Assembly (NCBI RefSeq): GCF_026130545.1
Contig: NZ_JAMOIM010000045.1
Span: 1-36,463, forward strand
Direction of reading: 5' to 3'
DNA: 36,463 nucleotides
From: Lichenifustis flavocetrariae
GTDB lineage: Bacteria; Pseudomonadota; Alphaproteobacteria; Rhizobiales; Beijerinckiaceae
Each line of letters opens with the position of its first letter. The first letter of the stretch is position 1. Under the pieces are notes generated by a model. It was not told where the DNA came from. It made no database searches and saw only the letters and a program-made list of their open reading frames with translations. Below are positions 1 to 36,463 of the stretch, piece by piece. The position numbers and the translations under genes are program-made.

Positions 1-2
1 GT

Positions 3-1064
3 GCGGCCTACGGTCAGAAAGGCGACCTTGATCGGGCGATTGCCGACTACACCGCCGCGATCGGGCTCGATCCCGGCCATGCTGACGCCTACTATAATCG
101 GGGCGCGGCCTATGTTCAAAAAGGCGACTTTGACCGGGCGATTGCCGACTACAGCGCCGCGATCGGGCTCAACCCTGGCCATGCTAACGCCTTCTATAAT
201 CGGGGCGCGGCCTATGGCAACAAAGGCGACCTCAACCGGGCGATTGCCGACTTTGACACCGCGATTGGGCTCGATCCCGGCAATGCCGGCGTCTTAACAA
301 ATCGATCTATTGCCTATTACGAAAAGGGTCAGAATGATCAATCTCTGCTAGATTACAGAGCCGCTATTGTAATAAATAAATACGATGCTAAAGCTCTGTT
401 TGTAATGGCAGAATTGCTAGCTAAGAACAAAATTATAAATTTATCGATTGATGCATTTAGTAGAGCCGTTTCATTAAATCCGATTTATATTGAAAATTAT
501 CAAACATTAAAGCAATATTTTGGATTGGATAGTGACAATATTTGCGACGCCCTAGAGGAAGAACTTACCCGCATCTATGAGAATTACGCTAAAGTAATTG
601 GGTATGATGCGGTTAGAACGGTTTTCGCGAGGCATGCGTCGGCCGGAAGCGAAGGTGCCTTTGAATCGGGCATGCCGGGCTATGACAGAGCAGTTGAAGT
701 CTCAGAACTAACAACGACCGTTGCGCCGAAGCTTTGGAAAAATAGATCGAAAGATAATGCGTCCACTCCGATTGAGTTCATCCAAGCCAACTATGGGCAG
801 ATGCGCGATGACGAATGGCACCATGCCGGTCTGACACGTTCGGATTTGAAACGCGATCCTGAACTCTATGCAGCCTATGCGACCTGGATTGGTCGCCATC
901 CCGACGAGGCGTTGACATTTGCGTCTGGCGGCAGGAACCCCGGCCTGCCACGGATTGATGATCCAGCAGAAGCGATCGAACGGCGTCGCCAAAGCACTCG
1001 TGAGGCCAATCAACGATATCGAGAGAAGCTCAAAGCTGACAAAATGTCGCATCAGCCCCGGTGA
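3..1064 (+). CDS. TPR-repeat protein, C-terminal part (gene continues from right end of window)
   Basis: This reading frame is open from the left edge, so the gene is partial here. It begins with near-identical 34-residue tetratricopeptide repeats (NRGAAY..KGD.DRAIADY..AIGLDPG) in exact 102-bp phase with the repeats at the right edge. The last near-perfect unit starts at base 198; a diverged one starts near 300. After that the DNA turns AT-rich (about 300-560) and encodes a non-repeat region, followed by a charged C-terminal tail rich in Arg and Glu that ends at a TGA. TPR arrays bind peptides or proteins; the partner is unknown. Joined across the 68-bp overlap with 34805-36463, the protein would be about 884 residues. 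The tail resembles nothing I recognise. Confidence 0.8.
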   Translation, partial: AAYGQKGDLDRAIADYTAAIGLDPGHADAYYNRGAAYVQKGDFDRAIADYSAAIGLNPGHANAFYNRGAAYGNKGDLNRAIADFDTAIGLDPGNAGVLTNRSIAYYEKGQNDQSLLDYRAAIVINKYDAKALFVMAELLAKNKIINLSIDAFSRAVSLNPIYIENYQTLKQYFGLDSDNICDALEEELTRIYENYAKVIGYDAVRTVFARHASAGSEGAFESGMPGYDRAVEVSELTTTVAPKLWKNRSKDNASTPIEFIQANYGQMRDDEWHHAGLTRSDLKRDPELYAAYATWIGRHPDEALTFASGGRNPGLPRIDDPAEAIERRRQSTREANQRYREKLKADKMSHQPR

Positions 1065-1114
1065 CAATCAAACATATCTTTGATTGACGACATCTCAGTC
1101 TGCTGTGAAGGTGT

Positions 1115-1146
1115 CACTCGCTAAGTCCATTTCGGACTAGCGAGTG
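1115..1146. promoter_or_regulatory. Hairpin upstream of small ORF
   Basis: CACTCGCTAAGTCC is followed, after a five-base loop, by GGACTAGCGAGTG, its reverse complement apart from one missing base. It lies 13 bases before a 51-codon ORF and has no T-run, so it looks more like a leader structure or operator than a terminator. Its function is inferred only from position. Confidence 0.45.
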
Positions 1147-1159
1147 GAGACATCCAGCC

Positions 1160-1315
1160 ATGTCAAACGCATCCAAAGCAGGTGCTTCTGCAGCTGCAAA
1201 CGGCGGCGTCGCAGCGCCGCGCTTTCCGACACATCAGCAGCAGAACCAAGCAGATGCCGCATTTAACCGCGTGAGGAACCCACCGCCGCCGCCTCCTGCC
1301 ACCAAGACGCGCTGA
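1160..1315 (+). CDS. Small protein, 51 aa, QQQ/FN motif
   Basis: This short ORF encodes MSNASKAGASAAANGG, then APRFPTHQQQNQADAAFNRV, then a run of six prolines and a basic end. A GGAG sequence lies about ten bases before the ATG. The central motif QQQ..DAxFNxVxN recurs in the 35-codon ORF at 1695-1802, which suggests two members of one microprotein family. It has no signal peptide or membrane segment and is probably disordered. Both ORFs are followed by a GGGACGGC-containing hairpin. Function is unknown. Coding status rests on the shared motif and the ribosome site; it could be chance in GC-rich DNA. Confidence 0.45.
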   Translation: MSNASKAGASAAANGGVAAPRFPTHQQQNQADAAFNRVRNPPPPPPATKTR

Positions 1316-1326
1316 AACAGCACCGT

Positions 1327-1355
1327 CCAGGGACGGCGGCATACGCCGCCCCTGG
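1327..1355 (+). terminator. GC-rich hairpin after small ORF
   Basis: CCAGGGACGGCGGC pairs imperfectly with GCCGCCCCTGG around an ATAC loop, just after the stop codon of the preceding ORF. There is no clear T-run. A related hairpin containing GGGACGGC follows the paralogous small ORF at 1818-1841. Confidence 0.4.
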
Positions 1356-1388
1356 TCTTAGCTGATCGACAGCGGAGGAGGCTCGTCC

Positions 1389-1604
1389 ATGTCAATGAAA
1401 CTTGATGCTCCTCCCTGCAAACGCTGGGAGCTTTGCCGCCTACTTCGTCCGAAAGGCGTGTGCCCTTTTAGCAGACGCGATCTCTACGAAGGTCAACCGC
1501 CTACTTCTCACATTGGCTGGCATCCCCTCGATGACTCAGTCGGCGAAGAAGAAGAATGCGACGAGTATTTCGATCAAACAGACGATCGGCGACCCGTCCC
1601 GTAA
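1389..1604 (+). CDS. Hypothetical small protein, 71 aa, Cys-containing with acidic tail
   Basis: A strong Shine-Dalgarno sequence (GGAGGAGG) sits eight bases before the ATG, the best ribosome site in this stretch. The product has three cysteines near the N-terminus (PPCKRWELC, GVCPF) and one in a very acidic C-terminal third (EEEECDEYFDQTDD). I see no signal peptide or membrane segment and do not recognise a family. An overlapping ORF in another frame (1402-1698) lacks a ribosome site and was not chosen. The gene lies between two apparent paralogous microprotein ORFs and may share their transcript. Confidence 0.45.
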   Translation: MSMKLDAPPCKRWELCRLLRPKGVCPFSRRDLYEGQPPTSHIGWHPLDDSVGEEEECDEYFDQTDDRRPVP

Positions 1605-1694
1605 CTGGCGAACACAACACCCCGCTGACCGCCTCAATCGCGAGGCGATCAATCATTCCTGCGTCCTTCTTTTCGGTCAAAAGGAGTTTTGCAG

Positions 1695-1802
1695 ATGAAT
1701 CCCTGCCCTGAATTCAACCAGCAGCAGCGCGACGCCGGATTCAACCACGTCAACAACGCGCCGCGCCTCCAGCTTGAGCCCAAAAACACCGCGCGCCGTT
1801 GA
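1695..1802 (+). CDS. Small protein, 35 aa, paralogue of 1160-1315
   Basis: AGGAG lies eight bases before the ATG. The product begins MNPCPEFNQQQRDAGFNHV and shares QQQ.DAxFNxVxN with the 51-aa ORF upstream. It stops at a TGA 15 bases before a perfect 9-bp stem-loop. Function is unknown. The repeated arrangement (microprotein, then GGGACGGC hairpin) argues that this is a real duplicated unit rather than a chance ORF, but no family is recognised. Confidence 0.45.
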   Translation: MNPCPEFNQQQRDAGFNHVNNAPRLQLEPKNTARR

Positions 1803-1817
1803 GCTACGCCATCGCTT

Positions 1818-1841
1818 AGGGACGGCGGCCCTGCCGTCCCT
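1818..1841 (+). terminator. Perfect 9-bp stem-loop
   Basis: AGGGACGGC pairs perfectly with GCCGTCCCT around a six-base loop. It stands between the 35-codon ORF and the next gene. The trailing bases are not a T-run, so it may be a terminator, an mRNA-stabilising structure or a processing site. Confidence 0.45.
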
Positions 1842-1870
1842 ACTTTCAACATCGAGACAGAGGCCCCGCC

Positions 1871-2698
1871 ATGAACGAGCAGTCCAACCCCTCACAATTC
1901 AAGAGTTTCGGCGCACAGCCGCCCGGCCCGTCCGGCCTTCGCCACCTCGCCCCCTGGGTGAAGGTTATCGCCGGTGGCGGTGTCGCCGCCGCCGTGACCT
2001 TCTATGCCCTCCAAGTCGGATTACCCGACGGTTGGCGGCCGTCGAGCGTCGCGGGCGACGCGGCTGGCGATACGGTCCGCCATGAGATCGAAGCCATGAA
2101 AGAGGCCAAGATCGACATGGAGCGGCGCATTGCGGACGCCACCGCTCAGGCAAACGCCAAGGCCCAGGCGGACCTCATCGCCATCCAGGTCGCCGCCAAC
2201 GAGCGCACCGCCGATCTTGCGGGTGAAACCGACATGGCGACCTTGGCCGACGTCGCCTGCATTGGCGCGCGGATCGTTTCCAGCCTGACCCAGCCGCAAG
2301 GTTGGGGCCGTAACGCCTCGGACGATTTCTATTACGCGGCGCAGAAGACCGGCGCGGCGACGTGCGGCATGGGTAATGCACTCCGCCAGGACATCACGCG
2401 CAGCCAGCTCGACGTCATCCGCCAAGCAGCGGCCGAACGCGGCGCGCCGATGAACGACGGCGCGGTGCGGACGGTCTCAACGCCCATTGCTCCCACTGCG
2501 TCGCCTTCGCCGATCCCGACCGTTGCGCACCGGGTGCTGACCGTGGAGGAGCACCGCCAACTCAAGGCATATGCCGAGCGTCAATCGAACGCTGTTCTGC
2601 AGCAGTTCGTGGAGGGGATCGACACCGTTCACTATGGCCTGACGCCGGAATGGTACGACCGGGTTGCCGATTATCGTGACGCACATCCCGAAACCTAA
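1871..2698 (+). CDS. Hypothetical single-pass membrane protein next to coupling ATPase
   Basis: The 275-residue product has a proline-rich N-terminus and one clear membrane segment at about residues 28-50 (WVKVIAGGGVAAAVTFYALQ). A charged, probably coiled region follows at 65-115 (EIEAMKEAKIDMERRIADA, AQANAKAQADL), then a mixed C-terminal domain with two cysteines. The protein should be anchored in the inner membrane by its N-terminus, with most of it on one side. It converges with the TraG-like gene, whose stop codon overlaps its own by four bases. Because that ATPase lacks its own membrane segments, this protein could anchor or assist it, but that is inference from position. No family is recognised. 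Confidence 0.65.
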   Translation: MNEQSNPSQFKSFGAQPPGPSGLRHLAPWVKVIAGGGVAAAVTFYALQVGLPDGWRPSSVAGDAAGDTVRHEIEAMKEAKIDMERRIADATAQANAKAQADLIAIQVAANERTADLAGETDMATLADVACIGARIVSSLTQPQGWGRNASDDFYYAAQKTGAATCGMGNALRQDITRSQLDVIRQAAAERGAPMNDGAVRTVSTPIAPTASPSPIPTVAHRVLTVEEHRQLKAYAERQSNAVLQQFVEGIDTVHYGLTPEWYDRVADYRDAHPET

Positions 2699-4416
2699 GC
2701 CCGCTTGCCGACGCTCTCCCGCTCTTCCCGCTCCGCGCGTTTCGTGCGGGGCGGCTTTTGGCCTTCGATGGTACCAAAAAGGCCACCAAATAAGCCGTCA
2801 TCCTCCTCGCTGTGATGGACGCAACGATGCAAGGCGCAAGGCGGCTTGTCGGGGATCATCACCAGGATGTTGCCGCGCTCCCGGCTGAACGCCTGAACGA
2901 TCTCGCTGGCATGCATCAGCGGCACACGCTGGATTTGTTCGCCTTTCGATTGGCCGCCGCCTTTGCTTTGGTTGGTGGACTCGGTGTTATTCGACTGGCC
3001 GCCGACGAGCGCCATCATCGGGTCGCCGCGCGATCCGCCAACCGCGTCCTGCCAGGTCTCGTTGGCGCTCTCGACGATCCGCACGACTTCGGTTTCGCCG
3101 AGGCGGGCGGCGATGTGATCCGTCGTGGTCAGGTCGGTGTTGCCAAAGAAGGTCAGCAACCCGGCATTGCCCATGAAAGTTTCCCAACCGTCCTTATAGT
3201 CGCGCTTAAGCTGAGTGAGGTCCTGAATGATGGGCCACAGCTTCACGCCGAAACTGGCAATCTGCCCGGCCGCCTTCTCGACTGTCTCCATGGTGCCGAG
3301 TGCGGCGAACTCATCGAGACAGAACAGCACGCGGTGCTGCCCGTCGCGCAGCGGCCCTGTCCGTTCCATGGCGTCCATGGCGAGCGTGACGAACATCCGG
3401 AGCCATCGCCCATGCGTCGCCAGGCGTGTCGCCGGCAGGCACAGATAGACCGTGATGCGCTTCGCTTTCAGGTCTTCCAGCCGGAACGACGACGCCGACA
3501 GGACGCGGGCCATCTGCTCGCCTTCCAAGAACGCGGTCTGCGTGGCGATCGTCGAGATGATCGAGTTCAACTCCTTCGCCTGCGTCCCCTGCATCGCCTC
3601 GCCGGTCCGGCCGATCAGGTCGATGCCGTGTTCCGCCATGGCAACCCACAGCGCATTCAGCGCCGCCTCGCCCTTCGTCACGATGCGACGCACCGTGACG
3701 AGGTTTTTACTGGCCGGCGGCTCTGTAGCCGCGACCCACATGACAAGCACCGTCAGCAATGCCCGCGCGGCTTGCGTCCAATGCGCCCCGTCGCCGTCCG
3801 ATTGGATGATGAGCGCGTCCGCGAGCTGATAGGCGAGATCGGCGCCCTCGCCCGTCGCGGGATCGAGATCGGCCAGGGGGTTGAAGCCGGCAAAGGCATG
3901 TTGCCGCGCGTCGCCTGTCACCCGGCTGAACGGATCGAGCGCGTACACCTCGCCCTCGCCCGGTGTCAGCGGCACCGACCAGTCCGACCCGCCGGCCGAT
4001 CGGCGCGATGCCGTCAGCGTCGCCAGTTCCCCCTTGGGATCGATGACCAAGGCGCTTCCAGGCCAGAACAGCAGGTTTGGCACGATCAGCGAGACGCCCT
4101 TGCCGGCGCGGCTTCCCGCGACGGTCAGGACGTGCCGGTCATCGTCGTGGCCGTAATAACGGCCCTTATGGTCGCGGCCGACAAGGAACATTCCCGGCTT
4201 CCACTCGCCGAATTTTGGGCCGTCCGGCCGGCTCTGAAACTCCGCCATTTCGTCGGCAGACGGCCAACGGCCCAAGGCGCTCGGCTTGTGCCGGTCGCCA
4301 TCCGGCAGGCCGCGCGGAAAACCTTCAGTTGCATCGCGCTCGTGCCGGGGCCGCGTATCCGCGACCGCCGGGGCCGCTGGCGCTGCGCTGCCGCGCTTGC
4401 CGGTCCACCATGCCAT
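2695..4416 (-). CDS. VirD4/TraG-like conjugative coupling ATPase, soluble form
   Basis: This is a type IV coupling protein of the VirD4/TraG/TraD family, which brings the relaxase-DNA complex to a conjugation channel. The 573-residue product has a Walker A motif at about 101-108 (GSRAGKGVS), the family motif VIDPKGE at 124-130, and Walker B LFCLDEFAALG near 363-373. Family members normally start with two membrane helices; none is present here. The ATG at 4416 was chosen because GGGGAGG precedes it and MAWWTGKRG is a plausible start; a longer frame reaches 4539 but adds no convincing helix. It is divergent from the MobQ relaxase across an oriT-like region. No VirB channel genes are in the window. 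Confidence 0.9.
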   Translation of the reverse strand: MAWWTGKRGSAAPAAPAVADTRPRHERDATEGFPRGLPDGDRHKPSALGRWPSADEMAEFQSRPDGPKFGEWKPGMFLVGRDHKGRYYGHDDDRHVLTVAGSRAGKGVSLIVPNLLFWPGSALVIDPKGELATLTASRRSAGGSDWSVPLTPGEGEVYALDPFSRVTGDARQHAFAGFNPLADLDPATGEGADLAYQLADALIIQSDGDGAHWTQAARALLTVLVMWVAATEPPASKNLVTVRRIVTKGEAALNALWVAMAEHGIDLIGRTGEAMQGTQAKELNSIISTIATQTAFLEGEQMARVLSASSFRLEDLKAKRITVYLCLPATRLATHGRWLRMFVTLAMDAMERTGPLRDGQHRVLFCLDEFAALGTMETVEKAAGQIASFGVKLWPIIQDLTQLKRDYKDGWETFMGNAGLLTFFGNTDLTTTDHIAARLGETEVVRIVESANETWQDAVGGSRGDPMMALVGGQSNNTESTNQSKGGGQSKGEQIQRVPLMHASEIVQAFSRERGNILVMIPDKPPCALHRCVHHSEEDDGLFGGLFGTIEGQKPPRTKRAEREERESVGKRA

Positions 4417-4532
4417 TGGCCTGCCTCCCCTGCCCCGGCCGGGGGTGCCGCCCTGCGGGCTATGCCGGCTGGCGCCGTCATTGTAGCCGGCGCCGCAGCG
4501 CCTGTCCCTCGCGCACGCGAGAAACCAGCAAT

Positions 4533-4629
4533 GGCGCACTTAACCAGAATTACATCGGGGCCGGTCATGGAAGGTCATGCCCTGCAAGGTCGTCCAAGAT
4601 GGCCGAACTTGCTCCCGATGCAATTCTGG
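4533..4629. other. Candidate origin of transfer (oriT), IncQ-like nic sequence
   Basis: On the minus strand, TTAAGTGCGCC lies at 4533-4543. It contains TAAGTGCGCC, which matches the core of the IncQ/RSF1010 nic region as I know it (TAAGTGCGCCCT). Immediately next to it is CCAGAATTACATCGGG (4544-4559), repeated in inverted orientation with one mismatch at 4614-4629 (CCCGATGCAATTCTGG). The site lies between the coupling ATPase and a MobQ relaxase, where oriT is expected. Nicking has not been shown; the match and position are the evidence. Confidence 0.55.
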
Positions 4630-4742
4630 CCGTTCCTTCGTCACTGCGCGCCCTGCGGGGGTGGGCCGACTATGGCCGGCGGCTGCGAAGTCGCAGCGAT
4701 GCGCGTCCGAAGGAGACGCACATATCAGTTGAGGAGGCGGCA

Positions 4743-5975
4743 GTGCGCATCCTCGAATTGACCGCCCATGTTCAGCATTTCAGCCGGGCAGAGGGCCGGT
4801 CCGCGACTGCCGCCGCCGCCTATCGAGCGTGCGCCCGGATCGCCTGCGAACGGGAAAGCCGCGTTCATGACTACCGGGGCAAGGCCGGGTTGGAAGCGAC
4901 CGGAATCGTTCTGCCAGCCGTAGCACCGGCATGGGCTTCGGACCGCGCACGGTTGTGGAACGCCGCCGAGCTGCGCGAACGCAACGGAGCGCGCGGTACC
5001 AATGCCGGGGCCTGGAAGCATGAGGCCATGGTGGCCCGTGAAATCCTCTTCGGGTTTCCGGCCGAGCTGTCACCGACCGGCCGCGTCGCGCTCGTGGACC
5101 GGATCGCGCGGCATCTGGTCGACGCGCATGGCGTCGCGGTCGATTGGGCCATCCACGCACCGGGCAAGATGGGCGATCAGCGCAACCACCATTGCCACAT
5201 GATGTTCACCACCCGCCGCATGACCGCGACCGGCCTTGCCGCCAAAACCCGCGAATGGAACAGCCGGGAAGGCGGCGGCCGGACCGTCGCGGCGATCCGC
5301 GCGACCCTGGCCGCGATGATGAACGAGGCTCTTGCCGGCGAGGGCGTCACCACGGTCCATGTCGAGCATCGCAGCTTAAAGGCGCGCGGCATCGGCCGGA
5401 TGCCGACGAAGCACATGGGACCAGGCAAAACGAATGCCGGTCGCAAGCGGCAGGCGCGCGAGCGATCGGCATGGGAGCGCCAGCATCGCCACGACCAGGC
5501 CGCGCGGCATGACCAGGAGCGTGCCAGCCAGACCCGCGACCGCGCCGCGCGCGGCGTGTCGCGAAGCCGCGATATCGACCAGCGAGAAGCGCAGGCGATC
5601 GAGCAGGCCAGGACGACACCGGAGACGACGACCACACAGCCGCAGCCGGGACGCCTGAAACGCCTAGTGCGCGCGATAACCGGCCGGGCCGATCGGCAGC
5701 ACGAACCAACCGCCCCCGCCCGCGTCGATCTCGAGCGCGACGTGCGGGCGACCTACCAGGCCGAACGCGAGCGCATGACAGCGGACCATCAGCGCGACGC
5801 GAAGGCCCTCGACGACCGGCACCGGTCGGAAGATCGGCAGCTCGATCGCGCCGCCCTCGCCCGCGCCGATCGTGACCGCGTGCAGGAGGTGCAGGAACGG
5901 CAGGGACATTCGGCCGGCCGAGACCATGACCGGACGCATGCGCGTGACGAACACGAGCGCGGGCATCGGCCGTAG
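4743..5975 (+). CDS. mobA: MobA/MobL (MobQ) family relaxase
   Basis: This relaxase would nick oriT and stay bound to the 5' end during transfer. A GTG start at 4743 was chosen because GAGGAGG precedes it and the product then begins as the family does (ILELTAHVQHFSRAEGRSA). Tyr27 in AAAAYRAC matches the position of the catalytic tyrosine in RSF1010 MobA. The metal-binding three-histidine motif is visible as H138, H150 and H152 in HAPGKMGDQRNHHCH. After about residue 240 the protein is Arg/Glu/Gln-rich and probably coiled coil, with no primase or helicase domain. An upstream ATG at 4599 is possible but poorly supported. The length, 410 residues, suits a compact mobilization relaxase. Confidence 0.9.
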   Translation: MRILELTAHVQHFSRAEGRSATAAAAYRACARIACERESRVHDYRGKAGLEATGIVLPAVAPAWASDRARLWNAAELRERNGARGTNAGAWKHEAMVAREILFGFPAELSPTGRVALVDRIARHLVDAHGVAVDWAIHAPGKMGDQRNHHCHMMFTTRRMTATGLAAKTREWNSREGGGRTVAAIRATLAAMMNEALAGEGVTTVHVEHRSLKARGIGRMPTKHMGPGKTNAGRKRQARERSAWERQHRHDQAARHDQERASQTRDRAARGVSRSRDIDQREAQAIEQARTTPETTTTQPQPGRLKRLVRAITGRADRQHEPTAPARVDLERDVRATYQAERERMTADHQRDAKALDDRHRSEDRQLDRAALARADRDRVQEVQERQGHSAGRDHDRTHARDEHERGHRP

Positions 5976-6229
5976 CAACTCAGCCGCCGAACTATGAACA
6001 GGGTCGTTGCAGTTCAACTCCTCAATACATGGCTATAAATCATTCCATTCACCGGATATATTATCACGTCTTTTCCGTTTATTAGGGTATGTTGTCCTAT
6101 ATTATGGAATGGGCGTAGCCAGATGTGTTTTTGTTGCTCAAAAACTCTGGCCAAGAGGGGCGCCGGCCCCTCTTGGAACACCCCAGGCGACCGCCCCAGC
6201 CACGCGGGAGCCGGTCAGGAAGGATCGGC
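5976..6229 (+). promoter_or_regulatory. AT-rich intergenic region with perfect 11-bp hairpin; possible second oriT
   Basis: The first half is AT-rich compared with its neighbours and probably holds promoters. At 6151-6176, CCAAGAGGGGC pairs perfectly with GCCCCTCTTGG around a GCCG loop, followed by AACACCCC. The hairpin sits 54 bases before the MobC-like gene that precedes the second relaxase. That makes it a candidate oriT or terminator; I cannot decide between them from sequence alone. Confidence 0.4.
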
Positions 6230-6586
6230 ATGGCACGACCGCGACTGGCACCCGAGGATCGGCGGGGCCATCCCACCGGCATCCGGCTCAACCTGGCCGA
6301 GGAGGCGAAGATCGACGCCGCCGCCTCGGCCTATGGCCTCAGCCGGGCCGATTATCTGCGGCGGCGCGGCCTCAATCATCGCCTGCCCTCGACCGTCGCC
6401 CTGGCCCACAGCGAAGCGCTACTAGCAACCGCCCTGCTACGCCTTGGCGTCAATCTCAACCAGATCGCGCATCATATGAACGCCGGGCGTGCCGCGCCCC
6501 ATGCCGAGCTGGACGCCCTGATCGCCCGCATCAACGAATGCCTGGATCAGCTCTATGATCCCGGCCCTGACGGAGCTGGGGCGTAG
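6230..6586 (+). CDS. mobC: MobC-like plasmid mobilization accessory protein
   Basis: The 118-residue product starts at an ATG preceded by AGGAAGGA. It has an N-terminal stretch of ribbon-helix-helix type (IRLNLAEEAKIDAAASAYGL, then YLRRRGL) and the typical MobC signature LLRLGVNLNQIAHHMN. MobC proteins help the relaxase open the DNA at oriT and often regulate the mob operon. Its 3' end overlaps the start of the downstream relaxase by 32 bases in another frame, which implies translational coupling. An upstream ATG at 6125 would add 35 residues encoded across the hairpin and is unlikely. Confidence 0.85.
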   Translation: MARPRLAPEDRRGHPTGIRLNLAEEAKIDAAASAYGLSRADYLRRRGLNHRLPSTVALAHSEALLATALLRLGVNLNQIAHHMNAGRAAPHAELDALIARINECLDQLYDPGPDGAGA

Positions 6587-9443
6587 CTTCAAGGGCGCAG
6601 CGGCCTACTACTTCAGCGATAAAGTCGCCACACTGGACTCGCCCGGCACCGTTGATCGCGTCGCCTGGACCGCCACCTTCAACCTGCCGACCGACGATCC
6701 GGACCGGGCCTGGCGGATGATGGCGCACACTGCCCTCGCCCAGCGGACCCTGAAAACGGTCGCCGGGGTGAAGGCAACTGGACGCAAGCTCGAAAAACCG
6801 GTCCTGGCCTATTCCCTGTCCTGGCATCCTGACGAGCGTCCGACCAAGGCAGACCAGCTTGCGGCTGCGCAGGAAAGCCTGCTGGCACTCTGCCTCGACG
6901 GTCATCAGGCGATCGTCATATGCCATACGGACGAGCCACACCCGCATGTCCACGTACTGGTCAACCGGGTGCATCCGATGACCGGCAAGGCTGCCCCTCT
7001 CGCGAAATCAAAGCTGGCTCTGTCCCAATGGGCGCAAGCCTATGAGGAGCGGCACGGCCGTGTGTTCTGTCGCGCCCGCGTCGAGAACAACGCCCGCCGT
7101 GCCGGCGTCAGCCCCGGCCGGGCGGCCGACAACCGAACCCCGCGCGCGCATCGGCGCGAGCACGAAGCCAGCGGATCGAAACGGCATGCTGCCGCGCTGC
7201 GCCGGCATCACGCGGAACTTTTCAGCGCACAGGCCGGGCAGGAACAGCAGGCATGGCAGCAGCGGACGGACGAGGTTCGCGCCTTCCGTGCCGGGCAGCG
7301 CGCCATCCGCAAGGCGGCGGCCGACCGCCTGCATCACCAGGCCGAGCTGGCTGGCCACCCCGGCCAGGCCGACGAAGCCGCGCGCGTGGCGGCCCTCCTG
7401 GCTGGCGACCGGCCGGCCGACGCGCTCCACGTTCTCACCCGCGACCGCTCGACCTTCACGCGGGCCGAGTTGGTGCGCTTCGTGGGCCGGCATACCCCGG
7501 ACGCGGCCGGCTTCGCGACCGCCATGGCGAAACTCGACGCCGCGCCCGAGCTGGTGCGGACCGGGCGCGACACGCGCGGCCGGGACCGCTTCACCACGCA
7601 GGCCCACCAGGCCCTTGAGCGGCGCATGGCTGATTCGGCCGACGCCCTCGCCCGCGCAGCTCAGGCAAAGGGCGATGTGGCAGCGCGGTTCAAGGGCCGG
7701 TCTCTGTGCGCCGATCAGCTGGAGGCGCTGCATCACGTCCTGACCGGCAACCGCTTGGCTTGCGTCGCCGGCATCGCCGGCTCCGGCAAGAGCACCATGC
7801 TCGACGCCGCCCGGCAGTCCTGGGAAGCGGCCGGCTTCCGGGTGCAGGGCATGGCCCTCGCGGCCGAGGCGGCACACGGCCTTCAGACCGGTGCCGGCAT
7901 CAAGACCGCCGGCACCATTCATTCCCGCCTGTATCTCTGGGAACAGGGACGCTGCCTGCCCGGCCCGAACGACGTTATCGTGGTGGACGAAGCCGGCATG
8001 GTCGGATCGCGCCAGATGGAGCGGCTGTTGCATTTCGCGCGGAAGGCGGGTGCCAAGGTCGTGCTGGTCGGCGACGCCCAGCAGCTCCAGGCAATCGAGG
8101 CCGGCGGCGCGTTCCGCGCCATCGCCGATCGTGTCGGCGACGTGACGCTCAGGACGGTCCGGCGGCAGAAGGTAGACTGGCAGCGCGACGCGACCGCCGA
8201 CCTCGCGGCCGGCCGCACCGCCGCCGCGCTCGACCGCTACGAGGCGGCTGGCATGGTCCACTCCCATGCCACCGGCGAGGACGCCAGGGCGGCCCTGATC
8301 GCGGCGTGGAACGCGGAGCGCCGCGCCCATCCGGACCGGTCGCAAATCGTCATGGCCTTCCTTCGCCGCGACGTCGCCGCGCTGAACGCGCTCGCCCGCG
8401 CCTGCATGCGGCAGGACGGAGCCTTAGGCGCAGACGTGACGTTGACCACGGCAGGCGGGCCGCAGGCCTTCGCCCAGGGCGACCGTCTTGCCTTCCTGCG
8501 CAACGACACCAAGCTCGGCGTGCGGAACGGCAGCCTCGGCACGATCGAGGCCATGCACGGCCGCACCCTGACCGTCCGCCTGGACGGCCAGTCCGGAAAC
8601 AGTGTGACGTTCAGCCTGGACGCTTATGGTCATGTGGCGCACGGTTACGCCGCGACGATCCACAAGAGCCAGGGCGCAACGGTAGACCGGGCGCATCTGT
8701 ATTGCAGCCCGAACCTCGACCGCCACGCGGCCTATGTCGCGATGACGCGGCACCGCGACCGGCTCGACCTGCACTGGTCGCGCGACAGCATCCCAGACCG
8801 GACGAGGCTCGCGGCGATCCTGTCTCGCGCAAATTTAAAAGACACCAGTCTCGATTATGCGGAAGACCGGGAACGCGAGCACGCAGCGCGGCACGAAGCG
8901 GCCGAGGCCATGCGCGACCGGGTTCACCGCCGCGCCGCCGCCTTCGCCGCGCGGGAAAAGACGCGCGAGGGCCGCATGGCGAACGCCCGCAGCATTCTTC
9001 CCTCCAGCGCCAGCCCCTTCCAAGTGGCCCGGCTGGCCCTGGACGCGCTTGGGCGCGCGCGCTTGTTCCGGCACCGGCAGAGCATCTTGCGGCAATGGGC
9101 GCGACGGATCCTGCCCGCGCCCTTGCCCGCCGCGCCGGCGATCGACCGCCTCACCCCGGCCGCGCGACGTGCCGCCATAGCGGCGCACGACGCCGAAACC
9201 TTGCGGCTGTTAAGCGAGATGGACGCCCGCCACGCGGATCAGCGCGCGGCCTGCCACACCGGCCGCGCCACCCTGCAACGGCAGGCGGCGGCGAATTGGC
9301 GATGCCTGACCTCGCGGGGCAGCACCACCGCCTCGTTCAACGTGGCGGGCACAACGGCCGAACCCCGGCAAGCGGGCCATCCGGTGAGCGTCAACGATAA
9401 CGTTGCCGATCGGGCGCCGCCTTCCGGTCCGCGCCCGCTTTAG
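6555..9443 (+). CDS. MobP-type relaxase fused to TraA-like RecD2-type helicase
   Basis: The product is 962 residues. The N-terminal part is a VirD2/MobP-type relaxase (Relaxase family): RSFKGAAAYYFSDK at 10-23 with candidate catalytic tyrosines 18 and 19, and the histidine motif HTDEPHPHVHVLVNR at 124-138. The second half is a superfamily 1 helicase like the one in Ti-plasmid TraA: Walker A GIAGSGKS at 406-413, Walker B VIVVDEAGM near 475, LVGDAQQL, and the late motif HGYAATIHKSQGATVDRAHL. In classical TraA the helicase is fused to a MobA/MobL (MobQ) domain, so this is a different pairing. The C-terminus is basic and low in complexity. It is coupled to the MobC-like gene by overlap. Confidence 0.9.
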   Translation: MIPALTELGRSFKGAAAYYFSDKVATLDSPGTVDRVAWTATFNLPTDDPDRAWRMMAHTALAQRTLKTVAGVKATGRKLEKPVLAYSLSWHPDERPTKADQLAAAQESLLALCLDGHQAIVICHTDEPHPHVHVLVNRVHPMTGKAAPLAKSKLALSQWAQAYEERHGRVFCRARVENNARRAGVSPGRAADNRTPRAHRREHEASGSKRHAAALRRHHAELFSAQAGQEQQAWQQRTDEVRAFRAGQRAIRKAAADRLHHQAELAGHPGQADEAARVAALLAGDRPADALHVLTRDRSTFTRAELVRFVGRHTPDAAGFATAMAKLDAAPELVRTGRDTRGRDRFTTQAHQALERRMADSADALARAAQAKGDVAARFKGRSLCADQLEALHHVLTGNRLACVAGIAGSGKSTMLDAARQSWEAAGFRVQGMALAAEAAHGLQTGAGIKTAGTIHSRLYLWEQGRCLPGPNDVIVVDEAGMVGSRQMERLLHFARKAGAKVVLVGDAQQLQAIEAGGAFRAIADRVGDVTLRTVRRQKVDWQRDATADLAAGRTAAALDRYEAAGMVHSHATGEDARAALIAAWNAERRAHPDRSQIVMAFLRRDVAALNALARACMRQDGALGADVTLTTAGGPQAFAQGDRLAFLRNDTKLGVRNGSLGTIEAMHGRTLTVRLDGQSGNSVTFSLDAYGHVAHGYAATIHKSQGATVDRAHLYCSPNLDRHAAYVAMTRHRDRLDLHWSRDSIPDRTRLAAILSRANLKDTSLDYAEDREREHAARHEAAEAMRDRVHRRAAAFAAREKTREGRMANARSILPSSASPFQVARLALDALGRARLFRHRQSILRQWARRILPAPLPAAPAIDRLTPAARRAAIAAHDAETLRLLSEMDARHADQRAACHTGRATLQRQAAANWRCLTSRGSTTASFNVAGTTAEPRQAGHPVSVNDNVADRAPPSGPRPL

Positions 9444-9670
9444 CGGCCTCGCCCCCGCTCGTGTTCATGTCTGAAGTCATGGCCGGCCACGGGCGTGGTC
9501 CGGACAAACGCCTCTTCCCGCCGCAGCCGGCCGGCATGGGCGGCCTGCTCTGCCCGCTGATGCTCCCGCTGCGGGTCATGGTCGGGGAACTTCGCGCCGA
9601 GGTGATGGTCCGTGCCTTGCCGCGCCTGGCGCTGCAATTCATCGTGGGAAGGTGGCTGATGCTCGGCCAT
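9440..9670 (-). CDS. Hypothetical small charged protein, 76 aa
   Basis: On the minus strand AGGAG lies seven bases before the ATG. The product begins MAEHQPPSHDELQRQARQGT and is rich in His, Arg, Gln and Asp. It has no membrane segment and no family I know. Its stop codon overlaps the end of the relaxase gene. In GC-rich DNA of this kind an antisense ORF of this size can be chance; the ribosome site is the main support. Confidence 0.4.
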   Translation of the reverse strand: MAEHQPPSHDELQRQARQGTDHHLGAKFPDHDPQREHQRAEQAAHAGRLRREEAFVRTTPVAGHDFRHEHERGRGR

Positions 9671-9870
9671 GGCTGGTCTCCTGCATCAGGATCGGCGCCT
9701 TAGCATGCGGCGACCGCGCCTGTTCATGCAGGCTACGGCACGGCGCGGCGTTAGGCGAGCGCCTTGGCCCGCTTGCGGCAGAAATCGATGAAATGCCCGA
9801 CCGGATTGCTCGGCGGCGACGGCAGGGCGCGATAAGGAGCCGTTGACCCATAACCCTATACGTGACAACG

Positions 9871-9883
9871 TGTATGAACGTAT
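9871..9883 (+). repeat. Partition/replication repeat 1, TGTATGAACGTAT
   Basis: This 13-bp sequence recurs exactly at 10864-10876 before repA and with one change at 10519-10531 at the parA/RHH junction. It is 33 bases upstream of the parA start, so it is a likely operator or centromere site for the ribbon-helix-helix protein. Confidence 0.55.
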
Positions 9884-9915
9884 TCACGTTTGAATCCATA
9901 CATAAGATTTTCCGC

Positions 9916-10533
9916 ATGAAAATTGTTGCCATCATCAGCCAGAAGGGCGGAGTCGGTAAAACGACCCTCGCCACAGCTCTTGCCGTCGCCTCCGAGGCGC
10001 ATGGTCGCCAGAGCGCCGTGTTCGACCTCGACCCGCAGGCGTCAGCGACCTTCTGGAAGGACATGCGCGCAGCTGAAGCTCCGGCTGTTGCTTCCGTGGC
10101 GGCGTCTAGGCTCGGTCATATGCTGAAAGCGGCCGAAGAAGGCGGTTGCCAGCTCGCCATCATCGACGCGCCGCCATTCGCCAAGGACATTGCCTTCGAG
10201 GCTGCGCAGCGGGCCGACTTCATCCTCATCCCTACCAGGCCCGCCGTGCTGGATGTGATGGCGATGACCAAGACCCTTGAACTGGTGAAGCACTACGCCA
10301 AGCCAGCAGCCGTCGTGCTGACTTTCTGCCCGACACAGGGCGGGCGCGAGATCGCGGACGCGGAAGATACCGTCAAAGCCCTAGGCGCGACGCTTGCCCC
10401 CGTCCGCATCCATACCCGCGTATCCTATCCCCGCGCTCAGCAGACCGGTCAGACGGCTCAAGAATTCGAGCCGGACGGCAAAGCCGCCCAGGAGATCCAA
10501 CAGTTATACGAATATACATGTATGAACATATGA
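9916..10533 (+). CDS. parA: ParA-family partition ATPase, small type
   Basis: The 205-residue protein has the deviant Walker A motif KGGVGKTT at 10-17, the DLDPQ motif and LAIIDAPP, all typical of the ParA/MinD family. Such ATPases position plasmid copies on the nucleoid. It lacks the N-terminal helix-turn-helix of type Ia ParA, which makes it type Ib-like. The start MKIVAIISQ was chosen because it gives the normal family N-terminus; a frame extending 18 codons upstream runs through the repeated operator. It is followed after 16 bases by a ribbon-helix-helix gene, the usual partner in type Ib systems. Confidence 0.92.
   Translation: MKIVAIISQKGGVGKTTLATALAVASEAHGRQSAVFDLDPQASATFWKDMRAAEAPAVASVAASRLGHMLKAAEEGGCQLAIIDAPPFAKDIAFEAAQRADFILIPTRPAVLDVMAMTKTLELVKHYAKPAAVVLTFCPTQGGREIADAEDTVKALGATLAPVRIHTRVSYPRAQQTGQTAQEFEPDGKAAQEIQQLYEYTCMNI
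10519..10531 (+). repeat. Partition/replication repeat 2, TGTATGAACATAT
   Basis: This variant of the 13-bp repeat at 9871 and 10864 overlaps the last codons of parA, 19 bases before the ribbon-helix-helix gene. It could allow autoregulation of the second gene. Confidence 0.5.
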
Positions 10534-10549
10534 ACAGGAGGATAGAGCC

Positions 10550-10846
10550 ATGACCAGCAAAAACTCATTGCAGGCGGTGCTGGATCGCCAGAAGGCCGCG
10601 AATACCGATACGCAGCCAAGCCAGCCCGCGCCGCCCGAGGCGGCCGACTATGCTTCCCAGGCGACCAAATTTGTAAGGCCGGTAAGAGAGGGGAAAAAGT
10701 TCGTCGGCGGGCACTTCACACCGAACGTCGCTAAGCAGCTCCGTCTTTTGGCGGCTGAGGAGGAAACCACGACCCAGGCGCTTTTGGAGGAGGCGCTTGA
10801 GCTGCTGTTCATCAAGAAGGGGAAAGGCAGCTTACAACGTGGATAA
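10550..10846 (+). CDS. Ribbon-helix-helix partition partner, ParB/ParG-like
   Basis: The 98-residue protein follows a strong AGGAGGA ribosome site. Its first half is polar and probably disordered (Gln, Pro, Ala rich). The second half, KKFVGGHFTPNVAKQLRLLA followed by EEETTTQALLEEALELLF, fits a ribbon-helix-helix DNA-binding domain: a strand, then two helices. In type Ib systems such proteins bind the centromere and repress the par operon, and their flexible N-termini stimulate ParA. The 13-bp TGTATGAAC repeats around it are candidate binding sites. Assignment rests on the domain pattern and the gene order. Confidence 0.75.
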   Translation: MTSKNSLQAVLDRQKAANTDTQPSQPAPPEAADYASQATKFVRPVREGKKFVGGHFTPNVAKQLRLLAAEEETTTQALLEEALELLFIKKGKGSLQRG

Positions 10847-10863
10847 GTTCAAACATGTATGTA

Positions 10864-10876
10864 TGTATGAACGTAT
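10864..10876 (+). repeat. Partition/replication repeat 3, TGTATGAACGTAT
   Basis: Identical to the copy upstream of parA. It lies in a short ATGT-rich stretch (10855-10876) 34 bases upstream of the repA start, so the partition protein may also control repA. Confidence 0.55.
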
Positions 10877-10909
10877 GCTTGTGTGTTTTCATACGCCAGG
10901 ATGTGTCGT

Positions 10910-12016
10910 ATGAAGTCGGGCGCTCAGCATGATCCGCAGTTCGATCTCTTTATCCCGTATACCGCCGACCTCGCGTTTAGAGACACGCAGGAAACGATGG
11001 AACGGCCGTTTTTCAGCCTTGGCAAGCGCAAGCGGCTGAAGCCGATTGAGTACACGAGCCCGGACGGCAGCGTTTACGTCAAGGTGCTGGCGACCCCCGA
11101 GTTCGGCATGGCGACCATTTGGGACGCCGATATTCTGATATGGGCCGCGTCGATCCTCAACGCACACCGCAAGGCCGGCTCGAACGACATCCCGCGCACC
11201 CTGCATTTTCAAGGCTACGACCTATTGCGCACGATCGGCCGCGAGACGGGAGGGCGCGAATACCACCTGTTGCGCGACGCCCTTGGCCGACTGCAATCAA
11301 CCACGATCATCACCAATATCCGCCCGAAGGGCAAAAAGAAGGATCGCCAGTTCAGTTGGATTGAGAGCTGGTCTGACGTGACCAACGACACGACCGGTAG
11401 CAGTCAGGGGATGACCCTGACCGTTTCCGAATGGTTTTACGAGGGTATCCTGCTTGAGAAAAATTTGCTGGCGCTCGATCCGGCCTATTTTTCGATTGTG
11501 GGGGGCCGTGAACGCTGGCTTTACCGCGTCGCCCGCAAGCATGCCGGCGGGGCAGGGGAGGAGGGCTTTGCCATCTCCATGCGCACCTTGTTCGAGAAAT
11601 CGGGCGCAGAAGGCACGTATCGCCGCTTCAAGTTCGAGATGCTGGCGCTAGCCGCGCGTTGCCACGGTGAAGACGGTCCTATCCCAGGCTATGACATTCT
11701 GGTCGAGACGGGATCGAGCGGCGATCCCGCCTTGCGGATGATCCGCCAAGAGCGGCGCAGCCTGCCAAGGCCGACCAATGCGTCAGATGCGGACGGCCAG
11801 GCGGGTAAACGACCTGCGGCTGCGCCGCAGCGCGGCCAGCCGGTGCTTACCGAGCAGACCATCCAGCTCGTGAAGCGTGATTTTCCAGGCTGGGATATTT
11901 ACGCCATCAAGTCGGATTTCGACCTTTGGATAGTGGACGGCAACAAAGTCCAGCCAGAAGACTATCAAAAAGCGTTCTATGGCTTTGCGCGCAAATGGCA
12001 TGCGCGCAACCGTTGA
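10910..12016 (+). CDS. repA: Plasmid replication initiator RepA
   Basis: The protein (368 residues from the ATG at 10910) matches the RepA family common on alphaproteobacterial plasmids. Recognisable stretches are FDLFIPYTADLAFRDTQETM, ERPFFSLGKRKRLKPIEY, and FGMATIWDADILIWAASIL, followed by a winged-helix-like middle (YHLLRDALGRLQSTTIITN). RepA binds iterons and opens the origin. The start was chosen because CAGGA lies eight bases before this ATG; ATG 10901 and GTG 10883 are alternatives. The iteron array and DnaA box lie just downstream, so the gene and origin form one replicon. The C-terminus after about residue 290 is less conserved and Gln/Pro-rich at first. Confidence 0.93.
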   Translation: MKSGAQHDPQFDLFIPYTADLAFRDTQETMERPFFSLGKRKRLKPIEYTSPDGSVYVKVLATPEFGMATIWDADILIWAASILNAHRKAGSNDIPRTLHFQGYDLLRTIGRETGGREYHLLRDALGRLQSTTIITNIRPKGKKKDRQFSWIESWSDVTNDTTGSSQGMTLTVSEWFYEGILLEKNLLALDPAYFSIVGGRERWLYRVARKHAGGAGEEGFAISMRTLFEKSGAEGTYRRFKFEMLALAARCHGEDGPIPGYDILVETGSSGDPALRMIRQERRSLPRPTNASDADGQAGKRPAAAPQRGQPVLTEQTIQLVKRDFPGWDIYAIKSDFDLWIVDGNKVQPEDYQKAFYGFARKWHARNR

Positions 12017-12044
12017 CACCTTAGGCCATACCTCCGTCCGGGGC

Positions 12045-12060
12045 GTTCCTAATGTCCCGA
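12045..12060 (-). repeat. Inverted iteron
   Basis: GTTCCTAATGTCCCGA is the exact reverse complement of the iteron TCGGGACATTAGGAAC. It stands 28 bases after repA and 128 bases before the direct array, where an inverted copy could serve for RepA autoregulation or handcuffing. Confidence 0.75.
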
Positions 12061-12187
12061 ATCATTTCCCGCTGATGGCGCGTTATGCGGGGATTGGCTC
12101 ATTTCCAAGCGAAAAACACCCGCTTCCACGCGATTTCGCCTCCTAACGGCTGATTTGCATAACGCTACAGCGGCAAGAAGGCATCTT

Positions 12188-12340
12188 TCGGGATATTAGG
12201 AACGCTCTACGCTACCCGGCTTCGGGACATTAGGAACGCCTTGTGAAAATCGATCCTTCGGGACATTAGGAACAAATCATCGGGACATTAGGAACAAAAG
12301 CTTCGGGACATTAGGAACAAATCATCGGGACATTAGGAAC
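12188..12340 (+). repeat. Iteron array of the replication origin (six direct copies)
   Basis: TCGGGACATTAGGAAC occurs at 12222, 12258, 12280, 12303 and 12325, with a one-base variant (GGGATATT) at 12188. The last four are spaced 22-23 bases apart, about two helical turns. The first two gaps are 34 and 36 bases. Iterons are the RepA binding sites that trigger origin melting and set copy number. Confidence 0.9.
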
Positions 12341-12345
12341 GCCCA

Positions 12346-12461
12346 TGTTCGGTAAGTTATTGAAAAACAAGACGAAAAAGACAATTTTTTTCCCTTAACT
12401 TCTTAAACTAGAATCTATTAACTCTTTAAACCAAAAAAGAGTAGGGAGACGCTGTGGATAA
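12346..12461 (+). other. AT-rich unwinding region and DnaA box of the origin
   Basis: The stretch about 12357-12440 is markedly AT-rich (poly-A and poly-T tracts, CTTAACTTCTTAAAC). At 12453-12461 TGTGGATAA is a perfect DnaA box on the reverse strand (TTATCCACA). Together with the iterons this completes an iteron-type origin: RepA sites, melting region, DnaA site. Confidence 0.8.
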
Positions 12462-12505
12462 CTCCGACATCACCTTACAAGTCACGCCCTAGCCGCACCC
12501 TGTAA

Positions 12506-12530
12506 CCAGACCAGACCAGACCAGACCAGA
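12506..12530 (+). repeat. CCAGA x5 short tandem repeat
   Basis: Five perfect CCAGA units lie between the DnaA box and the structured region upstream of HigBA. Such a tract can vary in length by slippage. No function is evident. Confidence 0.8.
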
Positions 12531-12962
12531 CGATCTCGATCATATGATAACGATCGACAACGCAAAAAAGCGGACGGCCTACGGCCGACACCACAACGTC
12601 GCTACGCGGCGAAAAGGGAGCGCTTCGCGCCATGCGGAATCGGCTTCGCCGATAACTCTTTCACCCTCACGCCATCAGCTTACCATCGGGCTCACTCTCG
12701 GTGAAAAGGTGGGGCCGGTATTTTGACAAAGGCAAAATCTTCCGGTCCCGGCCTAACGGCCGCTTTTCGCCTCCGCTCCCCCGACGGTGCGCCCATTGGC
12801 GATCGGGACGAAGGAATGATCCAAGTCCCGCCTCCGGCGGGGGACCGAACAAAGGAACATGCCGACGAGAGCAGGGAGGCGGCACCAGTGTAAAGGGGCC
12901 AGCGGGGAAGAGAGAAGACGCTAGACGTATAGCATCTTACCTGCTACGCTGCTTATGTGATC
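12531..12962. other. Non-coding region with many short hairpins
   Basis: No convincing gene is visible here. The stretch contains several short palindromes (ACGGCCTACGGCCG, GTCGCTACGCGGCG, CGGCTTCGCCG) and the inverted-repeat element at 12704-12772. The last 60 bases before HigB include TAGCA..TGCTA, which may be a toxin-antitoxin operator. Confidence 0.5.
12704..12772 (+). repeat. About 66-bp element, shared in inverted orientation with 32789-32853
   Basis: The element runs AAAAGGTGGGGCCGGTATTTT, a short variable part, then AAAATCTTCCGGTCCCGGC (12734-12752), and ends CGCTTTT. The reverse complement of 32789-32853 has the same order, an identical 19-bp core and about 85% overall match by eye. 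Differences concentrate in the small hairpin between the TTTT and AAAA tracts. Both copies lie beside toxin-antitoxin pairs. Confidence 0.7.
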
Positions 12963-13244
12963 ATGGGATACCGCGATAAGCGGACCAGAGAGTTTGCAGA
13001 CGGCGAGTTTGTCCGCGCGTTCCAGGGGTTCGAAAAACAGGGCTGGAAGCGCCTCGAAATCCTCGAAGCCGCCACCAGCCTGCCCGAACTCGGAACGCTG
13101 CCCAGCAATCACCTTGAGGCGCTGAAACGCGACCGGGCCGGCCAGTTCAGTATCCGCATCAACGAGCAATGGCGGATTTGCTTCACCTGGCCCAAAGGCG
13201 ACCCCGGACCGTCCAACGTCGAGATTTGCGACTACCACGATTGA
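12963..13244 (+). CDS. higB: HigB-type (RelE/ParE superfamily) toxin
   Basis: The product, about 93 residues, has the HigB pattern: YRDKRTREFADGEFVRAF at the start, LEALKRDRAGQFSIRINEQW in the middle and RICFTWPKG, then a final strand (VEICDYHD). HigB toxins are ribosome-dependent mRNA interferases. The toxin gene precedes the antitoxin, the usual order for HigBA. ATG 12963 was chosen; a GTG two codons earlier is possible. The promoter region has TACGCT about ten bases before that GTG and no clear Shine-Dalgarno sequence, so a nearly leaderless message is possible. Confidence 0.88.
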   Translation: MGYRDKRTREFADGEFVRAFQGFEKQGWKRLEILEAATSLPELGTLPSNHLEALKRDRAGQFSIRINEQWRICFTWPKGDPGPSNVEICDYHD

Positions 13245-13276
13245 AACACACCATCTCCAAGGAGGGAGAGACGATC

Positions 13277-13594
13277 ATGAGCAGGCCACCCATTCACCCC
13301 GGCGATATCCTCGGCGACGAGTTGAAGGAAATCGGCATCAGCGCGACCGAACTGGCCCGCCAGATCAAGGTGCCGCAGAACCGCCTGTCGCAGATCATCC
13401 AGGGCAAGCGGGGCATCACGGGCGACACCGCGCTCCGCCTCGGCCATTGGTTCGGCAACTCGGCCCAGTTCTGGCTGAACCTGCAAACAGCCTATGAATT
13501 GCGCCTGGCCGAGCAACAGGCCGGCGACGAGATCAACGCTCTGCCGGTCCGCTCCAATACGCCGCCCCAGCCCGCACAGCCGTCCCTGATATGA
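13277..13594 (+). CDS. higA: HigA-type antitoxin (XRE family)
   Basis: The 105-residue protein starts with PPIHPGDILGDELKEIGISA, the hallmark of HigA/VapI antitoxins. A helix-turn-helix follows (TELARQIKVPQNRLSQIIQG) and then the family stretch ALRLGHWFGNSAQFWLNLQT. It should bind HigB and repress the operon. AAGGAGGGAG precedes the ATG. The spacing to higB is 32 bases. The last 25 residues are Pro/Gln-rich and variable in this family. Confidence 0.93.
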   Translation: MSRPPIHPGDILGDELKEIGISATELARQIKVPQNRLSQIIQGKRGITGDTALRLGHWFGNSAQFWLNLQTAYELRLAEQQAGDEINALPVRSNTPPQPAQPSLI

Positions 13595-13983
13595 CCAGCG
13601 ACGAGAAGGGGGACATTCAAGCGACGGCCTTGAAGATTATCGCGCTGAGTGATCAGGGCCGGATCACGCTCGGTTTGTCTTCCTATAGAGGCCTCATTCG
13701 CCTAGGATGGGTGTAAATATTGCTGTAAAAACAGCGTGATGTCGGGGCACTGAAACTTGAGAGTATGATGGTCGACCGTAATTACGGCAGTATGCGGCGC
13801 GATGAGTTGGTCAGACTGCTCTAGGAGCGGGATGCCGACGAGGCTGGCGGCCTGCATCTATACTACAAGGGGCAAACTGCGCCGTGGCGCATCATCATGT
13901 CCGCTTAAGGGGAGCTCGAACGTCGCCTCACTGCTGCCAACGACAAAGTGCTTATCGCTCTCAATTATCTTTCGCAGGTGTAA
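13591..13983 (+). pseudogene. Decayed gene remnant, methyltransferase-like
   Basis: A single frame starting at the ATG overlapping the higA stop reads through several stops (TAA 13714, TAA 13726, TAG near 13822, TAA 13900) to 13983. Between them it encodes protein-like sequence: RDELVRLL, then ERDADEAGGLHLYYKGQTAP with WRIIM, then GELERRLTAANDKVLIALNY. YKGQTAPWRII resembles the N-terminal region of type III (Mod-like) DNA methyltransferases, from memory of that family. The stops show it is no longer a full gene. A 41-codon ORF (13591-13716) could still be expressed by coupling to higA. The remnant ends inside the convergent membrane-protein gene. Confidence 0.5.
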
Positions 13984-14566
13984 AAAAGAAGACTATCACA
14001 TAGACCGCAAGCGCGCCTGCTGCGGTGATTGTCCCGGTTTGGCCGGCACTTATGCTCAGGTTGAGCAACCCGGGAATTTGCGATGCAAGACATCCTGCTC
14101 CCAAGGCAAATGTCGACCTGATCAATTGCGCCTGCAGAAGCGTAGGTTCTTTGTACATGAAAGCCAGAGCGAGGGTGACGATCATCAGGAAGAGCCCCAA
14201 GACGAGAGGTATGGCACCGGCCAATAGCCCAAGATAGAAAGCAAACCCTACAACTGCAAAGATTGCGACCAGTGCCACGATTGTAGCGATGATCTGTTTC
14301 GTCATATTTGAATAGGATCCCATGACGTCGAAATAAAAAGTATATACGTCTGTATCCGGCCCAAGTTTTGCAACCTGCTCTTTCACTCCCTTATATTTTG
14401 CGGTCAAAGTTACGACCTGCACGGGGTCGGGTATCGTGACGGTCAAATGGCCTTCCGTGTTCTGGACGGTGCCAAAATGTTCCTCGTCGATCGTGACATC
14501 GACACTCGAGCCAGGAAGCGGGTTGCGCTCTTTGTCCCGTATGTAGATGTTGATTTGCCTGTGCAT
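13961..14566 (-). CDS. Membrane protein with N-terminal beta-sandwich-like domain
   Basis: The 201-residue product has an N-terminal region of alternating beta pattern (INIYIRDKERNPLPGSSVDV, EGHLTVTIPDPVQVVTLTAK) that looks like a carboxypeptidase-regulatory or Ig-like fold. From about residue 92 there are three to four membrane helices (IIATIVALVAIFAVVGFAFY, AIPLVLGLFLMIVTLALAF, ALAVYVIVFFF). The ATG at 14566 shares its A with the stop codon of the upstream gene (TGATG), so translation is coupled. It is the last gene of the PadR-led operon. It has no signal peptide, so the beta domain is probably cytosolic. Function unknown; the layout recalls membrane effectors of stress or defence cassettes, which is speculation. 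Confidence 0.7.
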   Translation of the reverse strand: MHRQINIYIRDKERNPLPGSSVDVTIDEEHFGTVQNTEGHLTVTIPDPVQVVTLTAKYKGVKEQVAKLGPDTDVYTFYFDVMGSYSNMTKQIIATIVALVAIFAVVGFAFYLGLLAGAIPLVLGLFLMIVTLALAFMYKEPTLLQAQLIRSTFALGAGCLASQIPGLLNLSISAGQTGTITAAGALAVYVIVFFFTPAKDN

Positions 14567-15060
14567 CAACAACAGAACCGGACGCTGCGACCGTTTTTTG
14601 TGCAAACGACGCATGGGCTCCCCATTGTTCCGTCCTGGCACCTTACTTGACAGGGTTTAGCCGATAACGACGTGCTTGAATGCACTTGAACCTCAATAGA
14701 GCGTTCGTTCAAAGTTGCGATATGAAGGATGCTTGATTGATCGAGGCCATAGACCCGAAGCGTGACGGACACTACAGAGCCCGCTGCGTTCCGTAGCGAA
14801 CCTAGTCTCGCTGCGGACTTTGTTCGAGGGAACCGAAATGGGAGAAGGGCATACCCCTCTCTGAAGATGTGAACCCGTACTTCCGCGCTACTTTGGCTAT
14901 CTAGAAGGAGAGCGAAATTGTCACGCTGTCCCCGCCCATCTCGGCGCAAGTTGAGGTACGGCCGTAGCTCAAAAGGAATGCTAGCTTGCCCAGAAACAAA
15001 GAATTGCACTCCACTCGACTCCCACGCATCAAAGACAGATTTCTGCATTTCTGCTGCCAC
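14566..15060 (-). CDS. Hypothetical protein of the PadR operon, 164 aa
   Basis: This soluble protein (MAAEMQKSVFDAWESSGVQF, then FVSGQASIPFELRPYLNLRR) ends in a cysteine-rich tail (CQVRCQDG, CVVCTKNGR, RFCC). Five of its six cysteines, as two CxxxC/CxxC-like pairs and one of the terminal pair, could bind metal, but no known zinc motif is clear. The middle part is beta-rich. It follows the preceding gene by 27 bases and overlaps the next by one base. I do not recognise the family. An alternative is that the Cys-rich tail is a read-through artefact of overlapping coding, since the last part lies beside the next start. Confidence 0.6.
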   Translation of the reverse strand: MAAEMQKSVFDAWESSGVQFFVSGQASIPFELRPYLNLRRDGRGQRDNFALLLDSQSSAEVRVHIFREGYALLPFRFPRTKSAARLGSLRNAAGSVVSVTLRVYGLDQSSILHIATLNERSIEVQVHSSTSLSAKPCQVRCQDGTMGSPCVVCTKNGRSVRFCC

Positions 15061-15087
15061 TTTGCTAGTGGAAGAATGCGCCTCTTG

Positions 15088-15567
15088 TCAGAGTTCGACG
15101 ATATTTCCTTTTTCCCAACGTAGTCTAATACCTAAGACCACGACGACCCCAGCGGGGACAATCTGGAATGCGGAAGGGATCAGGAACCAAAACGGCATTC
15201 CTGCTAGGAGCCGGACGACCGCTTCACCGGTTGATGCAACCATTACGAGCGCCGATCCGGTGATGAGTAGATCAAGTCGGTAACGACGCGTTACGTGCGG
15301 GGCGCGCCGTAGAATGCTGCCGACGCTCCACCACGAACCGGCCGCGTGCCAAATCTGGTCTAGTTTTGTTGTACAGTCCGCGAGATGCGAAGCCCACTCC
15401 TCTCTATATCTAGCCCGCTTGTCATCTGGCAGTCGTTTTACGGCGCGCTCTAAAATCCACGCTGCGATCCATGGGCATCGCTCGTACACATCAGTTGCGA
15501 GAATATTGAGGATTAGACCGCCCACGGTCGCAGCGAAGAACCAGCAGGCGCAAATCAGGAATGCCAC
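15088..15567 (-). CDS. Membrane protein with RLPDDKRARYREEW motif
   Basis: The 159-residue protein has a hydrophobic N-terminal helix (FLICACWFFAATVGGLILNIL). A cytosolic amphipathic region follows with RAVKRLPDDKRARYREEWAS, and then two C-terminal helices (LITGSALVMVASTGEAVVRL, FWFLIPSAFQIVPAGVVVVL). The LP..xRxRYREEW pattern occurs in small bacterial membrane proteins often found next to PadR regulators. Their function is not established to my knowledge. The start overlaps the end of the PadR gene by 13 bases, so the two are in one operon. Confidence 0.75.
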   Translation of the reverse strand: MAFLICACWFFAATVGGLILNILATDVYERCPWIAAWILERAVKRLPDDKRARYREEWASHLADCTTKLDQIWHAAGSWWSVGSILRRAPHVTRRYRLDLLITGSALVMVASTGEAVVRLLAGMPFWFLIPSAFQIVPAGVVVVLGIRLRWEKGNIVEL

Positions 15568-15869
15568 GCGAGGTCTCCGTCCGGTGCTACGGAGAACTCG
15601 GCAAAGGCAGCGCGTGCTCTCGCTCTACCAGCAACTGTAAGCGTGTAAAGGCGGCGTCTTGGTCGCCCGGCTTCGCTCGGGTCAATGGGTTCCCACACGC
15701 TTTCACACCAGCCCGCCGCCTCTAGGCGCGCAAGCAGAGGGTACATCGTCCCAGAGCCAACACCCGCGAACTTGGATATCTCGGCACCTGACTGGCCGTT
15801 GGCTGGCCTTTCTAGAAGGAATTTTAGCACCTTCAGAGTCGGTGCGGAGAGGCGTACTTTTTCAACCAT
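15555..15869 (-). CDS. PadR-family transcriptional regulator
   Basis: The 104-residue protein is a winged-helix regulator of the PadR family: LSAPTLKVLKFLLERPANGQ, SGAEISKFAGVGSGTMYPLL, ARLEAAGWCESVWE and the wing GRPRRRLYTLTVAGRARARA. It lacks the long C-terminal dimerisation helix of large PadR proteins, so it is the short (PadR-s2) type. It is the first gene of a tight four-gene operon and probably represses it. Upstream, TATGACATA (15886-15894) is nearly palindromic and could be its operator. The inducing signal cannot be told from the sequence. Confidence 0.88.
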   Translation of the reverse strand: MVEKVRLSAPTLKVLKFLLERPANGQSGAEISKFAGVGSGTMYPLLARLEAAGWCESVWEPIDPSEAGRPRRRLYTLTVAGRARARAAFAEFSVAPDGDLAWHS

Positions 15870-15939
15870 GAACTATCTCAAATTATGACATACCCTATAT
15901 CGACTTTCGACTAACTTGTCTACACAGAGCGTAAATTCA

Positions 15940-16088
15940 AACTGATTGCAATACCTGTCCAAATAACGATCCTTTTCCTGACACTCTGAAACGGGTCTGC
16001 CGGAAATCGTCGTTTCGGCCTATTGATGTCAGGAAAACGTGTCAACAAATCTATTGTAAGACAAAGGATCATTTTATACAATCCTGAC
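15940..16088. other. Probable res (resolution) site region
   Basis: The region upstream of the resolvase contains inverted copies of TTTTCCTGACA (15973-15983) and TGTCAGGAAAA (16027-16037). There is also a TGTAAGACAAAGGATC stretch and further TGTC/GACA half-sites up to CCTGACATG at the start codon. Serine resolvases act at such arrays next to their own gene and are autoregulated there. The exact subsites cannot be assigned by eye. Confidence 0.5.
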
Positions 16089-16664
16089 ATGCTCATCGGT
16101 TACGCCCGCGTTTCGACCGCCGACCAGAACCTCGACCTTCAGCGCGACGCGCTCCGTAAGGCCGGATGCGAACGCATTTTCGAGGAAAAGAAATCCGGCA
16201 AGGCCAGCACCACCCGGCCGGAGTTCGACGCGGCGCTCGCCTTCCTGCGGCCCGAGGACATTCTCGTCGTGTGGAAACTGGACCGCCTCGGCCGCTCCCT
16301 CGTCGAGATGATGCGCACTCTCGACACCTTGCGGAAGGACGGGGTGCGGTTCCAGAGCCTGACCGAGCATTTTGACAGCGACACCGCGCACGGCCGCTTC
16401 GCCTTGCAGATGCACGGTGCCATGGCCGAGTATTTCCTCGACCTCAACCGCGAACGCACCATGGAGGGCCTGAAAGCGGCCCTGGCGCGCGGCAAGAAGG
16501 GCGGCAGGCGCAAGAAGCTGACGGACGCCGACCTTGCCGCCGCGCGGGCCATGCTGAAAGAGCAGACAATCTCCGTCGCCGATATCGCCAAGCGGCTCGG
16601 CATCACGCGACAGACCTTTTACCAGTATTTTCCGGCCGCGCGCCGCCAGGCAGGAGGGTCCTGA
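16089..16664 (+). CDS. Serine recombinase, Tn3-family resolvase type
   Basis: The 191-residue protein begins MLIGYARVSTADQNLDLQRD, where Ser9 is the nucleophile. It has WKLDRLGRSLVEM and the long helix region, and ends in a helix-turn-helix (ISVADIAKRLGITRQTFYQY). This length and order fit resolvases/invertases that act on short directly repeated or inverted sites, here most likely plasmid multimer resolution. The internal ATG at 16089 was chosen for the normal family N-terminus; a longer frame from 16023 adds 22 atypical residues. Its stop shares a base with the next start (TGATG). No transposase or terminal repeats are near. Confidence 0.92.
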   Translation: MLIGYARVSTADQNLDLQRDALRKAGCERIFEEKKSGKASTTRPEFDAALAFLRPEDILVVWKLDRLGRSLVEMMRTLDTLRKDGVRFQSLTEHFDSDTAHGRFALQMHGAMAEYFLDLNRERTMEGLKAALARGKKGGRRKKLTDADLAAARAMLKEQTISVADIAKRLGITRQTFYQYFPAARRQAGGS

Positions 16665-17089
16665 TGCCGATCCGGCCGCAGTTCAAATGGCTGTATCCGC
16701 TCGACTGGCCCCAGCTTTCGGCCGTGATCCGGTTCGAGCGGGCCAAAGGCCGGTGTGAGCATTGCGGCCGTCCGCACGGCCAGCAGGTCCGGCATCTCGG
16801 CGACGGCAGATGGTTCGACGAGGAGCTTCAAACGTGGCGCTGCGGGAAGGGGAGAGGCCTGCCGCGCCTGATCGCCGTGGACAGCGACACGATCCGCCTG
16901 ACCAAGGTCGTGCTGGCGACCGCCCATCTCGACCACGATCCCAGCAACAACCGGTCACGTAATCTGAAAGCGCTCTGCCAGCGCTGCCATATGATGCACG
17001 ACCGCGAGGAGCATCGCCGGCAGCGGCGGCTGACCTTGCGCATGCGCAAAGCCATTGGAGACCTGTTTTTGGGCCCCTACCGGCCATGA
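16664..17089 (+). CDS. HNH-like zinc-binding protein
   Basis: The 141-residue protein carries CEHCGRPHG at about 31-39, TAHLDHDPSNNRSRNLKALC in the middle and CQRCHMMHD near residue 108. These supply two CxxC pairs and the His-Asp-His elements of an HNH nuclease fold (HLDHD, NN, H). Many small phage and plasmid HNH proteins look like this. It is translationally coupled to the resolvase, which suggests they move or act together. Whether it cuts DNA is not shown; some HNH-like proteins only bind. Confidence 0.75.
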   Translation: MPIRPQFKWLYPLDWPQLSAVIRFERAKGRCEHCGRPHGQQVRHLGDGRWFDEELQTWRCGKGRGLPRLIAVDSDTIRLTKVVLATAHLDHDPSNNRSRNLKALCQRCHMMHDREEHRRQRRLTLRMRKAIGDLFLGPYRP

Positions 17090-17102
17090 AAAGAGAGAAC
17101 GC

Positions 17103-17506
17103 ATGAATGCCCCATATCGAAAGACATCCCGCACCCCGAGGAGCTGATCGGTTCCCGCGCCATCATCCAGGGCGCGTCCGGGGCGGGGAAGACCTATGCC
17201 ATTCGCCGCATCCTGGAGGTCACCCACGGCCGCATGCAGCACATTGTCTTCGATGTCGAGGACGAGCTGTTCACCCTGCGCGAACGCTTCGACTATGTGC
17301 TGATCGGCGGCGACGATGCCGATGCGCCGATCAGCGAGGCGACGGCCGGCGAGCTGGCCATCACGCTGCTAGAATTGGGCGTCTCCGACATCCTTCAGCT
17401 CAACGATCTCGGCCTGGCCGGACACTCAACCGTCTGGAAACGGCATTCAACGGGCGCATCGTCAACGGCCACGGCAAATGAATCGAAAACCACTCACGGC
17501 GCCTGA
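17103..17506 (+). pseudogene. Broken HerA/DUF87-like ATPase gene, frameshifted and truncated
   Basis: The frame containing the ATG at 17234 is open upstream and reads SKDIPHPEELIGSRAIIQGA, then SGAGKTYAIRRILE (a Walker A motif), then FDVEDELFTLRERFDYVLIG, typical of HerA-like ATPases. The natural start appears to be ATGAATGCC at 17103, but this is one base out of frame: a run of four C would need five. Either a base was lost or it is a sequencing error. The protein also stops at about 100 residues of recognisable sequence, followed by an unrelated tail, so the Walker B half is missing. The fragment may no longer be functional. Confidence 0.6.
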
Positions 17507-17610
17507 ATAATCGGGAAGATGAGCGATCACAGTTTAAAGAAAACAGTGCATGGTGGGGTGTCGAGGCACGACTTTCGACAAATCGTGGTCGCCTTTCCGG
17601 AACACGGGAT

Positions 17611-17826
17611 TTGAGAGTGGCGAGCGCAGCGTTCCAAGAAGGAGTTGTCGCCGCCAAATCCAATCGAACGCGGAATGACAATCCCTATGCTTCCAGCACC
17701 GAGGCTGGCTCCGAGTGGCTTCGGGGATACGAGGCTGTGATGAAAGTCCTTGGGGAGCTTGATGACGGGGATCATGGCCAGTGGGGCAGCGCTGATCGCA
17801 GCAGCGGCAAAATCTCAGGTTTCTGA
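17611..17826 (+). CDS. Ribosome-modulation-factor-like small protein
   Basis: The 71-residue product contains AFQEGVVAAKSNRTRNDNPY followed by WLRGYEAVMKVL. The spacing EG..A, NPY, W..GY matches the RMF fold (EGxxA, CPY, W..GY), whose members dimerise ribosomes in stationary phase. There is no ATG; a TTG at 17611 or GTG at 17617 is assumed, so the N-terminus is uncertain. The last 12 bases overlap the convergent response regulator gene. It may be a plasmid-borne stress protein. The frame is open further upstream, and a fused origin cannot be excluded. Confidence 0.55.
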   Translation: MRVASAAFQEGVVAAKSNRTRNDNPYASSTEAGSEWLRGYEAVMKVLGELDDGDHGQWGSADRSSGKISGF

Positions 17827-18201
17827 CCTGGCCTCGCGTATGACAGTCTCAATAAGCTGAACAAGAGCGGCGATCTTGAAAGGCTTGCGGACGAATGCGG
17901 CATAGCCGTCGACGCGTTCGCGCACATTGGCCTCTGGCATGGAGCTGATGATGAGGCAGGGAACGTTCCGTAGCCTTTCGACTTTCCGCATTGCCTGGAT
18001 CATGGTGACACCGTCCATGATGGGCATCATGAAGTCCGAAATCACCAGGTCAGGAGCTGAGCCCTCCGCGAGACGCTCCAGTCCCTGTCGCCCATTGCCC
18101 GCGACAACCACCCGGTAGCCTTCGTCGACCAATACCATCTCCAGCAGGTCTGCGATGGCAAATTCGTCCTCGACGATCAGAACCGTGGCGATTTGGGTCA
18201 T
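17815..18201 (-). CDS. Single-domain response regulator of kinase-KaiC operon
   Basis: The 128-residue receiver protein has the acidic pocket IVEDEF (D12, E11), phospho-acceptor D56 in ISDFMMPIMDG, the Ser in LIISS and K106 in RKPF. It has no output domain, so it works by protein contact, as CheY does. Its ATGA start overlaps the stop of the KaiC-like gene, showing it is the third cistron of one operon. Likely role: to receive phosphate from the kinase two genes upstream and act on the KaiC-like ATPase or a chromosomal partner. The second half is inference. Confidence 0.9.
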   Translation of the reverse strand: MTQIATVLIVEDEFAIADLLEMVLVDEGYRVVVAGNGRQGLERLAEGSAPDLVISDFMMPIMDGVTMIQAMRKVERLRNVPCLIISSMPEANVRERVDGYAAFVRKPFKIAALVQLIETVIREARSET

Positions 18202-19739
18202 TCCGTCCGTCCAGTGCCCGCGTCGGGCGGCACTGTGAGACTGGCCTCTGACGACGCCACGTACGCATTGGCCGATACCGCCCGGGCCATCCCGCTCAGG
18301 ACCGCTTCCACGCCCTCGAACGGCTTGCCGACAACGACGCCCGCATCGGTGATTTCAAACTCGCGAATGGTGGGGTCGAACGCACCCTCACGTACCTTGG
18401 ACATGGAGATCAGGCGGTAGAGCCGGGACCGAAGTTCGACATAGCGCACGAGAACCATGACCTCGGCGAGCGAGGCGATCCCGCTGATCGGGATGCGGAT
18501 TTCAGGACCTGCGAGTTCCTGCAATTCGAGGGTATGCAGCGTGGTGACGTCGCGGGCCCGCAGTTCGTTCGAAAGGGCGGACCAGAAGCGGACAATGCGC
18601 TCCGGCTCAAGCGCAGCCTGCTGAAAGCCGGAGAGACCGTCGATGACCAGGCGCTTGACGCCACGCCGCCGGACGGCGTCGAGCAGAGCGTGCGCCAGCT
18701 CGTCCAGGATATGCTCGCCGACGGGATACCAGAGGATCTCGACATCGCCCCGCTGCTCGGCCGCGGCCAGATCGAACCCCATGGTCGTGGCCTTGTAGCG
18801 CAGCCGCTCGGGCGGCTCGTAGCAGCCAAACAGCAAGCCCGGTTCGCTGGCGCTGGATCCTGACAAGAAATGCAGGCCGAGCGTGGTCTTGCCCGAGCCG
18901 GAGGGGCCGACCAATCCGGTCAAGGTGGCAGCGGGGATGCCGCCGCCGAACATCTCGTCGAGAGAAGCGACTCCCGACGACAAGCGAGCTGTCGGTGGCG
19001 GAGCACGCAAGGACGGCATCGCCAACAAGGCTTCGATCCGGGGAAACACGGTGACGCCGGCGTCCGAGATGCCAAACGCGTGCTCGCCTTCCAAGTAGCC
19101 GGTGCCCCTTATCTTGTGCACCAGCAGTCGACGTTCGGCCCGGGACCCAAATGAGCGATGCCGCAGCTCGATCAGCCCGTCCACCATCGTGTGTTCCGGC
19201 GCCGCCAGCGTACCTGATGCAGTCGTGAGCAGGAACATCGTGCAATCGGTGGCGGAGGCCAGCGTCTGCAGGTCGTGGGTGAACCGTTTCATCTCGTATT
19301 CGGCCCCGGCCTTGGCCTCGACGGCACTCAAGCCATCGAGCACCAGCATCGTCGCCCCCCTAGCTACAACCTCCCTGCGGATCAGCGCGACAAGACCCTT
19401 GAGGCCTTCGTCTTCGAGTGCGCCATAGGCGCTGATGTAGAAGACCTGATCGGGGATGCGGGCTTCATCGAAGAACCGCATCGAACGCAGATGCATCATC
19501 ATGCGACCGTGGTTCTCGCCCAGGACCGTGACGAAAAGGGTGCGGCTCTGCCCGGCCTCCTGAGAGTAGATGATCTGACTGGCCAGGATTGTCTTACCCA
19601 TCCCGGGCGTCCCTTTGATCATGTAGAGGCCGCCACGCAGGAAGCCGCCCCCAAGGATCACATCCAGGCCCGGCACGAAGCTGCTGACGCGCTCGATCGT
19701 GCCTTTGTCACGATTGTCGGCGGCTTCAGGTTGCGTCAT
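18198..19739 (-). CDS. KaiC-like tandem RecA-domain ATPase
   Basis: The 513-residue protein has two RecA-like ATPase domains in the KaiC arrangement. The first has Walker A GTPGMGKT at 43-50 and Walker B ATMLVLDGLS. The second has GPSGSGKTT near residue 290 and KRLVIDGLSGFQ. The stretches VPGLDVILGGGFLRGGLYMI and CYEPPERLRYKATTMGFDL are typical of the bacterial KaiC-like (non-clock) branch. Such proteins form hexamers and often sit beside histidine kinases. The ATG at 19739 overlaps the stop of the kinase gene (ATGA) and its stop overlaps the receiver gene, so the three are made together. No KaiA or KaiB is present, so a clock is unlikely; a two-component signal adaptor is more likely. Confidence 0.9.
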   Translation of the reverse strand: MTQPEAADNRDKGTIERVSSFVPGLDVILGGGFLRGGLYMIKGTPGMGKTILASQIIYSQEAGQSRTLFVTVLGENHGRMMMHLRSMRFFDEARIPDQVFYISAYGALEDEGLKGLVALIRREVVARGATMLVLDGLSAVEAKAGAEYEMKRFTHDLQTLASATDCTMFLLTTASGTLAAPEHTMVDGLIELRHRSFGSRAERRLLVHKIRGTGYLEGEHAFGISDAGVTVFPRIEALLAMPSLRAPPPTARLSSGVASLDEMFGGGIPAATLTGLVGPSGSGKTTLGLHFLSGSSASEPGLLFGCYEPPERLRYKATTMGFDLAAAEQRGDVEILWYPVGEHILDELAHALLDAVRRRGVKRLVIDGLSGFQQAALEPERIVRFWSALSNELRARDVTTLHTLELQELAGPEIRIPISGIASLAEVMVLVRYVELRSRLYRLISMSKVREGAFDPTIREFEITDAGVVVGKPFEGVEAVLSGMARAVSANAYVASSEASLTVPPDAGTGRTE

Positions 19740-20554
19740 GCGGGGTTTGATCCTGAAGACAGGGTGGCGAGGGGCAAGCTCACGGTAAACGTCGAACCTG
19801 CCCCAAGGGTGCTCGACACCGCAATTCGGCCACCCATGGCCGCAACCAGGCGACTGGCCACCCAAAGGCCGATACCGAAGCCGCCGCTGCGATGCTGTGT
19901 CATGACCTGTTCGAACCGCTCAAAGATGCGGGCCTGATGTTCGGGCTGCATGCCGACCCCTCGATCCTGGACGTCGAGACGTGCTGATTGTTCCTCCGTT
20001 CGCAGCCGGAGAGTGACGGGCTGACCGATCCCGAATTTGAGGGCATTGGAGAGCAGGTTTTCGACCACCTGCTCGAACGCCAGCGGGTCCACGGTGGCGA
20101 TCACGCCTTCAGCGACGTGCAATTCGAGCGGGCTTCCGCCACGCGTGGCCTGAGTTTCGTATCTCTGGGCGATCGGCACTACGATTGTCGCGAGATCGAC
20201 CGCCGAGGGCTCCAGACGCAGATTGCCGGCTTCGATGCGGCTGACGTCAAGCAAACCGGTCGCCCGCTTCGTAAATTCCTGCACCGCAGCCTGCATGCGT
20301 TCCAGCAGGAGTGTGACGCGCGGCGAACTTGGGCTGTCAGCCTTGCGGGCAGCTTTCAGGGCGAGTTCAGTCAGGCCGAGGATCGGTGTCATGGGGTTGC
20401 GCAGCTCGTGGGCCGCAATGGCGATGAAATCATCCCGGGCCTGCACCGCGATCCGCAGCTCTTCGACCTGCCGGCGCAAATCGGCCAGTTCTGAATGGAG
20501 ATCGTCGGACTTAATCTCGCTGGGTAGATCAGGTGACGGCACGCGACTACGCAT
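19736..20554 (-). CDS. Soluble sensor histidine kinase
   Basis: The 272-residue kinase lacks membrane segments and a sensor domain. It begins with a predicted coiled coil (DDLHSELADLRRQVEELRIA), then the H-box FIAIAAHELRNPMTPILG with H49, N-box VVENLLSNALKF, G1 VQDRGVGM, F-box IFERFEQV and G2 GGFGIGLWVA. It belongs to the HWE/HisKA-type cytosolic kinases of the ordinary HATPase_c class. Input may come through the coiled coil or the KaiC-like partner. It is the first large gene of the operon kinase / KaiC-like / receiver, joined by four-base overlaps. Confidence 0.92.
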   Translation of the reverse strand: MRSRVPSPDLPSEIKSDDLHSELADLRRQVEELRIAVQARDDFIAIAAHELRNPMTPILGLTELALKAARKADSPSSPRVTLLLERMQAAVQEFTKRATGLLDVSRIEAGNLRLEPSAVDLATIVVPIAQRYETQATRGGSPLELHVAEGVIATVDPLAFEQVVENLLSNALKFGIGQPVTLRLRTEEQSARLDVQDRGVGMQPEHQARIFERFEQVMTQHRSGGFGIGLWVASRLVAAMGGRIAVSSTLGAGSTFTVSLPLATLSSGSNPA

Positions 20555-20690
20555 TCTGCTCAGGAGCGGCGTTGTCTTGATCTTCTGAAGGACCTTCGGT
20601 CAGTGAGAGCAGTTTGCGCCTCTTTGCTTCCAGCGATCCATCCTCCTGCGTCGAGGGGTGCGTAGCCGATGACCGCAACAATTGACCCAT
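20547..20690 (-). CDS. Small charged protein preceding the kinase, 47 aa
   Basis: An ATG at 20690 opens 47 codons (MGQLLRSSATHPSTQEDGSL, then EAKRRKLLSLTEGPSEDQ) that end at a TAG eight bases inside the kinase gene. Such an overlap suggests translational coupling at the head of the operon. The product is polar with a basic patch followed by acidic residues; no fold is recognised. It could be a small regulator or simply a leader ORF. Ribosome site is weak. Confidence 0.35.
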   Translation of the reverse strand: MGQLLRSSATHPSTQEDGSLEAKRRKLLSLTEGPSEDQDNAAPEQNA

Positions 20691-20882
20691 GTGTGTAGGG
20701 GCGGCAACCTCGGATACTGAGGGTTTTTAGTCAACTGAGATATCAGTCTTTTTAGCGAGCGGTCGAAGCCTCGGCCGCGGCAAATGTGAAGACATTTGCT
20801 GATCTATGACATTCTGCGGCACCAAGCGTGTCACCTGTAACCGTTGGTCCTCGCTGGCGCTCTTTCCGCATAAGGCGCATGG

Positions 20883-21167
20883 TTGCACCATTGCCGGCTT
20901 TTTCAGGCTTACGGCAACCGAGAGAGACGTGAGCTTTCGCCCAAGGCGAGTCACGACCATGGACCTCCAATTCATTCAACGTTTGCCCCGAACTATCGCG
21001 TCTTCTTCATATCTGCTCGCGGGAAACGAGAGACAGCGCCGGTGCTAATCGAGGCGCAAGATGATGGTGAGGCACTGCGGCGAATGCGTCTGCTCCTCGA
21101 CGGTCGAGCTGTTGAGCTCTGGGATCACGGGCGGGTGATCATTCGCTTACCGGCAAGGGCGTTTTGA
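20883..21167 (+). CDS. Small conserved-looking protein, start uncertain
   Basis: The second half of this frame reads NYRVFFISARGKRETAPVLI, then EAQDDGEALRRMRLLLDGRA, then VELWDHGRVIIRL. It resembles short alphaproteobacterial proteins of pattern YR.yfi....i....A..D.eAl..a.....g..vELW.g.R.i, which I know only as hypothetical. The first 30 or so codons look non-coding and there is no ATG in frame; the listed start is a TTG. The true gene may start near base 20970 or be N-terminally damaged. It overlaps the next ORF by one base. Confidence 0.45.
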   Translation: MHHCRLFQAYGNRERRELSPKASHDHGPPIHSTFAPNYRVFFISARGKRETAPVLIEAQDDGEALRRMRLLLDGRAVELWDHGRVIIRLPARAF

Positions 21168-21508
21168 TGGATGGCCGGCTTCCCAGCGATGAACGAGAGG
21201 CGCTGATCCGGTCGAAATTGGCAAGTTCAGTCACCAGGGTGAAAACGCGGATCGCGCTTTTGCGCCGGGGATCAAGGCGAGATCCAAGACCGAGATCCAG
21301 GCTTATTGTGTCGCTGCAGATGCATGGCTTGCCGGGAAGCAAGGGGCCAACTTTCCGCGCGCGCCGGAATGCGCGCGGCGCTACCCGAGTACAAAAGACC
21401 GCGTCACGGTGCCTGGAAGTCTCTAGCAGATCGTTTGAACTTTCAACCACGTCGAGGGTTAGCTCGGATGGAAAGCGACCCTGCCCCCTATACGCTGATC
21501 GTCGATGA
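21167..21508 (+). CDS. Weakly supported ORF between small gene and response regulator
   Basis: The ATG shares its A with the preceding stop (TGATG). The start MDGRLPSDEREALIRSKLAS is helical and protein-like for about 35 residues. After that the frame turns Arg/Ser-rich and repetitive in a way typical of a non-coding frame, and it runs 41 bases into the response regulator. It may be a short gene that has lost its end, or not a gene. Confidence 0.25.
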   Translation: MDGRLPSDEREALIRSKLASSVTRVKTRIALLRRGSRRDPRPRSRLIVSLQMHGLPGSKGPTFRARRNARGATRVQKTASRCLEVSSRSFELSTTSRVSSDGKRPCPLYADRR

Positions 21509-21881
21509 TGACGCGCTTCTGCGCATGGACATCGCCGAGCTGCTGGACAATGTCGGTTTCAGGACCCTCGAGGCAGCCAACAGCGGTGAGGCGATCGAGC
21601 TGTTGAAGCAGCACCACGCCGATATCGTGCTGCTCTTCACCGACGTTCAGATGCCTGGCAAAAACGGGTTTGCCCTTGCACGAGAGACGGCCCGATGCTG
21701 GACGCATATTGCCATCGTTGTGGCGTCAGGCAATGTCAAACCCGCACCTGGCGAGCTGCCAGAGGGAGCGCATTTTATTGCCAAGCCTTTCAGTGCCGAC
21801 ACTGTGCATGGGCATCTACAGGAAATCCTACCGGATGGACAAAAGCCCGCGCCGTTAAAACGCATGTCAGAGGCAAATTGA
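21468..21881 (+). CDS. Orphan single-domain response regulator
   Basis: The 137-residue receiver has LIVDDDALLRMD with D13-D15, phospho-acceptor D59 in LFTDVQMPGKNGF, VVASGN and K106 in AKPF. It has no output domain. The sequence is closer to receivers that pair with hybrid kinases or act as phosphate sinks than to the plasmid's other receiver proteins. No kinase lies on the same strand nearby; the soluble kinase at 19736-20554 is transcribed the other way and could serve both. ATG 21468 gives the normal family start. Confidence 0.88.
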   Translation: MESDPAPYTLIVDDDALLRMDIAELLDNVGFRTLEAANSGEAIELLKQHHADIVLLFTDVQMPGKNGFALARETARCWTHIAIVVASGNVKPAPGELPEGAHFIAKPFSADTVHGHLQEILPDGQKPAPLKRMSEAN

Positions 21882-22053
21882 ACGGTCTGTCCGCTTGGTT
21901 CGAAACAGGAGTCTAGTCATCTGGACTCGGGCCGTTACCCCGTGCGAGGTTTCCCCTACGGCAGCAGCCCTGCCGCAGGGCTTCACGCCTCGCCTGTCAT
22001 GGGGTTATGGGTGCGGTGTCAGGCTCCCCTCCTTCTTCCCAATGCCTGGCATG

Positions 22054-22083
22054 AAAAAGCCCGCCAGCGGCAAGCTGACGGGC
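22054..22083 (-). terminator. Rho-independent terminator after truncated VPLPA protein gene
   Basis: On the minus strand GCCCGTCAGC pairs with GCTGGCGGGC (one mismatch) around a short loop, and TTTTT follows. It lies 23 bases after the stop of the VPLPA-CTERM gene. Confidence 0.8.
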
Positions 22084-22105
22084 ATCAAGGCGGGGTCTTC
22101 GCCGA

Positions 22106-22570
22106 TCAGGCTGGCAGAGCGGCCTTGCGGTTTCGTTTCAGGCCGTAGCCAACAGCGCCAAGCCTGAGGAGTGCCGCGCCGAACATCGGCAGCCCGGCCG
22201 GCAGCGGCACGGCAGAGACTGCGGTTATAGTGAAGATGCGCGTGCCGGCATCACCCGCCGAGCCAGTGTAAAAATTTCTGACGGCGCCAAATCTAAATTC
22301 TTCGCCGGGGATGACAAACTCAGCCTGGAGACCGAAGCCAGGAAAGTAAGTGCTGTCATTCAAGAAGCCGGCCAGCCCTATTCCATTGATCGCTCCAGTT
22401 GCCGCTGTCAGAAAGCCACCTCCATCAGGGACAGTGAAATCTATGTCGGGTAGCATCGCGCCGCCTACAATGATGTTTCCATTCGAGATCGTGAAATTGT
22501 ACGTGGCGGCCGGAACCGCAGTTGCCACGCGCGACGTAGGCGGTTTTGAGCGATGCGGGATTGAGGTCAT
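22106..22570 (-). pseudogene. VPLPA-CTERM protein lacking its signal peptide
   Basis: The C-terminus has the full sorting signal: VPLPAGLPMFGAALLRLGAV then GYGLKRNRK, that is motif, hydrophobic helix and basic end, as in proteins handled by an exosortase-type system. The body (YNFTISNGNIIVGGAMLPDI, then FTVPDGGGFLT) looks like a secreted beta-rich protein of this group. The N-terminal 22 residues (MTSIPHRSKPPTSRVATAVP) are not a signal peptide, although such proteins always need one. The gene therefore seems to have lost or exchanged its 5' end. It keeps its own terminator. It could be a remnant of the event that placed these genes here. Confidence 0.6.
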
Positions 22571-22573
22571 CAA

Positions 22574-22913
22574 TCCGTGGTCCGCAGCGACCGCCGCGTA
22601 GTCTGTTCAAGCGACTTTCGCACCAAACATATGCACCGAAAAAGCCCAGCTATTTCAATGGCATGGTACCCCTGTCAAATGTCTTGAATTTCGCACGGAT
22701 AGGTGCAGATGGCCGGCTTCTATGGATCAGTACCCGAGGCCTCGCTTGATCAACACGAGATATTGACAGTTTATTAACTTATGGCAATGGTGGCCTCCCT
22801 AACTAGCGGGGGTGTGTTTAAGCCGGAAACGGCCAAAATTATTTTAGCTTCCAACTTTTTGTTCCCCGCTCCTTTCTTGAAAGTCAGTTCTTTCGTGTGC
22901 CTGGAGATTATCC
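22574..22913 (+). promoter_or_regulatory. Gene-free stretch upstream of VPLPA-CTERM protein
   Basis: I see no gene here. The right half is AT-rich and has TTGACA at 22763-22768, a good -35 match, but no strong -10 at the right distance. The message leader before the ATG at 22914 would be about 120 bases. The left half continues, on the minus strand, an open frame without protein-like content. Confidence 0.3.
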
Positions 22914-23771
22914 ATGAAGTCACTTCTTCACTTGTTCACCGCCTCAGCGTTGTCCATCATATGCGGATCCACGATTTCTCATGCCGCCAGCGTCAATACG
23001 ATTTGGGTCGATAACGCTACGAACGGGCCGCCGATCATTCAGGAATACAATCTGACGACAGGAGCATTGCTCGACCAAATTACTGCTCCTCAAGGAAATA
23101 ACGGACGAGGTATTGTCCAGATTGGAGACGATCTCTACTATACAAGTGCTAATACTGGAAGCGTATTTGAATACAATTATGTCACAAATACTGATCTAGG
23201 AACTGTTTTTACGATACCTGGGTCCTCTGGCCTCTCGACTATCGCCTACGATGGTCATAGCTTGTATGTGGGCGACTACACCGGCACAAACGCAGTTTAT
23301 AAGTATTCGCTGGGTGGAACTCTTCAGCAAACCCTCCATCTTGCAAACTGCACAGGGTTTTGTGATGGTCTGGAATATGCGAACGGGTCTCTGATAGAGA
23401 ATCGATCTGATGGTGGCAATGTTTACGACAAATACGATCTCAGTGGGAACCTAATACAAAGTGACTTTATTACAAGCCCGACGGGCAGTTCTACTGGGAT
23501 TGCCTTCGACGGAACGCATTTTTATACTGATGACGTTTTCAGCGGAGGGTCAGTCCAAATCTTTGACGTAAATGGAAATCACACGGGCCAGCTCGCTTTT
23601 ACAGGTCAAAACTATTATTTAGGCGAAGATTTGTCCGTCAACTACTCGGTCGTGATCCCTAGCACTGTTCCGCTGCCTCCGGCATTGCCGATGTTCGGAG
23701 CAGCCCTTCTTGGCCTTGGCGCTGTTGGCTACGGCGTAAAGCGGAAGGCTAAGGCCGCTTCAATCGCCTGA
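22914..23771 (+). CDS. Secreted VPLPA-CTERM protein, beta-propeller-like
   Basis: The 285-residue protein starts with a signal peptide (MKSLLHLFTASALSIICGST, cleavage near SHA-A at 24-25). It ends with a VPLPA-CTERM-type tail (VPLPPALPMFGAALLGLGAV then GYGVKRKAK). Between them are repeated short beta units with YD/YN and G.L (YNLTTGALLDQI, YDGHSLYVGDY, FDGTHFYTDDV, FDVNGNHTGQL), as in beta-propeller proteins. It should be exported and processed by the host's exosortase/rhombosortase-like machinery, none of which is on the plasmid. GGAGA precedes the ATG by seven bases. Codon use is less GC-rich than that of the mobilization genes, which suggests a separate origin. Confidence 0.85.
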   Translation: MKSLLHLFTASALSIICGSTISHAASVNTIWVDNATNGPPIIQEYNLTTGALLDQITAPQGNNGRGIVQIGDDLYYTSANTGSVFEYNYVTNTDLGTVFTIPGSSGLSTIAYDGHSLYVGDYTGTNAVYKYSLGGTLQQTLHLANCTGFCDGLEYANGSLIENRSDGGNVYDKYDLSGNLIQSDFITSPTGSSTGIAFDGTHFYTDDVFSGGSVQIFDVNGNHTGQLAFTGQNYYLGEDLSVNYSVVIPSTVPLPPALPMFGAALLGLGAVGYGVKRKAKAASIA

Positions 23772-23797
23772 TCCTCAAACAATATTCTCGACGACCG

Positions 23798-23825
23798 CGC
23801 CCGCAACTTTTGCTGCGGGCGTTTT
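23798..23825 (+). terminator. Rho-independent terminator after VPLPA-CTERM gene
   Basis: CGCCCGCA pairs with TGCGGGCG around an eight-to-ten-base loop, followed by TTTT. It lies 27 bases after the stop codon and separates this gene from the convergent transporter gene. Confidence 0.85.
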
Positions 23826-23860
23826 CAATCCCGCCGCTCAGGCCGTAACTCTCGATATAT

Positions 23861-24454
23861 TCAAGAGGCTGCGTGTTCCTCTCGTGCCGCCGTCCAAACT
23901 TCACGAGCGGCATCCATATTCATGACCGCGATCCCAAGGCCGACGAGCAAATCAGGCCATGCGGACTGCCATAGGAAAGCAGTCACCAGCCCCGCCGCGA
24001 TAATAGCGACGTTGGCGAAAGCGTCATTACGCGACGACAGGAAGGCGGCGCGAGTCAGGCTACCACCATGCGCCCGGTAGCGAGCCAGCATGAACGCGCA
24101 CGACAGGTTGACGATGAGCGCCCCGGCCCCGGCCAGCGAAAGCGGTAGGGGCGCGGGCGGAACCGGCACGTTGAATTTCTCCCATGCCGTCCAGAGCGTG
24201 GCAAAGCCAGGAACTAGGAGGATGACCGCCAGAGCCATGCCGACCCTCGCCCGGTGCTTCGCTGTCCACCCGAGCGCGGCTAGGATCAGGAAATTGATCG
24301 AGGCGTCTTCCAGAAAATCGACGCTATCCGCGAATAGTGACACCGAGCCAATGGTGAGGGCAACCGCGAACTCGATCCCGAAATAGCCTAGATTGAGCAG
24401 GGCGACGAGGCGGACAACCCGGCGCAGGCCGGTCTCGGCTATGGGTGCTTTCAT
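23861..24454 (-). CDS. Cation diffusion facilitator-like membrane protein, short
   Basis: The 197-residue protein has five to six membrane helices. It carries FADSVDFLEDASINF near residues 41-55 and SSRNDAFANVAIIAAG near 142-157, which correspond to the paired metal-site helices (HxxxD / NDxxxN) of the CDF family of divalent-metal exporters. It lacks the usual C-terminal cytosolic domain. Ser/Asp in the first site rather than His/Asp makes the metal unclear. It is convergent with the VPLPA-CTERM gene and has no obvious regulator beside it. Confidence 0.8.
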   Translation of the reverse strand: MKAPIAETGLRRVVRLVALLNLGYFGIEFAVALTIGSVSLFADSVDFLEDASINFLILAALGWTAKHRARVGMALAVILLVPGFATLWTAWEKFNVPVPPAPLPLSLAGAGALIVNLSCAFMLARYRAHGGSLTRAAFLSSRNDAFANVAIIAAGLVTAFLWQSAWPDLLVGLGIAVMNMDAAREVWTAAREEHAAS

Positions 24455-24645
24455 AGCCTCATGCTACCACAGCCTGAATCCCCGGCCGAACCACTGGAGT
24501 GGCTAGGGTGATAACGGCCATTATGACCGGTGCAAATGTCCTTCGTATCGCGGCGGCTTGAATCATGCCGCAAAACCGGTAGCATCCTCTCACGCCTGCC
24601 TTGCCCTTTCGCGCTCGGCAGGCGTCATCCCTTCGATAGGCGCGG

Positions 24646-24861
24646 TCAGTCCGTTTCAGGCAGCGGCTCGCCTTTCGCCCTGACGAACGATACCTCATCG
24701 GCATCGACGAAGAAGCGGCCCGCCTGACGGATCAGGACGGTTTCGCCGAGATCCTCGTGCCGCCCCTCGATCGTCGTGACCGAACCGATTGTCTCCGTCA
24801 CGCCAGTGAGTTCGCCACGGATCGCCTCGTATTCGTCGCGGTCGATTTCCTTGCGCTGCAT
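24646..24861 (-). CDS. Hypothetical 71-aa protein, third gene of SNase-SRAP operon
   Basis: The product (MQRKEIDRDEYEAIRGELTG, then ETVLIRQAGRFFVDADEVSF) is acidic, soluble and probably an alpha/beta fold. Its ATG shares its A with the stop codon of the SRAP gene (TGATG), so it is translationally coupled and part of the same operon. No family is recognised. Its role may be related to DNA damage because of its partners, but this is only context. Confidence 0.6.
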   Translation of the reverse strand: MQRKEIDRDEYEAIRGELTGVTETIGSVTTIEGRHEDLGETVLIRQAGRFFVDADEVSFVRAKGEPLPETD

Positions 24862-25532
24862 CACGCGGCCTGCTCGATCATTGTCGCATCCTCATCGCCC
24901 TGTCCCGTCCGGTTCAGCCGCGTCGTGACAATCCATTCCCGCAGCGCCGCCTCAGCAGCGGGGCGCAGCACGTCCGCACCGGCCGACCCGTCCAGCCAAG
25001 CGGCGAACTGGTCAGGGCCGAGCAGCACCGGCATGCGGTCGTGATAGGGCTGCATCCATTCGGATGCGCCCGACACGATGATGGTCGCCGACAGCACATC
25101 CTCGCCCGTCACCGGATCGTGCCATTTCTCCCAGAGCCCGGCGAAGCCCAGCACGGGCGAACCGTCCGCAGCCGTGAACAGATGCGGCACCTTCCCGCCC
25201 TTCTCGCCTGTCCATTCATAGAAACCCGAGGCAGGGATGATGCAGCGGCGCGTCTTGAATGCGCTCCGAAACATCGGCTTTTCGCCGACTGTTTCAGCCC
25301 TGGCGTTGAACGTCGCAGGCAGCTCCTTCAACGTCTTCTTCCAGAAGAACGGCACCAGGCCCCACCGCATCCGCACCAGATCGCGCCTGCCCTCGGCATC
25401 GAGGCGCAGCACGTCGATGTCCGTCGTCGGGGCGATGTTGTACCGCGCCCGCAGATTGCGGGCCGCGCCGAACACGTCGAGGAAACCGTGGATCTCGGCC
25501 CAGCTATAATGCTGCGTGAACCGTCCGCACAT
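24861..25532 (-). CDS. SRAP (HMCES/YedK) family abasic-site protein
   Basis: This 223-residue protein forms a covalent shield on abasic sites in single-stranded DNA. The start MCGRF exposes Cys2, the residue that makes the thiazolidine link after removal of Met. The other conserved residues are in place: N76 in FNARAE, E106 in GFYEWTG and H164 in YHDRMPVLL. The length is normal for bacterial YedK. The internal ATG at 25532 is chosen because Cys2 must be N-terminal. It follows the nuclease gene by 11 bases and overlaps the next ORF. Plasmid copies may protect single-stranded DNA during transfer. Confidence 0.94.
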   Translation of the reverse strand: MCGRFTQHYSWAEIHGFLDVFGAARNLRARYNIAPTTDIDVLRLDAEGRRDLVRMRWGLVPFFWKKTLKELPATFNARAETVGEKPMFRSAFKTRRCIIPASGFYEWTGEKGGKVPHLFTAADGSPVLGFAGLWEKWHDPVTGEDVLSATIIVSGASEWMQPYHDRMPVLLGPDQFAAWLDGSAGADVLRPAAEAALREWIVTTRLNRTGQGDEDATMIEQAA

Positions 25533-25543
25533 GCCCTGCCCTT

Positions 25544-26029
25544 TCAGTGCCGCCGATAGTGCGGCTTGGAATGCCGCCAGACCCACGGCGGCACCGGATC
25601 GGCGTCCGCCCATAGCCCAGCATGCGCCTTGATCGCCTGTGCGGCAGCCAGATCATACGACGCGGGCGGATGAAATTCATCATAGGCCCAGGCATCGCCG
25701 AGCGAAATCATCGTCCATCCGACATCCGTCCCGCTGATCGTCACCACGCCGACGATGCGGTCATAGCTGGTCGGAAACCGCCCATGATGCGGCGGCGGCT
25801 CGATATCGACCGTCTTGTGAAATATCATCGCCGTCAGATCGGCCGTCGATTTGCCGCCATAAGGTTGATCGTGTTCGGGCGCGTCCATCCCGAAGATGCG
25901 TACCCGCTGCTTCTCGCCATCCACCATCACCGTGAACGTATCGCCGTCCGCAATCTTGGTGACATAGGCGGGAAACGCTTGCGCCGATAGCGGCAACAGC
26001 ATCAGCAATACATCGAGGCGGAGTTTCAT
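25544..26029 (-). CDS. Secreted or periplasmic staphylococcal-nuclease-like protein
   Basis: The 161-residue protein begins with a signal peptide (MKLRLDVLLMLLPLSAQAFP, cleavage after AQA). It continues with the SNase OB-fold: YVTKIADGDTFTVMVDG, VRIFGMDAPEHDQPYGGKS and RIVGVV. Asp, Glu and Arg of the active site are visible in these stretches (DGDT, RIFGMDAPE, R in DRIVG). Such nucleases cut DNA or RNA in a calcium-dependent way. It is the first gene of an operon with SRAP and a small ORF, and is divergent from the BrnA-like gene. Confidence 0.85.
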   Translation of the reverse strand: MKLRLDVLLMLLPLSAQAFPAYVTKIADGDTFTVMVDGEKQRVRIFGMDAPEHDQPYGGKSTADLTAMIFHKTVDIEPPPHHGRFPTSYDRIVGVVTISGTDVGWTMISLGDAWAYDEFHPPASYDLAAAQAIKAHAGLWADADPVPPWVWRHSKPHYRRH

Positions 26030-26079
26030 AGGGATGATTATACAGGCAGCGCAACGACAGACGCCAGACCGGATTTATC

Positions 26080-26111
26080 TTATCTTAAAACTGGCCCGCT
26101 ATACTGACGTC
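26080..26111 (+). promoter_or_regulatory. Promoter, probably giving a leaderless message
   Basis: TATACT at 26100-26105 is a good -10 hexamer that ends only six bases before the ATG at 26112, and no Shine-Dalgarno sequence is present. The same layout, GCTAYACTGAC followed by three bases and the start codon, occurs before the gene at 30909 on the minus strand. Confidence 0.4.
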
Positions 26112-26384
26112 ATGGACACCCCGGCACCGGACACCGCCAGCCTGCCCGATGATTTTCGGGCCTCGGCCGCGCCCGCCGATCGGCGCGAGACCGTGACCCT
26201 CACGCTCGACGCCGACGTGGTGGCATGGATGCGGGCCGAGTTTCCCGACTGGCAGGGCCAAGTGAACGGCCTTCTGCGCTTCTTTCACGATACGAGCCTC
26301 AACCGCGAAGCGTCTTTCGATCCGGACGGGTTCGAGCCTGGCGAGATGGTCGCAAATGCCCCGCCCGAACCCGAGTTCGCCTAA
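26112..26384 (+). CDS. Orphan BrnA-like antitoxin
   Basis: The 90-residue protein has the BrnA core TVTLTLDADVVAWMRAEF then PDWQGQVNGLLRFF, a ribbon-helix-helix DNA-binding unit. Antitoxins of this type repress their operon and block BrnT. No BrnT toxin lies upstream; the nearest gene is the divergent nuclease. It may be a remnant, an antitoxin that counters a chromosomal BrnT, or a plain regulator. A frame extending to 26034 is possible, but the promoter in front of the ATG at 26112 favours the shorter form. Confidence 0.75.
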   Translation: MDTPAPDTASLPDDFRASAAPADRRETVTLTLDADVVAWMRAEFPDWQGQVNGLLRFFHDTSLNREASFDPDGFEPGEMVANAPPEPEFA

Positions 26385-26387
26385 TCT

Positions 26388-26450
26388 ACCATGAAGGGAC
26401 GGCCCAGCCCGTCGAAGCGGCCCTGCATCGCAGCCCATGGCCGCGACGCG
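26388..26450 (+). repeat. 63-bp direct repeat, left copy
   Basis: This begins ACCATGAAGGGACGG and ends CCCATGGCCGCGACGCG. It matches 27279-27341 at 59 of 63 positions without gaps. The first part of the right copy is a perfect hairpin (GACGGGC CT GCCCGTC); this copy has two changes there. The two copies bracket an AT-rich island. Confidence 0.85.
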
Positions 26451-26521
26451 ATGTATCAAGATGCCAGCTAAGAGGATATATTTACGTATACTTATAGATT
26501 AAAATCGACTATTATATCTGT

Positions 26522-26746
26522 ATGTCAATCATAGCAAAATATTTTCTTGTTGCAGCAGCTGCATCGGGGATCACATCTATTTTAAACGAAATGCATAATA
26601 CAAAATTAGAAAATAATAAATGCGAACCAATAGAAAACTCGCAAAATTTAGACACTCACAGCAATAGCAAAAAACTTCGCATCAATTCCAATCTGCTCAT
26701 TGAGCAGCGCCGTGATAGCTTCAAAAGTCTTGATATCACGAGATAG
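26522..26746 (+). CDS. Possible small membrane protein in AT-rich island
   Basis: The 74-codon frame starts MSIIAKYFLVAAAASGITSI, a hydrophobic N-terminus, followed by an Asn-rich polar stretch. It overlaps the end of the convergent ORF by 99 bases, and that region is better explained by the other strand. There is no ribosome site of note. It may be a real short gene truncated by insertion, or chance in AT-rich DNA. Confidence 0.3.
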   Translation: MSIIAKYFLVAAAASGITSILNEMHNTKLENNKCEPIENSQNLDTHSNSKKLRINSNLLIEQRRDSFKSLDITR

Positions 26747-27208
26747 TACAGTAGCTCTAGTTGAAGCTCTATTGCGTTGATCACGAGAAAAATTAAGCCC
26801 GATCATAATTTTGTTTTCAGGTGGTGCTGTCGTTTGAAATATTTCGAATACTTGTTCGTTAGTCTTTGTAGATCGAGATTTCATATACATTAGACCGTTT
26901 TCAATCTCTATAGAGCAGTCATAATCTGAAGACTCATCATAAGACAAATCGTCGGTTGGCTGTCGAACAAACCATCTCTTAAAATACATTACGCGTCTAA
27001 TACCACATGAAATATAAACCTTTCTTATATTTAATACATATGTATTGTCCTTGTATTCTATTGAGTGATGATACCATTTGCCAAATATCCAGATATGTTT
27101 AGGAGGCGTAAATACAAATCTTATGCCAGAATAAATAGATACAGATATAAAAACAATGAACGTGGCTATTATTGAGTCGAGGATTGATGGAATGTGATTT
27201 GATAGCAT
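26648..27208 (-). CDS. AT-rich membrane-anchored protein of unknown function
   Basis: The 186-residue protein has one or two membrane segments at the N-terminus (IPSILDSIIATFIVFISVSI, then YSGIRFVF). A cytosolic domain with beta pattern follows (HIWIFGKWYHHSIEYKDNTY, VLNIRKVYISCG, ENGLMYMKSRSTKTNEQVFE). Base composition is far more AT-rich than any neighbour, and the gene lies between two 63-bp direct repeats, which indicates foreign origin. The short membrane anchor plus beta-rich domain recalls two-helix beta-barrel effectors of CBASS-type defence, but no nucleotidyltransferase is nearby, so this stays a guess. ATG 27208 was chosen over one 15 codons earlier. Confidence 0.6.
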   Translation of the reverse strand: MLSNHIPSILDSIIATFIVFISVSIYSGIRFVFTPPKHIWIFGKWYHHSIEYKDNTYVLNIRKVYISCGIRRVMYFKRWFVRQPTDDLSYDESSDYDCSIEIENGLMYMKSRSTKTNEQVFEIFQTTAPPENKIMIGLNFSRDQRNRASTRATVLSRDIKTFEAITALLNEQIGIDAKFFAIAVSV

Positions 27209-27278
27209 GTAATGTGAGATATAATGCAGGCTGGCTCCAGCACCAAGCCGCACTCATATGCCTTTACAGAGTTTTTCC

Positions 27279-27341
27279 ACCATGAAGGGACGGGCCTGCC
27301 CGTCAAAGCGGCCCTGCACCGCAGCCCATGGCCGCGACGCG
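27279..27341 (+). repeat. 63-bp direct repeat, right copy
   Basis: This matches 26388-26450 at 59 of 63 bases. It includes the perfect 7-bp stem GACGGGC/GCCCGTC. With the left copy it frames 828 bases of AT-rich DNA, as would follow from recombination between, or duplication of, the repeats. Confidence 0.85.
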
Positions 27342-27367
27342 GTTTCCCTTCGTGGATATTCCTGTCC

Positions 27368-27754
27368 TCACCATGCCCGGCACGGGTTCTCGATCGCGCT
27401 TGCAGCGGTCGCCTGCGCCGCCTCGTGAAGGCGTTGTACCGACATGGGCTTCGGCAGCAGCCTCACCGTGGCCGGCATGCCGGCAGGCAATGACCTTATG
27501 CCTCCCGACAAGGCCGTGATCGCAGCATCGGGCCGAATGCACGCGATCTGCCCGGCCAGTTCGATGCCATGCCCGATCCGCGAACTGTTCAGGTCGATGA
27601 TGACCGAGCCGATTTCGTTGGCGGCATCGCTGCACCAGGCTAGCGCCTCTTCCGCCGTGCCGACCGTCTCGACGGTGTGGCCCATGGCCGTCAGTATCCC
27701 CCAGGCCAGGTTCCGCAGCATTTCGTCATCCTTCACGTAGAGAACATGATTCAT
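27368..27754 (-). CDS. Single-domain response regulator, atypical
   Basis: The 128-residue receiver has YVKDDEML (D9, D10), phospho-acceptor D54 in VIIDLNSSR, TALSGG and K102 in LLPKPMS. The usual xMPG after the acceptor is NSSR, a change seen in some alphaproteobacterial receivers. It has no output domain. ATG 27754 follows GAGAGGGGC. No kinase is adjacent. Its stop codon lies 26 bases from the AT-rich island's right repeat, so its downstream sequence was probably changed by that insertion. Confidence 0.85.
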   Translation of the reverse strand: MNHVLYVKDDEMLRNLAWGILTAMGHTVETVGTAEEALAWCSDAANEIGSVIIDLNSSRIGHGIELAGQIACIRPDAAITALSGGIRSLPAGMPATVRLLPKPMSVQRLHEAAQATAASAIENPCRAW

Positions 27755-27824
27755 GACGCTGCCCCTCTCGCGCACACCCTGCCCGCAAATCACCCGCTGC
27801 GATCCTGAGTCTGCCCGGCAGGGC

Positions 27825-27890
27825 CTACACCTTCAACAGGTCCTTGCAGCTTCCAGCCCGGTTTCCGCCCCATGGCGGCGAACGTCACCG
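27825..27890 (-). pseudogene. Fragment of a umuC 3' end
   Basis: Read on the minus strand, 27890-27846 matches the end of the intact umuC (28763-28719) at 42 of 45 bases, encoding [14 protein letters not shown]. It is followed by GACCTGTTGAAGGTGTAG, the counterpart of the umuC terminus (GACCTGCTGACGGTGTAG). About 41 bases between these are missing. So this is a deleted 3' scrap of a related polymerase gene. Confidence 0.75.
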
Positions 27891-27945
27891 ATCGTCACAC
27901 TTTTGATGTCTCTGTCATCGTCCGGGCGTCGCCCCGAAGACGGGA

Positions 27946-28238
27946 CCGCGCTCTAGCCAAGGGGCCGGAGCCTCGTGAAGCGTCGAGTCTCCGCGCATGC
28001 GCGTGACGATCGCTGACGCGAAGCCAGCAAGACAGAAAGAAAGCGGACCGTGCCGGTCCCGGCCGTCAATCACTGAAGAACGGGCAAGAGCCCGCGTCCG
28101 GCGGGTCCCTCCCCAGTCTTCGGCCCGTGAAGGACGGGCCTGCCAGACCGGGAGCTCCCCCACCCGCCGGCCGGTGATGACTGCCTCCTCCCGCTTATCG
28201 CCGCGTGGCTAGCAGGGTTGCATATGCAACCCTTTAAA
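27946..28238 (+). repeat. 293-bp non-coding leader element, copy 1
   Basis: This copy matches 31061-31353 with ten substitutions and no gaps. It contains several stem candidates: GGGC(A/G)AGAGCCC, CCGGCGGGTCC..., and at the 3' end the 18-base palindrome GGGTTGCATATGCAACCC followed by TTTAAA. It ends 22 bases before the start of a 122-aa gene, with the ribosome site just after the hairpin. Two of the ten changes fall in the loop of the end hairpin and one in the loop of GGGCRAGAGCCC, so the stems are kept. A 71-codon frame inside it also survives in both copies, but its substitutions are not clearly biased to silent ones. It is likely a structured RNA leader or mobile regulatory cassette. Confidence 0.8.
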
Positions 28239-28260
28239 TTATAAGCTAGGAGAAGAAAAC

Positions 28261-28629
28261 ATGAGCACTGCCAACACCATAAACCTCGGAACCGCTACGA
28301 TCGCCATCCCGGCAAGCTGCCCGCAGCCGGATATCTTCAAAGCCGTCTTCATGGCGCGTCTGATCGAACGCTTCGGAACGGCAGAGACAGCAGCCGATGC
28401 TCTCGCACAGTGGCAACACATCCAGCCCGTGCCGCAGCCCTTCTCCGTCAATGCCGAAGCCACACGGCTCTACCGTGAGGCCGGCTATGCCCTGAACCCC
28501 AAGGCGAAAGCATGGGATGATTTTCAGGAAGAGGTGTTCTGCGCTTTCCTCGATTTCGAGGAGGACGGTTCGGACCGGACCCCGCCTATCCCAGGCTGGT
28601 CAATGGATCCATCAGACCTGCCCGGTTAA
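28261..28629 (+). CDS. Hypothetical protein behind leader element copy 1
   Basis: The 122-residue protein begins MSTANTINLGTATIAIPASC. It has a helical central part (IFKAVFMARLIERFGTAETA, ADALAQWQHIQPVP) and an acidic C-terminus (CAFLDFEEDGSDRTPPIPGW). There is no signal peptide or membrane helix. AGGAG lies ten bases before the ATG, directly after the hairpin that ends the 293-bp element. The small acidic character recalls DNA-mimic or anti-restriction proteins, but no match to a known family is seen. It converges with umuC. Confidence 0.65.
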   Translation: MSTANTINLGTATIAIPASCPQPDIFKAVFMARLIERFGTAETAADALAQWQHIQPVPQPFSVNAEATRLYREAGYALNPKAKAWDDFQEEVFCAFLDFEEDGSDRTPPIPGWSMDPSDLPG

Positions 28630-28659
28630 GGAAAGACACGGAGCGGGGCACCTGCCCCG

Positions 28660-29922
28660 CTACACCGTCAGCAGGTCTTCCCAGGCCGTCGTGTAGCGCG
28701 GCGAGATGAAATCGCTCCGCAGCTTCCAGCCGGGCTTCCGCCCCATGGCGGCGAATGTCACCGTTCCCCGCCCGTATTTGGCATTGAGCGCGTCGAGCGC
28801 CCGCATCCGGGCCATCGCCTTCGGATCGTCAGGCCGATCGAACAGGCCTCCCTGCACAGTATCGGCCGCGACCAGGTTCAGCAGCATCACCCCCGCCTTC
28901 TTGTATTCGAGGCCGGACCGCCAGAGCGCATCGAGCGCCCGCATCGCGGCATGGTTCAGCTTGCCGGTGTCGGCCGACGCCACGGGCAGCGTCACCGACC
29001 GCTCGGCCGCATATTGCCGGTCTTGCGGCCTGTGCTTGTCCGTCGTGACGAACACCGTCAGACGGCCGCAGGCGAGGTTCTGCCGGCGCAGCTTCTCGGC
29101 CGCCCGCGCCGTGTGCGTCGTGACCGCCTCCTCCAGCTCGCGCCGCGTGGTGACACGACGGCCGAACGACCGCGAGGCCAAGATCATCTTGCGATCGGGC
29201 GGAGCCTCCTCGAGGCTGATGCAGGGGATGCCTTGCAGCTCGAGCACCATCCTTTCCATGACTACGCTCGTATGCATCCGCACGAATTTTGCGTCCGCCT
29301 GGCGTAGATCGAGCGGGTTTTTGATGCCGATCGCCTGCAAACGCTCCGCCATCCGGTGCGCGACCCCCCACAGATCGGTCAATTCGACCCGTTCGAGGGC
29401 CGCTTCCTGCTCTGCCGAGGTCAAAAGCACCAGAACGCCCCCGCTTTCGGGCGTCTTCTTCGCCGTGCGGTTCGCCAGCTTGGCGAGCGTCTTGGTCGGC
29501 GCGATGCCGACCGACACGGGGATGCCCGTCCATTGCAGCACCGTCGCCCGCATCTCCCGTGCATGCGCGTCCAGACGGCTTTCGAAGCCCGCCAGGCCGA
29601 GGAACGCTTCGTCGATCGAATACACTTCCAGATCGGGCGAGAAGCCTTCCAGCACTCGCATGACACGCGCGCTCATATCGCCGTACAGGGTGTAATTGCT
29701 CGACCGGACGATGATGCCCTGCGTATCGACCCGCTTGCGGCAGATGTGCCAGGGTTCGCCCATCTCGATGCCCAGAGCCTTGGCCTCGTTCGAGCGGGCG
29801 ATGACGCAGCCATCGTTATTGGACAACACGACCACGGGCTGGCCCCGCAGCTTCGGCTGAAACAGCCGCTCGCAGCTCGCATAGAAATTATTGCAGTCCA
29901 CCAATGCGATAGGGGCGGTCAC
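28660..29922 (-). CDS. umuC: Y-family DNA polymerase, UmuC subunit of Pol V
   Basis: The 420-residue protein is full length for UmuC. Visible features are [18 protein letters not shown] with the first metal Asp, [30 protein letters not shown] with the catalytic Asp-Glu pair, [20 protein letters not shown] and the helix-hairpin-helix [18 protein letters not shown]. It copies damaged DNA during the SOS response. A GTG at 29922 was chosen: it gives the family start ([12 protein letters not shown]) and lies five bases after the umuD-like stop, with AGGGA in front. A longer frame to 29964 would overlap umuD. It is co-transcribed with the umuD-like gene from an SOS promoter. Confidence 0.95.
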
Positions 29923-29927
29923 GGTCC

Positions 29928-30482
29928 CTAAAACATGCGGATGGCGTGTTTCACGACACCCCACACCTCGAAGGCGGAATCCTCGGGAATGACGATGTCC
30001 TTGAAGGCCTTATTCTCGGCCTGGAGGACGATGCCGCCCGCCTTGACGCGATACCGCTTGATGGTGAATTCGCCGTCGATCAGCGCCAGCACCACGCAGC
30101 CGTTGAAGGGCGACAGGGAGCGGTCGACGATCGCGATGTCCCCCGGAAACAGGCCGGCCCCATTCATGCTGTCGCCTGAAATCCGCACCGCGAACGTCGC
30201 GGACGGGTTTGAAATCAGCAGCTCGTTGAAGTCAAGCGGACGGTCCAGATAGTCGTCGGCCGGGCTGGGAAACCCGCAGGCGGCCGGCGAGGCCATCAGC
30301 GGCACCGTCACGTTGCTTCGCGCCTCGACGTTGAAGAAGGCGTTCAGGTCGCCCGGCCTGAGCGATCCTTCCGCGATGCGCCTGGCGATCGTCGCCACCC
30401 GCAGCGGCAGGCGTACCACCTTGGTCGCCTCGCCCGGTTGCCGGCCGCCCATGCCTTTGCGGCTGACGCTGTATCGACCCAT
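29928..30482 (-). CDS. umuD: UmuD/LexA-like S24 self-cleaving protein
   Basis: The 184-residue protein is a member of peptidase family S24. The cleavage site is CG/F at 69-71 ([16 protein letters not shown]), the nucleophile S105 lies in [15 protein letters not shown], and the general base is K142 in EFTIKRYR. It is longer than E. coli UmuD (139 residues): about 45 extra basic residues precede the cleavage region. It should activate the UmuC polymerase after RecA-stimulated cleavage. The ATG at 30482 follows GAGGGGCAGGGC. A perfect SOS box lies 32 bases upstream. It overlaps nothing and leads directly into umuC. Confidence 0.92.
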
Positions 30483-30496
30483 GCCCTGCCCCTCAA

Positions 30497-30511
30497 TATC
30501 CGTTACGGATA
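30497..30511. promoter_or_regulatory. Palindrome TATCCGTTACGGATA upstream of umuD
   Basis: The half-sites TATCCG and CGGATA are perfectly inverted around TTA, 15 bases from the start codon. The position between the SOS box and the gene suggests an operator for a second regulator or a 5' mRNA hairpin. Confidence 0.5.
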
Positions 30512-30513
30512 CT

Positions 30514-30528
30514 GAACAAAACAGGAAC
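30514..30528 (-). promoter_or_regulatory. LexA (SOS) box GTTC-N7-GTTC
   Basis: On the minus strand GTTCCTGTTTTGTTC is a perfect match to the alphaproteobacterial LexA consensus GTTCN7GTTC. It lies 32 bases before the umuD-like start, so the umuDC operon is expected to be repressed by the host LexA and induced by DNA damage. Confidence 0.9.
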
Positions 30529-30561
30529 ATCCGGCAAGGAAATAAGTTCGGGACGATACGA

Positions 30562-30909
30562 TTAGCGGTGCAGATCGTGATCGAGATGCGGGGCCGGTCC
30601 CTGCCCGACATCCGGGCGCGGTGCCGGCGCGGACGTGTACGGGGTGCCGTCATCAGGATTGCCGACCAGGCGGTTGTACAGCCCGCCTTCGGCCTTCCGC
30701 ATCACCTTGGCGGCGCGATCGTCGCCCTTCACCTCATCGAGGCAGGCGAACGCCACCTTGAACGCTGTCGCGGCCACCGTCGGCCAATCGACCGCGCGGC
30801 CGTCTCCCTTGTCGAACAGCTTCACCGCGTACTGGCGCAGCGCCGTCTCGGGATCGACATTCGGGGTGGGACGGCGCGGCCGTCCCTTACTGCCTCCAGG
30901 CGATTTCAC
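30562..30909 (-). CDS. Hypothetical protein, 115 aa, GTG start
   Basis: The product (MKSPGGSKGRPRRPTPNVDP, then ETALRQYAVKLFDKGDGRAV, then DWPTVAATAFKVAFACLDEV) has a basic N-terminus and a helical core. The C-terminus is Pro/His-rich. No family is recognised; the basic start suggests nucleic-acid binding. TACACT lies eight bases before the GTG without a ribosome site, so the message may be leaderless, as for the BrnA-like gene at 26112. It is upstream of and on the same strand as umuDC, 80 bases before its start. Confidence 0.6.
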   Translation of the reverse strand: MKSPGGSKGRPRRPTPNVDPETALRQYAVKLFDKGDGRAVDWPTVAATAFKVAFACLDEVKGDDRAAKVMRKAEGGLYNRLVGNPDDGTPYTSAPAPRPDVGQGPAPHLDHDLHR

Positions 30910-31060
30910 AGGGTCAGTGTAGCAGGCGAGGTCTTAAAACCCGTTAACGGACCGATGCGCCGCACCTCACCCAGGAACACAGGGGAACGCGGCACAGCGC
31001 ATCAGCCTGGCAGGTTCTACCGGTCAAAGATTGACGGACGGTGTGGCGTCTCCCTGCGGG

Positions 31061-31353
31061 CCGCGCTCTAGCCAAGGGGCCGGAGCCTCGTGAAGCGCCG
31101 AGTCTCCGCGCATGCGCGTGACGATCGCTGACGCGAAGACAGCAGGACAGAAAGCAAGCGGACCGTGCCGGTCCCGGCCGTCAATCACTGAAGAACGGGC
31201 GAGAGCCCGCGTCCGGCGGGTCCCTCCCCAGTCTTCGGCCCGTGAAGGACGGGCCTGCCAGACCGGGAGCTACCCCACCCGCCGGCCGGTGATGACAGCC
31301 TCCTCCCGCTTATCGCCGCGGGGCTAGCAGGGTTGCATGCGCAACCCTTTAAA
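31061..31353 (+). repeat. 293-bp non-coding leader element, copy 2
   Basis: This matches 27946-28238 (ten substitutions, no gaps). Its end hairpin is GGGTTGC ATGC GCAACCC followed by TTTAAA. It ends 19 bases before the DNA methyltransferase ATG. Identity stops sharply at both edges: the flanks of the two copies are unrelated. The two copies are 3115 bases apart in direct orientation and bracket umuDC and two unknown genes. Confidence 0.8.
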
Positions 31354-31372
31354 CAATTAAGAGAGGCAGAAA

Positions 31373-32035
31373 ATGGAGTTTTTAAACAGCATCATACAAG
31401 GCGATTGCAGGCAGGTTTTGCAGACCTTTCCCAGCCTGTCGGTTGATCTGGTCGTGACCGATCCGCCCTATTTGGTGAATTACCGCGACCGCAGCGGCAG
31501 GACGGTAAAGAACGATGGGGGCGAAACCGGAATCCTCTCGGCATTCTCCGATATGTACCGGGTGTTGAAGCCAAACAGCATTTGCGTGTCGTTTTACGGC
31601 TGGAACCGGGCCGATGAGTTTTTCAAGGCTTGGCGGGAAGCGGGTTTTCGGCCCGTGGCGCATATCGTTTGGAAGAAGGACTACACCTCAAAGGCCGCCT
31701 TTGTGCAGTACCGGCATGAACAGGCCTATGTGCTGGCGAAGGGCAACCCGCAGCTTCCGGCTAAGCCCATCGAGGACGTGCAGCCATGGGCCTACAGTGG
31801 CAACCGCGCCCACCCGACCGAAAAGGCCGTCAGTATCCTGCAACCCATCATCCGATCTTTCTCACGCCCCGGCGCTATCGTGCTGGATCCATTCAGCGGA
31901 TCAGGCAGCACAGCCGTAGCCGCCGCCCTTTGTGGCCGCTCCTATGTCGGGGTCGAATTGGAAGCCGATTATTGCGCCCATGCCCGCACTCGCCTTGCTG
32001 GCGCAGCGAAATACGCAGTTCGAAAGCCGACCTAA
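31373..32035 (+). CDS. Orphan DNA methyltransferase, beta class (N6-adenine or N4-cytosine)
   Basis: The 220-residue protein has motif IV DPPY at 30-33 before the cofactor motif I DPFSGSGST near 172-180, the beta-class order. The intervening part has YRVLKPNSICVSFYGWN and the late HPTEKAVSILQPIIRSF. It is short, with a small target-recognition region between the motifs. No restriction endonuclease is adjacent, so it may be a solitary regulator, a phage-like protection enzyme or an epigenetic modifier. AGAGAGG lies before the ATG. Its expression is probably linked to the 293-bp leader directly upstream. Confidence 0.92.
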   Translation: MEFLNSIIQGDCRQVLQTFPSLSVDLVVTDPPYLVNYRDRSGRTVKNDGGETGILSAFSDMYRVLKPNSICVSFYGWNRADEFFKAWREAGFRPVAHIVWKKDYTSKAAFVQYRHEQAYVLAKGNPQLPAKPIEDVQPWAYSGNRAHPTEKAVSILQPIIRSFSRPGAIVLDPFSGSGSTAVAAALCGRSYVGVELEADYCAHARTRLAGAAKYAVRKPT

Positions 32036-32040
32036 CCGCA

Positions 32041-32070
32041 GCAGTTCCGCCGATCCTTCGGCGGAACTGC
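32041..32070. terminator. 13-bp-stem hairpin, left of BrnTA
   Basis: GCAGTTCCGCCGA pairs perfectly with TCGGCGGAACTGC around TCCT. It lies five bases after the methyltransferase stop. A near-copy stands at 32730-32759 after BrnA. There is no T-run. It may block read-through into BrnTA and may also be a recombination scar. Confidence 0.7.
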
Positions 32071-32106
32071 CTTCCGGCAAGACCGCGCAGCCTTTCAGAA
32101 TACGCA

Positions 32107-32155
32107 ATTTTGTTGCTACAAAACTTCAACCCTTTCAGGCATTTTGTTGCTACAA
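32107..32155 (+). promoter_or_regulatory. BrnTA promoter with repeated ATTTTGTTGCTACAA
   Basis: ATTTTGTTGCTACAA occurs at 32107-32121 and 32141-32155, 34 bases apart. TACAAT in the second copy is a -10 hexamer ending five bases before the ATG at 32162, so the message is nearly leaderless. The pair of repeats is a good candidate for the BrnA operator. Confidence 0.65.
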
Positions 32156-32161
32156 TATTCC

Positions 32162-32440
32162 ATGGAGATTGAGTTCGATCCGGAGAAAAGCGCGAAGAAC
32201 GAGGCCGAGCGCGGCCTCCCCTTCGCGCTTGCCGCCGAACTGGACTGGCAACGCGCCCTCGTTTTCGTGGACGACCGGCACGATTACGGCGAGGAGCGGC
32301 TGATCGCCGTCGCGCCGCGCCACGGACGGCTGCACGTCGTCTGCTTCGTGGACCAGGGCGACGTCCGCCGGATTATCAGTTTCAGGAAAGCCAACAAACG
32401 AGAGGAGAAAGCCTATGCCGAAGCAACCGCTGACCGATAA
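32162..32440 (+). CDS. brnT: BrnT toxin
   Basis: The 92-residue protein has the BrnT signature: IEFDPEKSAKNEAERGLPFA at the start, then ERLIAVAPRHGRLHVVCFVD and RRIISFRKANKREEKAYAEA. BrnT is a RelE-like ribonuclease that stops translation. The ATG was placed at 32162 because the -10 hexamer lies just upstream; a frame from 32144 would start inside the promoter. The gene overlaps brnA by 26 bases, which couples the two. Confidence 0.92.
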   Translation: MEIEFDPEKSAKNEAERGLPFALAAELDWQRALVFVDDRHDYGEERLIAVAPRHGRLHVVCFVDQGDVRRIISFRKANKREEKAYAEATADR

Positions 32441-32714
32441 AGACGGCGAAGTTCGCGAACTGACCGCCGCAGACTTCGAGCACGCCCGACCGATCGCCGA
32501 GGCGGCCCCCGGCATGATCGAGGCCATGCAGCGCTTCAAGAAACGGGTCGGACGGCCGAGCCAGGCCGACACCCCCAAGGTTCATGTCGGGTTTCGCATG
32601 GCGGCCGACGTGGTGGACGGCATCAAGGCGACCGGCAAAGGCTACAATGCCCGCGTCGAACAGGTCTTGCGCGAGGCCCTGGCTTCCGGCCGCTTTGGCG
32701 ACCTGAAGCACTGA
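32415..32714 (+). CDS. brnA: BrnA antitoxin
   Basis: The 99-residue protein contains the BrnA pattern: a flexible N-terminus that blocks BrnT (LTAADFEHARPIAEAAPGMI) and a C-terminal ribbon-helix-helix (KVHVGFRMAADVVDGIKATG then KGYNARVEQVLREAL). It represses the operon and neutralises BrnT. AGGAGAAAGCC precedes the ATG. It overlaps brnT. Antitoxin instability would make this an addiction module for the plasmid. Confidence 0.9.
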   Translation: MPKQPLTDKDGEVRELTAADFEHARPIAEAAPGMIEAMQRFKKRVGRPSQADTPKVHVGFRMAADVVDGIKATGKGYNARVEQVLREALASGRFGDLKH

Positions 32715-32729
32715 CCCCTGCCCGTCCGA

Positions 32730-32759
32730 GCAGTTCCGCCGATCTTTCGGCGGCACTGC
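32730..32759. terminator. 13-bp-stem hairpin, right of BrnTA
   Basis: GCAGTTCCGCCGA faces TCGGCGGCACTGC around TCTT with one mismatch in the stem. It is the same sequence as the hairpin left of BrnTA apart from two bases. It stands 15 bases after the brnA stop. Confidence 0.7.
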
Positions 32760-32788
32760 CCGTCTGGCGAAGACGGGGGGCAGAGCGT

Positions 32789-32853
32789 CAAAAGCGGCTT
32801 TAGCCGGGACCGGAAGATTTTCGCCTTGGGCGAAAATACCGGACCCACCTTTT
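32789..32853 (-). repeat. Inverted copy of the 66-bp element at 12704-12772
   Basis: Read on the minus strand this gives AAAAGGTGGGTCCGGTATTTT, then the hairpin CGCC-CAAG-GCG, then AAAATCTTCCGGTCCCGGC (32803-32821 on the plus strand) and CGCTTTT. The 19-bp core is identical to the copy downstream of the origin. Confidence 0.7.
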
Positions 32854-32965
32854 GAGGCGGCGTTGCGGGGCGGTGCCCCAGCCCATGCTGCGGCAGCAGC
32901 GCCAAAAGAAGCCCGCCTGATAGCCTCCGGTTTTGACCACATTTCCTAGGGGCAACATCCGTTAG

Positions 32966-33008
32966 GCCCGCCACGCGCGAAATGCGGCGCGAGGCGGGGC
33001 GCTTTTTC
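32966..33008 (+). terminator. Strong terminator
   Basis: GCCCGCC-CGCGC pairs with GCGCG-GCGGGGC and is followed by GCTTTTT. It isolates the region to the right from BrnTA transcription. Confidence 0.65.
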
Positions 33009-33096
33009 GATGCAGCGTCGAAGGCCGTTTCAAAGGTGTTGCCGGGCCAGCTTAGAGATCACCAGCCATTTGACATCTTGGCCGGACAGCCAGGCC

Positions 33097-33198
33097 GGGT
33101 TCAAGCCAACCCCTGCGGGGCGATGCGGGGGTGTCCCCAAAATTTCCGAAGCCGGAAATCCTGGGAGATACCCCTCCCCCCGCATCGATCTTGAACCC
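33097..33198. other. Nested palindromic structure of three stems
   Basis: Three pairs of inverted sequences are nested around one centre. They are GGGTTCAAG (33097-33105) with CTTGAACCC (33190-33198), GATGCGGGGG (33122-33131) with CCCCCCGCATC (33176-33186), and ATTTCCG (33142-33148) with CGGAAAT (33153-33159). As RNA this would be one long branched hairpin; as DNA a cruciform. It lies 75 bases before a small conserved ORF. Options are an oriT, a structured leader or a single-strand origin. Confidence 0.6.
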
Positions 33199-33273
33199 GT
33201 CCCGCCCGCCCGGACAAGGAGCGATGTCATGGCAGGCGATCAAGCCGGCCCAACACCAAGAAGGAAACGACCA

Positions 33274-33486
33274 ATGACTGACACTGCATCGAAAAAGCGC
33301 CCCGACATGACCGTGTATTTCGTGCCGGACCGGGAAAACCCCTACTGGACCCCCATCGGCGCGGCGTGGGCGCACAACGACGAGGAAGGCTTCTCGATCC
33401 GCCTCGACCTTCTGCCGAACAGCCCCGGCGATATCGTCCTCCGCAAGCGGAAGCCGAAGGAGCAGGCGGAACCGTCCGGGGAGTGA
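33274..33486 (+). CDS. Small conserved plasmid protein, 70 aa
   Basis: The product begins MTDTASKKRPDMTVYFVPDR. It continues with YWTPIGAAWAHNDEEGFSIR then LDLLPNSPGDIVLRKRK. The pattern V....E......W..IG.A..H.D..Gf...L..LP..G.ivlR is familiar from small hypothetical proteins on alphaproteobacterial plasmids and genomic islands; no function is known to me. AAGAAGGA lies eight bases before the ATG. It precedes the coiled-coil gene by about 150 bases. Confidence 0.75.
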   Translation: MTDTASKKRPDMTVYFVPDRENPYWTPIGAAWAHNDEEGFSIRLDLLPNSPGDIVLRKRKPKEQAEPSGE

Positions 33487-33494
33487 CCCGGCCA

Positions 33495-33529
33495 GGGAGG
33501 CGGGCGCGCAAGCGCCCCCTCTTCCCGCC
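33495..33529 (+). terminator. GC hairpin after the small conserved gene
   Basis: GGGCGC pairs with GCGCCC around GCAA, extended by outer pairs (GGCGGG with CCCGCC). It lies eight bases after the stop codon. The following CTTAAG is not a T-run, so termination may be partial. Confidence 0.5.
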
Positions 33530-33632
33530 TTAAGTTAGCCAAGACTGGCCGCGTTGACATTGACGGCTTTCCGCGTTGCAGTTCGCGGCAGCGGCCCGAC
33601 AATCGCGGCCGGCAGCTCCACAAGGTCGCGCC

Positions 33633-34787
33633 ATGGTGGACCGATCACGCACCCGCAACGCTAAAATCCGTGCCTCGTTCGGACGGGCCGAGCGGTTGCG
33701 CCGCAATGGCCAGGACGGGCGCTCAGCCGACCGGGATAACTCCGAACGCAAGCCGGAGCGCGAGCGCACCGCGCAGACGCGTAAGCGCGAAGCCGCCCAG
33801 GCGCGCGCCACCCGTAAGGACGGGCAGCAGCGCGACGCGCGCAAGGCGACCTCGCGCGAACAGGCCCGCGCGCGCACGGAGCGCGCCGACGAACGGACGG
33901 CGAAGCGACGCATGGACCGTCTCAAGGAGCAGACGCGCGCCGGCTTTACCAAGACGGTCGAACGCCGCCGCGATGAAGCGCGCCGCGCCCAGCACGAGCG
34001 CAAGCAGCGTGACACGCAGGCGGCTCTCAAGCGCGCCCAGGATCAGCGGCAGCGCGCCGACCGGCAGCGCGACACGCGCAAGCGGGAAGAAACCCGGCGC
34101 GATTTCAACCGCGAGGCCGACCGCCGCCGCGACCACACCCGCCGCCGCGAGGTCGAGTTCAAGGCCGGCGTCGAGGCGCAGCGCGAACGGGACCTGCGCC
34201 GCGCCGCCGGCAAGGAGATCGAGCAGCGCCATAAACGCCAGCTTTCCGACCAGCAGGCCGAGCATCGCCGCCAGACCTCGCAAATACGGTCCCGGCATCA
34301 GGCTGAGACCCGATCCTTGCGCAGCAATGAGGACATGGCGCTGGAGCGGCATCATCATGCCGTTAAAGGCATCGATGAGCGCGAACGCCGCACCCTGGCT
34401 GACTTCGACGGGCGGCGGGCGGGCTTGACCGGCTGGCTGGGCGAGCGCATTCCCGGTCGCCGTCAGGAAAACGACCGGCTACGGGCTGACCTCGCCCGTG
34501 GCTTCGAGGCGGAGCGGCTGACCAAGCACCGGGACCTTGAGGCATTGAAGGAACGGCAGTTCAACGTCGCCCAGACGGCCCGGCTGGAACAGGCGAAAGA
34601 GCGCAAGGATATGATGACCGGGCATCACGCCGACCGGACCAAGCTTCAGGATCGGCAGATGACCGACCGGCCGCTTCAGATCGAGCGCCAGGCGCGCGTC
34701 ATGGAGCGGGTGCGTGATATGGAAGTGACCCGTAAGGAGCCGGAGCGGGAACGCGAGCGGCCCGCACCGGCCTTTTCAAAGACGTAA
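33633..34787 (+). CDS. Highly charged coiled-coil protein, relaxase C-terminus-like
   Basis: The 384-residue protein is almost wholly Arg, Glu, Lys, Gln and Asp with heptad character (RRDEARRAQHERKQRDTQAA, RRDFNREADRRRDHTRRREV). Only about residues 270-290 break this pattern (LTGWLGERIPGRRQENDRLR). That stretch and the flanking helices resemble the C-terminal regions of MobA/MobL relaxases, but there is no relaxase domain. The MobQ relaxase at 4743-5975 has a similar but shorter tail. It may be a detached accessory of mobilization that binds DNA or bridges proteins. ATG 33633 has AAGGT seven bases in front; an earlier TTG frame adds 19 atypical residues. Confidence 0.75.
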   Translation: MVDRSRTRNAKIRASFGRAERLRRNGQDGRSADRDNSERKPERERTAQTRKREAAQARATRKDGQQRDARKATSREQARARTERADERTAKRRMDRLKEQTRAGFTKTVERRRDEARRAQHERKQRDTQAALKRAQDQRQRADRQRDTRKREETRRDFNREADRRRDHTRRREVEFKAGVEAQRERDLRRAAGKEIEQRHKRQLSDQQAEHRRQTSQIRSRHQAETRSLRSNEDMALERHHHAVKGIDERERRTLADFDGRRAGLTGWLGERIPGRRQENDRLRADLARGFEAERLTKHRDLEALKERQFNVAQTARLEQAKERKDMMTGHHADRTKLQDRQMTDRPLQIERQARVMERVRDMEVTRKEPERERERPAPAFSKT

Positions 34788-34804
34788 GGCATATTTGGCA
34801 GGCT

Positions 34805-36463
34805 TTGCTGTGGACGCTGGCAATTGTCAGTTTCTGTGCGCAGCTCAGCATTCCGGCGATGGACGAGGCAGGCGTAAAGATGAGTCAGACGGCGCAGAAA
34901 GTCAGATCGGAACTGATACCACGCGACTCTATGTATACCAATTTACTAAGAGGTAAAAAAGCAGAACTTCTCGTGGCAAAAATAGCGTTTTCTTCGCCAG
35001 TCGCTACAATTATTCCGATTTATATCTGCCGCTCTTTTGTGATGGACCCGCAGGAAGCGACACGTCTACCAGAGGATTATACTAATATTGGTGATATTGA
35101 ACAAGATATCACCAAATCTGACACTTTGATCGAGCCTAAGGCCGATGATTTTAGAGCTTTTTTCAATCGAAGCAACATATACGCAAGGAAGGGCGACTTC
35201 TACCTAGCCATTGCCGACTTCGGGGCTGCGATCGGGCTTGACCCAGGCGATGCCGATGCCTTCAACAATCGGGGCAACGCCTACGACCAGAAAGGCGAGT
35301 TCGACCGGGCGATCGCCAACTTCGACGCCGCGATCGGGCTCGGCCCCGGCAATGCTGTCGCCATCAACAATCGGGGCATTGCCTATAACCAGAAAGGCGA
35401 CCTTGACCGGGCCATTGCCGGCTTCGACGCCGCGATCGAGCTCGATCCCAGCCATGCTGGCGCCTTCTATAATCGGGGCGTGGCCTATGGCAACAAAGGT
35501 GACCTCGACCGGGCCATTGCCGACTACAACGCCGCGATCGGGCTCGATCCCGGCCATGCCGGTGCCTTCAACAATCGGGGCGCGGCCTATAACCAGAAAG
35601 GCGACTTTGACCGGGCGTTTGCCGACTTCGAGGCTGCGATCGGGCTTGATCCCAGCGATGCTGTTGCCTTCAATAATCGGGGCGCGGCCTATTACCGGAA
35701 AGGCGACCTTGACCGGGCGATTGCCGACTACGACGCCGCGATCGGGCTCGACCCCAGTCATGCTGTCACCTTCCACAATCGGGGTGCGGCCTACGGTCAG
35801 AAAGGCGACCTCGATCGGGCCATTGCTGACTTCGACGCCGCGATCAGGCTCGATCCCAACTACGCTGTCGCCTACTACAATCGGGGCAACATCTATAACC
35901 GGAAGGGCGACCTCGATCGGGCCATTGCTGACTTCGACGCCGCGATCAGGCTCGATCCCGGCCATGCCGGTGCCTTCAACAGTCGGGGCGCGGCCTATGG
36001 CAACAAAGGCGACTTTGACCGGGCGTTTGCCGACTTCGAGGCTGCGATTGGGCTCGACCCCAGCCATGCCGGCGCCCACTACAATCGGGGCAACATCTAT
36101 AACCGGAAGGGCGACCTCGATCGGGCCATTGCTGACTTCGACGCCACGATCGGGCTCTATCCCAGCTATGCTGTCGCCTTCAACAATCGAGGCGTGGCCT
36201 ATGGCAACAAAGGCGATTTTGACCAAGCCGTTACCGACTTCGACGCCGCGATCGGGCTCGATCCCAGTCATGCTGTCACCTTCTACAATCGGGGTGCGGC
36301 CTACGGTCAGAAAGGCGACCTTGATCGGGCGATTGCCGACTACACCGCCGCGATCGGGCTCGATCCCGGCATTGCCGGTGCCTTCAACAATCGGGGTGCG
36401 GCCTACGGTCAGAAAGGCGACCTTGATCGGGCGATTGCCGACTACACCGCCGCGATCGGGCTC
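34805..36463 (+). CDS. TPR-repeat protein, N-terminal part (continues at left end of window)
   Basis: This is the 5' part of the gene that ends at 1064. No ATG gives the hydrophobic start; a TTG at 34805 would encode LLWTLAIVSFCAQLSIPAMD, a short signal-like segment, with ATGs at 34859 and 34880 as alternatives that lose it. An AT-rich region of about 100 codons follows (KAELLVAKIAFSSPVATIIP). From 35165 there are exact 102-bp units, thirteen starts in this window without any indel, each encoding NRG.AY..KGD.DRAIADFDAAIGLDP. Such TPR arrays form superhelical binding surfaces. The repeat DNA is near-identical, so copy number can change by recombination. It is in frame with 3-1064 across the overlap. 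Confidence 0.8.
   Translation, partial: MLWTLAIVSFCAQLSIPAMDEAGVKMSQTAQKVRSELIPRDSMYTNLLRGKKAELLVAKIAFSSPVATIIPIYICRSFVMDPQEATRLPEDYTNIGDIEQDITKSDTLIEPKADDFRAFFNRSNIYARKGDFYLAIADFGAAIGLDPGDADAFNNRGNAYDQKGEFDRAIANFDAAIGLGPGNAVAINNRGIAYNQKGDLDRAIAGFDAAIELDPSHAGAFYNRGVAYGNKGDLDRAIADYNAAIGLDPGHAGAFNNRGAAYNQKGDFDRAFADFEAAIGLDPSDAVAFNNRGAAYYRKGDLDRAIADYDAAIGLDPSHAVTFHNRGAAYGQKGDLDRAIADFDAAIRLDPNYAVAYYNRGNIYNRKGDLDRAIADFDAAIRLDPGHAGAFNSRGAAYGNKGDFDRAFADFEAAIGLDPSHAGAHYNRGNIYNRKGDLDRAIADFDATIGLYPSYAVAFNNRGVAYGNKGDFDQAVTDFDAAIGLDPSHAVTFYNRGAAYGQKGDLDRAIADYTAAIGLDPGIAGAFNNRGAAYGQKGDLDRAIADYTAAIGL
35165..36463 (+). repeat. 102-bp tandem repeat array encoding TPRs
   Basis: Units start at 35165 and every 102 bases to 36389; the phase continues at 96 and 198 on the left end. 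Individual units differ mostly in the codons for residues at the helix ends. The array contains about fifteen near-identical units when the ends are joined, with diverged ones outside. Confidence 0.9.
36396..36463. repeat. 68-bp terminal redundancy with bases 1-68
   Basis: The last 68 bases equal the first 68. They allow a circle of 36395 bp in which the TPR gene is uninterrupted. The same 68 bases also occur at 36296-36363, so an assembly end inside a repeat could produce this without telling the exact unit number. Confidence 0.85.

Follow-up and report, generated by a model that had tools for sequence, protein, structure and literature searches.

Lichenifustis flavocetrariae carries two copies of a 296-nt element, each ending shortly before the start codon of a different gene. 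They are members of a mobile family of leaders found on alphaproteobacterial plasmids and related elements. The evidence tips somewhat in favor of each copy being an Frpo-like plasmid-entry (zygotic induction) leader, which would fold on the entering strand and drive early anti-defence genes. Better-preserved members of the family have a 5' domain, the E-domain, that also occurs in the single-strand promoters of plasmid F; this points to anti-defence genes being switched on at plasmid entry. The window referred to below is the whole stretch of DNA analysed, 36,463 nt in length, and the coordinates of its features are collected in Table 1.

The duplicated element and its family

The first-pass annotation had described an ungapped 293-bp duplicate, matching at 283 positions and set in dissimilar flanks. 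A repeat search and a comparison of the copies bear this out. The two 296-nt copies make up a single direct-repeat family; they are 96% identical, ungapped and 3.1 kb apart, and the flanking sequences differ on both sides. There are 11 mismatches over the 296 positions, and since 10 of these fall within the annotated 293, the figure of 283 of 293 is exact. The start codons of two different genes follow at 28261 and 31373, and a GGGTTGC/GCAACCC hairpin closes each copy, both as first described.

The gene behind copy 1 encodes a 122-aa protein of no recognised family: family and plasmid searches gave no match, and among 149 genomes it matched only itself. The gene behind copy 2 does encode a DNA methyltransferase (PF01555; NF010253 over cut-off). 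This protein is 57% identical over 210 aa to the leading-region methylase of F and, through this comparison with the F methylase only, appears to be related to leading-region methylases of the M.EcoGIX/M.BceJIII type. The two genes between the copies are umuDC-like, and such genes are reported around leading-region islands in PMC11541004.

Table 1. Positions of the element copies, their predicted parts and neighboring genes in the window
Feature	Position	Strand	Basis
Element copy 1, leader of 122-aa gene	27943..28238	+	repeat, copy differences
Element copy 2, leader of methyltransferase gene	31058..31353	+	repeat, copy differences
Putative E-domain, copy 1 (divergent)	27940..28019	+	profile match 27942-28018, best in window, E 0.81
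Putative E-domain, copy 2 (divergent)	31055..31134	+	31098-31134, E 0.94; 31055-31133, E 0.5
Hairpin A, copy 1 (GGACCG TGC CGGTCC)	28045..28059	+	sequence; stem listing
Hairpin A, copy 2	31160..31174	+	sequence; stem listing
Stem II 5' arm, copy 1 (contains GTCAA)	28061..28075	+	sequence; folds
Stem II 3' arm, copy 1	28173..28185	+	sequence; folds
Stem II 5' arm, copy 2 (contains GTCAA)	31176..31190	+	sequence; folds
Stem II 3' arm, copy 2	31288..31300	+	sequence; folds
Hairpin C, copy 1 (one broken pair)	28190..28207	+	covariation analysis
Hairpin C, copy 2 (CCCGC/GCGGG)	31305..31322	+	covariation analysis
Terminal hairpin, copy 1	28215..28232	+	covariation analysis
Terminal hairpin, copy 2	31330..31347	+	covariation analysis
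122-aa protein behind copy 1	28261..28629	+	family, plasmid, genome searches
DNA methyltransferase behind copy 2	31373..32035	+	PF01555; NF010253 over cut-off
UmuC-like Y-family polymerase	28660..29964	-	domain searches
UmuD/LexA-like S24 peptidase	29928..30653	-	domain searches
TraD/TraG-type coupling protein	2695..4539	-	domain search
16-nt inverted repeat in coupling protein/relaxase gap; possible oriT (a guess)	4544..4629	.	repeat search
MobA/MobL relaxase domain ORF (domain 4797-5438)	4797..5975	+	domain search
Relaxase plus helicase ORF	6555..9443	+	domain search

Outside the window, the same genome contains only two partial matches, both to the 5' part of the element (L003 and L004), and an exact 17-mer of the element had a single match among 385 genomes, the window itself. 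Matches at E <= 0.01 occur in 47 of 385 genomes, and independent BLAST matches (E 1e-6 to 5e-7) link the window copies to the relatives. Sites below 30 bits were not counted as family members, and one locus (L007) was dropped as, by its look, a chance-like match inside a coding region. A search of openly licensed papers found none describing the family.

Members combine an E-domain at the 5' end with several hairpins and a covarying terminal hairpin, which mostly lies 13-25 nt ahead of a start codon; of the 43 sites examined, 27 have an ORF of 50 aa or more that begins 13-25 nt past the match. Homologues have both covarying pairs and a near-constant place before starts, and the portable, structured regulatory cassette originally proposed is well supported. 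The genes downstream include those for ArdC, ArdA, RadC, DUF3560 and DnaJ-domain proteins, and DNA methyltransferase, and an R1 or E-domain match lies upstream in 7 of 11 methyltransferase relatives found by their protein. Relatives carry several copies of the element per contig, on one strand. This arrangement would also suit a site at which second-strand synthesis is primed on the single strand, located near genes and dispensable for their expression, and PMC7736820 describes Frpo transcripts as doubling as primers. Priming, however, does not need tight spacing to anti-defence start codons, and a site of this kind is very unlikely.

Base pairing and the folded strand

Hairpin C and the terminal hairpin covary across the leader family (28 cells versus 6.6 in shuffled data), indicating that base pairing is maintained in the element. 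The claim that substitutions between the copies leave the stems intact holds for 28086 and 28224/28225, which fall in loops, but fails at 28206, where a T/G difference breaks a CCCGC/GCGGG pair in copy 1. Maintained pairing speaks against an ordinary duplex promoter/operator cassette that was copied with the gene start and folds only incidentally, although duplication of cassettes within plasmids is common. A sigma-70-like duplex site was also not found in 27850-31450, where only 0.6 would be expected by chance, and a duplex cassette is highly improbable.

The wobble pattern, scored in the 28 of 33 elements kept after removal of rows more than 85% alike, with N, or too short, favors the bottom strand 10:2 (against 19:20 under the null; p 0.016, from few sites, two pairs repeating one site). 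This mildly favors folding of the element on its bottom strand. The top strand likewise folds better than shuffled sequence, and as + strand RNA the element gives z values of -2.7 and -2.95 against shuffles. Such folding, together with the covarying hairpins and the near-constant place directly before the ribosome binding site, is what one would expect of a structured RNA leader, in which a + strand transcript begins at an upstream duplex promoter and its folding governs either the translation of the downstream gene or its stability. The bottom-strand wobbles argue, mildly, the other way, as do the 5' domain that relatives have in common with F repeats needed for single-strand expression, downstream genes that share a role at entry rather than a metabolite, and the results with Rfam. 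Rfam gave no match at the gathering threshold in the window, and relaxing the limit to E 10 in 27800-31500 and to E 1 in 12 loci of relatives brought up nothing relevant. Control by an RNA leader is rather unlikely.

Known motifs and other RNA-level or coding functions were also considered. The radC RNA motif (RF01754) is proteobacterial and lies upstream of radC and other DNA-handling genes. It was rejected: its covariance model exceeded the cut-off in none of 6 records and had no match at the element places, with sub-threshold matches elsewhere only. The STAXI motif is described by Weinberg 2010 (PMC2864571) as repeated pseudoknots near single-strand-binding and antirestriction genes, and a possible role in single-stranded DNA was raised there. 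Element and STAXI, as described there, share the neighborhood of antirestriction genes and differ in the pseudoknot repeats, the element being without any Rfam match. An intrinsic terminator or attenuator was discarded as well, TTTT lying no more than 8 nt from the terminal hairpin arm in just 2 of 28 sites. Finally, the tiny protein once left open by a 71-codon frame gains no support: in both copies the longest stop-free + strand frame within the element runs to 77 codons, and stop-free stretches in 7 relatives span 28-98 codons in varying frames.

Relationship to the single-strand promoters of plasmid F

Frpo1 and Frpo2 (ssi) of plasmid F are single-strand promoters, reportedly described by Masai and Arai in 1997. 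F contains a repeat in two copies, 89% identical over 559 nt and 5.4 kb apart, each ending about 20 nt before a different gene. According to PMC9849209, the Frpo1 and Frpo2 sites are located at these two positions, and the repeats there are required for expression from single strands. An E-domain profile built from 16 relatives, without the window copies, matches F at two places only in the 17.5 kb searched (E <1), and these (E 2.6e-9 and 3.6e-8) are the 5' ends of the F repeat copies. The same profile matches R100 upstream of ssb (E 8.3e-10). By this profile evidence, the 5' domain of the relatives and the F repeat at the Frpo sites are homologous. In the window, the E-domain reaches only about E 0.8 with profiles lacking the window copies, which is not significant, yet it ranks first or second among places in the window and is in register; the divergent 5' domain may be the same E-domain. 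No role for the F-shared domain was found in the literature searched.

Because the relatives' 5' domain is common to the F repeat and the wobbles are mildly biased to the bottom strand, the more convincing interpretation is a structure formed by the single DNA strand as it enters. Of the first-pass proposal of a structured regulatory RNA or cassette, the cassette stands and the RNA form is the less likely. Like Frpo1 and Frpo2, the element has two similar, strongly folded copies about 20 nt before different genes, and methylase and umuDC-like neighbors; its relatives have the E-domain in common with F. As with Frpo/ssi sites, leading-region anti-defence genes follow, here an F-like methyltransferase and, in relatives, ArdC, ArdA and others. 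The element differs in length (296 versus 559 nt) and in its terminal hairpin, not seen at F repeat ends, and the remainder of the F repeat is absent from it (only 36-39 nt match, E 0.2-0.7). In an Frpo/ssi promoter, the folded single strand rebuilds -35 and -10 boxes; reading of the element folds found no -10 box. Read along the bottom strand, the 5' arm region contains TTGAC in 16 of 26 elements (2.0 in shuffles), these being what was kept of 33 collected once redundant (>85%), N-bearing and too-short rows were removed; shared descent may explain this enrichment.

The single-strand promoters named in the literature covered are those of F and ColIb-P9 plus candidates in other conjugative elements. 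ColIb-P9, for which ssi2 and ssi3 are named in PMC7736820, has a comparable region with ssb, psiB, ardA, methylase and umuDC, but no E-domain match in the 50 kb searched; it shares other pieces with F. The element lies on the strand of the relaxase gene of the same record in 9 cases, on the opposite strand in 6, and on both in 3 (n=18). An Frpo-like leader is favored by the F-like layout, the E-domain matches in F, the anti-defence genes, the F-like methyltransferase, the umuDC-like genes, covariation and wobbles, and disfavored by the weak window E-domain, the missing F core, ColIb-P9, the missing -10 box, the mixed relaxase orientation, and a top strand that folds too.

Proposed expression at plasmid entry

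With an Frpo-like leader, the plasmid would enter the recipient as a single strand, and the bottom strand, presumably the one transferred, would fold into a multi-hairpin structure. Host RNA polymerase would bind the folded strand, start there, and read on into the adjoining gene for the 122-aa protein or the methyltransferase, until second-strand synthesis removed the structure and ended expression. More tentatively, the family might constitute a separate class of alphaproteobacterial entry-activated single-strand promoters, in which the F-shared domain is joined to another core whose apical modules are interchangeable. Carried in several copies per plasmid, such a leader would subject unrelated anti-defence genes, both known and unknown, to a single signal of plasmid entry. 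If this is true, rhizobia, caulobacters and related bacteria would become systems in which early anti-defence expression can be tested, and natural leader variants would help to define the minimal parts of the promoter. New anti-defence candidates would also be recognisable by the leader in front of their genes, such as the 122-aa protein and the DnaJ-domain and DUF3560 proteins.

The duplicated leader and its probable plasmid

The two copies of the element are 96% identical without gaps, with 11 mismatches over 296 nt. Ten of these mismatches fall within the 293 nt delimited in the first-pass annotation, in agreement with its count of 283 matching positions, and the sequence around copy 1 differs from that around copy 2, as had also been claimed. 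The gene behind copy 2 encodes a DNA methyltransferase (PF01555; NF010253). For the 122-residue protein behind copy 1, domain and family searches recognised no family, the plasmid collection held no match, and a search of 149 genomes returned only the protein itself. The interval between the copies carries UmuC-like and UmuD/LexA-like genes on the opposite strand. Two further short repeats close to the element point to assembly of the region through local duplication. Elsewhere in the same genome, partial copies of the 5' domain (L003:1500-1577 and L004:1495-1577) continue into another common sequence, not into the remaining element.

The window is a complete contig of 36,463 bases whose ends have 68 exact bases in common. 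Because these ends fall in a 102-bp repeat array, the overlap supports a circle only weakly; the contig may be a closed molecule or may have been broken within the array. Since it encodes a RepA-type initiator, ParA, a coupling protein and two relaxase domains, it is probably a mobilisable plasmid.

Coordinates of the element copies and of other features in the window
Feature	Position	Description
Element copy 1	27943-28238	direct repeat, 296 nt, leader of the 122-aa gene
Element copy 2	31058-31353	direct repeat, 296 nt, leader of the DNA methyltransferase gene
102-bp repeat array	1-418 and 35086-36463	spans both contig ends; looks like a repeat protein
MobA/MobL ORF, then relaxase-helicase ORF	4797-9443	consecutive on one strand
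Repeats of ~22 bp	12234-12340	TTCGGGACATTAGGAAC; behind the RepA-type gene; likely iterons
Gene cluster	17815-21881	KaiC-like ATPase, histidine kinase, two response regulators
Short repeat, 66 nt	26385-26450 / 27276-27341	92% identity
Short repeat, 48 nt	27846-27893 / 28719-28766	92% identity
BrnT/BrnA pair	32144-32714	toxin-antitoxin, after the methyltransferase

The element family and the genes behind it

BLAST searches with the whole element gave partial matches: two Bradyrhizobium plasmids align at 84.5% over 58 nt (E 1e-6, or 5e-7 when a shorter query was used); these and a match in a genome of the host's own family (G010, E 1.2e-6) are independent of any model. Relatives outside the window have a common design. 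It starts with a 5' E-domain and hairpin A, continues with a long-range stem II enclosing one of two alternative apical modules and with hairpin C, and closes with a terminal hairpin, behind which come a ribosome binding site and the start codon. The modules, TTTCCCC...GGGTGATCCCCCTCC and CCGTGGCTC...GCGCCCGCACC, are found at one and the same position in elements that otherwise resemble each other (loci L020 and L035-L037 versus L079 and L084). R1, a covariance model that covers the 65 positions at the 3' end and was built from 14 sequences including both window copies, located 19 sites of at least 30 bits. These lie in 12 of the 385 alphaproteobacterial genomes scanned, one of the 12 being the host's. 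Contig 15 of genome G203 carries three R1 sites and contig 17 of G308 four, each set on one strand. Literature searches restricted to openly licensed papers listed no description of this leader family.

The proposed placement before start codons recurs in the family. The 43 sites considered were selected for a match to the element or its modules or, in six cases, reached via a methyltransferase relative, and starts were chosen by ribosome binding site, then ATG, then proximity. At 27 of the 43, an ORF of 50 aa or more begins 13-25 nt past the match, although one such ORF, 51 aa long, is possibly a relic. At 11 sites the distance to the start is 12 nt or 32-105 nt, counted in four cases from a BLAST match instead of R1, and five sites have no ORF within 200 nt. 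The genes identified encode ArdC (PF08401/PF18818 in L083 and L035; record annotations and protein matches elsewhere), ArdA, DUF3560 proteins, DnaJ-domain proteins, RadC in Thiothrix, DUF3846 and, in one Bradyrhizobium plasmid, an isochorismatase.

Starting from the proteins, R1 matches just upstream of 6 of 11 methyltransferase relatives: L008 (67.8 bits), L010 (55.9 bits), L016, L015 and L011 (22.9-23.7 bits), and L012 (18.0 bits, terminal hairpin only). One more, L013, has an E-domain upstream; neither feature precedes L009, L014, L018 or L017, the last of which lacks upstream DNA. On contig 36 of G189, two methyltransferase genes 9 kb apart (L093, L095) each have a weak terminal-hairpin match immediately upstream. 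For ArdC, 30 loci were fetched of 48 protein matches in 37 of the 385 genomes. R1 lies upstream of the seven top-scoring loci and of none of the other 23, including L104 and L105, which are also more than 60% identical; an E-domain is clear in one of the 23 (L124) and weak in two. All seven were already in the genome scan, so that the comparison adds no sites and shows an association with one ArdC clade.

Similarity to the leading region of plasmid F

Used as a query, the Peteryoungia relative L027 found 3148 plasmid records, and 3138 of these belong to seven enterobacterial genera; among the 60 matches listed, the enterobacterial ones align only with the 5' domain of L027. In R100 the aligned segment is located upstream of ssb. 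A profile built from 20 alphaproteobacterial E-domains finds R100, two places in plasmid F, pSB102 and a P. putida plasmid; BLAST with relatives had already led to R100 and pSB102, and F was taken by accession. Rebuilt from 16 relatives, with the window and own-genome copies left out, the profile retains both places in F, 58105-58172 (E 2.6e-9) and 63498-63560 (E 3.6e-8) in the numbering of the record, as well as R100 (E 8.3e-10), and leave-one-out tests recovered all 16 E-domains at E 1e-3 or better.

Both F matches are 5' parts of an F repeat (89% over 559 nt) whose copies stop ~20 nt short of ssb and of the gene at 64032. PMC9849209 locates Frpo2 upstream of ssb and Frpo1 upstream of ygeA/ygeB, gives their identity as 92% and their spacing as ~5 kb, and describes both as required for early expression in recipients; judged by position, the F repeat would cover Frpo1/Frpo2. 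Beyond the E-domain, nothing in the element matches the F repeat. ColIb-P9 has two other pieces in common with F and no E-domain in the 50 kb searched. The window methyltransferase shares 57% identity with the F leading-region methylase. Two further reports describe plasmid methyltransferases specific for single strands, one with an Frpo upstream (PMC7736820), and umu-like operons flanking many leading-region anti-defence islands (PMC11541004).

The window's own E-domain is divergent. The best in-window match of the 16-relative profile (27942-28018) is in register and on the correct strand, with E 0.81. A profile of seven nearer relatives, picked afterwards on their common GTGACGATC, ranks the window copies as the two best places in the window (E 0.84 and 0.94), and a profile of the own-genome copies alone did not find the F sites. 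At the level of sequence, the direct match between window and F is not significant; the step from one to the other thus rests on strong 3' similarity to the relatives and on position.

Folding, strand and the favoured reading

The compensatory changes for which a search had been proposed are present: in the 35 R1 matches, of which 33 are distinct, two-sided changes occur in 8 of 12 pairs. Cells changed on both sides number 28, versus 6.6 +/- 2.0 in shuffles, none of 500 reaching 28, in an alignment fitted to R1 and hence biased towards covariation; the signal vanishes when pairing partners are slid. The long-range helix adjoining hairpin C has a mean score of 8.65 in 26 elements, compared with 7.15 when the DNA upstream is shuffled (p 0.01 to 0.97); what was picked is not always stem II and, in the window, is an apical stem (p 0.19).

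The main rival explanation, a structured RNA leader, is judged less likely than the favoured reading. Folded as RNA, the top strand gives z-scores of -2.7 and -2.95; as DNA, it gives -2.6 (copy 2) and the bottom strand -3.6 (copy 2) and -5.1 (copy 1). A real fold is expected to tolerate G.T on its own strand. When both strands were folded with Watson-Crick pairs only and helices common to both were counted, internal wobble sites comprised 10 top-strand A.C (bottom-strand G.T) versus 2 top-strand G.T (19 and 20, respectively, in shuffles; one-sided p 0.016), a pattern that mildly favours bottom-strand folding, the sites being few and L085/L020 and L082/L089 each counting one site twice. Around the 5' arm of stem II, 16 of 26 elements carry TTGAC on the bottom strand (2.0 in shuffles); around the 3' arm, 7 of 26 carry it on the top strand (1.5 in shuffles). 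Common descent can explain both excesses. No -10 box was found in the element.

Two relaxase families were sought in 24 genomes or records, 18 of which have one on the element's contig. Element and relaxase share a strand in nine (window, G308, W02, W07, W08, W10-W13), are opposed in six (G224, G423, G475 by its nearest relaxase, W03, W05, W14), and occur in both arrangements in three (G203, W06, W09). These counts, with TrwC-type relaxases outside the two families and several relaxases tens of kb from the element, speak neither for nor against a leader active on entry.

The element is not filed as an Frpo because a -10/-35 pair was sought and not found and the direct sequence link is non-significant. 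On balance, we lean towards the view that it works like Frpo, and would then serve as an entry-activated leader for anti-defence genes.
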